Shown one piece after another: positions 1 to 64,000 of a stretch of 64,000 nucleotides of DNA; positions within the stretch are counted from its first letter, which is position 1; each line of letters opens with the position of its first letter. The position numbers and the translations under genes were made by a program. The notes under the pieces were generated by a model that was not told where the DNA came from, searched no databases, and saw only the letters and a list, made by a program, of their open reading frames with translations. Source of the DNA: Sediminibacterium sp. TEGAF015. Its GTDB lineage: Bacteria > Bacteroidota > Bacteroidia > Chitinophagales > Chitinophagaceae. The DNA lies in assembly GCF_025997995.1 (NCBI RefSeq), contig NZ_AP026683.1, positions 2,790,501 through 2,854,500 on the forward strand, written 5' to 3'.

Positions 1-180
1 CAGCATGCAGCAGGCTTCCATAATACCTTCATCGGTATAGGCCAACAGTATATGATTCTTTTCTTCAGATAATTCTTCTGCACTAAAATCTAGACCAAGC
101 GGTTTACGCAACAATTGGCGCCTCAATGCTACCATTTGTTCGTATTCCGCGGATCCATGTTGAATCATTTTTAGTGCCAT
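1..180 (-). CDS. GNAT-family N-acetyltransferase, N-terminal part
   Basis: The minus strand stays open from an ATG at 180 to the window edge and encodes about 60 residues beginning MALKMIQHG. The start, with the stretch around EYEQMVALRRQLLRKPLG, resembles the N-terminus of GNAT acetyltransferases that act on small molecules. The acetyl-CoA binding motif lies outside the window, so the family call rests on the N-terminal pattern only. The frame is also open for about 30 codons upstream without an ATG, and the internal Met at 168 is an alternative start. The gene is divergent from acpP. Confidence 0.5.
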   Translation of the reverse strand, partial: MALKMIQHGSAEYEQMVALRRQLLRKPLGLDFSAEELSEEKNHILLAYTDEGIMEACCML

Positions 181-278
181 AACACTAATATAACCATGAT
201 TTCTGAATAAAACCGGTCTAAAATCCAGAAAATACGCATTAATATGGCAGTCTGTGGAAACAAAAGTTGTTTAAAATA

Positions 279-307
279 TTGCTTATATCTCAAAATGTAT
301 ATTTTTG
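279..307 (+). promoter_or_regulatory. Predicted acpP promoter (TTG-N18-TATTTTTG)
   Basis: A TTG at 279-281 is followed after 18 bases by TATTTTTG at 300-307, which matches the Bacteroidota TTG / TAnnTTTG consensus. Transcription would begin near 312, leaving a leader of about 20 bases before acpP. Confidence 0.6.
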
Positions 308-331
308 CCGCAGTAAACAAAAACTTTTACA

Positions 332-568
332 ATGTCAGACATCGCAACAAGAGTAAAGAAAATCATCGTAGACAAATTGGGTGTAGACGAAGCTGAAGTA
401 ACTAATGAAGCTTCTTTTACCAACGATCTAGGTGCAGATTCTTTGGACACAGTTGAATTAATTATGGAATTCGAAAAAGAATTCAACATCTCTATTCCTG
501 ATGAGCAGGCTGAAACCATCACTACTGTAGGTCAGGCTGTTGCTTATTTAGAAGAGCACGCTAAGTAA
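332..568 (+). CDS. acpP: Acyl carrier protein
   Basis: This 78-residue acidic protein carries growing acyl chains on a phosphopantetheine arm during cytosolic type II fatty acid synthesis. The attachment motif DSLD is present with Ser37 as the modified residue, and length and helix pattern are typical. It is followed by the elongating ketosynthase gene fabF and by rnc, a common order in Bacteroidota. A strong promoter match lies just upstream, and a perfect 11-bp stem-loop separates it from fabF. That stem-loop could let acpP mRNA accumulate above the downstream genes, which would fit the high demand for ACP. Confidence 0.97.
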
Positions 569-595
569 GATATCTATTTAGTTAGGAATAATTTT

Positions 596-628
596 AATCC
601 GCCTTCTGATAAATTTGGAAGGCGGATT
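596..628 (+). promoter_or_regulatory. Intercistronic stem-loop between acpP and fabF
   Basis: AATCCGCCTTC (596-606) pairs perfectly with GAAGGCGGATT (618-628) around an 11-base loop. No T-run follows, so it is more likely an mRNA stabiliser or partial attenuator than a full terminator. Confidence 0.6.
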
Positions 629-650
629 ATAACATAAACAGGTTTGTTGT

Positions 651-1904
651 ATGCAATTAAAGCGCGTAGTTGTTACAGGTATTGGTACTATTACTCCCAT
701 TGGTAATAATCTGGAAGATTATTGGCAGGGGTTACTAAATGGTATTTCCGGTGCTGCACCTATCACTTTATTTGATGCAAGTAAATTCAAAACCCGTTTT
801 GCCTGTGAAATCAAGGGCTTTGACCCAACCAGTTTCATGGAGAAAAAAGAAGCCAGAAAGCTGGATCGCTTTGCACAATTAGCTATTTATGCAAGTGATA
901 TGGCAGTGGCCGACGCCAAAATATCTGCAGAAAACATTGATGCAGATAGAGTAGGGGTGATTTTCGCCAGCGGTATTGGAGGTCTCCGAACTTTCCAGGA
1001 AGAGATGATGAATTTTGCGGCCGGAGACGGAACGCCAAGATTCAATCCTTTCTTTATTCCTAAAATGATATTAGATATTGCAGCGGGTCAGATTTCCATG
1101 CGTCATGGATTTCGCGGCCCCAACTTTGCTGTGGTAAGTGCCTGTGCATCCAGCACCAATGGCATTATTGCAGCAGTAGATACCATTCGTTTAGGCAAGG
1201 CCGATATCATTATTAGTGGTGGATCAGAAGCCGTTATTAGTGAAGCAGGCGTTGGAGGATTTAACTCCATGAAAGCCATGAGCGAAAGAAACGATGATCC
1301 GGCAACAGCCAGCAGACCTTACGACAAAGACAGAGATGGATTTGTAATGGGAGAAGCAGCAGGTTGTTTGGTATTAGAAGAATACGAACACGCCGTTAAG
1401 CGTGGTGCAAAAATATATTGTGAGATTGCTGGTGGCGGCGCCACTGCAGATGCATACCATTTAACCGCTCCACATCCGGAAGGATTGGGTGCGCGTAACG
1501 TAATGATTGCTGCATTAAAAGATGCAGGTATGCAGCCCGATGAAATTGATTATATCAATACCCATGGAACTTCTACTCCATTAGGCGATGGTGCAGAAGT
1601 GAAAGCGATTACTGAAGTGTTTGGCAGCCATGCGTATAATTTAAATATCAGTGCAACCAAATCTATGACCGGACATTGCTTAGGTGCAGCCGGAGTAATA
1701 GAAGCCATCGCATGCATTCAGAGTGTGATTCATGATATTGTTCCCCCTACAATTAATCACTTCACAGATGATCCTGAACTGGATCCGAAATTGAATTTTA
1801 CTTTCAACAAGCCACAGCAAAAAATTGTACGTGCAGCTTTAAGTAATACATTCGGATTTGGCGGACACAATGCCTGTGTGATCGTGAAAAAATTCGTAGC
1901 ATAA
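651..1904 (+). CDS. fabF: Beta-ketoacyl-ACP synthase II
   Basis: FabF condenses malonyl-ACP with acyl-ACP to lengthen fatty acids. The 417-residue protein has the thiolase-fold triad: nucleophile Cys165 in SACASS, His305 in NTHGTSTPLGD and His342 in KSMTGHCLGAAG. The C-terminal glycine loop FGFGGHN is present. Length matches the family. It sits between acpP and rnc, with only three bases between its stop and the GTG start of rnc, so the two are probably translated from one message. Confidence 0.97.
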   Translation: MQLKRVVVTGIGTITPIGNNLEDYWQGLLNGISGAAPITLFDASKFKTRFACEIKGFDPTSFMEKKEARKLDRFAQLAIYASDMAVADAKISAENIDADRVGVIFASGIGGLRTFQEEMMNFAAGDGTPRFNPFFIPKMILDIAAGQISMRHGFRGPNFAVVSACASSTNGIIAAVDTIRLGKADIIISGGSEAVISEAGVGGFNSMKAMSERNDDPATASRPYDKDRDGFVMGEAAGCLVLEEYEHAVKRGAKIYCEIAGGGATADAYHLTAPHPEGLGARNVMIAALKDAGMQPDEIDYINTHGTSTPLGDGAEVKAITEVFGSHAYNLNISATKSMTGHCLGAAGVIEAIACIQSVIHDIVPPTINHFTDDPELDPKLNFTFNKPQQKIVRAALSNTFGFGGHNACVIVKKFVA

Positions 1905-1907
1905 CAA

Positions 1908-2615
1908 GTGCAATTTTTAATAAAGCTATTTAAACCCAAAGCTGCTTCTGCATTTGAAGAACAGCTCAGCAATATGCTTGGCATCAGGCCGGGTAACTTG
2001 CAATTGTATCGCAGTGCCCTGAGTCATCGCTCTGTTAAGGAAACACCTGATGAGAACAATGAGCGGCTTGAATTTCTGGGAGATGCGGTACTGAGTGCGG
2101 TTGTAGCCGATTATCTTTTTAAATTATATCCCTACAAAGGCGAGGGATTTCTGACGGAAATGCGATCCAAAATGGTGAACCGTCAGCAGCTGAATGATAT
2201 AGCCCTGAAAATGGGTTTGCGAAAATTAACTTTCTACAACAAGTTTGACAACGCATTAAAGGGTAGTCAGATTTTTGGTAATACGCTGGAAGCATTAATA
2301 GGAGCAGTCTACTTAGACAAGGGTTATCCCAAAACCCAGAGCTGGATACTGAAACAGATTGTGATTCCACATTTGTTTATGGAAGACCTGGAAGTGATTG
2401 ATATCAATCTGAAAAACAAACTGATTGGCTGGGCCAATAAAAACGGCAAGACCATCACGTTTGAAATGGCCGATGAAAAGTTAGAAGGCAACCGCCGCGT
2501 ATTCACCATGAATGCCGTACTTGATGGTGAAATATTTGCACAGGGAAAAGCCGGTAACAAAAAAGACGCCAGTCAGATTGCCGCGCAGGTCGCAATAGAA
2601 AAACTAGGATTATAG
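1908..2615 (+). CDS. rnc: Ribonuclease III
   Basis: RNase III cleaves double-stranded RNA during rRNA maturation and mRNA decay. The 235-residue protein has the signature ERLEFLGDAVL in the catalytic domain (about residues 15-150) and a C-terminal double-stranded RNA binding domain (about 165-235) ending KKDASQIAAQVAIEKL. The start is a GTG three bases after the fabF stop; no suitable ATG occurs before residue 23. The fabF-rnc arrangement is frequent in Bacteroidota. Its last six bases overlap the 3' end of the convergent epimerase gene. Confidence 0.95.
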   Translation: MQFLIKLFKPKAASAFEEQLSNMLGIRPGNLQLYRSALSHRSVKETPDENNERLEFLGDAVLSAVVADYLFKLYPYKGEGFLTEMRSKMVNRQQLNDIALKMGLRKLTFYNKFDNALKGSQIFGNTLEALIGAVYLDKGYPKTQSWILKQIVIPHLFMEDLEVIDINLKNKLIGWANKNGKTITFEMADEKLEGNRRVFTMNAVLDGEIFAQGKAGNKKDASQIAAQVAIEKLGL

Positions 2616-3032
2616 AACGTGCGCATCCGGGTGATGGATCTCCTGGCACAATTCAATTAATACCCCATTGGTTCCTTTGGGATGTAAAAAGCAAACCAGT
2701 TTATTGTCCGCTCCTTTTTTGGGCGTTTCATTCAAAAGGGTATATCCTTCTGCCACCAATCTTTGCATTTCGGCATGAATATCGGTTACATCAAAAGCAA
2801 TATGGTGCATGCCTTCTCCTTTTTTGCTAATGTATTTGGCAATCACACCCTCCGGATCGGTGGAAGCCACCAATTCAATTTTAGATTCCCCGGTTTTAAA
2901 AAAAGCCGTCATTACTTTTTCAGAAGCCACTTCTTCGGTTTTATAGCAGGGTGTATTGAGCAATTTTTCAAAAACCGGGATACTGACAGCCAGGTCATTT
3001 ACTGCGATTCCAATATGTTCAATTTTATTCAT
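2610..3032 (-). CDS. mce: Methylmalonyl-CoA epimerase
   Basis: This 140-residue glyoxalase-fold (VOC) protein would interconvert the 2R and 2S forms of methylmalonyl-CoA on the propionate-succinyl-CoA route. Metal ligands are visible: His6 in IEHIGIAV, His76/77 in GMHHIAFD and Glu127 in LIELCQE. The motif order and length match epimerases rather than lyases or dioxygenases. It converges on rnc. A stand-alone B12-binding mutase-type subunit occurs elsewhere in the window (26993-27400), consistent with the same pathway, but the mutase large subunit is not in the window. Confidence 0.92.
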   Translation of the reverse strand: MNKIEHIGIAVNDLAVSIPVFEKLLNTPCYKTEEVASEKVMTAFFKTGESKIELVASTDPEGVIAKYISKKGEGMHHIAFDVTDIHAEMQRLVAEGYTLLNETPKKGADNKLVCFLHPKGTNGVLIELCQEIHHPDAHVL

Positions 3033-3118
3033 GATGAATTTTTTATATATAGGGTTACGAATTGAGGAAAAACAACTCCTGTGTTAGCCCTGCGCCAAAA
3101 TTATAGAACCTATTGTTA

Positions 3119-3126
3119 TACTTTTG
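3119..3126 (+). promoter_or_regulatory. Predicted -7 box of the isc operon
   Basis: TACTTTTG matches TAnnTTTG and lies 28 bases before the iscS start. No clear -33 TTG is seen at the expected spacing. Confidence 0.5.
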
Positions 3127-3154
3127 CGTTATAAGCAAAAACAAGCAATCATTT

Positions 3155-4372
3155 ATGTTGAAGTTACCTGTTTACTTAGACAATAACGCCACTACACCCA
3201 TGGATCCAAGAGTTTTGGAAGCCATGTTACCTTATTTTACCGAGCATTTTGGTAATGCCGCCAGCCGTAACCACCCTTTTGGATGGGAAGCAGAAGAAGC
3301 GGTAGACTATGCCCGTGAGCAAGTAGCCAAATTAGTTGGTGCCGATCCCAAAGAAATCATTTTCACTTCCGGTGCAACCGAAGGGGACAACCTGGCTATC
3401 AAAGGTGTTTATGAAATGTATGCTTCAAAAGGCAACCATATCATCACTGTAACTACTGAACACAAAGCGGTTTTAGATACCTGCAAACACCTGGAAAGAG
3501 CGGGTGCAGAAGTAACTTACTTAGAAGTGAAGCCTGATGGCTTAATTGATTTACAACAGTTGGAAGCGGCTATCAAGCCTACCACCATTTTAATTGCGGT
3601 AATGTATGCCAACAATGAAATTGGTGTGATTCAGCCGGTGAAGGAAATTTCTGCCATTGCTAAGAAGCACGGTGTATTGTTCTTCTCCGATGCGGTACAG
3701 GCTGTAGGTAAAATTCCGGTAGATGTAAACAAGGATGGCATTGATATCATGGCATTCACTGCACACAAAATGTACGGTCCAAAAGGAATCGGTGCTTTGT
3801 ATGTGCGTCGTAAAAACCCACGCGTTAAAGTAACTGCCCAGATGGATGGCGGTGGCCATGAGCGCGGAATGAGAAGTGGTACTTTGAACGTTCCCGGTAT
3901 CGTAGGTTTTGGTAAAGCATGCGAATTGGCCCGTTTGGAAATGGCTGATGATGCTGCACGCCTGAGCAAATTGCGCGATAAACTAGAGAACGCTTTAATG
4001 AGTCTGGAAGAAGCATATGTAAACGGAAACAGAGAACACCGTTTGCCACATGTTGCCAATATCTCTTTCAAATATGTAGAGGGAGAAGGTTTGTTGATGG
4101 GCTTTAACAAGAACATCGCCTTGTCTTCTGGTTCTGCCTGTACTTCTGCTTCTCTAGAGCCAAGCTATGTTTTGAAAGCTTTGGGATTAGGAGACGATTT
4201 AGCACATAGCTCATTGCGTTTTGGTTTAGGAAGATTTACTACTGAAGAGCAGATTGACTATACTATTAAAGCCGTAAGCGAAACCGTATTGAAACTAAGA
4301 GATATGAGCCCGTTATGGGAAATGTTCAAAGAAGGAGTAGATATGGATAAAATTGAATGGGCACACCATTAA
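3155..4372 (+). CDS. iscS: Cysteine desulfurase IscS
   Basis: IscS is a PLP enzyme that removes sulfur from cysteine as a persulfide for Fe-S cluster assembly. The 405-residue protein has the PLP lysine Lys205 in [10 protein letters not shown] and the mobile-loop nucleophile Cys329 in [13 protein letters not shown], both typical of group I desulfurases. An in-frame codon 14 triplets upstream could extend it, but the start at [15 protein letters not shown] gives the usual length and follows a -7 box. It heads iscS-iscU-iscA; no iscR, hscA or hscB is found alongside. Confidence 0.95.
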
Positions 4373-4429
4373 TAGTGGTCCCAACAAACAACAAAACTAT
4401 TAAACCCTAACAAAATAAATTAACATACT

Positions 4430-4846
4430 ATGGCATACTCAGAAAAAGTAATTGACCACTACAATAATCCTAAGAACGTAGGTACATTAGACAAGTCTAA
4501 GAGCAATGTAGGTACGGGTTTAGTAGGTGCTCCGGAGTGCGGGGACGTAATGCGTTTACAAATTGAAGTAGACGATGCAACTGGTGTTATCACCGATGCT
4601 AAATTCAAAACCTTTGGATGTGGCTCTGCCATTGCTTCTTCATCATTAGCAACTGAGTGGTTAAAAGGTAAAACTTTGGATCAGGCAGTAGCTATCGACA
4701 ACATGGAACTGGTAGAAGAATTGAATCTTCCTCCGGTAAAAATCCACTGTTCTGTATTGGCTGAAGACGCTATAAAGAGCGCCATCAACGATTACAGAAA
4801 GAAGAACGGTTTGGAAGAACTGGTGTTCGAAGAAAGAATTCACTAA
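4430..4846 (+). CDS. iscU: Fe-S cluster scaffold IscU
   Basis: IscU is the scaffold on which Fe-S clusters are built from IscS sulfur. The 138-residue protein keeps the three ligand cysteines Cys37, Cys64 and Cys107, with His106 beside the last, and the chaperone-binding motif LPPVK at 100-104. The intact LPPVK suggests that it uses an HscA/HscB-type chaperone encoded elsewhere. It lies 57 bases after iscS and 17 bases before iscA, as expected for one operon. Confidence 0.96.
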   Translation: MAYSEKVIDHYNNPKNVGTLDKSKSNVGTGLVGAPECGDVMRLQIEVDDATGVITDAKFKTFGCGSAIASSSLATEWLKGKTLDQAVAIDNMELVEELNLPPVKIHCSVLAEDAIKSAINDYRKKNGLEELVFEERIH

Positions 4847-4863
4847 TTGTTAAATAGCATTGT

Positions 4864-5220
4864 ATGAGTGAGATAGCTGCAGAAAATAGCATATACGTAA
4901 GCGACAAAGCCAAGGCCAAAGTAAAACAACTGATGGACGAAGCTGGCGTTGCTGGCGACCCAAGCTATTTTTTAAGAGTAGGTGTTGTGGGTGGAGGTTG
5001 TTCCGGATTAAGCTATAAGCTGGATTTTGACAACGAAATCAAACCCATGGATCAGGTTTTTGAAGACAATGGTGTAAAAGTAGTCACCGATTTAAAAAGC
5101 TTCTTATACCTGGTGAATACCGAGCTTGATTTCTCTGATGGATTGAATGGTAAAGGGTTTTATTTCAATAATCCCAATGCCAGCAGAAGTTGCGGATGCG
5201 GAGAAAGCTTTGCGGTTTAA
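4864..5220 (+). CDS. iscA: Fe-S assembly A-type protein IscA
   Basis: This 118-residue A-type carrier has the canonical cysteines Cys46 in GGGCSGLSY and Cys110/Cys112 in SCGCGESF. A-type proteins deliver iron or Fe-S clusters to target enzymes. It is the last gene of iscS-iscU-iscA and is followed by a strong rho-independent terminator. Whether it is closer to IscA, SufA or ErpA cannot be decided by eye. Confidence 0.93.
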   Translation: MSEIAAENSIYVSDKAKAKVKQLMDEAGVAGDPSYFLRVGVVGGGCSGLSYKLDFDNEIKPMDQVFEDNGVKVVTDLKSFLYLVNTELDFSDGLNGKGFYFNNPNASRSCGCGESFAV

Positions 5221-5286
5221 AAACTGAAGCATATTCGCCATTGCTTTTCTGCGACAGACTTTGTTAAATTAATAGCAATCAATAGT

Positions 5287-5312
5287 AAAACCCCGATTCG
5301 TCGGGGTTTTTG
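5287..5312 (+). terminator. Rho-independent terminator of the isc operon
   Basis: AAAACCCCGA and TCGGGGTTTT form a perfect 10-bp stem around the stable loop TTCG, ending in a T-run. It lies 66 bases after iscA and just before the gldFG promoter. Confidence 0.92.
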
Positions 5313-5325
5313 CGTACAAAAACTT

Positions 5326-5333
5326 TAGATTTG
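5326..5333 (+). promoter_or_regulatory. -7 box 4 nt upstream of the gldFG-like gene
   Basis: TAGATTTG fits TAnnTTTG and ends exactly four bases before the ATG at 5338. This position would place the transcription start at or beside the start codon, giving a leaderless mRNA. Confidence 0.5.
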
Positions 5334-5337
5334 GGCC

Positions 5338-7767
5338 ATGTGGAAGATCTGTAAAAAAGAGTGGCAACAGTTTTTTGCTTCTTTAACCGGATACCTGGTA
5401 CTCAGTGTATTTTTAGGTGTAACAGGATTATTGTTTTTTGTATTTCCAGAAACCAGTCTGCTCAATTTTGGGTATGCCAGTTTAGCGCCGTTTTTCCAAT
5501 TAATGCCCTGGCTTTTGTTGTTTTTAATTCCGGCCATTACCATGCGCAGTATATCAGACGAAATGCGCACGGGCACTTTCGAAATTTTACAAACCCTTCC
5601 CTTGTCACTCAGGCAAATTATTGCAGGAAAATACTTCGGCACTTTATTAATTATTGCAGTAGCATTGTTTCCAACAGTGATCTATGCCATCTCCATGCAG
5701 GCTTTAAGTATTACCGGTGGGATTGACACTGGCGCAACCATTGGGAGTTATATCAGTTTGTTCTTACTGGCCGCAGTGTATGCTGCCATTGGGATATACG
5801 CCAGCAGTGTAACAACCAATACCATTGCGGCATTCGGGTTAGGGGCGATTATCGGCTTTGCTTTATTTGCCGGATTCAGTTCTGTAGCACAACTGCCTTT
5901 GTTCAATGGCGGCATGGATTATTATATTGAACTGCTGGGCATACAAATGCATGCAGCTAATATCAGCCGCGGTGTGATGGCGCTTTCCGATATTTTATAT
6001 TTCATTGGACTGATTGTGTTTTTTCTGTATCTCACTCAATTACAGTTAAAGCCATCAGGTAAGTCAAAAAAGCAAATGGGGATTGCTGTGCTTGCAATGA
6101 TTGCGATTGCATTTGCTGGATCCAGATTAAACCAAAGACTCGATTTAACCGAAGACAAAAGATTTACGCTGAGTCCTTCTACCATTCGCATGTTGGAAAA
6201 AATTGACTCAACGGTTAAAGTCGAAGTTTTTTTAACGGGTGAATTATCTGCGGATTACAAGAAGCTCAGTCTGGCAACAGCGGATATGCTGGAGGCTTTT
6301 AATAGTTATGCCAACAACCAGATCAAAGTAGATTTTATTGACCCGGTAGAAGGGCTGGCAGATGATACGGCCAAAGCTATGCGTTATGATAGTTTGCAGA
6401 AAATGGGCGTAGTGTTTGAGCAAGTAAATAATCAATGGGTATTGCCATCAGCATTAGTGTATTATCGCAAAGGACAGGCACCTATTCCGGTAGATTTAAG
6501 AAGCAGCAGAAAAATTTACAAACAGTTCAATGTTATTGCAGAAGAACCGCAGGAAGATGTGGAAGCCACCCGCAATGCAGCCGAAGCACTACTCGAAAAC
6601 AAGTTTGCAACTGCCATTGATAAAATGACCCGACTGGATGTGCCCACCATTGCCTATGTAGTAGGAAATGGACAACCCACCGATTTAACGGTGAACGATT
6701 TGGGAGAAAGTTTGCGCAACGAATACCGTTTGGGCATATTCAACTTAAAGCAGGGTTATCCCGATGCATCCATCATTAAGACTTTACTGATGGTAAAGCC
6801 CAAAGAATCATTTACAGACGAAGATTTGCTAAAGCTGGATCAGTATGTAATGAACGGAGGCAATATTATCTGGTTCATTGATAAACTACATGCAGAATTG
6901 GATAGCTTAAAAAGAACAGAAGGGCAGTATACGGCATTCGACAGAGGATTGGGACTAGATGAATTGTTATTTAAATACGGAGTAAGAATCAATGGAGACC
7001 TGGTACAGGATTTAAATTGCTCCAAGATACCCTTGGTGGTAGGCCGCAATCCGGATGGAAGTATCCGCATGCAAAGAATGCCCTGGCCATATTATCCATT
7101 GCTCTCTTCCAGAACACCGAATCCTATCTCGGCCAACTTAGACAGGGTATTACCCATATTCCCCTCGAGCATTGATACGGTAATGGCCAAAGGAATACAG
7201 AAAACCATTTTGCTATCAACCGATTCCAGTAGCAGAATCCTTCCTTCTCCGGCAGTGGTTTCACTCAATAGTGTGCAATCAGAAGAAGACCTGTATAGTT
7301 TTACCAAATCGTATATACCGGTTGCTGTGTTACTGGAAGGCAAATTCAATTCTTTGTTCAGTAACCGTTTGCCTAAAACGGTAATGGATTCTGTAAAACA
7401 ATTTACCGGTAAATCCTTCCTGGCAAAAGCAAAAAAAGCCGGGAAGCAGATTGTGGTAGCAGATGGAGATATTGTAACCAATGAAGTCAGCCAAACCACA
7501 GGGCCTTTGCCCATGGGTATGATACAAATGGAAAACTATCGTTTTGCTAACAAGGCTTTCTTTTTGAATAGTGTAGATTATCTGTCTTCGGATAATTCAT
7601 TGTTTGAAAGCCGAAACAAAACAGTAGTCCTGAGATTGCTGAACAAACAAAAATTACAGGAGCAAAAGACTTTATGGCAGGGGATTAACGTACTTTTACC
7701 CGTCATTGTAATTCTGCTGACCGGATTTATTTTCCAGTGGTGGAGAAAAAAGCAATACAGCATTTAA
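5338..7767 (+). CDS. GldF-GldG-like fused ABC transporter membrane protein
   Basis: The 809-residue protein joins two units that are separate in Flavobacterium. Residues 1-240 form an ABC-2 permease with about six membrane segments and the GldF-like motif RSISDEMRTGTFEILQTLP. Residues 250-780 form a GldG-type (intra-gliding) domain starting near SRLNQRLDLTEDKRFTLS, and a last membrane helix lies at about 782-802. GldA/F/G belong to an ABC transporter linked to gliding motility, but related proteins occur in non-gliding bacteria. No ATPase partner is adjacent. It starts an operon with the TerC-family and MurF-Alr genes (gaps of 12 and 4 bases). Confidence 0.82.
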   Translation: MWKICKKEWQQFFASLTGYLVLSVFLGVTGLLFFVFPETSLLNFGYASLAPFFQLMPWLLLFLIPAITMRSISDEMRTGTFEILQTLPLSLRQIIAGKYFGTLLIIAVALFPTVIYAISMQALSITGGIDTGATIGSYISLFLLAAVYAAIGIYASSVTTNTIAAFGLGAIIGFALFAGFSSVAQLPLFNGGMDYYIELLGIQMHAANISRGVMALSDILYFIGLIVFFLYLTQLQLKPSGKSKKQMGIAVLAMIAIAFAGSRLNQRLDLTEDKRFTLSPSTIRMLEKIDSTVKVEVFLTGELSADYKKLSLATADMLEAFNSYANNQIKVDFIDPVEGLADDTAKAMRYDSLQKMGVVFEQVNNQWVLPSALVYYRKGQAPIPVDLRSSRKIYKQFNVIAEEPQEDVEATRNAAEALLENKFATAIDKMTRLDVPTIAYVVGNGQPTDLTVNDLGESLRNEYRLGIFNLKQGYPDASIIKTLLMVKPKESFTDEDLLKLDQYVMNGGNIIWFIDKLHAELDSLKRTEGQYTAFDRGLGLDELLFKYGVRINGDLVQDLNCSKIPLVVGRNPDGSIRMQRMPWPYYPLLSSRTPNPISANLDRVLPIFPSSIDTVMAKGIQKTILLSTDSSSRILPSPAVVSLNSVQSEEDLYSFTKSYIPVAVLLEGKFNSLFSNRLPKTVMDSVKQFTGKSFLAKAKKAGKQIVVADGDIVTNEVSQTTGPLPMGMIQMENYRFANKAFFLNSVDYLSSDNSLFESRNKTVVLRLLNKQKLQEQKTLWQGINVLLPVIVILLTGFIFQWWRKKQYSI

Positions 7768-7779
7768 TTAAAACGCATC

Positions 7780-8793
7780 ATGAGCGCACATCAAATTGTT
7801 TATCTCGTATTCGGAATTGTACTAACCATTGCACTGGCATTTGACCTTGGATTGCTAAGTAAGAAAAATAAAACGATCTCTATCCGTCAAGCATTAAACC
7901 AAACCATGTTCTGGGTAGGGTTGGCTATTGCCTTTTTTGTTTTCTTATGGATAGAAGGTCCGGCTCTGGCATTGGAAAGTGCTGATGCAACCGGAGAAGT
8001 CAGCAGACACCAGTTGCCATTTGAATTTTTGAGTGCTTATTTGATGGAGTGGAGTTTAAGCATCGACAATATTTTTGTTTTCATTCTGATCTTTAATTCC
8101 TTTAATGTTAAGGAAGCGTATTACTCAAGAGTATTGTTGCTGGGAATATTGATGGCCATCATCTTCCGTGTATTATTTATCACATTGGGTGTGGCACTGG
8201 TAGCCAAGTTCTCATGGGTACTCTATATTTTCGGCGGATTTTTAATTTATACAGGGTATCATATGTTCAAAGCCAATGAAGATGAACAGTTTGATCCGCA
8301 AACATCCAAGATTTACAAGTTCTTAAAATCCTTCCTGCCCTTGGTGAACCACGATGGTGGTGGAAAATACATGATTCGTGAAAATGGTAAACCTGTATAC
8401 ACTACTTTATTTGTAGTAGTGGTATTGCTGGCAGCCATTGACCTGGTATTTGCACTGGACTCAATTCCTGCGGTGATGGGTATTTCCAAGGATCCTTTGA
8501 TTATTTACACTTCCAATATTTTTGCTGTACTCGGATTGCGTTCTTTGTTCTTTCTATTGAGAGGAGCAGTAACCAAGTTTGATTATCTGCAGCAGGGTAT
8601 TGCCATTGTACTGGTGTTCATTGGCATAAAAATGCTGGGGGAACATTACCTGAGTATGTGGATGAGCAAAACCAGTCAGGTAGCCCTTTCGTTGGGAGTG
8701 ATTGTATTGTGCATTTCAGGTTCTATTATGTATTCAATTGTTCTTGAGAAGAAAGGAACGCCAAAAGATTACATAGACGATTCCGTAAAGTAA
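7780..8793 (+). CDS. TerC/Alx-family integral membrane protein
   Basis: This 337-residue protein has about nine hydrophobic segments and the two acidic repeat motifs of the TerC family, SLSIDNIFVF near residue 95 and LVFALDSIPAV near residue 225. TerC/Alx proteins are implicated in manganese export and in supplying metals to secreted enzymes. The tellurite-resistance name is historical, and no ter cluster is nearby. It lies between the gldFG-like gene and murF-alr in a tight operon. Confidence 0.88.
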   Translation: MSAHQIVYLVFGIVLTIALAFDLGLLSKKNKTISIRQALNQTMFWVGLAIAFFVFLWIEGPALALESADATGEVSRHQLPFEFLSAYLMEWSLSIDNIFVFILIFNSFNVKEAYYSRVLLLGILMAIIFRVLFITLGVALVAKFSWVLYIFGGFLIYTGYHMFKANEDEQFDPQTSKIYKFLKSFLPLVNHDGGGKYMIRENGKPVYTTLFVVVVLLAAIDLVFALDSIPAVMGISKDPLIIYTSNIFAVLGLRSLFFLLRGAVTKFDYLQQGIAIVLVFIGIKMLGEHYLSMWMSKTSQVALSLGVIVLCISGSIMYSIVLEKKGTPKDYIDDSVK

Positions 8794-8797
8794 ATCT

Positions 8798-11272
8798 ATG
8801 CCTTACTGTCTGGGTGATATCGCCGCTATTTTACAGCAGAACATTTCAGCGAATGCTGCCCTGCCCGTAGAATACCTGGTAACCGATAGCAGAAATATTA
8901 TTGATCCTGCAAAGAGTATTTTCTTTGCCATCAAAGGTCCGCGCCGTTCCGGAATCAGTTTTGTAAACGAAGCCTATCAGCAGGGGGTACGCATTTTCAT
9001 TATTGAAGAGCCTATTGATGCATCATTGTATACAGATGCAGTTTTTATACAAGTACCCAATGTAATTGCGGCACTGCAGCAAATTGCAGCCCATCACAGA
9101 AAGCAGTTTGCCATTCCGGTCATAGGCATTACCGGCAGCAATGGAAAGACCATTGTAAAGGAATGGTTGTATCAGTTATTGCAATCCGATTATCATATTG
9201 TAAGAAGCCCACGGAGTTATAATTCTCAGATAGGTGTGCCGTTGAGTGTATGGCAAATGAATGCACAACATACACTGGCCATTTTTGAAGTAGGTATTTC
9301 TGCAAAAGGAGAAATGCAGGCATTGGCCAATATTGTTCAGCCAACTATAGGTGTATTCACCAATTTAGGAGAAGCCCATAATCAGGGATTTGATCATCCA
9401 ACTCAGAAGCTGGAAGAAAAATCCAAACTATTTCAGCATACCCCTTTGATAGTCACAGCGGCTGATTATATGCCTGCTTCTTTTTTGCAACACAAAGGAG
9501 TAGTTGCGTGGGGATCAAAACCGCAGCTAATCAATGGCCACTCTATTCCGCAACTATTGGTAGTAAAGCAGGAGAAGCGGCAGACGGAGACCATCGTTTC
9601 GCTTCAATTCAGAACAGAAAGTTTTGAACTGTCTTTGCCATTCACAGATGAAGTTTCCGTTCAGAATGCACTCACATGCGTATTGGTCCTATTGCAGCTG
9701 GGCTATGCGTTTCCTGTTATTCAACAGAGAGTAAAACAATTGCAGCCGGTAGAAATGCGTATGCAGTTAAAGCGTGCCATCAATCAGAGTTATGTATTGA
9801 ACGATAGTTACAGTAACGATAAAGTATCTCTATCCTTAGCGCTACAGTTCTTAAAAGAGCAGGCAGGAAATCAACCCATTGTAGCCATCCTCTCTGATAT
9901 TGTAGAGTCGGGTGAATCGCAGGAGCAGTTATATAATCATGTGGTACAGCAATTGCAGAATGCGGGTGTAAAAGAATTGTATGCAGTGGGTCCGCAAATG
10001 TGCAATTATTTTAAGGAAGCGCAATTCCCATTCAAAGTTTACTGCTTTGAACAAACCAGCAATTTGCTGGAAGCCTTGAATGAATCGCATTTCCAGCAAC
10101 AATATATTTTACTGAAGGGCGCAAGAAAATTTGCCTTTGAGCAGGTAGCGCATTGGTTGGAACAGCAGGTGCACCAGACCATCATGGAGATCAATCTCAC
10201 CGCCATGGTGCACAATTTAAAAGAATACCAATCACTGCTGAAGCCTCAGACCAAAATGATGGCCATGGTAAAAGCTTTTGGCTATGGCAGCGGGGCAGGC
10301 GAAGTGGCCAGAAGATTGCAACAGCAGCAGGTAGATTATTTATCGGTTGCTTATGCAGACGAAGGGGTAACGCTTAGAAAAGCGGGTATCCATTTGCCTA
10401 TTATGGTCATGAGTGCCGATGAGTATTCTTTTGATGCCATGGTGAATTATTCACTGGAACCTGAATTATTTTCCTTCCCTATTTTAGAAGCATTTCATCA
10501 GTATATAGCACAGCAGGGTTTGCCACAATATCCCATTCATCTCAAAATCAATACGGGAATGAACCGGCTGGGTTTTGATATGGGAGAAATAGACAAGCTA
10601 TGCAATTGGTTACAACATCAAAAATTACTGCGGGTAAAATCTGTGTTGAGTCATCTGGCGGCAAGCGAAGACAAAAAGGAAGACGCTTTTACACAGCACC
10701 AGGTAGATCTTTTTACAGAAGCAAGTAATAAAATTGAAAAAGCATTGGGATATCCGGTTGTTAAACATATTGCCAATACAGCAGCTATTCGCCGAAATCC
10801 CAATTGGCAGTTTAATATGGTGAGACTGGGCATAGGATTATATGGTGCCGATAATGTGCAGGACAAAGAACTTTCCTTACAAACCGTAGCCACTTTAAAA
10901 ACAACCGTTGCACAGGTAAGACACCTGAAAGCAGGAGAGACGGTTAGCTACAATCGCTCGGGTGTATTAACAAGGGATAGCATCATTGCAACGGTTAGAA
11001 TTGGATATGCGGATGGTTATTCCAGAAGAATGGGAAACGGGAATGGAAAAATGTACGTACGCGGAGGTATAGCCCCCACCGTTGGTAAAATCTGTATGGA
11101 CATGTGTATGATAGATGTAACAGATATACCCGGTGTAAAAGCAGGAGACCCCGTTGAAATTTTTGGAAAACATATATCCATTCAGGAAGTGGCCAAAGCA
11201 GCTGATACCATTGCTTATGAAATCATGACAGGCATTAGCTTACGGGTGAAACGCGTTTACATAGAGGAGTAG
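8798..11272 (+). CDS. murF-alr: Bifunctional MurF ligase / alanine racemase
   Basis: The 824-residue protein fuses two peptidoglycan enzymes. Residues 1-450 form a Mur ligase (UDP-MurNAc-tripeptide:D-Ala-D-Ala ligase) with the ATP loop GITGSNGKT near 109-117. Residues 460-824 form a fold-type III PLP racemase, with the PLP lysine in AMVKAFGYG and the racemase motif VRIGYADGYSRR. This fusion is characteristic of Bacteroidota; making D-Ala and using it as D-Ala-D-Ala acceptor substrate are thus linked in one chain. It lies four bases after the TerC gene. Confidence 0.95.
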   Translation: MPYCLGDIAAILQQNISANAALPVEYLVTDSRNIIDPAKSIFFAIKGPRRSGISFVNEAYQQGVRIFIIEEPIDASLYTDAVFIQVPNVIAALQQIAAHHRKQFAIPVIGITGSNGKTIVKEWLYQLLQSDYHIVRSPRSYNSQIGVPLSVWQMNAQHTLAIFEVGISAKGEMQALANIVQPTIGVFTNLGEAHNQGFDHPTQKLEEKSKLFQHTPLIVTAADYMPASFLQHKGVVAWGSKPQLINGHSIPQLLVVKQEKRQTETIVSLQFRTESFELSLPFTDEVSVQNALTCVLVLLQLGYAFPVIQQRVKQLQPVEMRMQLKRAINQSYVLNDSYSNDKVSLSLALQFLKEQAGNQPIVAILSDIVESGESQEQLYNHVVQQLQNAGVKELYAVGPQMCNYFKEAQFPFKVYCFEQTSNLLEALNESHFQQQYILLKGARKFAFEQVAHWLEQQVHQTIMEINLTAMVHNLKEYQSLLKPQTKMMAMVKAFGYGSGAGEVARRLQQQQVDYLSVAYADEGVTLRKAGIHLPIMVMSADEYSFDAMVNYSLEPELFSFPILEAFHQYIAQQGLPQYPIHLKINTGMNRLGFDMGEIDKLCNWLQHQKLLRVKSVLSHLAASEDKKEDAFTQHQVDLFTEASNKIEKALGYPVVKHIANTAAIRRNPNWQFNMVRLGIGLYGADNVQDKELSLQTVATLKTTVAQVRHLKAGETVSYNRSGVLTRDSIIATVRIGYADGYSRRMGNGNGKMYVRGGIAPTVGKICMDMCMIDVTDIPGVKAGDPVEIFGKHISIQEVAKAADTIAYEIMTGISLRVKRVYIEE

Positions 11273-11299
11273 CCATTTGTAAGATTTCAATAATTGGTC

Positions 11300-12226
11300 T
11301 TATTTACAAAACTGCTTCTTCAGCAAAGCTGCCTGCAAACTACCTAATTTTTCTGCCTGAGAAAAGTCGCTGCAGGATCCTGACTTATCGTTCATTTTTT
11401 GTTTAGCCTGTGCCCTCTGTAAAAAGAAGGGAGCAACCTTAGGATTAAATAAAATGGCTTTATTATAAAACTTAATGGCCGTTTTAAAATCACCTGAACT
11501 GAAATACGTATTGGCCAGTTGAAAATAAAGCATCTCGTTACTATCATCAATTTCAATAGCCAGATTCAGGTCCAGAACAGCAGCACCATAATTACCCAGG
11601 GCCTGCCTGATTTCGGCTCGTATTCTGTAAGCTTCTGTTTCGTTTTCATCTAAATCAATGGCTTTATTGCAATCCTGTAAAGCCCCGTTCATATCCATCA
11701 TGGCTTTTTTTACAGAAGCACTGATTAGCAAGGGTTCCACTTGATTGGGAGAAGCTTTTACTACTTTTTTAATGTCTTCCAATGCTTCTTCCAGCCGATT
11801 CAATTTCAACAGGGCTTTACTTCTGTTTATATAGGCATCTGCATAGGTTATATTTTTTTCGATGGCCTTGTTAAAAGCCTGAAGTGCTTCTTCGGGTTTA
11901 TCCTGCTCCAGCAGAATTGATCCCCTTTGATTAATGGCTTCCACATTCTCTGGCATGAGTTGGATGGAATGGTCCAGGTCGGCAATGGCCTCTTTCAGCA
12001 GTTTTAATCCCGCATGCGCTTTACCCCTTAAATAAAAAGCACGGGAAAGCAGTTCAGCGTTTTTTTCGGCAGCAATCACTTTGTTGAGGCCCGGGATGGC
12101 TTCTTTAAAATTTTTAAATAATACTTTATTATTCGCGGCTTTTAATAAATCGCTGGTAGACTGCGCCTGAATGGGGTGTAAAATGGTGTTTACAGCAATC
12201 AATAACAGCCAGTAAATTTTGTTCAT
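11300..12226 (-). CDS. Exported TPR-repeat protein
   Basis: The 308-residue protein has an N-terminal signal peptide (cleavage near IQAQS, residue 22) and at least six tetratricopeptide repeats from about residue 60 to 290, seen as recurrent A..LNKAI and AY..RA patterns. TPR proteins serve as scaffolds, here presumably in the periplasm. No catalytic domain is seen. It converges on murF-alr and is divergent from the barrel protein gene. Specific function is unknown. Confidence 0.8.
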   Translation of the reverse strand: MNKIYWLLLIAVNTILHPIQAQSTSDLLKAANNKVLFKNFKEAIPGLNKVIAAEKNAELLSRAFYLRGKAHAGLKLLKEAIADLDHSIQLMPENVEAINQRGSILLEQDKPEEALQAFNKAIEKNITYADAYINRSKALLKLNRLEEALEDIKKVVKASPNQVEPLLISASVKKAMMDMNGALQDCNKAIDLDENETEAYRIRAEIRQALGNYGAAVLDLNLAIEIDDSNEMLYFQLANTYFSSGDFKTAIKFYNKAILFNPKVAPFFLQRAQAKQKMNDKSGSCSDFSQAEKLGSLQAALLKKQFCK

Positions 12227-12378
12227 GGTGCTTATCTCTTGGAACTTTAATTGGGGGCTGCAAAGTTCTGTAATGGAGTGATTTTCAAGTACCTATTTAT
12301 AGGTAATCGTATTTAAAGTTATCAATTTTTAGGGAAAAGTTAACCAAATTTTATATTTTTAGCCTATAACAAACTAAT

Positions 12379-12978
12379 ATGAAACTAAAACTTTTATTCA
12401 CCACCGCTATTCTGGCTATTTCAACCTTCAGCCTGCTGGCTCAGGACAAAAAAAGGAAAGAAATAGGATTCCTTGTTGGGCTGCAAAGATCCAATCTTGA
12501 TTATAATCAAATTACCACTATGAACGTTTCGGAAGAAGCAAAGAGCAATATTGGTGGATCGTTTTTTCTGAATTCCAGATTAATTGGTCATTTTATTACC
12601 CTAAGAACCGAATTGGGATTTTATTCCAAAGGCGGAACCTATAGAGGCGGAACCGTAGATGAAACCAATCTGTCTTATGTAGCAGCGCCCGCATTGATGC
12701 TGCAAACAAAAATTGGCTTTTTAAAAGCATATGCTGGTCCGCAATTGGGTTTCCTGATTACGGCTAAATCCAAAACCGGAAATCTAGAACAAGATGTAAA
12801 AGCTGCATACAAAACCACCGAATTAATGGGTGTGGTAGGAGCAGAAATGAATTTGCCATTGCGATTAATGGCGGGTGTTCGCTATAATTTTGGAATATCC
12901 AATATCAATGAAATTGCTCAGACAACCAGTAGACCCGGCATGTATATGCTATATGTTGGATTGAGATTACATAAATAA
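12379..12978 (+). CDS. PorT-like outer membrane beta-barrel protein
   Basis: The 199-residue protein begins with a signal peptide ending near LLAQ and continues as alternating amphipathic strands with repeated glycine/aromatic patterns (IGFLVGLQ, YAGPQLGFL, MAGVRYNFG), ending in the strand MYMLYVGLRLHK. This is the pattern of small Bacteroidota barrels of the PorT/OMP_b-brl_2 group. It lies 37 bases before the SprB-like gene. Its ligand or role cannot be deduced. Confidence 0.72.
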   Translation: MKLKLLFTTAILAISTFSLLAQDKKRKEIGFLVGLQRSNLDYNQITTMNVSEEAKSNIGGSFFLNSRLIGHFITLRTELGFYSKGGTYRGGTVDETNLSYVAAPALMLQTKIGFLKAYAGPQLGFLITAKSKTGNLEQDVKAAYKTTELMGVVGAEMNLPLRLMAGVRYNFGISNINEIAQTTSRPGMYMLYVGLRLHK

Positions 12979-13015
12979 GAAGCCCTCCCCCCAGGCTCGA
13001 AAGAAACGATACGTC

Positions 13016-14953
13016 ATGAAGGTGATAAAGCTTTTTACGCTTGCACTTGGTTTGGTATTGCTGAGCCAACTGGCAAGTGCCCAAAAGAAGATTCAGGTAA
13101 ATATCCAGGTAACCGATGTCCATTTGAAATATTCAAATAAGAGCGGAACCGACCCGAGAATTAAATTCTTCAATAAACAAGACAATGCATTATTAAATCC
13201 TAAGGATGCAGAAGGATTTAATTGCTTTCATTTAGTTGATTTTAAGCAAACCGATGCCATGGTAGATTACGCATTGTTACCCATAGAATGGGATTTAAGC
13301 AATGGATCGGCTATTGGTTTAAAAATGGAAGCTTTTGAAAAAAACAAGAAGAAAGGGGATTGTGATTTTGATGGAAGTGGCCTGTTCAATAAAGATAAAA
13401 TGCATGAGTTTGGCGAATGGGTGATCGATTTAAAAACCATCAAGCCAGGTGTTTCCTCCAATAAAATGTCGGTGACAACATCCGGTGGAAATTTCTCTAT
13501 TGAGTATAAAATAAAATATTCCTTACCGGCAGCGGATGCCATTGTGCTGGATAATCCAACTGGAAAATATTGCAGCAATACCAAAGTAAAACTAACTACA
13601 GGGGCATCTCTTTTGCCTAATAAAGAAGATGTATTGTACAAATGGGAATACCAGCTGGAAGGCGCAACCGGATGGAGTTTGTTAACTACTACTTCTGCAC
13701 CGGAATTACAAGTGTCTATGGGGGATGTGTTAAAAGCACAGCCCGTATCCAATGAAAAAATCAAGGTAAGGGCTTCCTTAATGGTGGGATCAGAACTGGG
13801 TATGGCATCAGAGACCAGCTTTGTTTTCATGCCCGCTGCGCCTACTTTGCAGTTAAGTGATATCACTGTAGCCAATACCTGTAAGGATCTTTCTGAAGGG
13901 ATAGTAACCATCAGAAATATTCAGGGCTTTACAGAAAAGTATGCACTGCAATTAAAGCCCACTGATAAAATTGTAAAAACAACAGATGGTTCTGCTCAAT
14001 TCACAGGCATCGCCAAAGGACAATACCAGCTGGTATTAACCAATGATGATCAGAATCAGGGAGTATGCAATGTGAGTTATCCAGTTGTGGTTAATGAGCA
14101 TCCCGCATTGACGGAAGGTGCCAAAAAAATAAATCCTGTTTCCTGTAATGGTTTGTCGGATGGCTTTGTATTTGTAACTGTCGGCGGTGGTAATCCCGCA
14201 GCACTCAGAGCTACTATATTACCACAGGCAGGTACAGTAACCATCAAGAACCGTGAAGTTAATTTTAACGGACTTCCTGCAGGAAAATATACCATTCAGG
14301 TATTGGATTCCTGTAACAATAAAGTGGAGTTTATCGCAAATATCACTGAACCTGTTGCTGCTAAAATTAATGTAACCAATTTGGTAAAAGCAACTTGCAC
14401 GGAAACACCGAACGGTTCGTTTACAGTAAATATTACACAGGGAGTTGGTCCATTCCGTTATGTATTAATAAAGACAGAAACCAAAAAGGAAATCGTTAAA
14501 ACAGAGTTCACGAATATGCCCACCTGGATGTTCAATAATCTACCAGCCGGCGAGTATACCGTAATGGTTTACTCAAACAACAGCGATGTATGTAAGCCGG
14601 TAGAAAGAAAGCTTCGCATTGAAGAATCTGTTCTGGAAGTAGAAGTGAAAGTAACCAGAAATGTTCCGGCAACCAGCGAAGAGTCCAAGAACGGGGTGCT
14701 TCATTTTGCAGCTGTAAACAATACCTTACCATTGCAATACATTCTGACCAATCTTACCAGCAATCAGGTGTATAGCAATACAACAGGATTGTTTGACAAT
14801 ATTCCTGCGGGCAGGTATACACTGGCATTAAAGCGTGCCGATACCAATTGTGGTGATATGCAAAAGATTAGTGAAGTATTTACGGTAACCGCAACGCCGG
14901 TGCAGATTGTGGAAGACACTACTAAAAAAGATACTTCTAAAGCAGGGAACTAA
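13016..14953 (+). CDS. Secreted SprB-repeat-like protein
   Basis: The 645-residue protein has a signal peptide ending at ASAQ (residue 22) and a periodic architecture. From about residue 280 on, modules of about 90 residues recur, each with a Cys near its start and a closing LPAGxYTxxV motif (NLPAGEYTVMVYS, GLPAGKYTIQVLD, IPAGRYTLAL). This resembles the SprB repeat of gliding adhesins. No type IX C-terminal sorting domain is evident, and the tail is Thr/Lys rich. Role in surface adhesion is an inference. Confidence 0.72.
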   Translation: MKVIKLFTLALGLVLLSQLASAQKKIQVNIQVTDVHLKYSNKSGTDPRIKFFNKQDNALLNPKDAEGFNCFHLVDFKQTDAMVDYALLPIEWDLSNGSAIGLKMEAFEKNKKKGDCDFDGSGLFNKDKMHEFGEWVIDLKTIKPGVSSNKMSVTTSGGNFSIEYKIKYSLPAADAIVLDNPTGKYCSNTKVKLTTGASLLPNKEDVLYKWEYQLEGATGWSLLTTTSAPELQVSMGDVLKAQPVSNEKIKVRASLMVGSELGMASETSFVFMPAAPTLQLSDITVANTCKDLSEGIVTIRNIQGFTEKYALQLKPTDKIVKTTDGSAQFTGIAKGQYQLVLTNDDQNQGVCNVSYPVVVNEHPALTEGAKKINPVSCNGLSDGFVFVTVGGGNPAALRATILPQAGTVTIKNREVNFNGLPAGKYTIQVLDSCNNKVEFIANITEPVAAKINVTNLVKATCTETPNGSFTVNITQGVGPFRYVLIKTETKKEIVKTEFTNMPTWMFNNLPAGEYTVMVYSNNSDVCKPVERKLRIEESVLEVEVKVTRNVPATSEESKNGVLHFAAVNNTLPLQYILTNLTSNQVYSNTTGLFDNIPAGRYTLALKRADTNCGDMQKISEVFTVTATPVQIVEDTTKKDTSKAGN

Positions 14954-15010
14954 AACTAAAGTAACCCAACTGTGATAAGGCTTTATCAGGCTTTTCACGT
15001 ATAAGATATG

Positions 15011-15043
15011 AGCAGTCAGCCCTTCCGGCTGGCTGCTTTTTTT
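15011..15043 (+). terminator. Rho-independent terminator after the SprB-like gene
   Basis: AGCAGTCAGCC pairs with GGCTGGCTGCT (one wobble) around a CTTCC loop and runs into seven T residues. Confidence 0.85.
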
Positions 15044-15068
15044 ATGATTTTTTACTATTTCTGCCCCT

Positions 15069-15076
15069 TATCTTTG
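15069..15076 (+). promoter_or_regulatory. Predicted lspA -7 box
   Basis: TATCTTTG is a perfect TAnnTTTG match 21 bases before the GTG start of lspA and downstream of a terminator. Confidence 0.5.
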
Positions 15077-15097
15077 TTTTTACGATAAAATTGAACC

Positions 15098-15775
15098 GTG
15101 AAAGCAAAACAGATTATCCTTCTTATACTCGCGATCCTGCTGATTGATCAGGGATCCAAGTTCTATATTAAACTGAATTTTTATACCGGTGAAGAGCACA
15201 ATGTGCTGGGCACCTGGTTCAGGCTGCATTTTGTAGAAAATGAAGGCATGGCCTGGGGCTGGAAGTTTGGCGGCGAATTCGGTAAAATTGCCTTGACTTT
15301 GTTCCGATTGGTAGCGGTTATCTGGGGTAGTTTCCTGATCCGGAATTTTATCCGTCAGAAACAGCACAAGGGATTCTTGATTTGTGCTGCGCTGATTTAT
15401 GCTGGTGCATTGGGCAATCTGATTGATAGTCTTTTTTACGGGTTGATTTTTGAAGCCAGCAATCCTTTTACTCAAAACGTAGCAACCTTTTTACCAGCTG
15501 GCGGAGGCTATGCCGGTTTGTTTCATGGGAAAGTGGTAGACATGTTGTACTTCCCCATTATCACCAACTCACATTATCCAACATGGATTCCGATTGTTGG
15601 TGGCGAAGAGTTTGAATTTTTCAGACCCGTATTCAACGTGGCTGATATGGCTATCTCTATTGGTGTAATCGCCATTTTAATTTTTCAGAACAAGTTCTTC
15701 AATAAGCATGAAGAAGCCCAGCACAACACGGTTGTGACGAATGCAGATGTGAGCGACAAGACGCAGATTTTTTAA
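15098..15775 (+). CDS. lspA: Lipoprotein signal peptidase
   Basis: LspA cleaves signal peptides of prolipoproteins in the inner membrane. The 225-residue protein has four membrane helices and the catalytic aspartates Asp148 (GKVVDML) and Asp183 (FNVADMAIS), plus the conserved VENEGMAWG and GALGNLID motifs. It is longer than the about 165-residue enterobacterial enzyme owing to a loop at about 117-140 and a polar tail, as is common in this phylum. The start is GTG. Several predicted lipoproteins in the window would be substrates. Confidence 0.93.
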   Translation: MKAKQIILLILAILLIDQGSKFYIKLNFYTGEEHNVLGTWFRLHFVENEGMAWGWKFGGEFGKIALTLFRLVAVIWGSFLIRNFIRQKQHKGFLICAALIYAGALGNLIDSLFYGLIFEASNPFTQNVATFLPAGGGYAGLFHGKVVDMLYFPIITNSHYPTWIPIVGGEEFEFFRPVFNVADMAISIGVIAILIFQNKFFNKHEEAQHNTVVTNADVSDKTQIF

Positions 15776-15783
15776 ATTACGCC

Positions 15784-15894
15784 ATTCCATTTTTGCAAAT
15801 TTTTGCAAATCTGGAGTTTGATTCCATTTTTACATATATTTGCAAATCTGGAGTTGGATTCCATTTTTGCAGATTTTTGTAAATCTGGAGTTTG
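15784..15894 (+). repeat. Three tandem 37-bp repeats
   Basis: Units at 15784-15820, 15821-15857 and 15858-15894 each start ATTCCATTTTT and end AAATCTGGAGTTKG, with differences only in the middle; a fourth unit begins ATTCTATT and breaks off. They fill the gap between lspA and the ATPase gene. There are no spacers, so this is not a CRISPR. Confidence 0.9.
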
Positions 15895-15918
15895 ATTCTA
15901 TTGTCAAAACAGGGTGAT

Positions 15919-17082
15919 ATGGCAAAATTGATTAAAAGGGAGATTTTTGCTCAGGCTGAATTTAAGTTGAGTCAGTTCAGGGCTTTATGTATTACAGGTC
16001 CAAGGCAAAGTGGTAAAACTACTTTGAGTAAGATGCTGTTTAAAGACAAGCCATATGTAAATTTTGAAACTCCCTCTACCCAAGCTGCTTTTCTGGAAGC
16101 CCCTCAGGAATTTTTAAAAAAATATAATAAGGGCGCCATATTTGATGAAGTACAGCGTGTGCCGCTTATATTCAGGTATCTGCAGGAAATGCTGGATAAG
16201 AATACCCAACGTGGCCAGTATATATTAACGGGGTCTAATAACTTTTTACTGCAGGAACAGGTGTCGCAATCTTTAGCAGGAAGAGCTGGATATTTGTCTT
16301 TATTGCCGCTGAGTTTTGAGGAAATATCGTCAGCGGGTTTGCCTTCAAAAACAGTTGATGAGCTCATTGTAAATGGAGGCTATCCGGAAATATGGCAGGA
16401 AAAGCTACAGTCTTCAGTTTGGCTGGAGAGTTATGTGCAAACCTATGTGCAGCGTGATATTCGTCTGCTTAAAAACATCAATGATTTAGCCACTTTTAGT
16501 CGGTTTGTATTTTTGTGCGCCAATCATGCAGGACAGTTGGTAAATAGAGAAGCTTTGGCAAAAGGCACAGGTGTTGATACAAAAACGATACAATCCTGGT
16601 TGGGTCTATTAGAAAGTAGTTTCTTGGTTTATCAATTGCAACCATGGTTTAATAATGCGAATAAACGCTTAATCAAGAGTCCCAAATTGTATTTTTATGA
16701 TACTGGATTATTATGTTATCTATTAGGGATACAGAATAAAACACAACTAAGAAAACACCCTCAATACGGAGCCATTTTCGAAAACTGGATCATCTCTGAA
16801 ATTCAAAAAAACCGTATAAATGAGGGGGATACAAAGCCCATGTATTTTTATAGAGATAGTACTGGAAACGAAGTTGATTTACTCGTTCATAAAAACAATG
16901 AGCTATTTGCTGTGGAAATTAAATCTTCTACAAAAGTTGATTCGTCTATGCTTAAAGGGTTGAATCATTGGAACAAATATCATCCGGATGCTAATACTTT
17001 ATTAATTTACGGGGGAGAGAAAGCCGATGAAATAAAGCCCAATCAAAACATATTGCCCTGGAATCAAATTAATCAGTTTTAA
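15919..17082 (+). CDS. AAA_14/DUF4143-type ATPase
   Basis: The 387-residue protein has a P-loop (GPRQSGKT, residues 27-34), a Walker B-like segment AIFDEVQRVP, a winged-helix middle region (LAKGTGVDTKTIQSWLGLL) and a C-terminal PD-(D/E)XK-like domain with GNEVDLLV and FAVEIKSS. This architecture defines the widespread, poorly understood AAA_14/DUF4143 family. An upstream TTG could extend the frame, but the ATG at 15919 follows an AGGG and gives the family-typical start. It lies behind three 37-bp repeats and nine bases before an amidohydrolase gene. A paralogue occurs at 48218. Confidence 0.8.
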   Translation: MAKLIKREIFAQAEFKLSQFRALCITGPRQSGKTTLSKMLFKDKPYVNFETPSTQAAFLEAPQEFLKKYNKGAIFDEVQRVPLIFRYLQEMLDKNTQRGQYILTGSNNFLLQEQVSQSLAGRAGYLSLLPLSFEEISSAGLPSKTVDELIVNGGYPEIWQEKLQSSVWLESYVQTYVQRDIRLLKNINDLATFSRFVFLCANHAGQLVNREALAKGTGVDTKTIQSWLGLLESSFLVYQLQPWFNNANKRLIKSPKLYFYDTGLLCYLLGIQNKTQLRKHPQYGAIFENWIISEIQKNRINEGDTKPMYFYRDSTGNEVDLLVHKNNELFAVEIKSSTKVDSSMLKGLNHWNKYHPDANTLLIYGGEKADEIKPNQNILPWNQINQF

Positions 17083-17091
17083 TAAATAAAA

Positions 17092-18714
17092 ATGAAAAAA
17101 ATATTCTTCCTTTTTTTTGTTGCAGCACTAACTGCTTGCAACTCAAATAAAGTGGATACCATTGTACACCACGCTAAAATTTATACTGTAGATTCTGCCT
17201 TTACTGTGGTGGAAGCCATGGCTATTAAAGATGGTAAAATTGTAGCAACCGGAACCAATGATGACATCACTGGTAAATACAAGGCGGACAGTGTAGTAGA
17301 TGCCAAAGGAGCAGCGGTGTATCCTGGATTTATTGATGCACATGCCCACTTCCTGGGATATGCATCTTCTTTGTTTCAGGTGGAGTTGTACAATACCAGC
17401 ACCTGGGAAGAAACGGTTGATCGCATAGTAGCATTTGCCAAAGCACATCCGGAAATTAAATTCATACAGGGGAGAGGATGGGATCAGAATAAATGGCCCG
17501 GCAAGAAATTTCCAACCAACGAATTGCTGAATAAATATTTTCCAAACACACCTGTGGTAATTCAGCGGGTGGATGGCCATGCTTCTATCGCTAACGATGC
17601 TGCTTTGTCATTAGCTGGCATTAAGCCAGGTGATAAAGTAGTAGGTGGAGAAATTGAAACCATCAATGGAAAACTGACCGGTGTCATGATTGATAACGGA
17701 GACGCAGCTGTATATGCCAAGATACCTGCTCCAACCAAAGAGGAATGGGCAAGCTGGCTGAAAACAGCAGAGAAGAATTGCTTTGCACAGGGGTTGACCA
17801 CCATTACGGATTGCGGGTTAAGCCACCAGGATGTGGATTTAATAGATGGTCTGCATAAGAGCAATCAATTGAACATGCGCCTGTATGTAATGTTGTCTGA
17901 TAATCCGGACAATTACAATGTGTACTTAAAGAAAGGTCCATATAAGACCGATAAATTATTTGTGAACGGATTTAAAGTGTATGCCGATGGCGCACTGGGA
18001 AGCCGCGGTGCTTGTTTATTAAAACATTATACTGATAAACCAGGATGGGGTGGATTTTTATTGCGCAACAAAAGCCACTACGATTCATTGGCCAATGTGT
18101 TGAGCAAGACAGAATTTCAAATGTGTACCCATGCTATTGGAGACAGTGCAAACAGGGAGATCTTAACCATCTATAACAAATACTTGCAACCAGGCAACGA
18201 CAAGCGCTGGAGAATAGAGCATGCACAAATTGTAGCACCCGAAGATTTTCAGTTGTTTGGCAAAGTGAATGTAGTTCCTTCAGTACAACCCACGCACGGA
18301 ACAAGTGATATGTACTGGGCAGAATCCAGACTGGGTAGGGAAAGAATGAAAGGCGCTTATGCATTCAAAGATTTATTGAAGCAGAATGGATGGATTCCAT
18401 TGGGAACTGATTTCCCGGTAGAAGATATTTCCACTTTTAAAACTTTCCTGGCTTCCGTTGTGCGCAAAGATGCAGCAGGTTATCCTGCAGAAGGATTTCA
18501 AATGGAGAATGCATTATCCCGCGAAGAAACCATTAAGGGCATGACCATCTGGGCTGCCAAAGCAGGATTCCTCGATAAAGAAGTTGGAAGCCTAGAAGCA
18601 GGGAAGAAAGCAGATTTTATTATTCTGGATAAAGACCTTATGTCTGTTCCTGAAACTGATATTCTGAAAACAAAAGTTACGGCAACTTATCTAGGTGGTA
18701 AGCGGGTGCATTAA
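17092..18714 (+). CDS. Amidohydrolase (YtcJ-like) lipoprotein
   Basis: The 540-residue protein has a lipoprotein signal with lipobox LTAC (Cys16), so it is probably anchored in the envelope. The metal-dependent amidohydrolase fold is indicated by the HxH motif in GFIDAHAHFLGY (near residue 80), a later THAIGDSANRE segment, and the closing GSLEAGKKADFIILD typical of the family. Length fits the Amidohydro_3/YtcJ group. Substrate is unknown. It follows the ATPase gene by nine bases. Confidence 0.85.
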   Translation: MKKIFFLFFVAALTACNSNKVDTIVHHAKIYTVDSAFTVVEAMAIKDGKIVATGTNDDITGKYKADSVVDAKGAAVYPGFIDAHAHFLGYASSLFQVELYNTSTWEETVDRIVAFAKAHPEIKFIQGRGWDQNKWPGKKFPTNELLNKYFPNTPVVIQRVDGHASIANDAALSLAGIKPGDKVVGGEIETINGKLTGVMIDNGDAAVYAKIPAPTKEEWASWLKTAEKNCFAQGLTTITDCGLSHQDVDLIDGLHKSNQLNMRLYVMLSDNPDNYNVYLKKGPYKTDKLFVNGFKVYADGALGSRGACLLKHYTDKPGWGGFLLRNKSHYDSLANVLSKTEFQMCTHAIGDSANREILTIYNKYLQPGNDKRWRIEHAQIVAPEDFQLFGKVNVVPSVQPTHGTSDMYWAESRLGRERMKGAYAFKDLLKQNGWIPLGTDFPVEDISTFKTFLASVVRKDAAGYPAEGFQMENALSREETIKGMTIWAAKAGFLDKEVGSLEAGKKADFIILDKDLMSVPETDILKTKVTATYLGGKRVH

Positions 18715-18735
18715 TTCAGTATTTCTTCAGAATCT
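18713..18735 (+). promoter_or_regulatory. Candidate response-regulator binding site, copy 1
   Basis: The 23-bp block contains TTCA twice with an 11-bp period, inside AATTCA-N2-ATTTCTTCAGAATCT. A 21/23 identical copy lies upstream of the PepSY-like gene. An 11-bp direct repeat is the usual layout for OmpR/PhoB-family sites. A near-consensus -7 box (TACCTTTA, 18742-18749) follows. Confidence 0.55.
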
Positions 18736-18752
18736 GAATACTACCTTTAGGT

Positions 18753-19433
18753 ATGAAAATTTTAATCATAGAAGATGAGAAAGACCTAGCCATGAGCATG
18801 TGTCAGTTCTTATCGGAACATGATTTTCTTTGCGAATGGGTAATCACCAGGGAATCTGCACTTGATAAAATAGGTATTTATGAATACGATTGTATTCTGT
18901 TAGATCTAATGTTGCCAGATGGCGATGGCTTTGAAATCTTGAAAGCCATTCGCTCTCAAAATAAATTGGAGGGCGTAATTATTATTTCAGCCAAAGACAC
19001 CCTTGAAACCAGAATTGAAGGATTGCAAATGGGGGCAGACGACTTTTTAATTAAGCCCTTTCATATTTCTGAGTTGATGGTCAGGATTCAGGCATTAATC
19101 AGAAGACGTAAGTTCAGTGGTAGCAATCGATTGGTTTTTAATGAAATTGAAGTGGATTATCTCGAAAAGCTGATTTTTGTTCACCAGAAACCTGTTGATT
19201 TTACCAAGAAAGAGACCGATCTGTTGTTTTATTTAATCAGTAATAAAAACAGGGTTTTATCAAAAAACGCCATTGCAGAGCATCTTTCAGGCGATATGGC
19301 TGATATGCTCGATAATCATGATTTTGTATATGCCCATATTAAGAATCTAAAAAAGAAATTGATGCAAGCTGGTGCAGGAGATTATATCAAGTCGGTTTAC
19401 GGGCTTGGCTATAAATGGGAATATGAAAGCTAA
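18753..19433 (+). CDS. OmpR-family response regulator
   Basis: The 226-residue protein has a receiver domain (1-120) with the acidic pocket Glu7-Asp8, phosphoacceptor Asp51 (LLDLMLPDGDG) and Lys101 (LIKPF), then a winged-helix DNA-binding domain (130-226) ending IKSVYGLGYKWEYES. It overlaps the histidine kinase gene by 11 bases, so the pair is translationally coupled. A repeated 23-bp site upstream of this operon and upstream of the PepSY/receptor genes is a plausible target. The signal is unknown. Confidence 0.93.
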   Translation: MKILIIEDEKDLAMSMCQFLSEHDFLCEWVITRESALDKIGIYEYDCILLDLMLPDGDGFEILKAIRSQNKLEGVIIISAKDTLETRIEGLQMGADDFLIKPFHISELMVRIQALIRRRKFSGSNRLVFNEIEVDYLEKLIFVHQKPVDFTKKETDLLFYLISNKNRVLSKNAIAEHLSGDMADMLDNHDFVYAHIKNLKKKLMQAGAGDYIKSVYGLGYKWEYES

Positions 19434-20688
19434 GTTGCTCCATAAAACGCTAAGGTTTTACCTTTATTACGCAGTTATCTTGTTTGTAATTGCATCTCCT
19501 GTTTTTTATTTTGTAATTCAGCAGTTGTATCAACGTGAAGCAGACGATACGTTACAATTGCACAGAAATGAGTTTGTTATTAATGTCCTGCCGAATTTTT
19601 CACAGAATGACGTTGTTAATTGGAACAAGTTCAATAGAAATATTCAGCTGATTCCAATTAATACTTTTCAGAACGACACCTTCTTTACCACCAATTATTA
19701 TGATTCTTTAGAGGCAGAGCTAGAGCCATATCGGGTATTGAATTCTACCATTGTTTTAGATGGTAAATTTTATCAGTTTTCCTCAAAATTTAATCTGGTT
19801 GAAAATGAAGATATCATCCGCAATATCTTTTTATTGTTTCTTGGTATTTTACTTTTATTGGTACTCGGGATTCTCATCATCACAAAAATAATTTCAGTAT
19901 CACTGTGGAAACCTTTTTATAGTGCACTCGATCAGATTGAAGCGTTTGAAATTGATAAGCGCTTTACTTATACCGAAATAAAATCAAGCGTTGCAGAATT
20001 TGATCGACTCAATAACAGTGTGAAGAAACTGATTGAGAAAAATCTGGATATTTATCAGAATCAAAAAGAGTTTATAGAGAATGCGGCACATGAATTACAA
20101 ACCCCTCTGGCAGTATTCAAGGCTAAAGTAGATGCATTGATGCAATACCCCGATTTAAAGGAGGAGCATTATGTCATTATTAATTCCATTCATGATAATG
20201 TATCTAAGCTTTTTAGAATCAATAAAAACTTATTACTATTATCTAAAATTGAAAACAGTAGTTATCAGCAATCAGAATCAATTTCATTAATTGGGGCTCT
20301 ATCTAAAAACATTGAATTCTTTAAGGAACAGGCAGTCACTAAGCAAATACAAATTGAGACATTTTATGCTTCTGATATTACATTAAATGCAAACACAGTC
20401 TTGTTGGATATTTTAATCAGCAATTTATTTCTGAATGCTATTAAGTATAATCTCGAAAATGGATTTATTCGAATTTCAATAGCCAATAATATCCTTTATT
20501 TTGATAATACTGGGATTGATAAGGCTTTGCCTAAAGAACTATTGTTTAAAAGGTTTTCTATGCAGAACGTCGGGGAAAATAGCTCTGGTCTTGGGTTATC
20601 TATTATAAAAAAAATTACTGATCTCTATCGATGGACAATCGATTACCAATATAAGGATGGATACCATCAATTTCAGGTCAGATTTTAA
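19423..20688 (+). CDS. Sensor histidine kinase
   Basis: The 421-residue kinase has two membrane helices (about 10-34 and 140-167) bounding a periplasmic sensor region of about 100 residues. The HisKA domain carries phosphoacceptor His223 (NAAHELQTPL), and the ATPase domain has LFLNAIKYN (N-box) and SSGLGLSIIKK (G-box). The start at MKAKLLHKTLRF inside the end of the regulator gene is preferred over an upstream in-frame codon because it gives a normal short cytoplasmic tail. Kinase and regulator form an operon. Confidence 0.92.
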   Translation: MKAKLLHKTLRFYLYYAVILFVIASPVFYFVIQQLYQREADDTLQLHRNEFVINVLPNFSQNDVVNWNKFNRNIQLIPINTFQNDTFFTTNYYDSLEAELEPYRVLNSTIVLDGKFYQFSSKFNLVENEDIIRNIFLLFLGILLLLVLGILIITKIISVSLWKPFYSALDQIEAFEIDKRFTYTEIKSSVAEFDRLNNSVKKLIEKNLDIYQNQKEFIENAAHELQTPLAVFKAKVDALMQYPDLKEEHYVIINSIHDNVSKLFRINKNLLLLSKIENSSYQQSESISLIGALSKNIEFFKEQAVTKQIQIETFYASDITLNANTVLLDILISNLFLNAIKYNLENGFIRISIANNILYFDNTGIDKALPKELLFKRFSMQNVGENSSGLGLSIIKKITDLYRWTIDYQYKDGYHQFQVRF

Positions 20689-20710
20689 ATTCAAGATTTC
20701 TTCAGAATCT
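20688..20710 (+). promoter_or_regulatory. Candidate response-regulator binding site, copy 2
   Basis: This block begins on the last base of the kinase stop codon and matches copy 1 at 21 of 23 positions, including the 11-bp-spaced TTCA repeat and TTTCTTCAGAATCT. It is 24 bases upstream of the PepSY-like gene. Confidence 0.55.
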
Positions 20711-20734
20711 CTTTGCAATTTTGAAATAAAAAAC

Positions 20735-21154
20735 ATGAAGTACTTACAATTTATTTTAGCGCTTACATTGGCTACAGGCCTATTTGCTCAGTCTGTTCCA
20801 ACTTCAAAGGTTCCTGCAGCAGTTCAATCCGGGTTAACAGCGAAATTTCCCAAAGCAACCAAAGTAAAGTGGGATAAAGAAGGTAATGATTTTGAAGCGA
20901 GTTTTAGTGTGGAAAATCGAAGTATGTCCATTCTGTTGAATGCCAAAGGAGAAATTCTTGAAACTGAAGAAGAAATTGCAGCCAACATGGTGCCTGCTGC
21001 AGCTTTAGCCTATGTGCAAAAAAATTATCCAAAGACTACCATCAAGGAAATGGCAAAAATTACCAAACAGAATGGGGTAGTTGTGTACGAATTGGAGATT
21101 AAGGGTAAAGATTTATTATTTGACACGAATGGTAATTTAGTAAAGAAAAATTAA
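20735..21154 (+). CDS. Periplasmic PepSY-like protein
   Basis: The 139-residue protein has a signal peptide ending near LFAQ (residue 19) and two related modules (about 24-85 and 87-139), each with a VPAA start and a strand pair ending in ETEEE or DTNGNLV. This is the PepSY-like (DUF2874) arrangement found in small secreted Bacteroidota proteins. The start at MKYLQFILAL is chosen because it gives the signal peptide. It follows the two-component genes and is nine bases before the receptor gene, which suggests it belongs to their regulon. Confidence 0.75.
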   Translation: MKYLQFILALTLATGLFAQSVPTSKVPAAVQSGLTAKFPKATKVKWDKEGNDFEASFSVENRSMSILLNAKGEILETEEEIAANMVPAAALAYVQKNYPKTTIKEMAKITKQNGVVVYELEIKGKDLLFDTNGNLVKKN

Positions 21155-21163
21155 GGGACTAAA

Positions 21164-23581
21164 ATGAGCCGAATTTCAAAAATCTATTTCCTCTTATTTT
21201 TTGCACTGCCATTTGCCATTGCAGCACAAAAGCAGAATATTACACTTTCAGGGCAGGTTATGAATGCCAGGGATAAATCACCCTTGGCATTTGTGAATGT
21301 TATATTGAAGAAAAAAGTAGATTCCTCTTTTGTTACAGGTGCTGTGTCTAACGAGCAAGGAAGATTTGTGCTCAGTGCCGTTCCTACGGGTAATTACATT
21401 GTTGAGTACCAAATAGTAGGTTTTGAAAAGCTAAGTAAGAGCATACTGATAGGGTCATTAAGTGCATTTTTAGATTTAGGAGTTGCAGATTTAGTAGCAA
21501 CTACAAATACTTTACAGGAAGTAGTGGTTAATTCAAACAAGCAAAATGATATCAGTAATGCAATGGATAAAAAGACGTATTCTCTGGCCAACAATATCAG
21601 CCAAACAGGAGGTTCGGTTTTGCAAGCTTTGAAAAACTTGCCCGGAATAACCAGTGGTCAGGATGGTAAGGTTGCATTGCGGGGAAGTGATAAGGTCGCA
21701 ATTCTGATTGATGGACGTCAAACGGCTTTAACAGGTTTTAATAGTCAGTCTGGTTTAGAAAATTTACCCGCATCTGCAATTGAAAAAATTGAAATTATCA
21801 ACAATCCATCTGCTAAATACGATGCAAATGGGGCAGCTGGTATTATCAACATTATTTTCAAAAAAAACAAGCAGGAAGGTTTTAATGGAAAAGTAGGACT
21901 AACAACAGGTTTAGGAGCCCTTTGGCAAAAAAAGGAAAACCTGCCAGATATTCGTCCACAATACCAACGCACTCCCAAAATCAATCCTTCCTTATCGCTT
22001 AATTACCGTAAGAAAAAGATCAATGCTTTTTTTCAAGGAGATTGGTTGTACACTGAAACGTTGAATAAAAACGAATTTGTAACCAGAACCTATCAAGACG
22101 GAACGGTTATTAATCAACAAACAAAACGAAACCGTAATACACACTTTCTTACGACCAAAGCAGGCTTAGACTGGAATATCAGTGAGAATGACCAATTTTC
22201 TGTTTCGGTACTTTATGGTACTGAAAAAATAATGGATAGGGGAGATGAGCCATTTTTCAATAAAGATTTATCCAATCGTTTAAGATTGTGGCAATTCTTA
22301 GAAGACGAGTTAAAGACAACTGTAATGGCTTCGGTTAATTATGTTCACAAGTTTAGTCAACCCGGTCATCAACTCAACATTGGTTATAATTATACCTTTC
22401 ACCGCGAAGACGAAAAGTATTTCTTCGAAAATAAAATGCCAACGTATACTGGCCTGGATTCCTTTAAAGTGCTTTCTGATGAACATGTTTCAGACTTTAA
22501 TCTAGATTATACCAAGCCTTTACCATACGGACATATTGAAGCAGGGGTAAAATTTAGGTATCGTAATATTCCAACCAATATGACTTTTAAGCCAGGAATC
22601 AACTCGCCTTTGGATACAGGTGCTGGTGGTCAGGCAACTTATTCTGAAGTAATTCCTGCAGCCTATGCCAATTATGTTTTTGAAAATGAAAAGATAGAAG
22701 CTGAGGCAGGCGTAAGGGTAGAATATGTAAACTTAAAGTATAAAGTAAATCCCAACCACAATACCTATAAAAGTGATGGATACAATTATACTGAACCTTT
22801 TCCCAATATTCGGCTGGCATATAAATTTAATGAGCAAAGTAAAATCTCTTTATTTTATACCCGAAGGGTGGATAGGCCGAACGAAGTGGACATCAGAATC
22901 TTCCCTAAGTACGATGATGCCGAAATTATCAAAGTAGGCAATCCGGGCTTGAAGCCACAATTCACCAACTCAATTGAATTGGGTTATAAAACATCTTATA
23001 ATAAAGGTTTTTTTTATGCCGCTGCCTATCGAAAAAATACAAAAGCAACAATTAACAGAATTGCCACGCAAGTGCCTCCGAGTACCTTGATTTATAACGT
23101 TTTCCAAAATACGGGGAATAGCAGTAATACGGGCGTAGAATTCATTTGGCAAAATTCCTTTTCAAATGTTTTCTCTCTAAATGCCAACTTGAATATTTAT
23201 CAGAACATCATTGAGGCATTCAGTGTGGTAAATCAATATCCAGTTACCTCTCTTTATACAGCAGCGCAAGACAAGCTAACTTCTGGTAATTTTAAATTGA
23301 ATGGCACGTTCAAGCTTTCGTCCAATTCCGAATTGCAGGTAGCCAGCATATACCTAGCCCCGGATTTAATCCCACAGGGAAAAGTAGGCACCCGCTATTC
23401 CTTGGATATTGGTTTTAAAAAACAATTAAGGGATAAGAAAACGGAACTTTTGATTAATGCAACAGATCTATTGAACACCATGCGGGTAAAACGTGAAATT
23501 AAAGGTGCAGGATTTACATTAGTCAGCAATGACTATTATGAAACACAGGTTTTTAGAATAGGGTTAATGCATAAGTTTTAA
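21164..23581 (+). CDS. TonB-dependent receptor-like outer membrane protein
   Basis: The 805-residue protein has a signal peptide ending at IAAQ, a CarboxypepD_reg-like domain (about 25-110, SGQVMNARDKSPLAFVNV), a plug domain with GSVLQALKNLPGI and RGSDKVAILIDG (about 130-240), and a long beta-barrel of the OMP_b-brl_3 type ending in FRIGLMHKF. Such proteins take up unknown nutrients or export small peptides. It probably forms a unit with the PepSY-like gene and the two-component system upstream. No SusD partner is present. Confidence 0.85.
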   Translation: MSRISKIYFLLFFALPFAIAAQKQNITLSGQVMNARDKSPLAFVNVILKKKVDSSFVTGAVSNEQGRFVLSAVPTGNYIVEYQIVGFEKLSKSILIGSLSAFLDLGVADLVATTNTLQEVVVNSNKQNDISNAMDKKTYSLANNISQTGGSVLQALKNLPGITSGQDGKVALRGSDKVAILIDGRQTALTGFNSQSGLENLPASAIEKIEIINNPSAKYDANGAAGIINIIFKKNKQEGFNGKVGLTTGLGALWQKKENLPDIRPQYQRTPKINPSLSLNYRKKKINAFFQGDWLYTETLNKNEFVTRTYQDGTVINQQTKRNRNTHFLTTKAGLDWNISENDQFSVSVLYGTEKIMDRGDEPFFNKDLSNRLRLWQFLEDELKTTVMASVNYVHKFSQPGHQLNIGYNYTFHREDEKYFFENKMPTYTGLDSFKVLSDEHVSDFNLDYTKPLPYGHIEAGVKFRYRNIPTNMTFKPGINSPLDTGAGGQATYSEVIPAAYANYVFENEKIEAEAGVRVEYVNLKYKVNPNHNTYKSDGYNYTEPFPNIRLAYKFNEQSKISLFYTRRVDRPNEVDIRIFPKYDDAEIIKVGNPGLKPQFTNSIELGYKTSYNKGFFYAAAYRKNTKATINRIATQVPPSTLIYNVFQNTGNSSNTGVEFIWQNSFSNVFSLNANLNIYQNIIEAFSVVNQYPVTSLYTAAQDKLTSGNFKLNGTFKLSSNSELQVASIYLAPDLIPQGKVGTRYSLDIGFKKQLRDKKTELLINATDLLNTMRVKREIKGAGFTLVSNDYYETQVFRIGLMHKF

Positions 23582-23591
23582 CACCCAATCA

Positions 23592-23851
23592 TGCTGATAC
23601 GAGCATTTCTCAAATAACTCGCACGCATCAATAGTAAAGTAATGGAATAGAGGAGGGGGTAATTTTTAAGGGTCTAGAAATAACAGGAGATTATATAAAT
23701 ATAGAAAGTGGATGCTGATTCGAGCATTTCTCAAATTTTAATTTTGATGAATAAACATGTTTTAATATTTATTCTTTTAAAATTTGAGGGCAGCGAGAAT
23801 TGGCATCCACTTCTATTTTAAAGAACTATTATTTGAGGGCAGCGAGAATTG
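23592..23851 (+). repeat. Palindromic repeat cluster with a 107-base hairpin
   Basis: In this gap between the receptor gene and fumC, AAGTGGATGC (23706-23715) pairs with GCATCCACTT (23803-23812), CTCAAATTTTAA with TTAAAATTTGAG, and GAATAAA (23749-23755) with TTTATTC (23768-23774), making a long interrupted hairpin. Its left arm motif GCTGATWCGAGCATTTCTC also occurs at about 23593-23611, and its right arm motif ATTTGAGGGCAGCGAGAATT occurs again at about 23831-23850. This resembles a REP/BIME-type extragenic element. No gene is seen here. Confidence 0.7.
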
Positions 23852-23878
23852 ACAAATACCCCTTACGAATATTACAAT

Positions 23879-25279
23879 TTACTTTAGTTCCCCTACCATT
23901 TGCGAAGGCACCACCCACAGATCAAACTCTTCCGCAGTAAGGTACCCAAGCTTAATCGCCATTTCTTTTAAAGTAGTTCCTTCCTTGTGAGCTTTCTGTG
24001 CAATTTCAGCAGCTTTGTAGTAACCAATCTTGGTGTTAAGTGCAGTCACCAACATCAAGGAATTGTTTACGTGCTTCTGAATATTGGCTTCAATAGGTTC
24101 AATACCTACGGCGCACTTATCGTTAAAGCTTACACAACCATCGCCAATTAAGCGGGCGCTGTGTAAAAAGTTGTAGATCATAACAGGTTTGAAAACGTTC
24201 AATTCAAAATGACCGTTAGAGCCACCGATATTAATAGCCACATCGTTACCCATTACCTGTGCAGCAATCATGGTTAGAGCTTCACACTGCGTTGGGTTTA
24301 CTTTACCCGGCATGATAGAAGAACCTGGCTCGTTGTCTGGAATAAACAATTCACCAATACCACTTCTTGGTCCGGAAGACAACATACGGATATCGTTCGC
24401 GATCTTCATTAAGCTTACAGCAACAGTTTTCAAAGCACCATGTGCTTCAACGATTGCATCATGTGCAGCCAATGCTTCAAATTTGTTTTCAGCAGTAACG
24501 AATGGTAAGCCAGTAAGGGTAGCAATATGCTTGGCCACATTTACATCATAGCCTTTTGGTGTATTGATACCTGTTCCTACCGCGGTGCCACCTAATGCCA
24601 GTTCACTTAAGTGTGCAAGGCTGTTCTTGATAGCTTTTAATCCATGGTTCAACTGAGAAACATACCCGCTGATTTCCTGACCTACGGTTAAAGGAGTAGC
24701 GTCCATGAAATGTGTACGGCCAATCTTTACAATATGCATGAAAGCTTTGCTCTTAGCTTCCAATGTATCGCGTAGTTTTTCAATACCAGGAATAGTCGTC
24801 TCCACTAAAATTTTGTAAGCCGCAATATGCATGGCAGTAGGGAAAGTATCGTTACTGCTCTGAGACTTGTTTACGTCATCATTCGGATGTAAGAACTTGT
24901 CCTTGTCGGTTAAGCTTCCGCCTTTTAATACATGACCACGATAAGCAATTACTTCGTTAACGTTCATATTGCTCTGTGTACCGCTACCAGTCTGCCAAAC
25001 AACCAATGGGAACTGATCACTTAAAGTGCCGGCTAAAATTTCGTCACATACTGTGCCAATCAATTCAGCTTTTTCAGCTGGCAAAACACCAGCTTCCATA
25101 TTGGTTAAAGCTGCTGCTTTCTTTAGATAAGCAAATGCCGCAATAATTTCTTTTGGCATTTTATTAATGTCCTGCGCAATAGGAAAATTCTCAATACTGC
25201 GCTGTGTCTGTGCGCCCCAATATACATGTGCAGGTACTTTCACCTCGCCCATGGTATCTTTTTCTATTCTGAATTCCAT
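23879..25279 (-). CDS. fumC: Class II fumarate hydratase
   Basis: FumC hydrates fumarate to malate in the TCA cycle without an Fe-S cluster. The 466-residue protein carries the superfamily signature [11 protein letters not shown] at 319-329 with the mobile-loop serine, and the catalytic His190 in [20 protein letters not shown] and [11 protein letters not shown] match fumarase rather than aspartase or argininosuccinate lyase. It lies 41 bases downstream of the enoyl-CoA hydratase gene on the same strand and may be cotranscribed with it. Confidence 0.95.
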
Positions 25280-25320
25280 ATGTTGGTTTTTATCGGTTTA
25301 ATTTTAATGTTTCGCGAAAT

Positions 25321-26100
25321 CTACTTCCCCGCAAAATTCGCTTTGCGTTTTTCTAAAAATGCAGATGTGCCCTCTTTCATATCTTCCGTTCCAAAGCAAT
25401 TGCCAAACTCTGCAATCTCAACACTGTAGCCATTTACATTTTCTTTGTACACTGCATTTGCACTAAGTATACAACCTGCAACCGCCAGCGGCGCTTTCTC
25501 ATTAATCATAGATAAAATAGAAACCGCTTTTGCAATCAACTCTTCAGGAGTTACCACATAGTTCACTAATCCGTATTGTAAAGCAGTAGCGGCATCAATC
25601 ATTCCTGCACTCATCAATAATTCCAGTGCACGCCCTTTGCCAATCAACTGCACCAGACGCTGTGTGCCACCATAGCCAGGAATCAATCCCAGGTTCACTT
25701 CCGGCTGCCCGAATTTTGCGTTGTTAGATGCAATGCGGAAATGACAACTCATCGCCAGTTCACATCCACCCCCTAATGCAAAACCATTTACGCAAGCCAC
25801 AACAGGCTTAGGAGAATTTTCAATTTTGAAAAAGATGTCCTGGCCTTTTTTTGCAAGGGCCATTCCCTCTGCAACGGATGCACCCACAAATTCACTGATA
25901 TCTGCACCGGCAACAAATGCTTTAGGACCTGCGCCAGTAATGATTACAGACTTAATATCGGCATTGCTATACACTTCATCCATGGCCGCACTTAAGTCGC
26001 TCATGACTTGTTGATTCAGTGCATTTAATTTGTCCGGACGATTAATGGTGATAGTGAAGATACCCTGGTCGAGGGCAGTCAATAAAGTTTGGTAAGCCAT
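25321..26100 (-). CDS. Enoyl-CoA hydratase/isomerase family protein
   Basis: The 259-residue crotonase-fold protein has the oxyanion-hole segments AFVAGADISEF and NGFALGGGCELAMSC, and glutamates in GQPEVNLGLIPGYGGTQR consistent with a true hydratase acting on acyl-CoA. The start at MAYQTLLTAL is chosen over an in-frame codon 25 triplets upstream because it follows a perfect -7 box (TATCTTTG, 26117-26124 on this strand) and matches family length. Exact chain-length preference is unknown; degradation of fatty acids or short-chain acyl-CoA are both possible. Confidence 0.9.
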   Translation of the reverse strand: MAYQTLLTALDQGIFTITINRPDKLNALNQQVMSDLSAAMDEVYSNADIKSVIITGAGPKAFVAGADISEFVGASVAEGMALAKKGQDIFFKIENSPKPVVACVNGFALGGGCELAMSCHFRIASNNAKFGQPEVNLGLIPGYGGTQRLVQLIGKGRALELLMSAGMIDAATALQYGLVNYVVTPEELIAKAVSILSMINEKAPLAVAGCILSANAVYKENVNGYSVEIAEFGNCFGTEDMKEGTSAFLEKRKANFAGK

Positions 26101-26177
26101 CTCGTTAAATTTGGCGCAAAGATAAGCCAGTTGGGCTATTAAAGGGCTTTTTAATAATGTTAAAGCAGGAATCATCT

Positions 26178-26185
26178 TACATTTG
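26178..26185 (+). promoter_or_regulatory. -7 box 4 nt upstream of a start codon
   Basis: TACATTTG fits TAnnTTTG and ends four bases before the ATG at 26190, consistent with a leaderless message. Confidence 0.45.
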
Positions 26186-26189
26186 GTTC

Positions 26190-26996
26190 ATGCGTTTTTT
26201 CTATATATTTCTAGCTCTTCTGGGGTTTTCCACTCAGCTTACCGCACAGAAAATGTTTGTGGCTGAATCCTCCTCTACCGCATTGGAAGAAGACAGCAGT
26301 TCAATCCATAAATTGTATATCCGTCCATTTATTACAGATGATGCCCGGGTTGTTGGAAAGAAGCTGGCCCAATTGGAATCATGGGTTCGCTTCGACAAGG
26401 AAGCAGGTCAACATTGGTTGTTGGGGGCTTATGGGCCCAATAAGAAACTTGAAATAACCGTGGGGGGTGTTTATGGGTATCAGAATGAGCACAATAGCAA
26501 AAAGACTTTCGCTTATGCACTACCATTACTGCAGGCAAAATTTTTATTCAAGGAATATAAACCTAACAAGGGGCCCGGTTTGGGAATGGCAGTAGGAACT
26601 TTTTTGCCCGTTGGACAAGGTAGTTTTAAACCTGATGGGTATGGAACTTTTGGTTATTTCATTGTTTCGCAGTGTTTTGGGAAAGGAGAGCAGTTTCTCT
26701 TCCATGGAAATCTCGGGGGCAATTATTTGCACGTTGATGGTTCCAATAATTTGATAGCCACCTGGGGAATCGGAACGCAGATCAAAGCATACAAAGGATT
26801 ACACTTTGTTGGTGAGATATTTTCCGGCGATCCCTATATACCCGGAACCGGTACTTCCTGGCAAGCCGGTTATCGGTATATCGTTAGCGACTTTCTTCAA
26901 ATTGACATGACCATCGGAAATGGTATTGCAGGCACCACCAAAATGCCCTTCTGGTTTAGTGCAGGAGTTAGGATTGTAAGAGAAAATTTATTTTAA
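26190..26996 (+). CDS. Predicted outer membrane beta-barrel protein
   Basis: The 268-residue protein has a signal peptide ending near LTAQ (residue 20) and then a series of short amphipathic strands rich in Gly and aromatics, closing with [15 protein letters not shown]. The segment [13 protein letters not shown] near residue 45 recalls porin-like proteins of the MetA-pathway group, but this is weak. It is divergent from the hydratase and overlaps the 3' end of the B12-binding gene by four bases. Function is unknown. Confidence 0.65.
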
Positions 26997-27400
26997 AAGG
27001 GTCTGTTAACCTTCACCCATTCCTTTATATAATTCGCAATATCGGTAGTTGAAGTGCCGGGGGCAAAGAGTTCCCCAACACCCATATCCTTGAGGGATTT
27101 CATATCGTCTTCAGGTATGATCCCGCCGCCGGTAAGCAGCACATCATTCAAACCTTTTTCTTTCATTAAACCAATGACTTTAGGAAAAACGGTCATATGC
27201 GCCCCGCTCAAAATGCTGATGCCAATGGCATCCACGTCTTCCTGTAAGGCAGCGTTCACCACCATTTCAGGGGTTTGTCTCAGGCCGGTATAAATTACTT
27301 CCATGCCTTCGTTGCGCAAAGCGGTGGCAATAATTTTTGCTCCGCGATCGTGTCCGTCTAATCCCACTTTTGCTACTAAAACCCGAATAGGTCTGTTCAT
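26993..27400 (-). CDS. Stand-alone cobalamin-binding subunit (methylmalonyl-CoA mutase-type)
   Basis: The 135-residue protein is just a B12-binding Rossmann domain with the base-off motif DGHDRG (DxHxxG) near residue 15, and SILSGAH and LLTGGGIIP later. It matches the C-terminal domain or small subunit of acyl-CoA mutases and would position the cofactor for a separate catalytic subunit. It follows gltX by eight bases in an operon. The presence of methylmalonyl-CoA epimerase in the window fits a propionyl-CoA pathway, but the partner large subunit is not here. Confidence 0.88.
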
Positions 27401-27408
27401 ATCACTGG

Positions 27409-28944
27409 TTAATTATGTTCAAGAATGCTCAACACTTTTTTAATTCTTTCTATTGTGGCTTCTTTGCCGATGATTTCTGCAATATCAAAAACGCCGGGTC
27501 CAAATTTACCACCCACTAACATGATGCGCAATGGCAACATCAGTTCGCCGGGTTTTAAATCCTGCGCCGCCGCAATTTCCTTCAATGTTTTTTCCAGATC
27601 ATGTGCTTCCCAAACTACGCTGCTTTCGTAAGCTTTTGCGAGTTCAATGAAGAACATATTTTTGGTATCATTCCATTTTGGTTGGATGGAAGCTGTATCA
27701 AATTCGGAAGGGGTTACAAAGAAGAAAGCAGCCTGTGGCACAAAGTCGGCCAGCAAATTGCAACGCTCTTTCACCAACTGAATCACGCGCAACAACAGCT
27801 CGCGGTCAACGCCCGCAACCCCAGCCGCAACAAGGGTTTCAGACACCTGGTCTACCAGCTGTTCCGGAGCAGCACGTTTAATCCACTCCTGGTTATACCA
27901 CAATGCTTTTTCATAATTGAACTTAGCGCCACCTTTGTGCACACGATCCATAGAGAAAGCACGGATTAATTCTTCCATGGTAAAAATTTCCTGATCAGTA
28001 CCATCGTTCCAACCCAATAAAGCCAATAGATTCACAAAAGCTTCCGGAAGAAATCCACGCTCTTTAAAGCCAATGGTTTTTTCTCCGCTTTTAGGATCGG
28101 TCCAGTCCATGGCAAAAACAGGGAAGCCCAAACGATCTCCGTCGCGCTTGCTGAGTTTACCATTTCCATCGGGTTTCAAAATCAATGGAAGATGCGCCCA
28201 CTGAGGCATATCGGCCGACCAGCCTAAATATTTCCACAACAAAATATGAACGGGTGCACTGGGCAGCCATTCTTCACCACGGAATGCATGGCTGATTTTC
28301 ATTAAGTAATCATCCACTACCACTGCTAAGTGATAAGTAGGCATACCATCCGCTTTCAATAACACTTTATCATCCACCTGTGAAGTATGAAAACTCACTT
28401 CACCACGAATCATATCGGTAAACGTAACCGTTTCATCTAAAGGCATTTTAATGCGTACCACATGGGGCGTACCTGCAGCCAGTAACGCTGAAACATCATC
28501 AGCACTCAATGTAAGTGAGTTGCGCATTTTCATACGCAATGCATGATTATACTGAGGAGAAGGATTTTCTTCTGTTTTGTATTGCACCCGCATCTGCTCT
28601 AATTCTTCGGGTGTATCAAATGCATAGTAGGCATTCCCGGCTTGTACCAGCTGCTCTGCATATTGCTTATAGGTAGCTTTTCTTTCGCTCTGTCTGTAAG
28701 GTGCATAAGGTCCGCCATGCACAGGACTCTCATCTGGCGTAAGACCACACCAGGCCAGGGTATTAAAAATATATTCTTCCGCACCGGGTACAAAACGACT
28801 CTGGTCGGTGTCTTCAATTCTCAAAATAAAATCACCACCATGTTTTTTTGCAAACAAGTAATTAAATAATACCGTTCTAACGCCGCCTAAATGCAATCCA
28901 CCCGTAGGGGACGGGGCAAAACGCACCCTTACTTTCTTATCCAT
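27409..28944 (-). CDS. gltX: Glutamyl-tRNA synthetase
   Basis: GltX charges tRNA-Glu. The 511-residue class I synthetase has the HIGH-equivalent in [14 protein letters not shown] near residues 10-20 and the KMSKS-equivalent KLSKRDG near residue 250, with a C-terminal anticodon-binding domain. The start at [11 protein letters not shown] is chosen over an in-frame codon six triplets upstream; a perfect -7 box ends four bases before it, implying a leaderless mRNA. The B12-binding subunit gene follows in the same operon. Confidence 0.94.
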
Positions 28945-28948
28945 GCTG

Positions 28949-28956
28949 CAAATATA
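28949..28956 (-). promoter_or_regulatory. -7 box 4 nt upstream of gltX
   Basis: Read on the minus strand, TATATTTG is followed by CAGC and the gltX ATG. It lies back to back with the promoter of the divergent deacetylase gene. Confidence 0.55.
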
Positions 28957-28980
28957 AATCATTCGTGCAGCCCTAATGAA

Positions 28981-28988
28981 TATCTTTG
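28981..28988 (+). promoter_or_regulatory. -7 box 4 nt upstream of the deacetylase gene
   Basis: TATCTTTG is followed by AACT and the ATG at 28993, again with spacing of four. Confidence 0.5.
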
Positions 28989-28992
28989 AACT

Positions 28993-29595
28993 ATGTATCT
29001 GGTAAAAACACCCTGGTGGCTAAGGACCTGGTTCTCGGATTATACCTGGCGCATGCCTCGTACCGATAAAACCATCTACTTAACATTTGACGATGGTCCG
29101 CACGAAAAAGCCACGCCCTTTGTGTTGGATACGCTACAACAATACCAGGCCAAAGCCAGTTTTTTCTGTATCGGTAAAAATGTGCGCAAACATCCGGATA
29201 TCTATCAGCGCATCCTTGCCGAAGGCCATACCGTGGGCAATCATACAGAGCATCATGTAAATGGATGGAAAACGCCAGACGAACAATACCTGCAGAACAT
29301 ACGGCAGGCTGAAGAAGTAATTGAGAGTTCTTTTTTCAGACCGCCTTATGGACGGATCCGTCGCAGTCAGGCGAAACAGCTGGATAAACAAATTATTATG
29401 TGGGATGTGTTAAGCGGCGATTTTGATCCCAATTTAACCCCAGAAGGCTGCCTGGCTTATTGTATTAAACATACTGAAGCGGGATCGATTGTGGTATTTC
29501 ACGATAGCGAAAAAGCATTCACTAAAATGTCGCATGCATTGCCCAAAATGCTGGACTATTTTTCGCAACAGGGTTATCAGTTTAAAGCACTTTAA
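28993..29595 (+). CDS. Polysaccharide deacetylase (NodB-homology) family protein
   Basis: The 200-residue protein is close to a minimal NodB-homology domain, a carbohydrate esterase 4 fold that removes N-acetyl groups from chitin-like or peptidoglycan polymers. Motif 1 TFDDGPH gives Asp33/Asp34, and motif 2 has His84 and His88 (GNHTEHH) as metal ligands. FRPPYGRIR and the closing VVFHDSEK are also present. No signal peptide is clear. It is divergent from gltX. Confidence 0.88.
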   Translation: MYLVKTPWWLRTWFSDYTWRMPRTDKTIYLTFDDGPHEKATPFVLDTLQQYQAKASFFCIGKNVRKHPDIYQRILAEGHTVGNHTEHHVNGWKTPDEQYLQNIRQAEEVIESSFFRPPYGRIRRSQAKQLDKQIIMWDVLSGDFDPNLTPEGCLAYCIKHTEAGSIVVFHDSEKAFTKMSHALPKMLDYFSQQGYQFKAL

Positions 29596-29669
29596 AGTTC
29601 CCCGCGCAAACCAATTTTCTCAATGAAAATCGCGAATCATTTTCGCAAAGCGACCCCTGTAAAAATGGA

Positions 29670-29699
29670 AGGCCGGGGTAGAAACCCCAGCCTGTTTTT
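29670..29699 (+). terminator. Rho-independent terminator
   Basis: AGGC-C-GGGGT pairs with ACCCC-A-GCCT (one mismatch) around a four-base loop and is followed by GTTTTT. It would end the deacetylase transcript or a short RNA from the gap. Confidence 0.8.
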
Positions 29700-29869
29700 A
29701 ATCCGTACCCTATGAAAACAAAGGTTACTGCTGCTGTTTTTCAACGTTCGCAGGGATTCATTTAATATCTTAATGTTCGTCTTTCGGTTTAATTACCTTT
29801 CGTGCATATATAAACGCGGTGCTGTTAACTTTATTTTAAATGCACTAAAAAAAAGTAGAATTTTGGTGC
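29700..29869 (+). other. Intergenic region before tatD
   Basis: No convincing gene is seen. A 17-codon frame beginning MKTKVTAAVF (29712-29765) is present but has no supporting feature. The end of the gap holds GAATTTTG four bases before the tatD start, one mismatch away from the spacing seen at other leaderless genes. Confidence 0.4.
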
Positions 29870-30637
29870 ATGAAATGGATTGATACGCACTGCCACTTAT
29901 ATGTAGAAGAATTTAAAGATGATGTAGATGCAGTGATAGCAAGGGCTCAGGAACAAGGTGTTACCCAGTTTTATTTACCGGGAATTGATAGTGAATCTAT
30001 TCCGGCCATGCTGGCCCTCGAAGCAAACTATCCCGGCGTATGCAAAGCCATGATGGGATTGCATCCTTGTTATGTTAAAGAAAATGTGCAGCAGGAACTC
30101 GCCATTGTAGAACATTGGCTAGAGCAAAGGGATTTTTGTGCCATTGGCGAAATCGGCCTCGATTTTTATTGGGATACCCAGTTTAAAAAAGAGCAGCAGG
30201 AAGCATTTTCCATTCAGATGGAATGGGCTGTTCAGAAAAATCTACCCATTGTTATCCATACCCGCAATGCCATGCAGGAAACGATTGATATGGTAAAACC
30301 CTTTGCGGCCAGAGGGCTGAAGGGCATTTTCCATTGTTTCAGCGGATCCTATGAATCGGCCCAGCAAATTGTGAATATGGGCTTTTTGTTAGGCATCGGA
30401 GGAGTCCTTACTTATAAGAATGCAGGTTTGCCCAAAGCCCTTGAAAAAATAGGAGTTGAACACTTGGTATTGGAAACCGATGCGCCTTATTTAAGTCCTG
30501 TGCCATTCAGAGGCAAGCGCAATGAACCGGGTTATCTGGTTCATGTTGCAGAAGCACTGGCAGTGGCCAAGGGGATTACAACTGCCGAATTAGCGGAAAT
30601 TACTACTGCCAACGCAACGGCTTTGTTCAGGGGATAA
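29870..30637 (+). CDS. tatD: TatD-family metal-dependent hydrolase
   Basis: The 255-residue TIM-barrel hydrolase has the metal motif DTHCH (His7, His9), GEIGLDFYWD with the bridging Glu, VIHTRNA, GIFHCFSGS and the terminal LETDAPYLSP. TatD proteins are deoxyribonucleases involved in DNA repair or decay. The length fits. It is followed by the tRNA-Ser gene that marks the edge of the mobile element. Confidence 0.93.
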   Translation: MKWIDTHCHLYVEEFKDDVDAVIARAQEQGVTQFYLPGIDSESIPAMLALEANYPGVCKAMMGLHPCYVKENVQQELAIVEHWLEQRDFCAIGEIGLDFYWDTQFKKEQQEAFSIQMEWAVQKNLPIVIHTRNAMQETIDMVKPFAARGLKGIFHCFSGSYESAQQIVNMGFLLGIGGVLTYKNAGLPKALEKIGVEHLVLETDAPYLSPVPFRGKRNEPGYLVHVAEALAVAKGITTAELAEITTANATALFRG

Positions 30638-30679
30638 ACTTAAAGAATGGTGTGTTGTCCTCTAGGCTGACTTCCCTAA

Positions 30680-32365
30680 TTAACAGCTAAAACCTTCCAA
30701 GGTTTGGCAATTTGCGCCTATATTTGCAGCCCAATTAAACAACCATATACAGAGAGGTGTCCGAGTGGTTGAAGGAGCACGCCTGGAAAGTGTGTATACG
30801 GGAAACTGTATCGAGGGTTCGAATCCCTTCCTCTCTACTAAACAGGACAAATGAAATATATTTTCGTTTGTCCTGTTCTTTTTTAAAGGTAATCCGTTGT
30901 TTATCTGAAAGATATGGTGTGCGATTACGTTCGTTCGGGCGGTTCGATAAGTTTTTCCGTCAAACTCTAATTTTTCGGGGAATATCGAACCAATTACGGC
31001 TCTCCTTGTATGGATTTCGCCCTCGCTGTACAGTTTCGGGATATTTACGATACTCTGTAAAGCCCTGTCCAAAGTCTTGTCGATATTGATGCTCTTAGTG
31101 TCCGAACCGTCCTTGCTCAATTGTTCTTCCAGACTTTCAATCCGTTCCCTGCATTCCTTTTTGATTTCGAGGTATTCTTCGTCATCAATGGTTTCCGCAA
31201 GTAGTTTGTTCCTTGCTACCGACAACTTTGCGTTAAGGTGGTCTATTTCCTGTGCAATCCGTTTCTTTTCATCAAATGGGTTCTGTACGAATTTTTTGTA
31301 GTTGTCCAATAGCAGTTTTTTGAGGATGTTCTTTATACCTCCGTTTATTTCAAACTGAAACAATCCTTTTTCAAAAATATCATTTGCGACATTGGCTTTC
31401 TGACGGAAGCCACAGGAGGAAACGCAATGATAATAGTAATAACGGTTCGTTCTTCCTTTGGAAGCACTTCCCGTTAGGTTGCGACCACAGTCAGGACATA
31501 CCAAAAAACCCCTTAAAGGTAGGTTCCTGTCCGACAGTATTTTGGTATTTGGGCGTTCCACCCTTTTGTTTCCGTCCAATACAAGTTGCACCTTATTGAA
31601 AAGTTCTTCGGATATAAGCGGTTCGTGCTGACCTTGCACCAAATGAGCTTCCTCGTCCTTGAATTTTGCAATGAATATTTTGCCACAGTACAGCGGATTG
31701 CGTACGGCTACGTGAAAAGCACTTCGGCTCAATTTCGTTTGACTTTGCGCATTCATTTTCTGCCGTACTTGGTCACAAGCGAACACGCCTTTAGCTATCT
31801 CATTGAAAGCCCAACGCATATTTGATGCTTCGGGTTCTTTAGGAGCAATATATTTTCGTCCGTCCTCTTTGCTCCTGTTGATGTAGCCGAAAGGTGCTTT
31901 TCCCATTAACCGACCCTCTTTCCTTGCCCTGCGCATCCCATAGAATGTATTCAATGCCCTGCGGTCGTTTTCTACTTCGGGTGCTGCTAAGTAGATAGCA
32001 AGCATCATCTTGTTTTCGGGAATGGAAAGGTCTAAAGGCTGTTCTACGGCTTGCGGTTCTACGCCCAATTTAGTCAAGATACTAATCATCTGATAGGCAT
32101 CGCCTGCATTACGACTGAACCTATCCCATTTAGTAAACAGAATAAGGTCTGTCTTTGAACTTTTCTTTTTAAGAGTGTTCAGCAATTTCGCCCATTCGGG
32201 GCGATTAAAGGTTTTGGCGGAATGGTCTTCATAGATAACCTGCCCAACAGCAATCTTATTGGTTGAACAAAATCGTTTCAAGCGTTCCTCTTGGTCACGC
32301 TGTGAATATCCTTTGTCTGCTTGTTCGTCTGTGGAAACACGTATGTATAAATCTGCTCTTTTCAT
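30680..32365 (-). CDS. Large serine recombinase (site-specific integrase)
   Basis: The 561-residue protein has a resolvase domain (1-150) with nucleophile Ser11 (YIRVSTDEQ), a recombinase domain (about 160-270), a zinc ribbon ([10 protein letters not shown] and HCVSSCG, about 285-320), and a coiled-coil region (about 370-420). These are hallmarks of large serine integrases. The last roughly 53 residues (from about 510) are read antisense through tRNA-Ser, giving the telltale KGFEPS and [11 protein letters not shown] tail. Thus the C-terminus is set by the integration site and the functional end is uncertain. The gene probably integrates and excises the element. Confidence 0.88.
30719..30726 (+). 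promoter_or_regulatory. Predicted tRNA-Ser -7 box
   Basis: TATATTTG is a perfect TAnnTTTG match located 24 bases before the mature 5' end of the tRNA. Confidence 0.55.
30751..30837 (+). tRNA. tRNA-Ser (anticodon GGA)
   Basis: A class II tRNA with a 7-bp acceptor stem (AGAGAGG/CCTCTCT), D-arm, anticodon loop CTGGAAA with GGA at 30785-30787, a long variable arm as expected for serine, and T-loop TTCGAAT. CCA is not encoded; the sequence continues ACTA. Its 3' end borders the mobile element, and the antisense strand is read through by the recombinase frame. Confidence 0.95.
30841..30883 (+). terminator. Hairpin after tRNA-Ser, terminator-like
   Basis: AACAGGACAAA (30841-30851) and TTTGTCCTGTT (30867-30877) pair perfectly over 11 bp and are followed by CTTTTTT, a good rho-independent terminator for the tRNA. 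It lies within the antisense reading frame of the recombinase. Confidence 0.8.
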
Positions 32366-32422
32366 CGCTAATCTCTTTAAATGGATAATGTGTCTTGGGG
32401 ATTAGCTAATTTACGAAATAAA

Positions 32423-32584
32423 TCATTCAACATTAAAGCATTCCCGAATAACTATCATCGTAAGGTTGTACAGAAATTCCATAATCAGTTCGGCTTCTTC
32501 CTCACTCACGTCAATACCCTCTTTGCGGAGAAGCTCCATTGCTTCCCCGATAGGTATTTTCTCTATTTCCCTGTTCTCCTGCAT
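32423..32584 (-). CDS. Small conserved-looking protein beside the recombinase
   Basis: A 53-residue frame begins MQENREIEKIPIGEAMEL and continues LRKEGIDVSEEEAELIMEF, ending ECFNVE. It is acidic and helical, lies 57 bases upstream of the recombinase gene on the same strand, and has codon use like a real gene. Small proteins of this kind accompany recombinases in Bacteroidota elements. An accessory or regulatory role is inferred; no DNA-binding motif is certain. Confidence 0.65.
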   Translation of the reverse strand: MQENREIEKIPIGEAMELLRKEGIDVSEEEAELIMEFLYNLTMIVIRECFNVE

Positions 32585-32641
32585 CGTCTAACGCTGTGTT
32601 GTTACGACTAAAGTAGTCAGGGAAATAGGTCAGACTTCCGT

Positions 32642-32676
32642 TGTTGCAGTCAGAGGTCGTGTTTGGCGTTCAGAGG
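32642..32676 (+). repeat. Paired 15-bp repeats with 20-bp period, left copy
   Basis: TGTTGCAGTCAGAGG (32642-32656) and TTTGGCGTTCAGAGG (32662-32676) are related units 20 bp apart. A second pair with the same motif and period lies at 39454-39488. The spacing of about two helical turns suggests a bound protein. Confidence 0.6.
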
Positions 32677-32800
32677 TACATTACTCATTGTGTTGCATAG
32701 CATTACACTAAAAAGCTTTTAGTATCTTTACGGTTTATTACAGAAGTCTATTTTGCAAATATTTACATAGCAAAATAACCTAAACAAATAAGTGGAATTA

Positions 32801-35257
32801 ATGGCAAATAAATCTCACCTAAAATTCTTAAGCGAAAAGCAATTGTCTGAAGTTAAAGACTTTAAGTACAATTATGGCTTTGACAACAATAAAGACGATG
32901 AAGACAACGCACCTAAAAACTATGTTAGGTTAGCAACGTCATTTAAAGCAGATTTAGAAAAATTTGAAAGCGATTTAGACGCAAAATACAATGCGAAAGA
33001 CCGCACATTGGAAATACCGTATGATATAGATTACGTACAAATTACTTTTCAAGACCAATTTGTTATAAACAAGTATTTCCAAGATTATTACAACGATTTT
33101 GGATTAGAGGCAACCGCCTTTTATGATTTTGCTAAAAAAGGATTGTTTGCTGTTGCCAACCGTGATAAATTCCAAACATTTATTGCCAATGTAAATAACT
33201 TTATTGAATACGAATTAGATGGAAACCAAGACTTAAAGTACTCCAACTATGTTAAATATATATCTGGTTTCAAATTGTTAAGAGCAAATGATATTTTAAA
33301 ATTTAGGTTAGAAAACATTGGAGATATTGTGTATCTATCGTTAATGGACTTGCCTTTGGATGATGCTGTTAAACAGCAGATTGTTCAATCATTGGTAGCT
33401 TATTTAGAAGCTAATGGTATTGTCTATAAATATGATACTGAAAATGACAGAATAGAATTACAAAATCCAACCCCAGAACAAATTGAAAAAATTATCCAAA
33501 ACTTTGATATAATCGAAAGTGCTACCTGCTCTGCATTTACCACTGTAAGACCAAGTGAATTTAATACCGTAGAACGTCAATTCGGTTTTAATATTCAGAA
33601 TGCAGGGGAAGATTTACCTGTTGTTGGAATTATTGATACTGGAATTAGTCAACAAACAGCTTTAGCCCCTTTAATCATTAATGATACTACTTTTACTCTT
33701 GCTGGAAATCCATTGATAGACCAAGCGGGAAGAAATAGGTTAGGACACGGTACAGCGGTAGCAGGGTTAGTGGCTTTAGGTAAACATAACCATAGAAACA
33801 ACTTTGTGGACAATGTAATAGCGGATGCAAAATTACTTTCAATCAAAATCAGTGATAATGGCAATGGTTATATTTCAGAGGTCGATTTACTAAAAATGCT
33901 ATATGCTGTTAAGGCTAAATATCCTGAAATCAGGTTGTTTACACTGACCACTTGTTATGGTAATTTTATGTACAAAAATGAGGCTTTCTCTGACTACACT
34001 TACGCTTTGGATAAATTTGCCTATGAGACAAACAGTCTTATCTTTATTTGTACGGGAAATAACCTCAACTGCATCAATGAAAATACAAGCTACGACCTTT
34101 CCTATTTTCACGGCGACCACACCAATTTATCAACACCAGCAGACAGTCTAAATAATCTTACTGTTGGGGCAGCAGCCGATAATTTAACGGATGGTGCTTT
34201 CTTAGGTATTGCCAACGGCAGGGAATTTCCTGCATTATACACAAGAAAAGGGCATATTGATTTGTCTACAATATACAATGCTAAGAAAACAAATAAAAAC
34301 TATTTCAAGCCAGATGTAATCGAAAGTGGCGGAGATGTAGGATATTATAATGAAAACGCTTTGGATTGGATGGATGAACCTGCAATCACGTTATTGTCAG
34401 CTCGTTCAGAAATCGGGATTATGCAAGAAGTAGGAACGAGTTTTGCAACTCCTTTGGTTGCTAATCTTGCAGCAAAAATTATAAAGAATTATCCTGCCCT
34501 ATCAAATGAAAGTGTTAAGGCTCTCATTATAAACGGAGCATCCTTAAATTTGATACCATTTGCCTCTAATGTTTCTAAATTAAGAAATAGAGTTGCAGGG
34601 AATGGGTTAGTGGATGATTTTAAAAGTTTGTATTCAGATGAAAATTCTGCAACGCTTATTTTGGAAGATACTATTGAGAGTGGAAAAATAAGGATATATC
34701 CTATCAACTTCCCAAAATATTTGGTGGAGGATGATTTAGGTAAAGTGAAGAAAAGATTGAAAATTACAGCTACCTTATGCTTTAAATTTTTACCAATCAG
34801 AAATAATCAACTCTCATACAATCCTATCCATATGGCTTATAGTATTTTCAAAAATCATTCTGCTGATGATATTATGAAAGCTGATGATAAGGAAGCTAAG
34901 TTTACCTCTAAACTTCGCAGTACTTTATCCTGGTCAGAAAATGGTAGATATGTTTCAAAGCCATTGCCATATTCTAACACCCAGAAAATAACTTTGAATG
35001 TTAGTGTAGACGATTTGAGTAATGAAACCAATACATTCAAATTGGCTCTACACGCTAAATTATCTGAACAAATTGTTGGGGGCTTACCTGAAAATTATCC
35101 TACAGAATTTCGGTTTTCAATAGTATTAACAATAGAAGAAACTATAAAAAATAATACGGGAAAATTATACGATGAAATTCAGTTGGTAAATGAAGTTGAA
35201 GCAATCCAAGACATTAACCTTGATGCAGGATTAGAAGCGGAAGCATTAGACGTTTAA
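32801..35257 (+). CDS. S8 family (subtilisin-like) serine protease
   Basis: The 818-residue protein has an intact subtilase triad: Asp279 (GIIDTG), His316 (GHGTAVAGL) and Ser547 (GTSFATPLVANLA). The N-terminal 250 residues carry no signal peptide and may be a regulatory domain; the C-terminal 200 residues are beta-rich. A cytoplasmic protease is implied. It converges on an AAA ATPase gene, overlapping it by 12 bases, a pairing seen on other mobile elements. A GTG three codons upstream is an alternative start. A protective role against phage or a toxin-like role is inference. Confidence 0.88.
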   Translation: MANKSHLKFLSEKQLSEVKDFKYNYGFDNNKDDEDNAPKNYVRLATSFKADLEKFESDLDAKYNAKDRTLEIPYDIDYVQITFQDQFVINKYFQDYYNDFGLEATAFYDFAKKGLFAVANRDKFQTFIANVNNFIEYELDGNQDLKYSNYVKYISGFKLLRANDILKFRLENIGDIVYLSLMDLPLDDAVKQQIVQSLVAYLEANGIVYKYDTENDRIELQNPTPEQIEKIIQNFDIIESATCSAFTTVRPSEFNTVERQFGFNIQNAGEDLPVVGIIDTGISQQTALAPLIINDTTFTLAGNPLIDQAGRNRLGHGTAVAGLVALGKHNHRNNFVDNVIADAKLLSIKISDNGNGYISEVDLLKMLYAVKAKYPEIRLFTLTTCYGNFMYKNEAFSDYTYALDKFAYETNSLIFICTGNNLNCINENTSYDLSYFHGDHTNLSTPADSLNNLTVGAAADNLTDGAFLGIANGREFPALYTRKGHIDLSTIYNAKKTNKNYFKPDVIESGGDVGYYNENALDWMDEPAITLLSARSEIGIMQEVGTSFATPLVANLAAKIIKNYPALSNESVKALIINGASLNLIPFASNVSKLRNRVAGNGLVDDFKSLYSDENSATLILEDTIESGKIRIYPINFPKYLVEDDLGKVKKRLKITATLCFKFLPIRNNQLSYNPIHMAYSIFKNHSADDIMKADDKEAKFTSKLRSTLSWSENGRYVSKPLPYSNTQKITLNVSVDDLSNETNTFKLALHAKLSEQIVGGLPENYPTEFRFSIVLTIEETIKNNTGKLYDEIQLVNEVEAIQDINLDAGLEAEALDV

Positions 35258-36271
35258 TGACTGTTTTTCTGTTTCAACAAGTTTCTGCCAAATGGAAGTA
35301 TCTATTTTGGCAGACAATATTTTTTGTGGCTCTTTGGTTGCAAACAGAGTGCGTTTTATTGCGGTAATGAGTGTTTTTTGGATGCTGTAATAGGATAAAC
35401 CTATGCATTGCTTTATAATTCTGTTTGCAGCAGTTTTATTATCAAATTTGAAATTGCCATTTTGCAATACCAAATCGATTAGCTTCTTAATTTCGATTTC
35501 ATTAGGTAATTGAAACGCTATGATATTGTCAAACCTTCTTAATAAGGCTTCATCCAACATATCTTTTTGATTGGTGGCTGCAATAACAATGCTACTTTGA
35601 GGGAGATAGTCAAACAATTGAAGAATAGTATTGACAACACGTTTCATCTCTCCGTGGTCTTGACTGTAATCTCTGATTTTACCCAAGCTATCAAATTCAT
35701 CCAAGAAGATAATACAATCTTCAATGGCAGCTTGTTTGAATATTTTGGAAAGGTTCTTACTTGTTTCGCCTAATTTAGAAGATACGATTGCACCTAAATT
35801 GATAACAACCATCATCTTTTCCAATTCTCCTGCAATAACATAAGAAGCCAAGGTTTTTCCACATCCTGACGGACCATATAATAGCAACTTATTGGAAACA
35901 GGTAAGCCAAACTGATTTAATACTTCTATCTTTTGATGTTCTTCAATAAAGAACATCAACTCATTATATACCTTTTCATTTGCAATAATGTTATCTAAGG
36001 TATAATCAGAGGTGATTTTCTCTAAAATCAATTCAGAGATTTCTTTGTCTTCAATTCTATTCAAATATGCTTCCGAACCAACTTTAGTTAGTCCGTTCGT
36101 TTTTTGAAATCTTAAAGCATCTTTTAGAATGGATTGGAGTTGAATGGCAAAGTTGAGCTTTTTAGTTTTTTTTGAATGTTCTATCAACTCGTTTAGCACA
36201 GACAATAAGCGTTCTTGGTCGTTTTCAAGACCATATTTTGCTATATCTTTTATGTAATCTAACTGTGCCAT
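35246..36271 (-). CDS. AAA+ ATPase partnered with the subtilase
   Basis: The 341-residue ATPase has an N-terminal helical region (1-90), Walker A GPSGCGKT (133-140), Walker B FLDEFD with Asp191-Glu192, sensor Asn234 (AATNQ) and arginine finger RR (245-246), all typical of classical AAA proteins such as the FtsH/SpoVK group. It likely remodels or delivers substrates. The gene converges on the protease gene with a 12-base overlap. A perfect -7 box (TACCTTTG, 36281-36288 on this strand) lies nine bases before the ATG. A shorter paralogue is encoded at 43622. Confidence 0.9.
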   Translation of the reverse strand: MAQLDYIKDIAKYGLENDQERLLSVLNELIEHSKKTKKLNFAIQLQSILKDALRFQKTNGLTKVGSEAYLNRIEDKEISELILEKITSDYTLDNIIANEKVYNELMFFIEEHQKIEVLNQFGLPVSNKLLLYGPSGCGKTLASYVIAGELEKMMVVINLGAIVSSKLGETSKNLSKIFKQAAIEDCIIFLDEFDSLGKIRDYSQDHGEMKRVVNTILQLFDYLPQSSIVIAATNQKDMLDEALLRRFDNIIAFQLPNEIEIKKLIDLVLQNGNFKFDNKTAANRIIKQCIGLSYYSIQKTLITAIKRTLFATKEPQKILSAKIDTSIWQKLVETEKQSLNV

Positions 36272-36397
36272 TTCTTACCGCAAAGGTAGCCAATTTTTGT
36301 TTAATAAAAATATGGCAATCTGACAAATAATGCAAGCAGTTTTTTTGTACAGTTGTTTTTTATTGTAAGTTACCATTGAATACAGAGAAGCATTTAC

Positions 36398-37561
36398 TTA
36401 TTTCCTCATATCTTTACTATGGCTTATAGCTGGATTTTTAAAATACCCCAGCTCTTGTTTTGCTTCTTCTATTTTTTTCAACATTTCCTCATTCAGTTCC
36501 GGAATATCAAAATAAGCTATGTCGAATATATGTTCATTCGTTGGGCTTTTTCCAATTGCAATTCCGATAACTTTTGGAGCATTTTTGCTTTCCTTTCTTG
36601 CGACTAAACATCTAAGCTGTAACTCCTTTTCCTTACTTTCCCAGTTTTTGTGGCTTAAAGGCATAAAAACATAAGAATGGTCGCTTCCTTCAAGTGGAGG
36701 CATCATTCGTCCCCTTACTTTTTTCTTAATCGCATCTATCAAACACATTCCTAATTCCATTCTGTTTATTCGGGGTTCTAATGCGATTATTCTTGTAGCT
36801 CTTTCTAAGTCGGATACTAAAGTGTGGTCTCTTTTGTTTTTTACGTGAATGGTATGGAGTTGGGATACTATTTCATCCCACACATAGCTTTGAGGAATTT
36901 CTTTTTGCCAATACTTATATTCATCATCTTCTAAATAATCTTCCCACATACCTTCATCAAGAACAACCGCATCAGGTATAAAATCAAATTCTAAGGATGT
37001 TTTGAGATAGAGTGCCAAAAAATCAACTTCTCTCGGAACCATAATGGTTTTGTTAGCCAAAAACTTTTCTTTGGCTTTCAAGTAGTTCACAAAATCATTT
37101 ATCGTGTCCAATTCACATAAAACCGTAAAAGTAGATTGCTCGTCAAACACGTGGACAAACCCACTTCCAAATTCTCCTGTTTCTAATGGATATTCTTTTT
37201 TTCCACCAAAAGCTATTGCAATTCTAAATATCTCTCTGTTGGAACGTGGTGGAAGCTGAATTTTAGTAACCTTATCACTAAGCGTTATTTCATTGACATT
37301 TTTTAGAAACCTTTCTGCACCATATATTTGGTCAATTGAGCTTAGAATTGCTTTTTTCTGCCATCTTTCGTATTGGATATTTTCATCTGAATGTTCCGAA
37401 ACCTTTATATCTTTAATAGATATAATTATGACGGAGTTTTCACAAACCACTAATACATCACATAACTCTTTATTTTTCTTTCCTAAAGGACTTGGAAAAC
37501 TCCAGAACGGCAGGAAAGATTTCTCACATAATTCAGATACAAATTTTTCGGATGGAGTCAT
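36398..37561 (-). CDS. Restriction-endonuclease-like protein of the reverse transcriptase operon
   Basis: The 387-residue protein has an N-terminal segment with Glu32, Asp35 and Lys50 (ELCDVLVVCENSVIIISIK), which fits a PD-(D/E)XK nuclease core, although the residue usually acidic before the lysine is Ser48. The rest shows no recognised domain. It starts four bases after the reverse transcriptase stop, so it is probably its accessory or effector protein. In retrons and related systems such accessory proteins carry out the toxic response. Nuclease activity is a prediction from a short motif. Confidence 0.6.
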   Translation of the reverse strand: MTPSEKFVSELCEKSFLPFWSFPSPLGKKNKELCDVLVVCENSVIIISIKDIKVSEHSDENIQYERWQKKAILSSIDQIYGAERFLKNVNEITLSDKVTKIQLPPRSNREIFRIAIAFGGKKEYPLETGEFGSGFVHVFDEQSTFTVLCELDTINDFVNYLKAKEKFLANKTIMVPREVDFLALYLKTSLEFDFIPDAVVLDEGMWEDYLEDDEYKYWQKEIPQSYVWDEIVSQLHTIHVKNKRDHTLVSDLERATRIIALEPRINRMELGMCLIDAIKKKVRGRMMPPLEGSDHSYVFMPLSHKNWESKEKELQLRCLVARKESKNAPKVIGIAIGKSPTNEHIFDIAYFDIPELNEEMLKKIEEAKQELGYFKNPAISHSKDMRK

Positions 37562-37565
37562 TGGT

Positions 37566-38420
37566 TTATTTTTTCCTTTTGTTTGTTTTTAAAATATTAT
37601 TCCGATAATTCGTATAAGGTTTCACCATTCCGTCAGGTAATGCCTCTTCCTCTTTGGCCTTAGTAATAATCTTTTCGGGTGCATCTATCTTGTGAAGATA
37701 AATTTTAATTCCTGTAACGGTTTGAGAACCATTATAAAAGGTTTTCCGTCGGCTGATTTTTAAGCCACTCTGTAAAACAATATCTAAGATTTCTCCAATG
37801 ACATTCTGAAAATCAGATTGGGACGAAAAGGTTAAATCATCTATATACCTCGTATATGTAATATTATGGGTTTTACAAAGTTCTATAAGTTGATAATCGG
37901 TTTTTAAAAACACGATGTTTGAAATATGTGTACTGGTTGGTGTACCCTGTGGCAGTTCCCCTTTCCACGTTGTTAGTCGGGTTATATAAAAAGCACATTG
38001 AGCGTTGAAACCCAACTCAATGAATGTATCATAAATTCTCTTTGCTTTTATCGAGGGATAGAAATCCTGCAAATCAGTGGTTAACTTATATTTCTTTCCC
38101 TGATGTGGCTTGGCATTTGTGATATTACTTCGCTTTTTGACACCACCGTGTACATTTTCGGGTAATTCAATCAAAGAAAGAATACGGTCTTTTATCTGCT
38201 TTTGGATTATTTTCAAGGGAGTTTTTGACGGTCTTATTGCTCTCCGCTTAATCGTACCATCTTTATACGTTTTAGGCTGATTTGTCTTTTTGTTAATTTT
38301 TGTCTCGTACTATTCCCTATAATGATTGTCAATGTTTTTGGCAAAATCATCCAATTCCTTTTTTGACTTGCCAATAATTGACGGGAAATGTAACTTACCT
38401 CTCCACTCTAAAGAACTCAT
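37566..38420 (-). pseudogene. Retron-like reverse transcriptase interrupted by an amber codon
   Basis: From an ATG at 38420 the frame encodes 36 residues, then TAG at 38312-38310, then continues open for 247 more codons. Past the stop the protein has the retron-type motifs NAKPH (NAxxH), DLQDFYPSI, QGTPTSTHISN, the catalytic YIDD and VTG, in the correct order. The amber codon replaces what is probably a Trp in a YRE-W-YETK context. The 26-base overlap with the XRE gene argues for the upstream start. It may be inactive, read through, restarted downstream (for example TTG at 38216), or a sequencing error. Confidence 0.8.
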
Positions 38421-38691
38421 TTATCAGAGATTTTACGGATGGATTGATAATTTCAAAAGCCTTCCTTTTCTCTGGGGAAATGTCGTCCTCGTTTAGAGAC
38501 AAGAAGAATAATATAGGTAGAGGCAAATCAAGTTTTTTACTTATCTCTTTAAGAGTTGCCAAATTGGGCTCTTTGGCATTATTCTCTATTTGAGATAAAT
38601 ATGTTTGAGTGATACCACAACTTTCGGCAAACTCTGTTTGAGTTTGCCCCCGTTGTTTTCTGATATCTTTTATGACTGTGCCTAAGTTCAT
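38395..38691 (-). CDS. XRE-family helix-turn-helix regulator
   Basis: The 98-residue protein has a Cro/C1-type HTH (QTEFAESCGITQTYLSQIE) at about residues 17-36 and an unassigned tail. It overlaps the reverse transcriptase gene by 26 bases and lies between it and a small upstream gene. HTH proteins accompany some retrons (type VI in published classifications), so a role in regulating or partnering with the reverse transcriptase is plausible. An alternative start at 38772 in a TAATG overlap with the upstream gene would add 27 residues. Confidence 0.85.
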   Translation of the reverse strand: MNLGTVIKDIRKQRGQTQTEFAESCGITQTYLSQIENNAKEPNLATLKEISKKLDLPLPILFFLSLNEDDISPEKRKAFEIINPSVKSLINEFFRVER

Positions 38692-38771
38692 TTTAGTTGA
38701 TATTAAATGGAAAAATTTAAAGGGTGTCGGAAGCGTGTTTCTCGTAAAATCTGTTTCATAACTCAGTAGCA

Positions 38772-38990
38772 TTAAATTAAAAACTTGGTAATCAGCTCAA
38801 CGATATCGGCAATTTCCATTTGGTAATGCTTATCCGTCAAACCTTTTTTTGTTCTTAATCTATTCAATTTTGCAACTGCATCATTTAATAAATTAACGTC
38901 ACTCTCCGAAAGAGAACACTGGCTCTTTAAGACGATTTGTAATGTTTCTATCAAACCATCGATGTTTTGAAGTCTTTTTAATCGAGACAT
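38772..38990 (-). CDS. Small helical protein at the head of the RT operon
   Basis: The 72-residue protein begins MSRLKRLQNIDGLIETLQ and is almost entirely helical with heptad-like leucines. I do not recognise a family. It ends where a possible extended start of the XRE gene begins (TAATG), so it is probably cotranscribed with it. Its leader contains a hairpin with AATAAG/CTTATT arms. Confidence 0.6.
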   Translation of the reverse strand: MSRLKRLQNIDGLIETLQIVLKSQCSLSESDVNLLNDAVAKLNRLRTKKGLTDKHYQMEIADIVELITKFLI

Positions 38991-38999
38991 AATAAATAA

Positions 39000-39340
39000 G
39001 TTTTTTAGTTATTGGGGCACTATTGCTCCCTGCTTATTTAACAATAGCCAATTACTAAATGCGTAGACAATGTTCTCTATACACCACTTTAAAATCCCTG
39101 CTTCTTTTAAAACAACAAGAAGCATTCAAATCAATTCCAATAATATCTCATCTTCTGATATCCTTATGTAATCTCCATCAGTTATGACCTGATTAGGGGA
39201 TTGGGATATTTCGAGGGACAGATAAGAGGATTGACCCGAAACCCCAATGGGGTTGTTTAAATAATTAAACAAAAAAGTAAAGCTCCACTTAGTAATTAGC
39301 TTTCAAAACATCTTTTCAAAGAACTATGATGCAAATATAT
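39000..39340 (-). other. Structured region upstream of the RT operon, candidate retron RNA
   Basis: This gap holds several strong inverted repeats: GGGGCA/TGCTCC within AATAAG/CTTATT (about 39000-39039), TGCTTCTT/AAGAAGCA (39109-39124), AATCTCC-ATCAG/CTGAT-TA-GGGGATT (about 39170-39202), AACCCCA/TGGGGTT (about 39240-39254), and GTTTAA/TTAAAC (39255-39270). A perfect minus-strand -7 box TATATTTG lies at 39332-39339. The layout could encode an msr-msd RNA or a long attenuating leader. No msr guanosine or a1/a2 pair was assigned with confidence. Confidence 0.4.
39009..39125 (-). CDS. Possible 38-residue leader peptide
   Basis: A frame starting MLLVVLKEAGILKWC and ending NKQGAIVPQ lies just upstream of the small helical protein gene and shares its leader. 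It begins directly after an in-frame stop of another open stretch. Support is weak: no motif or clear start signal. It overlaps strong secondary structure, so the region may instead be a structured RNA. Confidence 0.25.
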   Translation of the reverse strand: MLLVVLKEAGILKWCIENIVYAFSNWLLLNKQGAIVPQ

Positions 39341-39453
39341 AAAAATATTTCTGACAGTTAATAAAAAATGTAAAAATATTTTTAAAATAATTATAACACT
39401 TCTCCAATATTCCCCAATTGCACTTGATTTTTGTCTATGGTAGCAAGATGTCA

Positions 39454-39488
39454 TTTGGCATTCAGTGGCACTATTTGGCGTTCAAAGG
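39454..39488 (+). repeat. Paired 15-bp repeats with 20-bp period, right copy
   Basis: TTTGGCATTCAGTGG (39454-39468) and TTTGGCGTTCAAAGG (39474-39488) repeat the motif seen at 32642-32676 with the same 20-bp period. They lie between the RT operon and the mobilization genes. Confidence 0.6.
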
Positions 39489-39566
39489 CGTGGTTGTAAA
39501 TAGCTGTTATTCAAATACTCTTGTCGAAATTTGTAATGGAAGCGGTTGGTCTTTTCGGCTAACCCC

Positions 39567-39590
39567 AATCCGTTTGCAAAACGGATTTTT
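39567..39590 (+). promoter_or_regulatory. Hairpin upstream of mobA
   Basis: AATCCGTTT and AAACGGATT pair perfectly (9 bp) around GCA and are followed by TTT. No plus-strand gene lies upstream, so it may attenuate the mobilization transcript or form part of the transfer origin. Confidence 0.6.
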
Positions 39591-39607
39591 CTGAACCCTT
39601 GTTCAGA

Positions 39608-39662
39608 GCAAGTTATCTTTTGAGGTACTTGAAATAAATTTCCGTACCTCAAAAGCACTTGC
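39608..39662 (+). other. Candidate transfer origin (oriT) palindrome
   Basis: CTTTTGAGGTAC (39617-39628) and GTACCTCAAAAG (39644-39655) pair perfectly, flanked by GCAAGT/ACTTGC. The dyad is about 55 bases upstream of the mobilization genes, where relaxase nick sites usually lie. A GC-rich GCCCTTGCAGGGGGC follows. The nic site itself is not identified. Confidence 0.5.
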
Positions 39663-39716
39663 CCTTGCAGGGGGCTGGAAACGGCTCCGAAGTCGCTCGT
39701 TTGTTTAAAATTTAAA

Positions 39717-40163
39717 ATGGATTTTATTATGGAAGAGAAAAACAGAAAACAGATTAGGAAAACAGGACGAAAACCAAAGATTGACCCTGCCGTCAATCGG
39801 TATTCCATCAACCTGAATGCACAGGATAATGCCAAGTTTCTTGCACTCTTTGACCAGTCAGAAATGAAAGTAATTGCTCATTTTATCACAGCCTGTATCT
39901 TTCAAAAGACGGTAAAAACCGTCAAAATTGATATGGATGCTATCGAATATCACGAAAAGTTGACCCGCTTTTTTAGCCAGTTCCGAGCAATCGGAACAAA
40001 TTATAATCAGATTGTGAAGATATTGTACCGAAATTTTTCAGAGAAAAAAGCAGGAACATACCTTTTTAAATTGGAAAAAGAAACGATAGAATTGGTAAAA
40101 GTTACTAAAAAAGTTATCCGTTTAACACAAGAATTTGAAGAAAAACATCTGAAAAAAGAGTAA
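39717..40163 (+). CDS. mobA: Mobilization accessory protein MobA-type (relaxosome)
   Basis: The 148-residue basic protein has an N-terminal KTGRKPKID segment and a ribbon-helix-helix-like start (NRYSINLNAQDNAKFLALF), then a helical region with GTNYNQIVKIL, as in MobC/MobA-type relaxosome proteins of Bacteroides conjugative elements. It would bind the transfer origin and assist the relaxase. Only four bases separate it from the relaxase gene. An ATG four codons downstream (39729) is an equally good start. Confidence 0.8.
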   Translation: MDFIMEEKNRKQIRKTGRKPKIDPAVNRYSINLNAQDNAKFLALFDQSEMKVIAHFITACIFQKTVKTVKIDMDAIEYHEKLTRFFSQFRAIGTNYNQIVKILYRNFSEKKAGTYLFKLEKETIELVKVTKKVIRLTQEFEEKHLKKE

Positions 40164-40167
40164 AGTT

Positions 40168-41430
40168 ATGATTGCAAAAATCGGAAAAGGGAGCAATATG
40201 TACGGTGCAATTTTGTACAATCAGCAGAAAGTGGACAGGGAAAACGGAGCGGTTTTGTTGCTGAACAAGATACCCGATACAATGAACGGCAGGTATTCCG
40301 TAGCGTATTTTAACAAGTGCTTTGAGCCATATCTATCGGCAAATATCAAAACAGAAAAGACGGTACGGCATATTTCGTTGAACCCCGACCCGAAAGACAA
40401 TGTAAGCGATGAACAATTTACGGAAATGGCCCAGGAGTATATGGAACGTATGGGCTACGGCAGTCAGCCTTATATCATTTTTAAACATACGGACATTGAC
40501 CGAACGCATATCCATATCGTTTCGACCTGTGTAGGCATTGACGGCAAGAAAATCCCCGATGATTACGACCACCCACGCTCAATGGCTATCTGTCGGGATT
40601 TGGAGCAGAAATACAACCTGCACAAAGCAACCGAGCAGGAGCAGAAACAAGCCGATAGAATTTTCAAAAAGGTAGAACAGCAGAAAGGCGATATTAAAAG
40701 CCAAATGGCTTCGGTAGTCCGTCATTTGCCAAAATATTACAGCTTTCCGACTATGGGAAGCTACAATGCCTTATTGTCACTTTTCAACATTACAGCAGAG
40801 GAAGTCAAAGGCGAACGTAACGGTCAGACGGTAAACGGATTGGTGTATGTAGCATTGGACGAGAACGGCAACAAGGTAAGCAATCCTTTCAAAGCATCGC
40901 TTTTCGGGAAAGAAACAGGCATTGCACAACTACAAAAGCACTTCGAGCAGTCCAAAGAGAAAATGAAAACCAACCCTGCAAGGTCAGTTCTAAAGAATAT
41001 CGTTGAATTGGCTATGTACACGACAAGCAACGAAATAGAATTTAGAAAACAATTGACCGAACACGGTATTAATACGGTTGTTCGCAGGAACGATAACGGA
41101 CGGATTTACGGTATAACTTTTATTGACCACGAAAGCCGAAGTGTTTGGAACGGTTCGGCTTTGGATAGAAACCTATCGGCAAATGTGTTTAATGATTGGT
41201 GGAACAACGGAAACAAGCCCGAATTGAAGATACAGGACAACCCTGTTTCCAATCCGAACACCATATATCACCAACCGACCAAAGACCTTTTCGAGTTTAT
41301 CTCGCAGGAACATTCTCACAATTTCGATATGGGATTGTTTAGCCTGTTACCTGATGTAAAAGGCGAGGATTACGAAGAAGAACAGTTTGCTATTCGGATG
41401 AAAAAAAAGAAGAAAGGGAGAAAATTGTAA
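40168..41430 (+). CDS. mobB: Relaxase MobB-type
   Basis: The 420-residue relaxase has the three-histidine metal site HxDxxxxHIH with His107, His114 and His116 (FKHTDIDRTHIHIVS) typical of the MobP family, an N-terminal region MIAKIGKGSNMYGAILYNQ, and a very basic tail. It nicks the transfer origin and pilots single-stranded DNA. The MobC/TraG coupling protein that usually follows in conjugative transposons is absent, so transfer would need helper functions. Confidence 0.9.
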   Translation: MIAKIGKGSNMYGAILYNQQKVDRENGAVLLLNKIPDTMNGRYSVAYFNKCFEPYLSANIKTEKTVRHISLNPDPKDNVSDEQFTEMAQEYMERMGYGSQPYIIFKHTDIDRTHIHIVSTCVGIDGKKIPDDYDHPRSMAICRDLEQKYNLHKATEQEQKQADRIFKKVEQQKGDIKSQMASVVRHLPKYYSFPTMGSYNALLSLFNITAEEVKGERNGQTVNGLVYVALDENGNKVSNPFKASLFGKETGIAQLQKHFEQSKEKMKTNPARSVLKNIVELAMYTTSNEIEFRKQLTEHGINTVVRRNDNGRIYGITFIDHESRSVWNGSALDRNLSANVFNDWWNNGNKPELKIQDNPVSNPNTIYHQPTKDLFEFISQEHSHNFDMGLFSLLPDVKGEDYEEEQFAIRMKKKKKGRKL

Positions 41431-41473
41431 GCCCTCCATTTCAGAGGAGTTGGATAGTATATTAAGTAAATTT

Positions 41474-42922
41474 TTATTCTTTCTCTAACTCCATCTTTAG
41501 AGCCTCAACAGCCTGTGTCAGTTCTTTTTCATCCATCGAAGCAAAACCAAACCGAAATGCGTTTTGTTCCGCATTCCACCTGATAATTTTAAACTGCGTA
41601 TTGGCAACAAGTCGGGCAATAGAATAGTCAGGGTTTAGTTTGATCCAGATAGACATTCCGCCTGTCGGCAACGTATAAGAAACGTACTTGCCTAATTTTT
41701 CTTTCATCAACGCATCTAAAAAATCTCTGCGTCCGTGATAACATTTCTTTGCCTTTTTCAGATGTCTTTTAAGTTCGCCTTCTTTTATCAATGTAGCCAA
41801 AGCATTCTGCATATAGCCATCGCCACCTACGTCTATTATTTTTCTGAAAGCCGTACATTGTTCGATAAAATTTTTTGGAGCTACCATAAAGCCCATACGT
41901 AAAGCAGGGTCTAATATCTTGGAAAATGAACCTATATAAATCACGTTTCCGTTGTGGTTGCCACTTGCCAAAGGTAAGTAAGGCGAGGAAGTATAATGAT
42001 AATCATAGTCGTAATCATCTTCAATAATCACAAAAGAATAGTGCTGAGATAGTTCTAACAGTTTCATTCTCCGGTCTATGCTTAATGTTACCGTTGTAGG
42101 GTAATGGTGGTGCGGAATGACATACACGGCATCAATTTTTTGACGTTTGCAAATCTTTTCAATAGCATCGGTATCAATACCTTTATCATCTACATTTACC
42201 TCGATGATTTTCGCTTCGGTTTCCTCAAATGTTTTATTGGCAACAGGATAATTAGGATTACCTACAATGATTTTAGACGAATGCTCTAAAAGCAGTTGGG
42301 CAGATAAATAAATGCTCATTTGTGCCCCGTGAGTAATCAAAATATTATCAACCGAAATATTTAACCCTCTTGTTTCAGACAAATAATTAACCAGCTCTTC
42401 CCGAAGTTTCAAAGTTCCCTGCGTTGTTCCAATGTTAGCATTTTTAATGGCGTATTTTTTTGAAGTAAGCGAACGGTATGTTTTCAACAAATCATCTATT
42501 GGCGATAATCTTACGTCAGGGTGTCCGTCATCAATAACAACATCAGGGTAAGAAATACCATTTTCGCCAAATGTATTTTCTTCGATAATTCTAAAAGGTA
42601 CATTCAAATCCTTTTCATAAGCAGTAACCGTATTGGGTTCGCCCCATTTTTGCGGTTTCAGCAGTGGGATATGTCCCGAAACGGCAACGTGCTTTCTCGG
42701 AACAATCATAATCCAATCTTGTGCGTCCAGTTCCTCGTAACCTGCAATCACAGTCTTACGGTGTACGCCCAATGTTTTGGCTAATTCACGGCTACTTGGC
42801 AGGTGCGTTCCAGCTTTCAAAGTACCGTTTCTGATAGCATTGATGATTGATATAGCAATCTGCCTGTAAACGGGAACTTTACTGTCTTTCTCTATAATGA
42901 TGATGTGTTCGTATGGCAACAT
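41474..42922 (-). CDS. MocR/PdxR-like GntR regulator with aminotransferase domain
   Basis: The 482-residue protein joins a GntR winged helix (15-80, SSRELAKTLGVHRKTVIAGYEEL) to a fold-type I aminotransferase-like domain with the PLP lysine Lys335 (YIGSFSKILDPALRMGF). MocR regulators sense PLP or amino-compound aldimines. It is divergent from a GNAT gene, and the gap contains repeated GGACTAC motifs suitable as operator. A later gene in this block encodes a YggS-type PLP protein, so a role in PLP or amine metabolism is plausible. Confidence 0.92.
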   Translation of the reverse strand: MLPYEHIIIIEKDSKVPVYRQIAISIINAIRNGTLKAGTHLPSSRELAKTLGVHRKTVIAGYEELDAQDWIMIVPRKHVAVSGHIPLLKPQKWGEPNTVTAYEKDLNVPFRIIEENTFGENGISYPDVVIDDGHPDVRLSPIDDLLKTYRSLTSKKYAIKNANIGTTQGTLKLREELVNYLSETRGLNISVDNILITHGAQMSIYLSAQLLLEHSSKIIVGNPNYPVANKTFEETEAKIIEVNVDDKGIDTDAIEKICKRQKIDAVYVIPHHHYPTTVTLSIDRRMKLLELSQHYSFVIIEDDYDYDYHYTSSPYLPLASGNHNGNVIYIGSFSKILDPALRMGFMVAPKNFIEQCTAFRKIIDVGGDGYMQNALATLIKEGELKRHLKKAKKCYHGRRDFLDALMKEKLGKYVSYTLPTGGMSIWIKLNPDYSIARLVANTQFKIIRWNAEQNAFRFGFASMDEKELTQAVEALKMELEKE

Positions 42923-42984
42923 TGTGGACTACCTTTTATCTATAAATTGGACTACAAATATAGTCCTGTTTGTAAATACTTTTG
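42923..42984 (+). promoter_or_regulatory. MocR operator region and GNAT promoter
   Basis: GTGGACTAC (42923-42931) and TTGGACTAC (42946-42954) are direct repeats, and the second forms an inverted pair GGACTA-N7-TAGTCC (42948-42966). A perfect -7 box TACTTTTG follows at 42977-42984, directing the GNAT gene. Mixed direct and inverted repeats are usual for MocR sites. Confidence 0.55.
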
Positions 42985-43011
42985 TTTGATAAATCAAAAT
43001 AGTTTTAAACA

Positions 43012-43458
43012 ATGGAGTACAACATCGAAAAAGTAGGTCTGAAAGATTTAGACACAACAGCAGAATTATTTAACCTTTATCGGGTTTTTTACCGCCAAGC
43101 GGACGATTATGAAAGATGCAAAAAATTCATAGAGGAACGCTTGAACAATGACCAATCACACATTTTTGTGGTGTATGCAGGCGACAAAGCAGTCGGATTT
43201 GTTCAGTTGTACAAACTGTATCATTACATCAAATTGGCAAAGCAATGGTTGTTGAGCGATTTGTTTGTTCATCCCGATTATCGTGGCAAAGGGCTTTCGG
43301 TGGCATTGATAGACAGAGCAAAACAATGGTGTGATGAAACAGGAGCTTGCGGATTGATGCTTGAAACCGAAAAAACAAACGATATTGGCAACAAGCTCTA
43401 TCCACGTTGCGGTTTTGAATATGACGGCAATCACAATTATTACTATTGGTGGAAATAA
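43012..43458 (+). CDS. GNAT-family N-acetyltransferase, MocR-divergent
   Basis: The 148-residue protein is a single GNAT domain with the acetyl-CoA motif HPDYRGKGLSVALIDRAK near residues 90-106 and a C-terminal CGFEYDGNHNYYYWWK. It would transfer acetyl groups to a small amine. It is divergent from and probably controlled by the MocR regulator, and it ends in a strong terminator. Substrate is unknown. Confidence 0.88.
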   Translation: MEYNIEKVGLKDLDTTAELFNLYRVFYRQADDYERCKKFIEERLNNDQSHIFVVYAGDKAVGFVQLYKLYHYIKLAKQWLLSDLFVHPDYRGKGLSVALIDRAKQWCDETGACGLMLETEKTNDIGNKLYPRCGFEYDGNHNYYYWWK

Positions 43459-43465
43459 CGGACAA

Positions 43466-43527
43466 GGCGGACTTAACCCTGTTGGATAATTTCATATTCC
43501 ACAGGGTTAATCGGTTCGCCTTTTTTA
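43466..43527 (+). terminator. Rho-independent terminator after the GNAT gene
   Basis: TTAACCCTGT and ACAGGGTTAA pair perfectly, extended by GGCGGAC/GTTCGCC with a wobble, and end in six T residues. It separates the GNAT gene from the tRNA-like sequence. Confidence 0.88.
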
Positions 43528-43535
43528 CAAAAATG

Positions 43536-43606
43536 GTCGGGTGGTTGAGTGGTTAGACAAGGGTACGCAATACCTTTCACAGTGGTTCAAATCCATTCCC
43601 GACCTC
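43536..43606 (+). tRNA. tRNA-like gene, anticodon position GCA (Cys-like)
   Basis: The sequence folds as a class I tRNA: perfect 7-bp acceptor GGTCGGG/CCCGACC, a short D-stem with G-G in the loop, anticodon stem AGGGT/ACCTT, T-arm AGTGG/CCATT with loop TTCAAAT. The anticodon loop ACGCAAT gives GCA but with C at position 33 instead of the universal U, so decoding ability is doubtful. CCA is not encoded. It sits inside the mobile element, 15 bases before an AAA ATPase gene. It may be an element-borne tRNA, a degenerate copy or an integration-site remnant. Confidence 0.6.
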
Positions 43607-43621
43607 AATTTTATTTTTTGA

Positions 43622-44341
43622 ATGAACGTATTTGACCTTATTATAAACGACAAAGAACAGGTAGCTTTAAACGATATATTTCTTGATGAAGCCAACAGGC
43701 AAAAGTTTGAACAGCTTATTAAGGAGCATAAATTTATCGAGGAATTAAACCAATACGGACTGCCTGTAAACAACAAAGTATTGCTTCACGGCAATTCGGG
43801 TTGTGGCAAAACGATGACTGCCAAAGCCATAGCACAGGCATTGGGTAAAAATATCCTTATCCTCAATTTGAGCAATGTAGTCTGTTCACGCATTGGCGAA
43901 ACATCGCAGAATATCAAACAGATATTTGACAAAGCAGGCAGGGAAAAAGCCGTTTTGTTTTTAGACGAGTTTGACCAAATCGGAAAAGCAAGGGGCAACG
44001 ATGATAAAGACGTAGGCGAAATGCGGAGATTAGTAAACACTTTAATACAGTTGATAGACTATTATCCTGAAAAAGCATTGTTGTTATGTGCCACCAATCA
44101 CGCTGAAATTATTGACACAGCTTTGTTAAGACGGTTTCAGTTACGGATAAATTTTCAAATGCCTATTCAACAGGTTTTAGACGAGTATTACAACAAACTG
44201 TTATCCCGATTTCCAACGGAATTGCATAGCATAGAACGTATATATAATATTTCATTTGCCGAAGCCAAAGACCACACGTTTACATCAGTAAAATCGGTAC
44301 TGATAAAAGAATTGGAAGAAAAATCAATCTGCAATAAATAG
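43622..44341 (+). CDS. AAA+ ATPase, paralogue of the subtilase-linked ATPase
   Basis: The 239-residue ATPase has Walker A GNSGCGKT (57-64), Walker B FLDEFDQIGK, sensor ATNH and arginine finger LRRF. It matches the 35246 ATPase in order and spacing (shared LNQ-GLPV-NK-LLxG and GETSxN blocks) but lacks that protein's N-terminal helical region. It has no adjacent protease. It starts 15 bases after the tRNA-like gene and precedes a GNAT gene by 31 bases. Confidence 0.88.
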   Translation: MNVFDLIINDKEQVALNDIFLDEANRQKFEQLIKEHKFIEELNQYGLPVNNKVLLHGNSGCGKTMTAKAIAQALGKNILILNLSNVVCSRIGETSQNIKQIFDKAGREKAVLFLDEFDQIGKARGNDDKDVGEMRRLVNTLIQLIDYYPEKALLLCATNHAEIIDTALLRRFQLRINFQMPIQQVLDEYYNKLLSRFPTELHSIERIYNISFAEAKDHTFTSVKSVLIKELEEKSICNK

Positions 44342-44372
44342 GAATAAAATAATAACGATATAAATCAGACAA

Positions 44373-44858
44373 ATGAAAAACGAAATAATAATCAGAGAAA
44401 TGAAAGAGCAAGATGTTCCTGAACTCTTACGGTTAATGGAAGGGATTGTTTTGTTTGAGGGCGATACCGATTTTAGCCTTTCGGAAAGCGACTTATTGAG
44501 CAGAGGGTTTGGAAAAAATCCACAATTTGGTGCTATTGTTGCAGATGCAGGCAATAACAAACTTGTGGGTATAGCCGTTCACTATATCATCCCCTTTATG
44601 CACACCCTAAAGCCCTCATTAATGCTCAAATGGCTGTATGTTGATTCCAATCAAAGAGGGAACAACATCGGTAAAAGATTGCTCAAGGGTCTTGCACAAT
44701 ATGCCTTAAATAATGGATATAAAAAGTTCAATTGGTTTGTACTTGGCAATAACGTTGATGCCCAAAAATTTTATATAAGTTTGGGAGCAAAACCAGATGA
44801 TAAATGGATACGGTGGACAATTACACCTGAAAAAATGGCTGTATTGGCAGACCGATAA
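44373..44858 (+). CDS. GNAT-family N-acetyltransferase (diamine-type-like)
   Basis: The 161-residue GNAT protein has the motif WLYVDSNQRGNNIGKRLLKGLAQYA (in segments, near residues 89-113) and the C-terminal NVDAQKFYISLGA. The start EIIIREMKEQDVPELLRLM resembles diamine or ribosomal-protein acetyltransferases. It lies 18 bases before the YggS-type gene, so the two are probably cotranscribed. The substrate cannot be read from sequence. Confidence 0.87.
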   Translation: MKNEIIIREMKEQDVPELLRLMEGIVLFEGDTDFSLSESDLLSRGFGKNPQFGAIVADAGNNKLVGIAVHYIIPFMHTLKPSLMLKWLYVDSNQRGNNIGKRLLKGLAQYALNNGYKKFNWFVLGNNVDAQKFYISLGAKPDDKWIRWTITPEKMAVLADR

Positions 44859-44876
44859 TCTTTAATTATTGAAAGT

Positions 44877-45611
44877 ATGAACGAAGAAATTTTACAAAAC
44901 ATTGCCGTCATACAAGAGCGGATAAACAACGCCTGTAAGGAAAACGGCAGAAGCCCTAAAGACGTAAAATTGCTACTGGCAACCAAAACCGTTCCTGCGG
45001 AGCGTATCAAAATCGCGTTGCAGGCAGGGCAAACATTGATAGCCGAAAACAAAGTGCAGGAACTCAAAGAAAAATACGAAGCATTGAACGATGTTCCGCA
45101 TACCAATCATTTCATCGGGCATCTGCAAACTAATAAAATCAAAGACCTTTTGAAATATGATGTTTCCTGTATCCAATCGCTTGACCGTTTGGATTTGGCA
45201 GAAAAATTACACCAACGCTTACAGTTTGAAAGCAAGACCGTAGAAGTTTTGATACAGGTAAATACTTCCTTTGAAGAAAGCAAATTTGGTGCAAGCCCCG
45301 ACAATGCCATTGAATTGGTAAAACAGGTTGCACAGTTGGAAACCTTGAAAATTAAGGGGCTGATGACAATAGGATTATTCAGTGCCGAAACCGAAAAAGT
45401 GCGTAAATGTTTCCGATTGCTTAAAGATATTCAACAAAAAATCATCACTCTAAACATTCCTAACGTAGAAATGCAGGAATTATCAATGGGTATGAGTGGC
45501 GATTTGGAAACTGCCATTGCAGAGGGAGCAACCATTATAAGAGTGGGTACGGCTATTTTCGGGCAAAGGATTTATCCCGATAGTTATTATTGGGATGAAA
45601 ACATAAAATAA
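44877..45611 (+). CDS. yggS: YggS/PROSC-family PLP homeostasis protein
   Basis: The 244-residue TIM-barrel protein has the PLP lysine Lys37 (LLLATKTVP) and the family signature ELSMGMSGDLETAI with IRVGTAIFG near the C-terminus. YggS proteins bind PLP and maintain vitamin B6 balance without known catalysis. A chromosomal copy is normally present, so this element-borne copy is an extra. Its link with a MocR regulator fits PLP-related cargo. Confidence 0.92.
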   Translation: MNEEILQNIAVIQERINNACKENGRSPKDVKLLLATKTVPAERIKIALQAGQTLIAENKVQELKEKYEALNDVPHTNHFIGHLQTNKIKDLLKYDVSCIQSLDRLDLAEKLHQRLQFESKTVEVLIQVNTSFEESKFGASPDNAIELVKQVAQLETLKIKGLMTIGLFSAETEKVRKCFRLLKDIQQKIITLNIPNVEMQELSMGMSGDLETAIAEGATIIRVGTAIFGQRIYPDSYYWDENIK

Positions 45612-45615
45612 CCGT

Positions 45616-45756
45616 ATGGAACAATTTTACCACGACACGCTGAACAAATTAGAAACGGCAATCAACGAATTGGAGATTGATGTTGATAGCCCTATACAAC
45701 ACTTATTTTTTGGTGTTTTAGCGCTTGCAATAGTCTTCCTACGAGAAGTACAGTAA
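45616..45756 (+). pseudogene. Truncated RteC-like N-terminal fragment
   Basis: A 46-residue frame begins MEQFYHDTLNKLETAINELE and continues IDVDSPIQ, resembling the start of RteC proteins, and then changes to an unrelated hydrophobic tail (FGVLALAIVFLREVQ). It lies four bases after yggS and 14 bases before the intact rteC, suggesting a recombination remnant. Confidence 0.5.
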
Positions 45757-45770
45757 ATAAACTAACAAAA

Positions 45771-46616
45771 ATGACATCTTCATTAAATCATATTATCTCG
45801 GAGATACAGCGAAAAGAAAATGCAATTTCGCTGTCTGCACCTAATATCATTGATGAAGCGTATCAGATGACCATATACCTGCAAGAATACTTGTGGTCAA
45901 TAAGAGAGGATATTACCCAGCAAGGTTTTAAAAACCATTGGGAGGAAATCAATTTCTTTCGCAACATTAAGCCATACATCCTTTCTAAACTCATTTACCA
46001 CAATAAGATATTTCGCATACAGACCGCTTGTCCTGTCGACGGAGGGAAAATGTACGCAAGTTATTTTTCAGAACAGTTGCAAGAATTAAAACAGGAATAC
46101 CAAGAGCATATCTACAATTCAGATTTTTACAGATATTACCGTTCGGGAAGAACCGACCGTGATGAAACTTACTTTAGGTTGGGCAACATCAATTTCCACG
46201 ATGGGCTGAATAGTTTCGTCTTTGAAATTGACCCGCTGTTTTCAACCTACTATGATTACAAGGTGGCTCGGATAATAGCAAATGAGCTACTCTATACCTA
46301 CATACTCCAAAAAATCAACAATGATGAAATAGCAGGCTCTCTTTCTGCAAGCGGTATCTCATCTGATGGTATTCTTTGGACAGATACCAAAAATGCCTTA
46401 ATAGAGCTGATTTATGCGCTGTATGCGAATGGCTCTCTTTCCTATGGTAAAGTAGGGATACGAAAAGTCAGTTTGGTTTTCGAAAAATTGTTTCAAATTA
46501 CCTTAGGGGATTTACATAATTCTTTCCACCGAATGAAATATCGTGCCGGTTCCCGAACCTCATTTTTAGACCAGCTGAAATCTTCTTTGGAAGAATATAT
46601 GGACAAGGATTTATAG
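45771..46616 (+). CDS. rteC: RteC-family regulator of conjugative element excision
   Basis: The 281-residue protein matches RteC of Bacteroides conjugative transposons in length and pattern, including RTDRDETYFRLGNINFHDGL (in parts) and a C-terminal winged-helix-like stretch ending KLFQITLGDLHNSFHRMKYR. In CTnDOT, RteC activates excision genes. It is the last gene of the element before a large palindrome. No rteA/rteB two-component genes or tetQ are present here. Confidence 0.88.
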   Translation: MTSSLNHIISEIQRKENAISLSAPNIIDEAYQMTIYLQEYLWSIREDITQQGFKNHWEEINFFRNIKPYILSKLIYHNKIFRIQTACPVDGGKMYASYFSEQLQELKQEYQEHIYNSDFYRYYRSGRTDRDETYFRLGNINFHDGLNSFVFEIDPLFSTYYDYKVARIIANELLYTYILQKINNDEIAGSLSASGISSDGILWTDTKNALIELIYALYANGSLSYGKVGIRKVSLVFEKLFQITLGDLHNSFHRMKYRAGSRTSFLDQLKSSLEEYMDKDL

Positions 46617-46650
46617 AAGTAGCAAAAACAAACAAAAAGGGAAGCAAAGG

Positions 46651-46732
46651 TAACGGATAACGATAACTGCGCACGCATAATGGCTTCGCCACCCTTCGGG
46701 ACTTATAGTGCTTCGTTATCTTATATCCGTTA
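46651..46732 (+). other. Multibranched palindromic structure after rteC
   Basis: Nested arms pair in order: TAACGGATA/TATCCGTTA, GATAAC/GTTATC, GCAC/GTGC and ATAA/TTAT. The centre holds two adjacent mini-hairpins GGC-TTC-GCC and CCC-TTC-GGG. The result is an 82-base structure with a three-way junction. It may be an RNA terminator, a single-stranded DNA recombination site or an end structure of the element. Confidence 0.6.
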
Positions 46733-46884
46733 GCAAAATGGCTTTCTTTTTTTTCTGTTTTTTTCTTTTGGAGTGAATTTTAGTTTTTAATATTCCATAG
46801 CAGTAACTTCCGCACTTAGGGAGGTCAACCGTTCCAAATCTTCCAAAAAATGTTTCGAGATTTGTTCGGTTTCGGCTGCAATTT

Positions 46885-47982
46885 TTATTCTTTTATTTTG
46901 TAGCTGGTGCTTCGCCCTCCAGCTTCTTCCTTCACCAAAATTTTCTTTGTAACTAAATCCTGAATATCGCGTAATGCTGTATCAGTTGAACATTTGGTCA
47001 TCTTTGCCCATTTAGAAGTATTGAGCTTACCTTCAAACCCGTCTAGTATTTTGTTCAGCATTGTATATTGGCGAATATTCAAATCTATATTACTGATAGC
47101 ATCCCAAAACTGAGTTTTATAATTCACTAGTTGTAGCGTGGTTTCCACTCTATCAAAAGAATGCCCTAAACAAGTTAGAAACCATTCTAACCATTTGGTA
47201 ATATCTAATGAACCTTTCTGTGTTTGCTCTAATATATTATAGTAATTATTTCGTTCTTCACGTATCTGCGTCGACATACTGTAAAACCTTTGGGTCGTTC
47301 TATCTGCACGCGCGAGTTGCATATCAGTAATGGCTCTTGCGATACGTCCATTCCCATCTTCAAAGGGGTGAATGGTTACAAACCATAAATGCGCAATGGC
47401 AGATTTCAATACAGGATCAAGTTCGTTCTCTGTATTAAACCAATCTAGAAAAAATGCCATTTCGGTCGAGACTCTCGATGCTTCCGGTGCCTCAAAGTGT
47501 ACTTTTTCTTTACCAAAAGTGCCCGATATAACCTGCATAGGACCATTTTCGCCTGTTCGCCAAGCTCCCACTGTAATTTTAGAGAGACCACTTCTACCTG
47601 TCGGGAATAAAGCAGCATGCCAATCATAAAGACGTTCTTCTGAAAGTGTATTTTCAAAATTTTGAGTAGCATCTAACATCATATCAACAACCCCATCAAC
47701 ATATCGATCAGAAGGTACTACACCACTTACCTCCATACCAAGCTTACGAGCAATGGAAGAACGTACTTGATTGGAGTCAAGGAATTCCCCCTCTATTTCA
47801 CTTGATTTAACCACTTCCAAGGTTAAATTGTCCAAGGTAGATTCTGCCCGAAGTGAAAAACCTACTGTTTCCATTTTGCCTAGCATTTTGCCTTGTCTAT
47901 GGCGGATTTCTGCTAATAATTTAGTCAGTTTCGAGCTATCCCATTCGAATGCAGGCCAGTTTGGTTTTTCGTGAATATACAT
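46885..47982 (-). CDS. Fic/DOC family AMPylase-type protein with winged helix
   Basis: The 365-residue protein has an N-terminal DUF4172-like region, the inhibitory motif SSEIEGE (Ser60, Glu64) and the catalytic motif HPFEDGNGR (205-213), so it is a class II Fic with its inhibition helix N-terminal. The C-terminal 70 residues form a winged helix (WAKMTKCSTDTALRDIQDLV) with a likely DNA-binding role. Repeats around the start codon may be its own operator. Target proteins are unknown. Confidence 0.92.
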   Translation of the reverse strand: MYIHEKPNWPAFEWDSSKLTKLLAEIRHRQGKMLGKMETVGFSLRAESTLDNLTLEVVKSSEIEGEFLDSNQVRSSIARKLGMEVSGVVPSDRYVDGVVDMMLDATQNFENTLSEERLYDWHAALFPTGRSGLSKITVGAWRTGENGPMQVISGTFGKEKVHFEAPEASRVSTEMAFFLDWFNTENELDPVLKSAIAHLWFVTIHPFEDGNGRIARAITDMQLARADRTTQRFYSMSTQIREERNNYYNILEQTQKGSLDITKWLEWFLTCLGHSFDRVETTLQLVNYKTQFWDAISNIDLNIRQYTMLNKILDGFEGKLNTSKWAKMTKCSTDTALRDIQDLVTKKILVKEEAGGRSTSYKIKE

Positions 47983-48015
47983 ATTCGCCGCTTTTGTGCA
48001 GTGAATATACGTATT
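47971..48015 (-). promoter_or_regulatory. Repeated sites over the Fic gene start
   Basis: GTGAATATACATATT (47971-47985) and GTGAATATACGTATT (48001-48015) are direct repeats 30 bp apart; the first straddles the Fic start codon and contains GAATAT-AC-ATATTC. CGCATAT/ATATGCG flank the next segment. This fits autoregulation by the Fic winged helix. Confidence 0.45.
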
Positions 48016-48186
48016 ATTCTTCGCATATTAGTCATTATCCACCGTAAATATGCGGTGAATAAAAGTGGAGTTCGCCGCATACCCGAATAGGGTAGAGCAG
48101 CTAATCCTTTGTTAGCAGAATTAAGTAAAGTAAAGGGGGGGCTAAAAATAAAAATTCGGTTGCTTGAGCGACTTAATTTACGTAAA

Positions 48187-48213
48187 TTGAGACAGTTTAA
48201 CGACCTAATTTTG
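48187..48213 (+). promoter_or_regulatory. Promoter of the second DUF4143-type ATPase
   Basis: TTG at 48187-48189 and TAATTTTG at 48206-48213 (16-base spacer) precede the ATG by four bases, implying a leaderless mRNA. The perfect palindrome AATTTACGTAAATT at 48175-48188 overlaps the -33 element and could be an operator. Confidence 0.55.
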
Positions 48214-48217
48214 AAAA

Positions 48218-49381
48218 ATGGATATACCTCGTATTGTACAAACGCAAGTGGAAGCTAAGATTGGGCAACAAAAAATTATCCTTTTGTATGGAACAAGAAG
48301 AACTGGTAAAACTACCATCATTGAGAAAATTGTTGAAAAGTACCAGAAGGGGGCGATGCTTTTGCATGGTGAGGATTTGTTTGTTTCTGAGTTATTGCAA
48401 AATCGATCAGTTACCAATTATCAACAAATAACCCAGGGTAAGAAATTACTCATTATAGATGAAGCACAATCAATTCCTGAGATTGGAAAAATATTGAAAC
48501 TATTGATAGATACTATTAAGGGTATTACTGTTATAGCTACCGGTAGTAGCAGTTTTGATTTAGTCAATAAAACAGGTGAGCCTTTGGTTGGTCGTAATCT
48601 TGAATATTATTTATATCCTATTGCTCAACAAGAACTTTCCTCAATAGAAGATTTCTTAACAACTGTAAAAAATCTAGAAGAAAGGCTTGTGTTTGGGTCT
48701 TACCCAGAGTTATGGCATTTGAATACCTTTCAAGAGAAAGAAAATTATTTAAAACAGTTAGTAAATAGTTATCTGCTAAAGGATTTGCTAATGATTGAAA
48801 ATGTAAAAGGTCCGGATATACTTTATAAGTTATTGCAATTGTTGGCTTGGCAAGTAGGAAGTATGGTTAGCACTGTTGAACTAGCCAAAAATTTGCAAAT
48901 AAATAAACTTACAGTTGAGCGTTATTTAGACCTATTGTCTAAAGTATTTATCATATACTCAGTTTCAGGTTATAGTAAGAACTTGAGAAAAGAAGTGTCC
49001 AAAAGTAAAAAATGGTATTTTTTTGATAATGGAATTCGCAATGCTTTGATTAACAATTTTAGCCCATTAAGTCAGCGAAATGATATTGGTCAATTATGGG
49101 AACAATATTTCTTGAGTGAGCGGATGAAATTCAACCGCTACAATAATTATCAACCACAATATTTTTTTTGGCGTACTTATGATGGTCAAGAAATTGATTT
49201 GTTGGAATTGAATAATGGACAATTACATGCATTCGAATGTAAGTGGAAAGAAGCTAAAGTCAAAGTTCCACTTGGTTTTCAGAAAGCTTATCCAGATGCA
49301 AAATTTACTGTAATTAACAAAGAAAACTATTTGGACTGGATCACAAAAAATGATGATTATTCAAACAGCCTGGTAAAATGA
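48218..49381 (+). CDS. AAA_14/DUF4143-type ATPase, second copy
   Basis: The 387-residue protein has Walker A GTRRTGKT (25-32), Walker B LLIIDEAQSIPE, a winged-helix middle part (ELAKNLQINKLTVERYLDLL) and a C-terminal PD-(D/E)XK-like motif GQEIDLLEL and FECKWKE. It shares layout with the ATPase at 15919 but not close sequence. Its last 25 bases overlap the 3' end of the convergent GntR gene. Biological role of the family is unresolved. Confidence 0.82.
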   Translation: MDIPRIVQTQVEAKIGQQKIILLYGTRRTGKTTIIEKIVEKYQKGAMLLHGEDLFVSELLQNRSVTNYQQITQGKKLLIIDEAQSIPEIGKILKLLIDTIKGITVIATGSSSFDLVNKTGEPLVGRNLEYYLYPIAQQELSSIEDFLTTVKNLEERLVFGSYPELWHLNTFQEKENYLKQLVNSYLLKDLLMIENVKGPDILYKLLQLLAWQVGSMVSTVELAKNLQINKLTVERYLDLLSKVFIIYSVSGYSKNLRKEVSKSKKWYFFDNGIRNALINNFSPLSQRNDIGQLWEQYFLSERMKFNRYNNYQPQYFFWRTYDGQEIDLLELNNGQLHAFECKWKEAKVKVPLGFQKAYPDAKFTVINKENYLDWITKNDDYSNSLVK

Positions 49382-50064
49382 TTTTCCAAATGCACCCGCA
49401 TACCATTGCGGAATTCTTCGGGAGAACCGTTCTCTAAAATGTCCACCAGTTCTTTGTGAGATACGAATGTCTTTAACATGGGCTGTTTTTTCAATAACCC
49501 ACTGTTGTGCACATAATCAAAAACAGGCAACAACATTTTCTGGAATTTCTTTAGGGTTTCATTACCAGTTATTTCATACAGCTTTCCGTGAAAGGCAATC
49601 TCGTGTTCAATATTAAATAGATGGTACTGTGTGGCTGGTGGCTCGTCTGATACAATCTGACGAAGGCCTGCAATATCTTCTTTGGTAATTCTATGAAACA
49701 ATAAATCGGCCATTCCAATTTCTAATACCAACCGAATTTCAAATATCTCTTTCAATGTTTCAGGAGCTAGAATATGCGGATTCATACTCTTGCTCATCAG
49801 ACCAAAAATATCGGGGCTGGTAATGACAGATCCTTTTTTCTTTTTGGATTCAATCAATCCCATAATGCGAAGTCGCGTAAGGGCTTCGCGAATGACAGTT
49901 CTGCTCACCCCTAAAGCAGCAGCAAGTTCAATTTCCTTTGGGATTACATCCCCCACAGACAGCTTTTGTTTTTGTAGTAAATCTACCAAGCTGTCTTCCA
50001 CTTTGTCCACCAGACTACTGGTGTCCATGGGTTTTATTTCATGTTTAATCGTGGCTAGGGTCAT
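49357..50064 (-). CDS. FadR/GntR-type regulator of the sialic acid locus
   Basis: The 235-residue regulator has a GntR winged helix (20-85, PKEIELAAALGVSRTVIREAL) and an FCD ligand-binding domain (about 100-230) of the FadR type. It is divergent from the SusC gene of the sialic acid cluster and is the likely repressor. A perfect dyad TTATGTCATACATAA lies 23 bases before susC, and TTATGTATAA lies just before its own gene. An ATG 12 codons in is an alternative start. It resembles NanR in role, not proven by sequence. Confidence 0.85.
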   Translation of the reverse strand: MTLATIKHEIKPMDTSSLVDKVEDSLVDLLQKQKLSVGDVIPKEIELAAALGVSRTVIREALTRLRIMGLIESKKKKGSVITSPDIFGLMSKSMNPHILAPETLKEIFEIRLVLEIGMADLLFHRITKEDIAGLRQIVSDEPPATQYHLFNIEHEIAFHGKLYEITGNETLKKFQKMLLPVFDYVHNSGLLKKQPMLKTFVSHKELVDILENGSPEEFRNGMRVHLENHFTRLFE

Positions 50065-50208
50065 TCGATTATGTATAACTTATTAATTCCAGACACTAAA
50101 GGTACCAAAAATGCAGCAATTTTTAAGATAACTCATAAGATACTAAAAATCAATATATTATAAAATTGTTAAAGTTTTTTTGGATTTTAAATAAAAACAT
50201 TATTAGTT

Positions 50209-50223
50209 TTATGTCATACATAA
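50209..50223 (+). promoter_or_regulatory. Candidate operator of the nan operon
   Basis: TTATGT-CAT-ACATAA is a perfect 6-3-6 dyad at the predicted transcription start (TAGTTTTA at 50204-50211 as near-consensus -7 box). A shorter related dyad TTATGTATAA lies by the regulator gene near 50069-50078. Confidence 0.55.
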
Positions 50224-50245
50224 TACAAAATTAAAACTGCTTGCC

Positions 50246-53200
50246 ATGAACGCAAATCGCTTTAAACTCAGTTTGGTTGCATTGTTTACAATGCTTTCCA
50301 CTGTGTTGTTAGCCCAAACAAAAAAAATCTCCGGTACCATCCTGAGTGATGATGCCAAACCGATTGCAGGGGTTTCTGTTACCATCAAGGGTAAAAAGAC
50401 AGGAACCCAAACCAACGCTCAGGGTACCTATACCATTGAAGCAAGCCAGGGATCTACCCTTGTTTTCTCTATGGTTGGATTTGGTACCAGAGAAATTGTA
50501 GTTGGCAATAGTGCTGTTGTGGATCTTTCCCTAAGTGCTGTTGTTTCCGAATTGGAAGACGTAGTAGTAACAGGTTACGGTTCTCAGAAAAGAAAAGAGA
50601 TTACCGGTGCTGTGGTTACTGTTAATCCAAAAGCATTTGAACATTCACCAACTACTAATGTTGCAACCGTTCTTCAGGGTAATGCCCCGGGCTTACGAAT
50701 TCAACAACGTACTGGTCAACCGGGTACAACTCCTTCTATTACTTTCAGAGGAGGTACAGAATTCGGTGGAGGAGGTACACCCTTGTTTATTGTTGATGGA
50801 GTGATTGTGCCTTCTTTATATGGGTTAGACATTAATGATGTAGCAACCATTGACCTTTTAAAAGATGCGGCAACTACTGCAATATATGGAGCCAGAGCAG
50901 CCAATGGTGTTGTATTGGTAACTACTAAAAAAGGAAAAAAGGGCAAAGCGCAGGTAACCTACTCTTATCAAAACACAACCAACTATATCCGTAAAAACCC
51001 GTCTGAATATTTGAGCGCATCAGATTATATCCGCATGAATCGCCTGGGCATTCAGGCTAGATTCCGTGGAGATTCCTTAGACAACAATACCAATGCAATG
51101 AACACTGACCGTGGTCAATTATTGGGTGCCTGGGGTTGGGCAGTTAACTCTGGATGGAGAACAGATATTGGTTTGTACACCACACAATTATTAAACAATG
51201 CAAATCGTGCATTGCTGAATGATTCAAGATGGAAGCTTTTAGTTGATCCTAATCCATTTGCTCCAGGTACAATGGATAGTATCATCTTCACTGATATCAG
51301 TGCAAGAGAAAGAGAAATGATGATTTTGCAACAGAACAATACCAGCGAACACAATATCAATTTCTCTGGAGCTAACGATCAAGGCAATTACGCATTGTCA
51401 TTGGGTTCTGTAAGAGATAACGGTATGATTATCGGATCTCAGTTAAAAAGAATGAATTTAAATTTTAACGGGGGATTGAATATTGGGGAAAGATTGAAAG
51501 TTTCTACCAATATCAGTGCATACAATGTTGAGCAGGCTTTGCCATATGGAGGGTTTAACAACGTAGATCCAGAAGGGGGTGCTGCGGGTGGATTGTTACA
51601 GCGTTTTGTAGGTGTTGCTCCAACAGTTCGTTACACCAACTATGCAACTGGTGAAATTTTGCCTGGTCCAAATGATGTTACTTTAGGTAATCCAGCTTAC
51701 TGGAGCAATCTTACCGTAAACAATACCAATCAACAACGTTTCTTAGGAGGTATTAATTTAGAATACACGATTCTGCCTTATTTAAAAATATTGGCAAGTG
51801 GTTCTGGTTATTATCAATATACCGCCAATAATTTCTTTACCAAAGCTTTTCAACAAGGTAATGGGGGTGCTATGAACACCAACAGAGCTGCCAGTTTTAA
51901 TACTTCTAAAACCATGCAGTATACCACCAATGCTTTCTTGCAATTCAATAAGCGTTTTAAAGAGCACAATGTAACAGCATTGGCAGGTATGGAATTCTAC
52001 GATTACAAAAACTATGTTACATCTGGATTTGCACAAGGTGCACCAACAGATTTAATTCCTTGGTTAACTGCTGCAACGCCTCCAAACGTTCAGGGAACAA
52101 CCATTGTAAATCCTGCAGGTGCTTCTACCAATTTTGATCAGTGGGAAAGAATTGCTTCTTCTATTGCACGGGTAAACTATTCATTCATGAATCGTTACTT
52201 ATTAACTGCAGTAGTGAGAGTAGATGGATCCAGCAGATTGAAAAAAGGAAACTATTATGGAACCTTCCCAGGTGTTTCTTTAGGATGGAATATGCAAGAA
52301 GAAGCTTTCTATAAAAACTCTTTCTTGTCTAAATATATTACCAGAGTTAAGCCAAGATTAAGTTATGGTGTTAATGGTAATGTAAGTTCTTTAGGATTCT
52401 TTGCTACTTCACAGGTGTACAACAATGCAGGAACCTACAATGGATTTGGAGGTACTTATGTAGCCAACTATATCAACTCAGATGTAAGATGGGAGCGCAC
52501 CAACAGTTTAAATATTGGATTGGATGCGGGCATTTTAAATGAGCGTGTTAGTTTCAGTGTAGACTATTTTGTTAGAAATGTATTTGACAAATTAGCCGGA
52601 TTAAATATTTCTTCTCAAACCGGTTTTAGCAGTTTCACCACCAACTTAGGACAATTGCAAAATCGCGGTATTGAATTAGTAGTAAATGCTAAAATCATTG
52701 AGCCTAAAAAAGATGGAGGATTTGCGTTATCAGTTGGCGCAAACTACTATCATGTAAAAAGCTATGCAAAGAAATTACCTTTTAATGGTCTGGAAGGAAA
52801 TAGAACCAGCGGTTTCTTTGTATGGGATCCTAATAACCCCGGAAAACAAATTTATGTAGGTGGTTTAGTGGAAGGGCAAAGAATTGGTTTAGATGAAGTT
52901 TGGGCTCCAAAATGGAATGGCATTTATACAGATCCATCCACTATTGCAAGAGATGCGAATGTGTACAATTCCTTCCTTCCTTACAATAACAAGCGTATCA
53001 AACAACTGGGAGATGCACAGTGGCATCAGGTAAATCCCAATGATACCATTGATAGCAGACAATTTGTATATGTAGGTAGAACAACACCTCAACATATGGG
53101 TGGCTTCAACATAGCCAGTTCTTTCAAAGGCATTCGTTTGTATGCACAGTTTGATTATGCATTCGGCTTCGTGATTTTGAACAACCAAATTGTAAGAGGA

Positions 53201-53593
53201 TTGAGTCAGGTTCAAGGTTCTCAGAATTCAACTACCGATGTATTAAAAACATGGACACCGGACAATCCAACAGCTACCATGCCTAGATATTATTGGGCAA
53301 ACCAGGGTAGAAACTATGCAACCGATGCAAGTGGAAATAATCCAGCTGCCAATTTATGGGAGAAAGGTGATTATGTAATGTTGAGAGAATTAACCCTTGC
53401 TTATGATTTGCCTACTTCTGTAATTAGCAGATACCTGGCTAATAGAGTAAAAGGATTGAGCGTAAACGTTACAGGATCTAACTTATTCTATCTGTCTGGA
53501 TACAGTGGCAACTTCCCTGAAGTGGGCGGATTTGACCAAGGTAAATTCCCGCTACCAAGAAGATTAACCATTGGCGTAAGAGTAACCCTATAA
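50246..53593 (+). CDS. SusC/RagA-type TonB-linked outer membrane transporter (NanO-like)
   Basis: The 1115-residue transporter has a signal peptide ending at LLAQ, a CarboxypepD_reg-like domain (about 28-110) with ISGTILSDDAKPIAGVSV, the SusC motif EDVVVTGYGSQ, a plug domain with LLKDAATTAIYGARAANGV, and a long beta-barrel ending in RRLTIGVRVTL. With its SusD partner it would import sialic acid or sialoglycans across the outer membrane, judged by the catabolic genes that follow. Its stop overlaps the possible start of susD as TAATG. Confidence 0.93.
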   Translation: MNANRFKLSLVALFTMLSTVLLAQTKKISGTILSDDAKPIAGVSVTIKGKKTGTQTNAQGTYTIEASQGSTLVFSMVGFGTREIVVGNSAVVDLSLSAVVSELEDVVVTGYGSQKRKEITGAVVTVNPKAFEHSPTTNVATVLQGNAPGLRIQQRTGQPGTTPSITFRGGTEFGGGGTPLFIVDGVIVPSLYGLDINDVATIDLLKDAATTAIYGARAANGVVLVTTKKGKKGKAQVTYSYQNTTNYIRKNPSEYLSASDYIRMNRLGIQARFRGDSLDNNTNAMNTDRGQLLGAWGWAVNSGWRTDIGLYTTQLLNNANRALLNDSRWKLLVDPNPFAPGTMDSIIFTDISAREREMMILQQNNTSEHNINFSGANDQGNYALSLGSVRDNGMIIGSQLKRMNLNFNGGLNIGERLKVSTNISAYNVEQALPYGGFNNVDPEGGAAGGLLQRFVGVAPTVRYTNYATGEILPGPNDVTLGNPAYWSNLTVNNTNQQRFLGGINLEYTILPYLKILASGSGYYQYTANNFFTKAFQQGNGGAMNTNRAASFNTSKTMQYTTNAFLQFNKRFKEHNVTALAGMEFYDYKNYVTSGFAQGAPTDLIPWLTAATPPNVQGTTIVNPAGASTNFDQWERIASSIARVNYSFMNRYLLTAVVRVDGSSRLKKGNYYGTFPGVSLGWNMQEEAFYKNSFLSKYITRVKPRLSYGVNGNVSSLGFFATSQVYNNAGTYNGFGGTYVANYINSDVRWERTNSLNIGLDAGILNERVSFSVDYFVRNVFDKLAGLNISSQTGFSSFTTNLGQLQNRGIELVVNAKIIEPKKDGGFALSVGANYYHVKSYAKKLPFNGLEGNRTSGFFVWDPNNPGKQIYVGGLVEGQRIGLDEVWAPKWNGIYTDPSTIARDANVYNSFLPYNNKRIKQLGDAQWHQVNPNDTIDSRQFVYVGRTTPQHMGGFNIASSFKGIRLYAQFDYAFGFVILNNQIVRGLSQVQGSQNSTTDVLKTWTPDNPTATMPRYYWANQGRNYATDASGNNPAANLWEKGDYVMLRELTLAYDLPTSVISRYLANRVKGLSVNVTGSNLFYLSGYSGNFPEVGGFDQGKFPLPRRLTIGVRVTL

Positions 53594-53613
53594 TGGATTG
53601 TTCAGCAATTAAA

Positions 53614-55146
53614 ATGAAAGCAATGAAACACAATAAAATATTTATAACAGCTTCGCTACTCATCGTTCTGGTAGCAGCAGCTTGTACCAAAAAATTAGAC
53701 GAAGTAGTACCGCAAAGCAGTATTAGCAAAGACCAGGCACTGAAAGATCCCAATGCTGCCAGAACCCTTTATTACGGTACTTATGGATTGTTCCGCTCTT
53801 ATGCCAGTACCTTTCAGCAGTTAGGTGAAATGCGTGGTGATACTTGGGTGGATGGATTGTTCACAGAGAGTGTTGACGGTGGTTTGCAAAACTTATATCG
53901 CCACAACATCAGTAGCTTAAATGTACCTTTCAATAACTGGGGAGGTTTGTATAACCTATTGTATAATTTTAATAATGTCATTAAAATTATTCCTCAAACA
54001 CCTTTGCCCGAAGCAGAGAAAACGCGAATCTTGGCAGAAGTGCATGGTTTAAGAGCCTATGTATATTATACCATGCTCAGAACCTGGGGTGCTGTGCCAT
54101 TGAATACAGAACCAGTTGCAACCTTAACCAATACAGCAGAAACTTATAAGCCCAGAACAGGTGCGGATTCTATCATGTTACAAGTGAAAGCGGATATTGC
54201 TAAATCATTGGATCTGTTTGGCACTGCAACACCTGTATCAACTGATAAGCGTGTGGTGTGGAGTAAATTAGCTACACTGGTATTAAAAGGAGATGTTTTC
54301 ATTTGGTCTGGAACCCATATGGGTGGCGGCGCTGCAGATTTTACAACTGCTAAAGCAGCATTGTTAGAAGTTAGAAATTTACAGGGTGCTAACTTGAATT
54401 TGCAAGCCAATTACCGCGACATTTTTGATCCCACCAAAAAAGTGAACAATGCAGAAATGATTTTTGCGATCAACTATGAATTGCAGCAAGCTCAATTAAC
54501 TTTCTTTGGTAACTATTCTGTTAACTCCATTCAAGCAAATACACTGTCCTTTTCACAGGCTGCTACACCAACGGTTTCTTCTGTTTACCCATATGTAAAT
54601 GGAGCGAACAGAGTAGGTATGAATCAGGCAATGATTACCCGTTTAACTTCTGGCTTGGCAGATCAAAGAATCAGCAATTCCTTCCGTGTTATGTATTCTA
54701 ATGCAGCTCCTTTTGCTATTAGAGGAGTAATGTTGACTAAGTATTTGGGAACCGTTGCTGGAACTTCTCAAATTTACAATAACGATTATCCCATCTATCG
54801 CTATGCAGATGTGTTGTTGTTGTTAGCAGAAGCCAAAACCAAATTAGGGGAAGATCCTTCTGCAGAAATTAACGCGATTCGTTTAAGAGCTTATGGTAGT
54901 GGTTACACACCATTTGTGAGTGGAAGCCAAACTGCCAATATGAATGCCATTTTGGAAGAAGATCTTAGAGAATTCATAGGGGAAGGAAAGCGTTGGTTTA
55001 GTCTGCGCAGAGCAGGTGATGCATATACGTATGCCAATATAAATCCTGCTTATTTAAGTCCTAGCAGTACAGCTAAGTTCTTATTACCACTTTCTTTGAC
55101 GATGCTAAATGCCGATCCTTTGTTAACACAAACAGCCGGCTACTAA
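53614..55146 (+). CDS. SusD/RagB-type surface glycan-binding lipoprotein (NanU-like)
   Basis: The protein of about 510 residues has a lipoprotein signal ending VAAAC, a SusD helical fold of four TPR-like units and the closing IGEGKRWFSLRRAGDAY block typical of the family. It caps the SusC barrel and binds substrate. Starts at 53593 (overlapping susC), 53614 and 53623 are possible; the later ones give a normal short signal n-region. Sialic acid as ligand is inferred from context. Confidence 0.92.
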   Translation: MKAMKHNKIFITASLLIVLVAAACTKKLDEVVPQSSISKDQALKDPNAARTLYYGTYGLFRSYASTFQQLGEMRGDTWVDGLFTESVDGGLQNLYRHNISSLNVPFNNWGGLYNLLYNFNNVIKIIPQTPLPEAEKTRILAEVHGLRAYVYYTMLRTWGAVPLNTEPVATLTNTAETYKPRTGADSIMLQVKADIAKSLDLFGTATPVSTDKRVVWSKLATLVLKGDVFIWSGTHMGGGAADFTTAKAALLEVRNLQGANLNLQANYRDIFDPTKKVNNAEMIFAINYELQQAQLTFFGNYSVNSIQANTLSFSQAATPTVSSVYPYVNGANRVGMNQAMITRLTSGLADQRISNSFRVMYSNAAPFAIRGVMLTKYLGTVAGTSQIYNNDYPIYRYADVLLLLAEAKTKLGEDPSAEINAIRLRAYGSGYTPFVSGSQTANMNAILEEDLREFIGEGKRWFSLRRAGDAYTYANINPAYLSPSSTAKFLLPLSLTMLNADPLLTQTAGY

Positions 55147-55188
55147 AAAATACTTTATTAAGCAAGCATAAATGGTAGTTTTGAAAAC

Positions 55189-55210
55189 CAGGGGGTAGCA
55201 ATACCCCCTG
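55189..55210 (+). promoter_or_regulatory. Stem-loop between susD and the lyase gene
   Basis: CAGGGGGTA and TACCCCCTG pair perfectly (9 bp) around GCAA. A weak T-rich stretch follows. It could reduce transcription into the catabolic genes relative to the transporter genes, or protect the susCD message. Confidence 0.6.
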
Positions 55211-55233
55211 CATTTATCTTTTAAATTTTTGTT

Positions 55234-56172
55234 ATGGAATTTACCCATTTGCAAGGATTAATTGCCGCTCCTTTTACCCCAATGCATGCCGATGGCAGCA
55301 TTCATCTTGAATTGATTCCCGATTATTATGCTTTACTAAAAGCCAATGGGGTTACCGGTGCTTTTATCTGCGGCTCAACTGGCGAAGGGGTTTCGCTTAC
55401 ATTACAGGAAAAGAAAGCAGTTGCAGAAGCCTGGGCAGCTTGCAGTAAAAATGACCCTGCTTTTTCAGTAATGCCTTTGTTAGGAGGAACCTGCATAGCA
55501 GATGCAAAAGAGTTGGCAAAGCATGCCCAAGAAATTGGATTAGACGCAGTATCATTTACTGCACCTTCTTATTTTAAACCTGCCAATGTGCAGATGCTGG
55601 CAGCTTGCTGTAAGGAAATTGCAGCAGTAGTTCCAGATATGCCTTTCTATTATTATCATATACCGGTGTTAACTGGCGTAGGCTTTCCTATGTACGATTT
55701 ATTACAAGCAATAGATGGATTGATTCCCAACTTTGCAGGAGTGAAATATACCCATGAAGATTTTATGGATTTTTTATCTTGTTTGCATTTTAAGAATGGG
55801 AAGTACGATATGGTTTGGGGCAGAGATGAAAATATGTTACCCGCATTGGCCATTGGAACCAAAGCTTCTATTGGAAGTACATATAATTATGCAGCCCCCT
55901 TGTATCATCAATTGATGGAGGCATTTGAAGCGGGTGATTTGTTAAAGGCACAGGCATTGCAACAACAGTCCATTGATATGATACGCTTACTCGGAAAGTA
56001 TGGTGGCATTGCAACGGGAAAAGCGTATATGAAATTGATTGGGTTAGACTGCGGTGGATTCAGGCTACCTGTGAAGAATATGGATGCAGTAGCTTTTGAA
56101 CAATTTAAGCAAGAGGTTGCTAACTTGTCTTTTGACAGTTACTGTTCAAAAAAGCCAGCTGTAGCAAGGTAG
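55234..56172 (+). CDS. nanA: N-acetylneuraminate lyase (DHDPS superfamily)
   Basis: The 312-residue TIM-barrel aldolase has the Schiff-base Lys171 (AGVKYTHED), Tyr141 (FYYYHIP) and GSTGE at 48-52. The context and the YYYHIP form favour sialic acid lyase over dihydrodipicolinate synthase. It splits N-acetylneuraminate to ManNAc and pyruvate in the cytosol. It lies in the operon after susD and before the mutarotase gene. Confidence 0.88.
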   Translation: MEFTHLQGLIAAPFTPMHADGSIHLELIPDYYALLKANGVTGAFICGSTGEGVSLTLQEKKAVAEAWAACSKNDPAFSVMPLLGGTCIADAKELAKHAQEIGLDAVSFTAPSYFKPANVQMLAACCKEIAAVVPDMPFYYYHIPVLTGVGFPMYDLLQAIDGLIPNFAGVKYTHEDFMDFLSCLHFKNGKYDMVWGRDENMLPALAIGTKASIGSTYNYAAPLYHQLMEAFEAGDLLKAQALQQQSIDMIRLLGKYGGIATGKAYMKLIGLDCGGFRLPVKNMDAVAFEQFKQEVANLSFDSYCSKKPAVAR

Positions 56173-56207
56173 GCTGTTGCAAAATAGGTGAAAACAAACC
56201 CTGCATT

Positions 56208-57407
56208 ATGCACAATCTTGTATTTCTTTTTATTCTATCATTAATTGCGCAACCCTTGATTGCACAGACCCCTCATACACAAGCAGTAGAAACTTCCATA
56301 GCTGCAACCCTTCCTTCGATGGGTGTTGCAGGTCCTGTAACGGGCTTGCTACAAAATCATTTAATTGTAGCAGGGGGTGCAAATTTCCCTAATGGAATGC
56401 CATGGAAGGGAGGAAGTAAAATATATCATGACAAGATTTTTATTTATCAGCGGATTCACAAAGAAGAAAATCAACAACATATATCCTATCCTATAAAAGA
56501 CGGCCATTCGGAAACGCAATTTCCACTTGAATTAATTGCGCAAGACCAGCAATTGCCAGAACCGATTGCGTATGCTGCCATTTGTAATACAGAGAAGGGA
56601 CTTTTAGTGATTGGAGGAGAAAATGCAAATGGGATTAGTGATAAAACGAGGTTATTACAATGGGAGCCTGCAAATAAAAAAATAGTATACAAATCCTATC
56701 CTGCTTTACCCATTCCTCTTACCAATGCAAGTGCTGTTTGTGTAAACAACCGAATCTATCTAATGGGTGGTGAAACAGCAACAACAACCAGTGATATTAT
56801 TTATGTTCTAGATAACAATCAACTTAGTAAGGGTTGGCAAGTAGTAGGTAAAATGCCGAAACCGCTTTCTCATACGGTGCTAACAAGCATTGCACATGAA
56901 GAAAATGCTGCTTTGTATGTAATGGGGGGGAGAAAAAAACAAGCCAGTGGAATCAGTTTATTTAGTCAATCGCTGTATAGGTATAATATTAAAGAGAATA
57001 CTTGGGAACAATTGGCTGATATGCCCTACGCATTGAGTGCAGGAACAGGTGTTTGGTGGAATCAAGACCAACTCATTTTATTTGGCGGCGATAAGGGCGT
57101 TGTATTTAATCAAGTAGAAAAATATTTAGTTGCCATTGCCAACGAAACGGATTCAATAAAAAAACAAGCACTGATTCAACAAAAAAACAATTTGCAGGAA
57201 AGCCATCCAGGCTTCAGTAGAGAGATTCTAATGTACGCTGCCAATACCAATCAGTGGACAGCAATCGGTAAGCTTACACAGGATACACCGGTAACCACTT
57301 CTGCTTTTATTTGGAAATCCGCTGTCTATATCCCTAGTGGAGAAATTAAAGCAGGCGTAAGATCACCATATATATTACAAATCAATTTCCATCCCCCGCA
57401 TCCATGA
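56208..57407 (+). CDS. nanM: Kelch-repeat sialic acid mutarotase (NanM-like)
   Basis: The 399-residue protein has a signal peptide ending LIAQ and a six-blade kelch propeller (LIVAGGANFPNGMPW, LLVIGGENANG, IYLMGGE, ALYVMGGR, LILFGGDKG, AVYIPSGEI). NanM speeds conversion of alpha-sialic acid, released by sialidases, to the beta form in the periplasm. Its TGA overlaps the ATG of the transporter gene, so translation is coupled. Confidence 0.87.
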   Translation: MHNLVFLFILSLIAQPLIAQTPHTQAVETSIAATLPSMGVAGPVTGLLQNHLIVAGGANFPNGMPWKGGSKIYHDKIFIYQRIHKEENQQHISYPIKDGHSETQFPLELIAQDQQLPEPIAYAAICNTEKGLLVIGGENANGISDKTRLLQWEPANKKIVYKSYPALPIPLTNASAVCVNNRIYLMGGETATTTSDIIYVLDNNQLSKGWQVVGKMPKPLSHTVLTSIAHEENAALYVMGGRKKQASGISLFSQSLYRYNIKENTWEQLADMPYALSAGTGVWWNQDQLILFGGDKGVVFNQVEKYLVAIANETDSIKKQALIQQKNNLQESHPGFSREILMYAANTNQWTAIGKLTQDTPVTTSAFIWKSAVYIPSGEIKAGVRSPYILQINFHPPHP

Positions 57408-58675
57408 TAGCTTCTAAAAAATATCCTTGGGTGGTAGTAGCGTTACTATGGGTAGTAGCGCTACTCAATTATATGGACAGGCAGATGCTGAGTACCATGA
57501 AACCCGCTATGCAGGCCGATATTGAGGCTCTGAATAGCGCCACTCATTTCGGAAATCTCATGGCAGTTTTTTTGTGGATCTATGGATGCATGAGTCCTGT
57601 TTCTGGTATCATAGCCGATAGGGTCAATCGAAAAAAAATTATTGTCGGAAGTTTATTTGTGTGGAGTGCCATCACATTTACGATGGGATATGCTACCACC
57701 TTTGATCAATTGTATTGGTTAAGAGCAGGCATGGGTATTAGTGAAGCTTTGTATATACCAGCTGCTCTTTCCTTAATAGCCGATTACCACGATAACAAAA
57801 CGCGTTCCTTGGCTATTGGTATTCATATGACGGGTTTGTATATGGGACAAGCGTTGGGTGGATTTGGCGCAACAATTGCCGCAAGCTATTCCTGGCAATC
57901 GGCATTTACCAGTTTTGGGTTGATTGGAATCGTCTATTCTGTGGTATTGATTTTATTTTTGCGAGAGAAGCCTACAGTTGGCAGTACGGACCTAGCGGCA
58001 GCGGTTGCCTCAACAGTAACGCATCCTAGCCCATCCTCAAAAATTAAATTCTCTGCACTTGCATCTGTCTTCAAAAGTTTAACAGTCTTACTTTCCAATA
58101 TTTCTTTCTGGGTCATCTTATTTTATTTTGCCGTTCCTAGTTTGCCGGGTTGGGGTGTGAAGAATTGGTTGCCCACTTTGTTTTCACAAAACTTACATAT
58201 TGAAATGTCATTGGCTGGGCCACTATCTACCATTACGATTGCGGCTTCTTCCTTTTTGGGTGTTATACTCGGTGGTATACTTTCAGATAAATGGGTGCAA
58301 AAAAATATCCGTGGTCGTATCTATACCAGTGCTATTGGGTTATCATTAACTATTCCTGCATTATTATTAATTGGTTTTGGCGATAGTATGTTTCATATGG
58401 TAGGAGCCGTTTTCTTTTTTGGCTTTGGCTATGGAATGTTTGATGCGAACAATATGCCGATTCTCTGTCAGTTTGTAGAAGCAAAGTACAGAGCTACTGC
58501 TTATGGACTCATGAATATGACAGGCGTATTTGCCGGCGCATTCATTACAAATATGTTAGGTAAGTCAACTGATGCAGGAAGTTTAGGAAAGGATTTTGCA
58601 TTTATGTCTGTAGTAATTGTGTTTGCGTTGGCTTTACAATTGACCGTTTTGCGGCCGAAAAATTCAATCGATTAA
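57404..58675 (+). CDS. nanT: MFS transporter, probable sialic acid permease (NanT-like)
   Basis: The 423-residue protein has about 12 membrane helices and major-facilitator motifs: NYMDRQMLS in helix 1 and GIIADRVNRKK in the loop after helix 2. A central cytoplasmic loop lies at about residues 190-215. Between the mutarotase and sialidase genes it most likely carries sialic acid across the inner membrane. Substrate is inferred from context. Confidence 0.85.
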   Translation: MIASKKYPWVVVALLWVVALLNYMDRQMLSTMKPAMQADIEALNSATHFGNLMAVFLWIYGCMSPVSGIIADRVNRKKIIVGSLFVWSAITFTMGYATTFDQLYWLRAGMGISEALYIPAALSLIADYHDNKTRSLAIGIHMTGLYMGQALGGFGATIAASYSWQSAFTSFGLIGIVYSVVLILFLREKPTVGSTDLAAAVASTVTHPSPSSKIKFSALASVFKSLTVLLSNISFWVILFYFAVPSLPGWGVKNWLPTLFSQNLHIEMSLAGPLSTITIAASSFLGVILGGILSDKWVQKNIRGRIYTSAIGLSLTIPALLLIGFGDSMFHMVGAVFFFGFGYGMFDANNMPILCQFVEAKYRATAYGLMNMTGVFAGAFITNMLGKSTDAGSLGKDFAFMSVVIVFALALQLTVLRPKNSID

Positions 58676-58684
58676 ACTGGCTAT

Positions 58685-60241
58685 ATGAAAAAAATCTCCA
58701 TCATTGGAATGGCTTTAATGTTTTTGTTGCAAGTTGGTTGTTCCAAAAAATCCATTGCAGCACCGGGTGAAGTAAAAGCTATTGCTTATGCACCAGCTAT
58801 TCCCGTATTAAAAGGTTTAGAACAAAATGCGGTATTAAGAGTGGGTATTTTTATTCCAGCAGATCAAACTGCACAAGATTTTCAAAAGATTAGCATGACA
58901 CTAAATGGAGCTGCTATTTCGGATGTAGAAAAATTGCAATTCTATTTAACCGGTGCAGAGCCATTTAATACACAGCAATTATTAACCAGTTTCCAGCCCA
59001 CTACTGCTCAATTTGATGTGCCCCTTAGTTTGAAACTCAATGCGGGTGCTTATTTTGTTTGGGTAAGTGTACAGTTAAAATCAAGCGCATCCATTGATGG
59101 ACTCATAGAAGTTCGCGCAAAAAAATTATGGACTTCGAATGGTAAAGCCATTACTATTGCTGAACCTGCAGGTCCTTATGCAAAACAAAAAGGGAGTGCA
59201 GTTCGCAAAGCCAATGAGGATGGGGTACATACCTACCGTATTCCCGGTATGGTTGCAACGGATAAAGGAACTTTGTTGTCTGTGTACGATATCCGTTACA
59301 AAAACAGCGCGGATTTGCCTGGCAATATAGATGTTGGGTTGAGTAGATCCACCGACAGTGGAAAAACTTGGCAGCCCATGAAAGTGATTATGGATATGGG
59401 AGCGCCGCATGAAAACAACGGCGTGGGTGATCCCGCCATACTTTTTGATCCCATCACTAAAAAAATATGGGTAGCCGCATTGTGGAGTAAGGGCAATCGT
59501 TCCATTGCAGGATCATTACCTGGTATATCCCCCGATACCACTGGACAATTTGTTTTAGTAAGCAGTGACGACGATGGACTAACTTGGTCTACACCTTACA
59601 CGATTACCCCTCAAATTAAAAATCCCAAATGGCATTTGTTTTTCAATGGTCCAGGATCGGGTATTGCAATGAAAGATGGGAAGTTGGTTTTTGCCGCACA
59701 GTATTGGGACGACGTAAAGAAGCCTTATTCCACTATTATTTATAGCAATGATCATGGCGCTAGTTGGGTAGGAAATTTGAACGGACCTAAATCCAATACA
59801 ACTGAAAGTCAGGTGGTAGAAACTACTCCTGGTACTTTAATGCTGAATATGCGTGATAATCGGGGTTCATTCAGAAGTGTTGCCACTACTAGTAATATGG
59901 GCGCAACTTGGACAGAACATGCTACTTCTTACAATGCATTGCAAGATCCCGTTTGCATGGGTAGTATTATCAAAGCACAAGTGAAAGTGAAAGGGGTGAT
60001 GAAAGAAGTATTGTTCTTCAGCAATCCCAATACTACCAATGGTCGTTACGATATTACCATTAAAGCGAGTTTAGATTTAGGACAAACTTGGTTGCCTGCC
60101 AATCAGTTGTTGATAGATGAAAGAAACTGTTATGGATATTCTTCTTTAACACAAATAGATGCAGAAACAATTGGTATTCTCTACGAAGGAACACGGGACT
60201 TGTATTTTGTAAAAGTTCCTGTGGCGTCTATTATCAAGTAG
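58685..60241 (+). CDS. nanH: Exo-alpha-sialidase (GH33) lipoprotein
   Basis: The 518-residue protein has a lipoprotein signal (lipobox LQVGC, Cys19), an N-terminal beta-sandwich (about 25-150), and a six-blade sialidase domain. The arginine motif YRIP is at 184-187, and Asp-box repeats (STDSGKTWQ, SDDDGLTWS, SNDHGASW, SLDLGQTW) are visible. EGTRD near the end carries the acidic pair. It cleaves terminal sialic acids at the cell surface or in the periplasm. Confidence 0.93.
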   Translation: MKKISIIGMALMFLLQVGCSKKSIAAPGEVKAIAYAPAIPVLKGLEQNAVLRVGIFIPADQTAQDFQKISMTLNGAAISDVEKLQFYLTGAEPFNTQQLLTSFQPTTAQFDVPLSLKLNAGAYFVWVSVQLKSSASIDGLIEVRAKKLWTSNGKAITIAEPAGPYAKQKGSAVRKANEDGVHTYRIPGMVATDKGTLLSVYDIRYKNSADLPGNIDVGLSRSTDSGKTWQPMKVIMDMGAPHENNGVGDPAILFDPITKKIWVAALWSKGNRSIAGSLPGISPDTTGQFVLVSSDDDGLTWSTPYTITPQIKNPKWHLFFNGPGSGIAMKDGKLVFAAQYWDDVKKPYSTIIYSNDHGASWVGNLNGPKSNTTESQVVETTPGTLMLNMRDNRGSFRSVATTSNMGATWTEHATSYNALQDPVCMGSIIKAQVKVKGVMKEVLFFSNPNTTNGRYDITIKASLDLGQTWLPANQLLIDERNCYGYSSLTQIDAETIGILYEGTRDLYFVKVPVASIIK

Positions 60242-60310
60242 GGAAAATCGTAGGGTAATAAAAATTGAAGTTATACTTTATTAAAAACATTCCAAATCAC
60301 TTAATTATAT

Positions 60311-61492
60311 ATGTCGTATTCTATCAAAGAGCTAACAGAACTCGCTTCCTTTTATAAAAACCAATTACTGAATAGCACAATTCCTTTTTGGTTTCCCAAA
60401 TCTTTTGATGAGGAATATGGTGGATACCTTTTGATGAGGGATGCAGACGGTTCTTTAATAGACGATGATAAGGCAGTTTGGATTCAGGGGCGCGCTACCT
60501 GGATGCTCTCAACCTTATACAATACAGTAGAACAAAGGCCAGAGTGGTTGGCAGGTGCTAAGCTAGGCTATGATTTTTTAAACAACTATTGTTTTGACAG
60601 CGATGGACAAATGTTCTTTCATGTGACCCGTGATGGAAAGCCCATTCGCAAAAGAAGATATTTTTTTTCTGAAACTTTCTATGTGATTGCAGCTGCCGCT
60701 TATGCCAAAGCTTCTGGCGATGAACAAGCTGCTTTTAATGCCAGAAGGGTGTTCGACAAATGTATCCAGTATGCCACTACGCCCGGACTGTTGCCTGCAA
60801 AATTTACAGGAACCAGACCTAGCAAAGGAATTGGGGTACCCATGATCATGATGAATACAGCGCAACAGTTACGGGAAACCATTGGGCATGCTCCTTGTGA
60901 TGAATGGATCAGCCAATGGATCTATGAAATAGAAACTTATTTTGTAAAAGACGATATTCAATGCGTAATGGAACAAGTGGCACCAGACGGTTCAATTATT
61001 GATCATATTGATGGACGCACTTTGAATCCTGGCCATGCTATGGAAGGTGCCTGGTTTATTTTGCATGAAGCCAAGCATAGAAACAATGATCCGCATCTAA
61101 TTAATCTGGGATGCAGAATGTTGGACTATATGTGGGAGCGAGGCTGGGACAAAGAGCAGGGTGGCATCCTTTATTTTAGAGATGTTTATAATAAGCCTGT
61201 ACAAGAGTATTGGCAAGACATGAAATTTTGGTGGCCACATAACGAAGTGATTATTGCTACTTTACTAGCATACCAGATGACGGGCAAAGAAAAATATGCC
61301 CTCTGGCATAAGCAGGTTCAGGATTATGCGTATTCCCATTTTCTGGATATGCAGCATGGTGAGTGGTTTGGCTATCTGCATCGTGATGGAACCATTGCGC
61401 AAACAGCAAAAGGAAATTTATACAAGGGGCCTTTTCATTTACCGAGACAAGAATGGTATTGCATGCAAATACTTAAATCGTATTTGTCGTGA
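60311..61492 (+). CDS. AGE-family N-acylglucosamine 2-epimerase (NanE-like)
   Basis: The 393-residue protein has the (alpha/alpha)6-barrel pattern of renin-binding-protein-type epimerases, with the conserved RKRRYFFSETFYVIAAAAYA segment (in parts), LNPGHAMEGAWF and FWWPHNEVIIA containing the catalytic histidines. It would convert ManNAc to GlcNAc downstream of the lyase, the Bacteroidota version of the nan pathway that replaces NanE/NanK. Its TGA overlaps the GTG start of the next gene. Confidence 0.92.
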   Translation: MSYSIKELTELASFYKNQLLNSTIPFWFPKSFDEEYGGYLLMRDADGSLIDDDKAVWIQGRATWMLSTLYNTVEQRPEWLAGAKLGYDFLNNYCFDSDGQMFFHVTRDGKPIRKRRYFFSETFYVIAAAAYAKASGDEQAAFNARRVFDKCIQYATTPGLLPAKFTGTRPSKGIGVPMIMMNTAQQLRETIGHAPCDEWISQWIYEIETYFVKDDIQCVMEQVAPDGSIIDHIDGRTLNPGHAMEGAWFILHEAKHRNNDPHLINLGCRMLDYMWERGWDKEQGGILYFRDVYNKPVQEYWQDMKFWWPHNEVIIATLLAYQMTGKEKYALWHKQVQDYAYSHFLDMQHGEWFGYLHRDGTIAQTAKGNLYKGPFHLPRQEWYCMQILKSYLS

Positions 61493-64000
61493 GGAGGCTA
61501 GCGATTTTGCTGATGGCTGTTATAGTAGTTGCTTCATCGGCTGTTGCGCAGTCTTCGGCTGCGAAATCCTCTTCGGCCAACACGCAGCTGAGCCTCAACC
61601 GAATTTTCACCAATAATATGGTGTTGCAGCGAGACCAGCCCATTCATATATGGGGTAAGGGTTTACCAGGGACAAAGGTTCAGATCTACTTATTAAAAAG
61701 TGCCAGCAATAAGTCAACCAAAATAAACTCCCAACCTGCCATTGTCTCAGCAAAAACTACGATAGTAAAAGCAGACAGCAGTTGGTCAGTCTACCTGCCT
61801 GCATTACCAGCCAGTAATACTCCCCATGCACTAAAAATCACTTCGGGTAAAAATCATATTCAATTTCAAAATATTCTTATTGGCGATATCTGGGTATGTA
61901 TTGGGCAAAGCAATATGGAGTGGCCCATGCAACGCGAAATGTTTTACACGGAAGCCAAAGAAAGGGCTGAGCAACCCTTGTTACGTTTTTGTAATCCCAG
62001 TTATGCGGGTAAAAATATATTCAATCAATATTTTTCGGATAGCGTTTTGAAGATGCTAAATCCTAAGACATTTTATGCCAATACCCAATGGGAATCAAGC
62101 GATAGCAATCATTTCAAAAACATGAGTGCGGTGGCTTATTATTACGGAAAGGAAATTGTTGAAAAAACCAAGATCCCGATTGGCTTGATCAATTTGTCCA
62201 TTGCAGGTGCTCCTTTGGAAACATTTATCGGTATAAAAGCCTTACAAGCCGATGCAGCTTTTGCAGCCAAAGCTGAAGAGCCATGGCTTACAAATCCTGC
62301 GTTACCTGTTTGGGTAAAAGAAAGAGGTAATCAAAATTTAAAAACAGGAACCCATCATCCTTTTAAACCAGGACAAGCTTATGAAGCAGGTATTGAACCC
62401 TTGTTCCCATTTCCTATCAAGGGCATTATTAATTATCAGGGAGAGAGCAACGCGCAGGAAATTGAAAGGGTACAAGAGTATGCAGCCCTATCGAAACTGA
62501 TGGTCAACGATTATCGAAAGAAATGGAATCAACCAAAGCTACCTTATTATTATGTTCAATTGTCTTCTATTGATACGGCCAAATACAAGGGGCATTTTTG
62601 GGGTTCATTTAGAGAGGAACAAAGAAAGATTTTATCGCTCATTCCTTTTTCGGGAATGGCAGTTTGTAGCGATATTGGTTTCAAAGACAATGTACATCCT
62701 ACCAATAAAAAATGGGTGGGAGAACGATTGGCCAGATGGGCTTTGCATAAAACCTATGGTCAAGATATTTTACCATCGGGGCCACTGCCTACAAAAGCGG
62801 TGTATGAAAATGGGGAAGTGATTGTATATTTCCAGTATACGGGAAAGGGATTACAAGCGGCTCTACCTGACGATTTTAAATGCAACGCAAACGCTGAAGC
62901 GCAATCGCTTCGCGGATTTTCTTTGGATGGTATTCATCCCATAGCTGCCACTATTCAGCAGCAAAGGATTCATATTCCAGTTTCATCCAAGCCTGACTAC
63001 ATTTATTATGGATGGAAATCGTATAGCGATGGTAATTTGGCAAACAGTGAACTACTTCCTGCTTCCACATTTAAAATAAGCGTAGAAAATGCACAAGTGG
63101 TTTTGCCCACTTATCCCGATTCTATTTTCAATACTTATTATCATCAGCGCGCAAGTTTGTTTAGATCTTTGCCGATTACATCGGTTAGCAAGTTTAATAC
63201 AACAGAGTCGCAACCTGCTTCTCAGCGCGACATTATTTTCTTAGGCAATAGCATCAACGACGGCTCAGAGTGGTCAGAATTGTTCAATGATATTAGAATA
63301 AAAAACAGAGGTATCAGTGGTGACATAACAGCGGGGATTATTCATCGGTTGAAAGAAATTACGGATAGAAAACCTGCCAAAGTATTTTTAATGATTGGCA
63401 TTAACGATTTGGGTAGAAGTGTATCGCCTGATTCTGTGGTCAAAAATATTTTGCTGATCCATGATTATCTAAAGCAAGAAAGCCCTGCCACCAAAGTATA
63501 TATTGAAAGTATACTTCCTGTAAATCCCAGCTTCGGAAAATTTGCAGGGCAAGTAAGTAAAGTAAAAGAAATACTCCAAGTCAATGCTATGCTAAAAGCT
63601 TCTGCTGCAATGCATTGTTTTGCATTTATCGATTTGCATAGTTCATTCGTAAATGCACAAGGGTATTTAGATCCAAAGTATACCAATGATGGGTTGCATT
63701 TGGTGGGTGCGGGATATCAGTTGTGGCGACATTTAATTTATCCGAAAGTATTTGACTTAACAGAGAAGCCTGCTTTGATTCCTATGCCTACAAAAGTAGA
63801 ATGGAAGCAAGGTTATTATTCTTTGATAGCTGGCAAAACTTTGGCCGAACAAGTACAGATAGAATGGAACGACACAAAGAGGGAGAACAAAAATGAAGCT
63901 TACTCATTAAAAGTAACTCCCGAAAAAATCCTCATTAAAGCGGCAACACAACACGGCGTCTTCAATGCCCTACAAACCTTACAGCAATTGGCACGTAATG
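61489..64000 (+). CDS. Fused sialate O-acetylesterase / SGNH hydrolase / GH20 hexosaminidase (partial)
   Basis: An open frame from a GTG overlapping the epimerase stop runs past the window end (837 codons seen). After a signal peptide ending AVAQ come three units. Residues 30-500 form a sialate O-acetylesterase with Ser141 (IGQSNMEWP) and Asp400/His403 (DNVHP). Residues 575-755 form an SGNH hydrolase with Ser588 (FLGNSINDG), GINDLG and Asp734/His737 (NDGLHLV). From about 760 a GH20 N-terminal domain begins, with YSLKVTPEKILIKAATQHG (in parts). It would remove O-acetyl groups that block sialidase and trim hexosamines. The catalytic GH20 domain is outside the window. Confidence 0.88.
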   Translation, partial: MRRLAILLMAVIVVASSAVAQSSAAKSSSANTQLSLNRIFTNNMVLQRDQPIHIWGKGLPGTKVQIYLLKSASNKSTKINSQPAIVSAKTTIVKADSSWSVYLPALPASNTPHALKITSGKNHIQFQNILIGDIWVCIGQSNMEWPMQREMFYTEAKERAEQPLLRFCNPSYAGKNIFNQYFSDSVLKMLNPKTFYANTQWESSDSNHFKNMSAVAYYYGKEIVEKTKIPIGLINLSIAGAPLETFIGIKALQADAAFAAKAEEPWLTNPALPVWVKERGNQNLKTGTHHPFKPGQAYEAGIEPLFPFPIKGIINYQGESNAQEIERVQEYAALSKLMVNDYRKKWNQPKLPYYYVQLSSIDTAKYKGHFWGSFREEQRKILSLIPFSGMAVCSDIGFKDNVHPTNKKWVGERLARWALHKTYGQDILPSGPLPTKAVYENGEVIVYFQYTGKGLQAALPDDFKCNANAEAQSLRGFSLDGIHPIAATIQQQRIHIPVSSKPDYIYYGWKSYSDGNLANSELLPASTFKISVENAQVVLPTYPDSIFNTYYHQRASLFRSLPITSVSKFNTTESQPASQRDIIFLGNSINDGSEWSELFNDIRIKNRGISGDITAGIIHRLKEITDRKPAKVFLMIGINDLGRSVSPDSVVKNILLIHDYLKQESPATKVYIESILPVNPSFGKFAGQVSKVKEILQVNAMLKASAAMHCFAFIDLHSSFVNAQGYLDPKYTNDGLHLVGAGYQLWRHLIYPKVFDLTEKPALIPMPTKVEWKQGYYSLIAGKTLAEQVQIEWNDTKRENKNEAYSLKVTPEKILIKAATQHGVFNALQTLQQLARN

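What the first reader, a model, noticed from the sequence alone, without database searches (positions are those of the whole stretch)
61489..64000. Triple-enzyme fusion: sialate esterase, SGNH hydrolase and GH20 domain
Seen: one open frame of at least 837 codons contains two complete esterase triads of different folds and the N-terminal domain of a hexosaminidase. Inference: one chain may strip O-acetyl groups at different positions and then trim exposed GalNAc/GlcNAc, an economical mucin-processing enzyme. The two esterases may have different acetyl positions as targets.
Basis: partly seen in the sequence, partly recalled or inferred. Interest (0 to 1): 0.65.

Follow-up and report, generated by a model that had tools for sequence, protein, structure and literature searches.

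The report
Fused two-esterase hexosaminidase, sialic-acid operon
A freshwater-type Bacteroidota bacterium makes one long protein that joins two acetyl-removing enzymes to a complete sugar-trimming enzyme inside its sialic-acid-eating operon; the enzymes are known kinds, but this three-in-one form is rare and I found no description of it.

Summary
It runs past the window edge to 1336 codons, without a stop, in a single-contig genome of the Sediminibacterium group. It encodes a signal peptide, a CE20/SIAE-type sialate esterase (SASA), an SGNH 9-O-acetylesterase about 50% identical to the solved Phocaeicola vulgatus enzyme, and a complete GH20 β-N-acetylhexosaminidase with D990-E991. All catalytic residues are invariant in 40-44 relatives, except the acid next to the SASA histidine. 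The gene lies in a full sialic-acid operon: NanR-like regulator, SusC/NanU, NanA, NanM, MFS transporter, sialidase, epimerase, GH2.

The SASA triad's third member is uncertain. Mucin is not shown.

Across relatives, SGNH-GH20 is a common fusion. SASA is normally a separate adjacent gene. The three-enzyme chain was found in only three genomes, made by losing SASA's stop codon and the internal signal peptide. Other orders (GH20-SGNH, SASA-GH20, GH20-SASA-NanM, SGNH-SASA-NanM) occur, so this operon fuses repeatedly. New variant of a known kind; moderate interest.

The parts
61489..64000 (+). Whole fused gene as far as the window reaches (it continues to window-equivalent 65499; 1336 aa). GTG start overlaps the stop of the epimerase gene as GTGA
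61489..61551 (+). Signal peptide, aa 1-21 (MRRLAILLMAVIVVASSAVAQ); no lipobox cysteine. Inferred by eye, no predictor was run
   Evidence: sequence
61579..63078 (+). SASA / CE20-SIAE-type esterase domain, aa 31-530; S141 (61909-61911), D395, H403 (62695-62697)
   Evidence: Pfam SASA; PDB sequence matches; model aligned to 7kmm Z 40.6 and dog SIAE 8f9o Z 35.2; residues invariant 40/40
63079..63129 (+). Fusion linker, aa 531-547 (...ENAQVVLPTYPDSIF); 'AQ|V.LP.YPDS' matches the signal-peptide cleavage region of the unfused downstream gene in relatives
63130..63759 (+). SGNH 9-O-acetylesterase-type domain, aa 548-757; S588 (63250), G608, N639, D734 (63688), H737 (63697)
   Evidence: Pfam GDSL_2; 6njc/7pzg E 1e-58; model to 7pzg Z 28.5-30.9, 50% identity; invariant 44/44
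63766..64000 (+). Start of the GH20 module (GH20b domain aa 794-849); the catalytic barrel (from aa 852, D990-E991) and a C-terminal beta-rich part (about aa 1175-1336) lie beyond the window in L002
60311..61492 (+). N-acylglucosamine 2-epimerase (AGE/NanE type), overlaps the fused gene by 4 bases
58685..60241 (+). BNR sialidase, predicted lipoprotein by eye (LQVGCSKKS)
57404..58675 (+). MFS transporter
56208..57407 (+). NanM-type N-acetylneuraminate mutarotase (cyclically permuted kelch family)
55234..56172 (+). N-acetylneuraminate lyase family (NanA)
53593..55146 (+). NanU-like SusD lipoprotein
   Evidence: NCBIfam NanU 1.9e-85, below its curated cut-off
50246..53593 (+). SusC-type TonB-dependent receptor (NanO position)
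49357..50064 (-). GntR/FCD regulator, best NCBIfam match NanR (below cut-off), divergent from the operon

Best explanation
The gene encodes an exported three-activity enzyme of the cell's sialoglycan operon. Shown by sequence and fold: a CE20/SIAE-type acetylesterase, an EstA/P. vulgatus-type sialate 9-O-acetylesterase and a GH20 beta-N-acetylhexosaminidase, each with its core catalytic residues, in one chain behind one signal peptide, encoded next to the operon's sialidase. Inferred: the two esterases strip O-acetyl groups from sialic acid, with different positional preferences, so that the separate sialidase can work. The GH20 removes beta-linked GalNAc/GlcNAc, either a branch beside the sialic acid or the residue uncovered after the sialidase and GH2 have acted. 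NanOU, NanM, the MFS transporter, NanA and the epimerase then import and break down the freed sialic acid. The chain arose by gene fusion: neighbouring genes, often overlapping as ATGA, lost the upstream stop codon and the downstream signal peptide.
For: Full frame and domains. Close solved relatives: SGNH to the P. vulgatus sialic acid esterase at 50% identity, 1.3-1.5 A over 198 residues; SASA to CE20 7kmm Z 40.6 and mammalian SIAE Z 34-35; GH20 to human HexB and bacterial hexosaminidases Z about 28. Catalytic residues invariant in 40 SASA and 44 SGNH-GH20 relatives. Confident models: pLDDT 88.6, pTM 0.91 and pLDDT 91.4, pTM 0.80. Operon content. Of 41 loci with SGNH and GH20, 30 have the epimerase, 29 a sialidase, 23 NanM and 20 NanA within the flanks held. 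In B. fragilis separate sialidase, hexosaminidase (nahA) and putative sialate esterase (estS) genes are all induced by sialic acid (PMC3969230). EstA frees 9-O-acetylated mucin sialic acid for sialidase (PMC5512079). Junctions.
Against: No activity has been measured for this protein or any fused relative. The regiospecificity of each esterase and the GlcNAc/GalNAc preference of the GH20 cannot be read from sequence. CE20 also holds xylan and xyloglucan esterases. The SASA domain lacks a certain third triad residue. The chain could be cut after export.
Confidence: 0.75

Rival explanations
1. The chain is made for a non-mucin, non-animal glycan: O-acetylated bacterial or algal polysaccharide or biofilm nonulosonic acids. 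The esterases would remove acetyl groups from HexNAc or nonulosonic acid residues of such a polymer, followed by GH20 trimming.
For: Carriers are largely free-living or sludge, freshwater and soil Chitinophagaceae (organism names and record titles). Nonulosonic acids occur in sludge extracellular polymers (PMC8053191, abstract only). CE20 members act on several polysaccharides (PMC12313940).
Against: The full Neu5Ac-type catabolic set (NanA, NanM, NanU-like, epimerase, sialidase) points to sialic acid. The SGNH domain is 50% identical to a sialate esterase.
Confidence: 0.25
2. The fusion has no catalytic meaning: a neutral loss of a stop codon and signal peptide between translationally coupled genes, kept because the parts still fold and work independently. 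(This concerns why the parts are joined and is compatible with the best explanation of what they do.)
For: Only three of the carrier genomes have the three-enzyme form; split neighbours are commoner. SASA and SGNH-GH20 genes often overlap as ATGA, so few changes are needed.
Against: In the SGNH-GH20 tree the fused forms sit at three separate places and are rejected as one clade (AU p 3e-9). Fusions of the same activities in other orders recur: GH20-SGNH, SASA-GH20, GH20-SASA-NanM, SGNH-SASA-NanM. Recurrence alone does not prove advantage.
Confidence: 0.4
3. The first domain is a general CE20 polysaccharide acetylesterase (xylan-type), unrelated to sialic acid.
For: Best sequence and structural matches include CE20 enzymes 9h4u, 9ega, 7kmm, placed in xylan/xyloglucan work (PMC12313940).
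Against: Like mammalian SIAE it lacks the ancillary domain those enzymes carry (about 25 residues where Fl8CE20_II has about 180). It aligns to SIAE over 435 residues. It sits in the sialic acid operon in most loci.
Confidence: 0.1
4. Artefact: assembly join or chance run-on of separate genes.
For: None found.
Against: Single-contig genome; the same architecture in two other species; no stop; conserved active sites.
Confidence: 0.01

Closest known systems
Tannerella forsythia NanS (two-module sialyl-O-acetylesterase, O7 and O9)
   Same: Two esterase modules in one chain in a sialic acid operon, with reported different regiospecificity (title of doi 10.1093/glycob/cwab034).
   Different: No hexosaminidase module is reported in that title. 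Pedobacter proteins with an SGNH-then-SASA order (691-699 aa) probably resemble it; here the order is SASA-SGNH and the SGNH belongs to the EstA/P. vulgatus type. NanS itself was not compared here.
Phocaeicola vulgatus sialic acid 9-O-acetylesterase (6njc, 7pzg) and B. fragilis EstA
   Same: The middle domain is about 50% identical to the former, 1.3-1.5 A, with the same S/G/N/DxxH residues.
   Different: The solved enzyme is a stand-alone protein of about 220 aa; here it lies between two other enzymes. EstA's sequence was not compared here.
CE20 / mammalian SIAE (SASA, PF03629)
   Same: Same fold, GQSNM serine and HP histidine.
   Different: No ancillary domain, unlike the bacterial CE20 structures; the residue two before His is Asn in the window; fused to other enzymes.
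GH20 beta-N-acetylhexosaminidases (4pys, HexB, 8pxu)
   Same: GH20b domain plus barrel, D-E pair, conserved Arg/His/Trp/Tyr.
   Different: Preceded by an SGNH esterase; followed by a C-terminal beta-rich region of about 160 aa without a Pfam match.
Bifidobacterium bifidum SiaBb3 (GH33 sialidase + GH123 beta-GalNAcase)
   Same: One chain with two activities on the same sialylated cap, the Sda antigen (PMC12856340).
   Different: SiaBb3 carries the sialidase itself and no esterase; here the sialidase is a separate protein.

Membership tests
SASA / CE20-SIAE esterases | SASA domain above curated cut-off with GQSN serine and HP histidine | tested here: met
Bacterial CE20 with water-mediated triad | Ancillary domain inserted in the SGNH domain, with Asp/Asn two residues before His | tested here: not met
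   N401 is at the anchor position, but the ancillary insert is absent. The arrangement resembles ancillary-free SIAE, so it is filed as SIAE-like CE20, not as this subgroup
SASA / CE20-SIAE esterases | De-O-acetylation of sialic acid | not testable with these tools
   needs assay
EstA/P. vulgatus-type SGNH sialate 9-O-acetylesterase | SGNH blocks I, II, III, V (S, G, N, D-H) | tested here: met
   S588 G608 N639 D734 H737, 44/44
EstA/P. vulgatus-type SGNH sialate 9-O-acetylesterase | Close similarity to a solved member over the whole domain | tested here: met
   E 1e-58, 50% identity, 198 residues at 1.3-1.5 A
GH20 beta-N-acetylhexosaminidase | GH20b plus catalytic domain with D-E pair | tested here: met
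GH20 beta-N-acetylhexosaminidase | Release of beta-GlcNAc/GalNAc | not testable with these tools
   needs assay
T. forsythia NanS-type double esterase | Two esterase modules in one chain | tested here: met
T. forsythia NanS-type double esterase | Orthology with NanS over both modules | not tested
Bacteroidota nan operon (NanOU/NanLET type) | SusC/NanU, NanA, epimerase, transporter, sialidase, regulator together | tested here: met
   the NanU, NanR and NanA models score below their curated NCBIfam cut-offs

The most novel reading that the evidence does not exclude
A dedicated 'unblocking' enzyme: one chain that removes every group that shields sialic acid from the operon's own sialidase, namely acetyl groups at different positions (two esterases) and the neighbouring beta-1,4-GalNAc of Sda/GM2-like caps (GH20), and that is repeatedly reinvented by fusion in environmental Bacteroidota. 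GH20 enzymes able to remove GalNAc beside a sialic acid exist (Amuc_1924, PMC11790493). SiaBb3 works in the opposite order, sialic acid first (PMC12856340).
Probability: 0.15. Interest if true: 0.6.

Novelty: new variant of a known kind. Interest (0 to 1): 0.37.

Why it matters
O-acetyl groups protect sialic acids from most sialidases. A natural single chain holding two esterases and a hexosaminidase is a ready test of whether joining these steps speeds sialoglycan breakdown, and a possible tool enzyme. The many fusion orders in one operon family give a natural set for studying why enzymes fuse. The carriers are mostly environmental, which raises the question of where they meet O-acetylated sialic acids.

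Tried and rejected
Assembly or edge artefact: rejected. Longer triple frames suggested by the open_frame column (G315, G227, G345, G131): rejected as fusions, because reading the DNA shows a stop between SASA and SGNH-GH20. The in-frame single-stop junctions (G315, G345, G227) are about what chance gives, so no stop read-through is claimed. One shared origin of all three-enzyme chains: rejected for the SGNH-GH20 part, but the window and L033 linkers have equal length and the L033 SASA 3' half looks recombined, so a shared junction passed by recombination stays open. Literature searches for a described esterase-GH20 fusion found none in the held library; most subscription papers are not in it. 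The full 1336-aa chain exceeds the fold limit, so two overlapping halves were modelled; the C-terminal beta-rich region was not folded alone and its family is unassigned. The paper on NanS's two modules could not be read.
Full report
Observation. The frame at 61489-63999 is open as described. The window lies at G000:C1:2790501-2854500 in a one-contig genome of 3,055,665 bases. Reading on (L002), the frame ends at L002:6499, window-equivalent 65499, giving 1336 residues without a stop. Pfam: SASA 309-417 (best stretch), Lipase_GDSL_2 596-745, Glyco_hydro_20b 794-849, Glyco_hydro_20 from 852 (E 1.9e-43). Genus: G036 is Sediminibacterium salmoneum NBRC 103935 by identical coordinates and is listed as the same genus as the window's genome.

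Domains. The SGNH domain matches 6njc/7pzg at E 1e-58. Models superpose on 7pzg with Z 28.5-30.9, 1.3-1.5 A over 198 residues, 50% identity. The SASA domain matches CE20 enzymes 9h4u, 7kmm, 9ega and mammalian SIAE, with Z 40.6 to 7kmm and 34-35 to SIAE. It lacks the roughly 180-residue ancillary insert of bacterial CE20 structures, having about 25 residues there. The GH20 part superposes on human HexB and bacterial hexosaminidases, Z about 28. Models are confident: SGNH-GH20 pLDDT 88.6, pTM 0.91; SASA-SGNH pLDDT 91.4, pTM 0.80.

Active sites. In 40 SASA relatives S141, E319, D395 and H403 never vary; the positions two and three before His alternate mostly between Asp and Asn, and the window has D400, N401. 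The CE20 paper reports Asp or Asn two before His coordinating a water, and a Ser-His dyad for ancillary-free SIAE (PMC12313940), so SASA's third residue here is open. In 44 SGNH-GH20 relatives S588, G608, N639, D734, H737 and R855, H948, D990, E991, W1017, W1032, Y1054, W1090 never vary. Both esterases are SGNH hydrolases, so 'different folds' is wrong.

Operon. Divergent NanR-like GntR regulator (49357-50064, minus), then SusC, NanU-like SusD, NanA, NanM, MFS, sialidase, epimerase, the fused gene, and GH2 downstream. The fused gene's GTG overlaps the epimerase stop as GTGA. Among 41 loci with both SGNH and GH20 and enough flank, 30 have the epimerase, 29 a sialidase, 25 the transporter, 23 NanM and 20 NanA; the flanks held are limited, so these are lower bounds.

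Distribution. A scan of genome contigs and searches of 60 relatives, 396 genomes of the order and 395 of the class, with domain checks on each frame, show the following. SGNH-GH20 of about 860 aa is widespread in Chitinophagaceae. SASA is normally a separate gene, often next to it. The three-enzyme chain was found in the window, in 'Sphingobacteriia bacterium 28-36-52' (L033 = G011) and in Flavihumibacter stibioxidans (L034). SASA is fused to another GH20 in S. salmoneum and strain C3 (L038, L064). GH20-SGNH occurs in reverse order in G104 (L143). GH20-SASA-NanM (1543 aa, L163) and SGNH-SASA-NanM (1049 aa, L164) also occur.

How the fusion formed. In split relatives SASA ends LPASTFKI.V. followed by a stop, often in an ATGA-type overlap with the next gene (inferred from frame offsets), which starts with a signal peptide ending ..AQ and then .LP.YPDSxFSTYYHQR. 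The window reads LPASTFKISVENAQVVLPTYPDSIFNTYYHQR: the stop and signal peptide are gone and the chain resumes at the old cleavage region. L033 has a linker of the same length, L034 a shorter one. L033 and the split relative L065 are 94-96% identical in DNA on both sides, yet L033 lacks the 2.4-kb second GH20 gene, and its SASA 3' half is divergent from all relatives, which looks like a recombination tract. In the SGNH-GH20 tree the window groups with S. salmoneum/C3 and L033 with L065, all split; holding the fused pair together is rejected (AU p 3e-9), and all three together more strongly (larger tree). The SASA tree does not resolve the window's place. So either the join happened at least twice in the genus or a fused junction moved by recombination; the Flavihumibacter join is probably separate.

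Mechanism. Shown: three catalytic modules in one exported chain in a sialic acid operon. From the literature: 9-O-acetyl esters block sialidase and EstA relieves this (PMC5512079); separate sialidase, hexosaminidase and putative esterase genes are induced by sialic acid in B. fragilis (PMC3969230); one chain with two esterase modules of different regiospecificity is known (T. forsythia NanS; title only, seen). Inferred: the esterases prepare sialic acid for the separate sialidase, and GH20 removes beta-HexNAc. The GH20 cannot act directly after the esterases on ordinary Sia-Gal-GlcNAc caps, since sialidase and a beta-galactosidase must come first; it could act directly on branched Sda/GM2-like caps, as Amuc_1924 does (PMC11790493), whereas SiaBb3 removes sialic acid first (PMC12856340). 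Mucin is only one possible substrate; carriers are mostly environmental.

Verdict. Observation confirmed and extended; interpretation partly supported. Known enzyme families in a rare combination that I did not find described in the held library. New variant of a known kind.

Noticed in passing
L163:6144-10772: GH20-SASA-NanM fusion of 1543 aa (hexosaminidase, sialate esterase, mutarotase) directly after a sialidase gene in another Bacteroidota family (G534).
   Followed up: partly
L164:183-3329: SGNH-SASA-NanM fusion of 1049 aa (G461), a NanS-like double esterase joined to a mutarotase.
   Followed up: partly
L143:4720-7818: GH20-SGNH fusion in reverse order, 1033 aa (G104).
   Followed up: partly
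L038:6063-10013 and L064:5958-10013: SASA fused to a second, different GH20 (with CHB_HEX_C and F5/8 C domains), next to SGNH-GH20, in Sediminibacterium salmoneum and strain C3.
   Followed up: yes
L033:9000-9600 against L065: Near-identical loci differ by a 2.4-kb GH20 gene and a divergent SASA 3' half, suggesting a recombination tract carrying the fused junction.
   Followed up: partly
window 61489-61515: An AGGAGG directly follows the GTG start; a TTG (61505) or ATG (61511) start is possible but would spoil the signal peptide.
   Followed up: no
L145:192-2167; L074:9452-11885; L139:4970-6522: GH2, GH20 and SASA genes each split over two overlapping frames in relatives (frameshifts or sequencing errors).
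   Followed up: no
window 30680-32365 and 30751-30838: A serine recombinase gene on the minus strand overlaps a tRNA-Ser gene, possibly an integrated element.
   Followed up: no
window 46885-47982; L002:9128-11740: A Fic gene lies upstream of the sialic acid operon, and HipA-like and Fic genes lie downstream of it.
   Followed up: no
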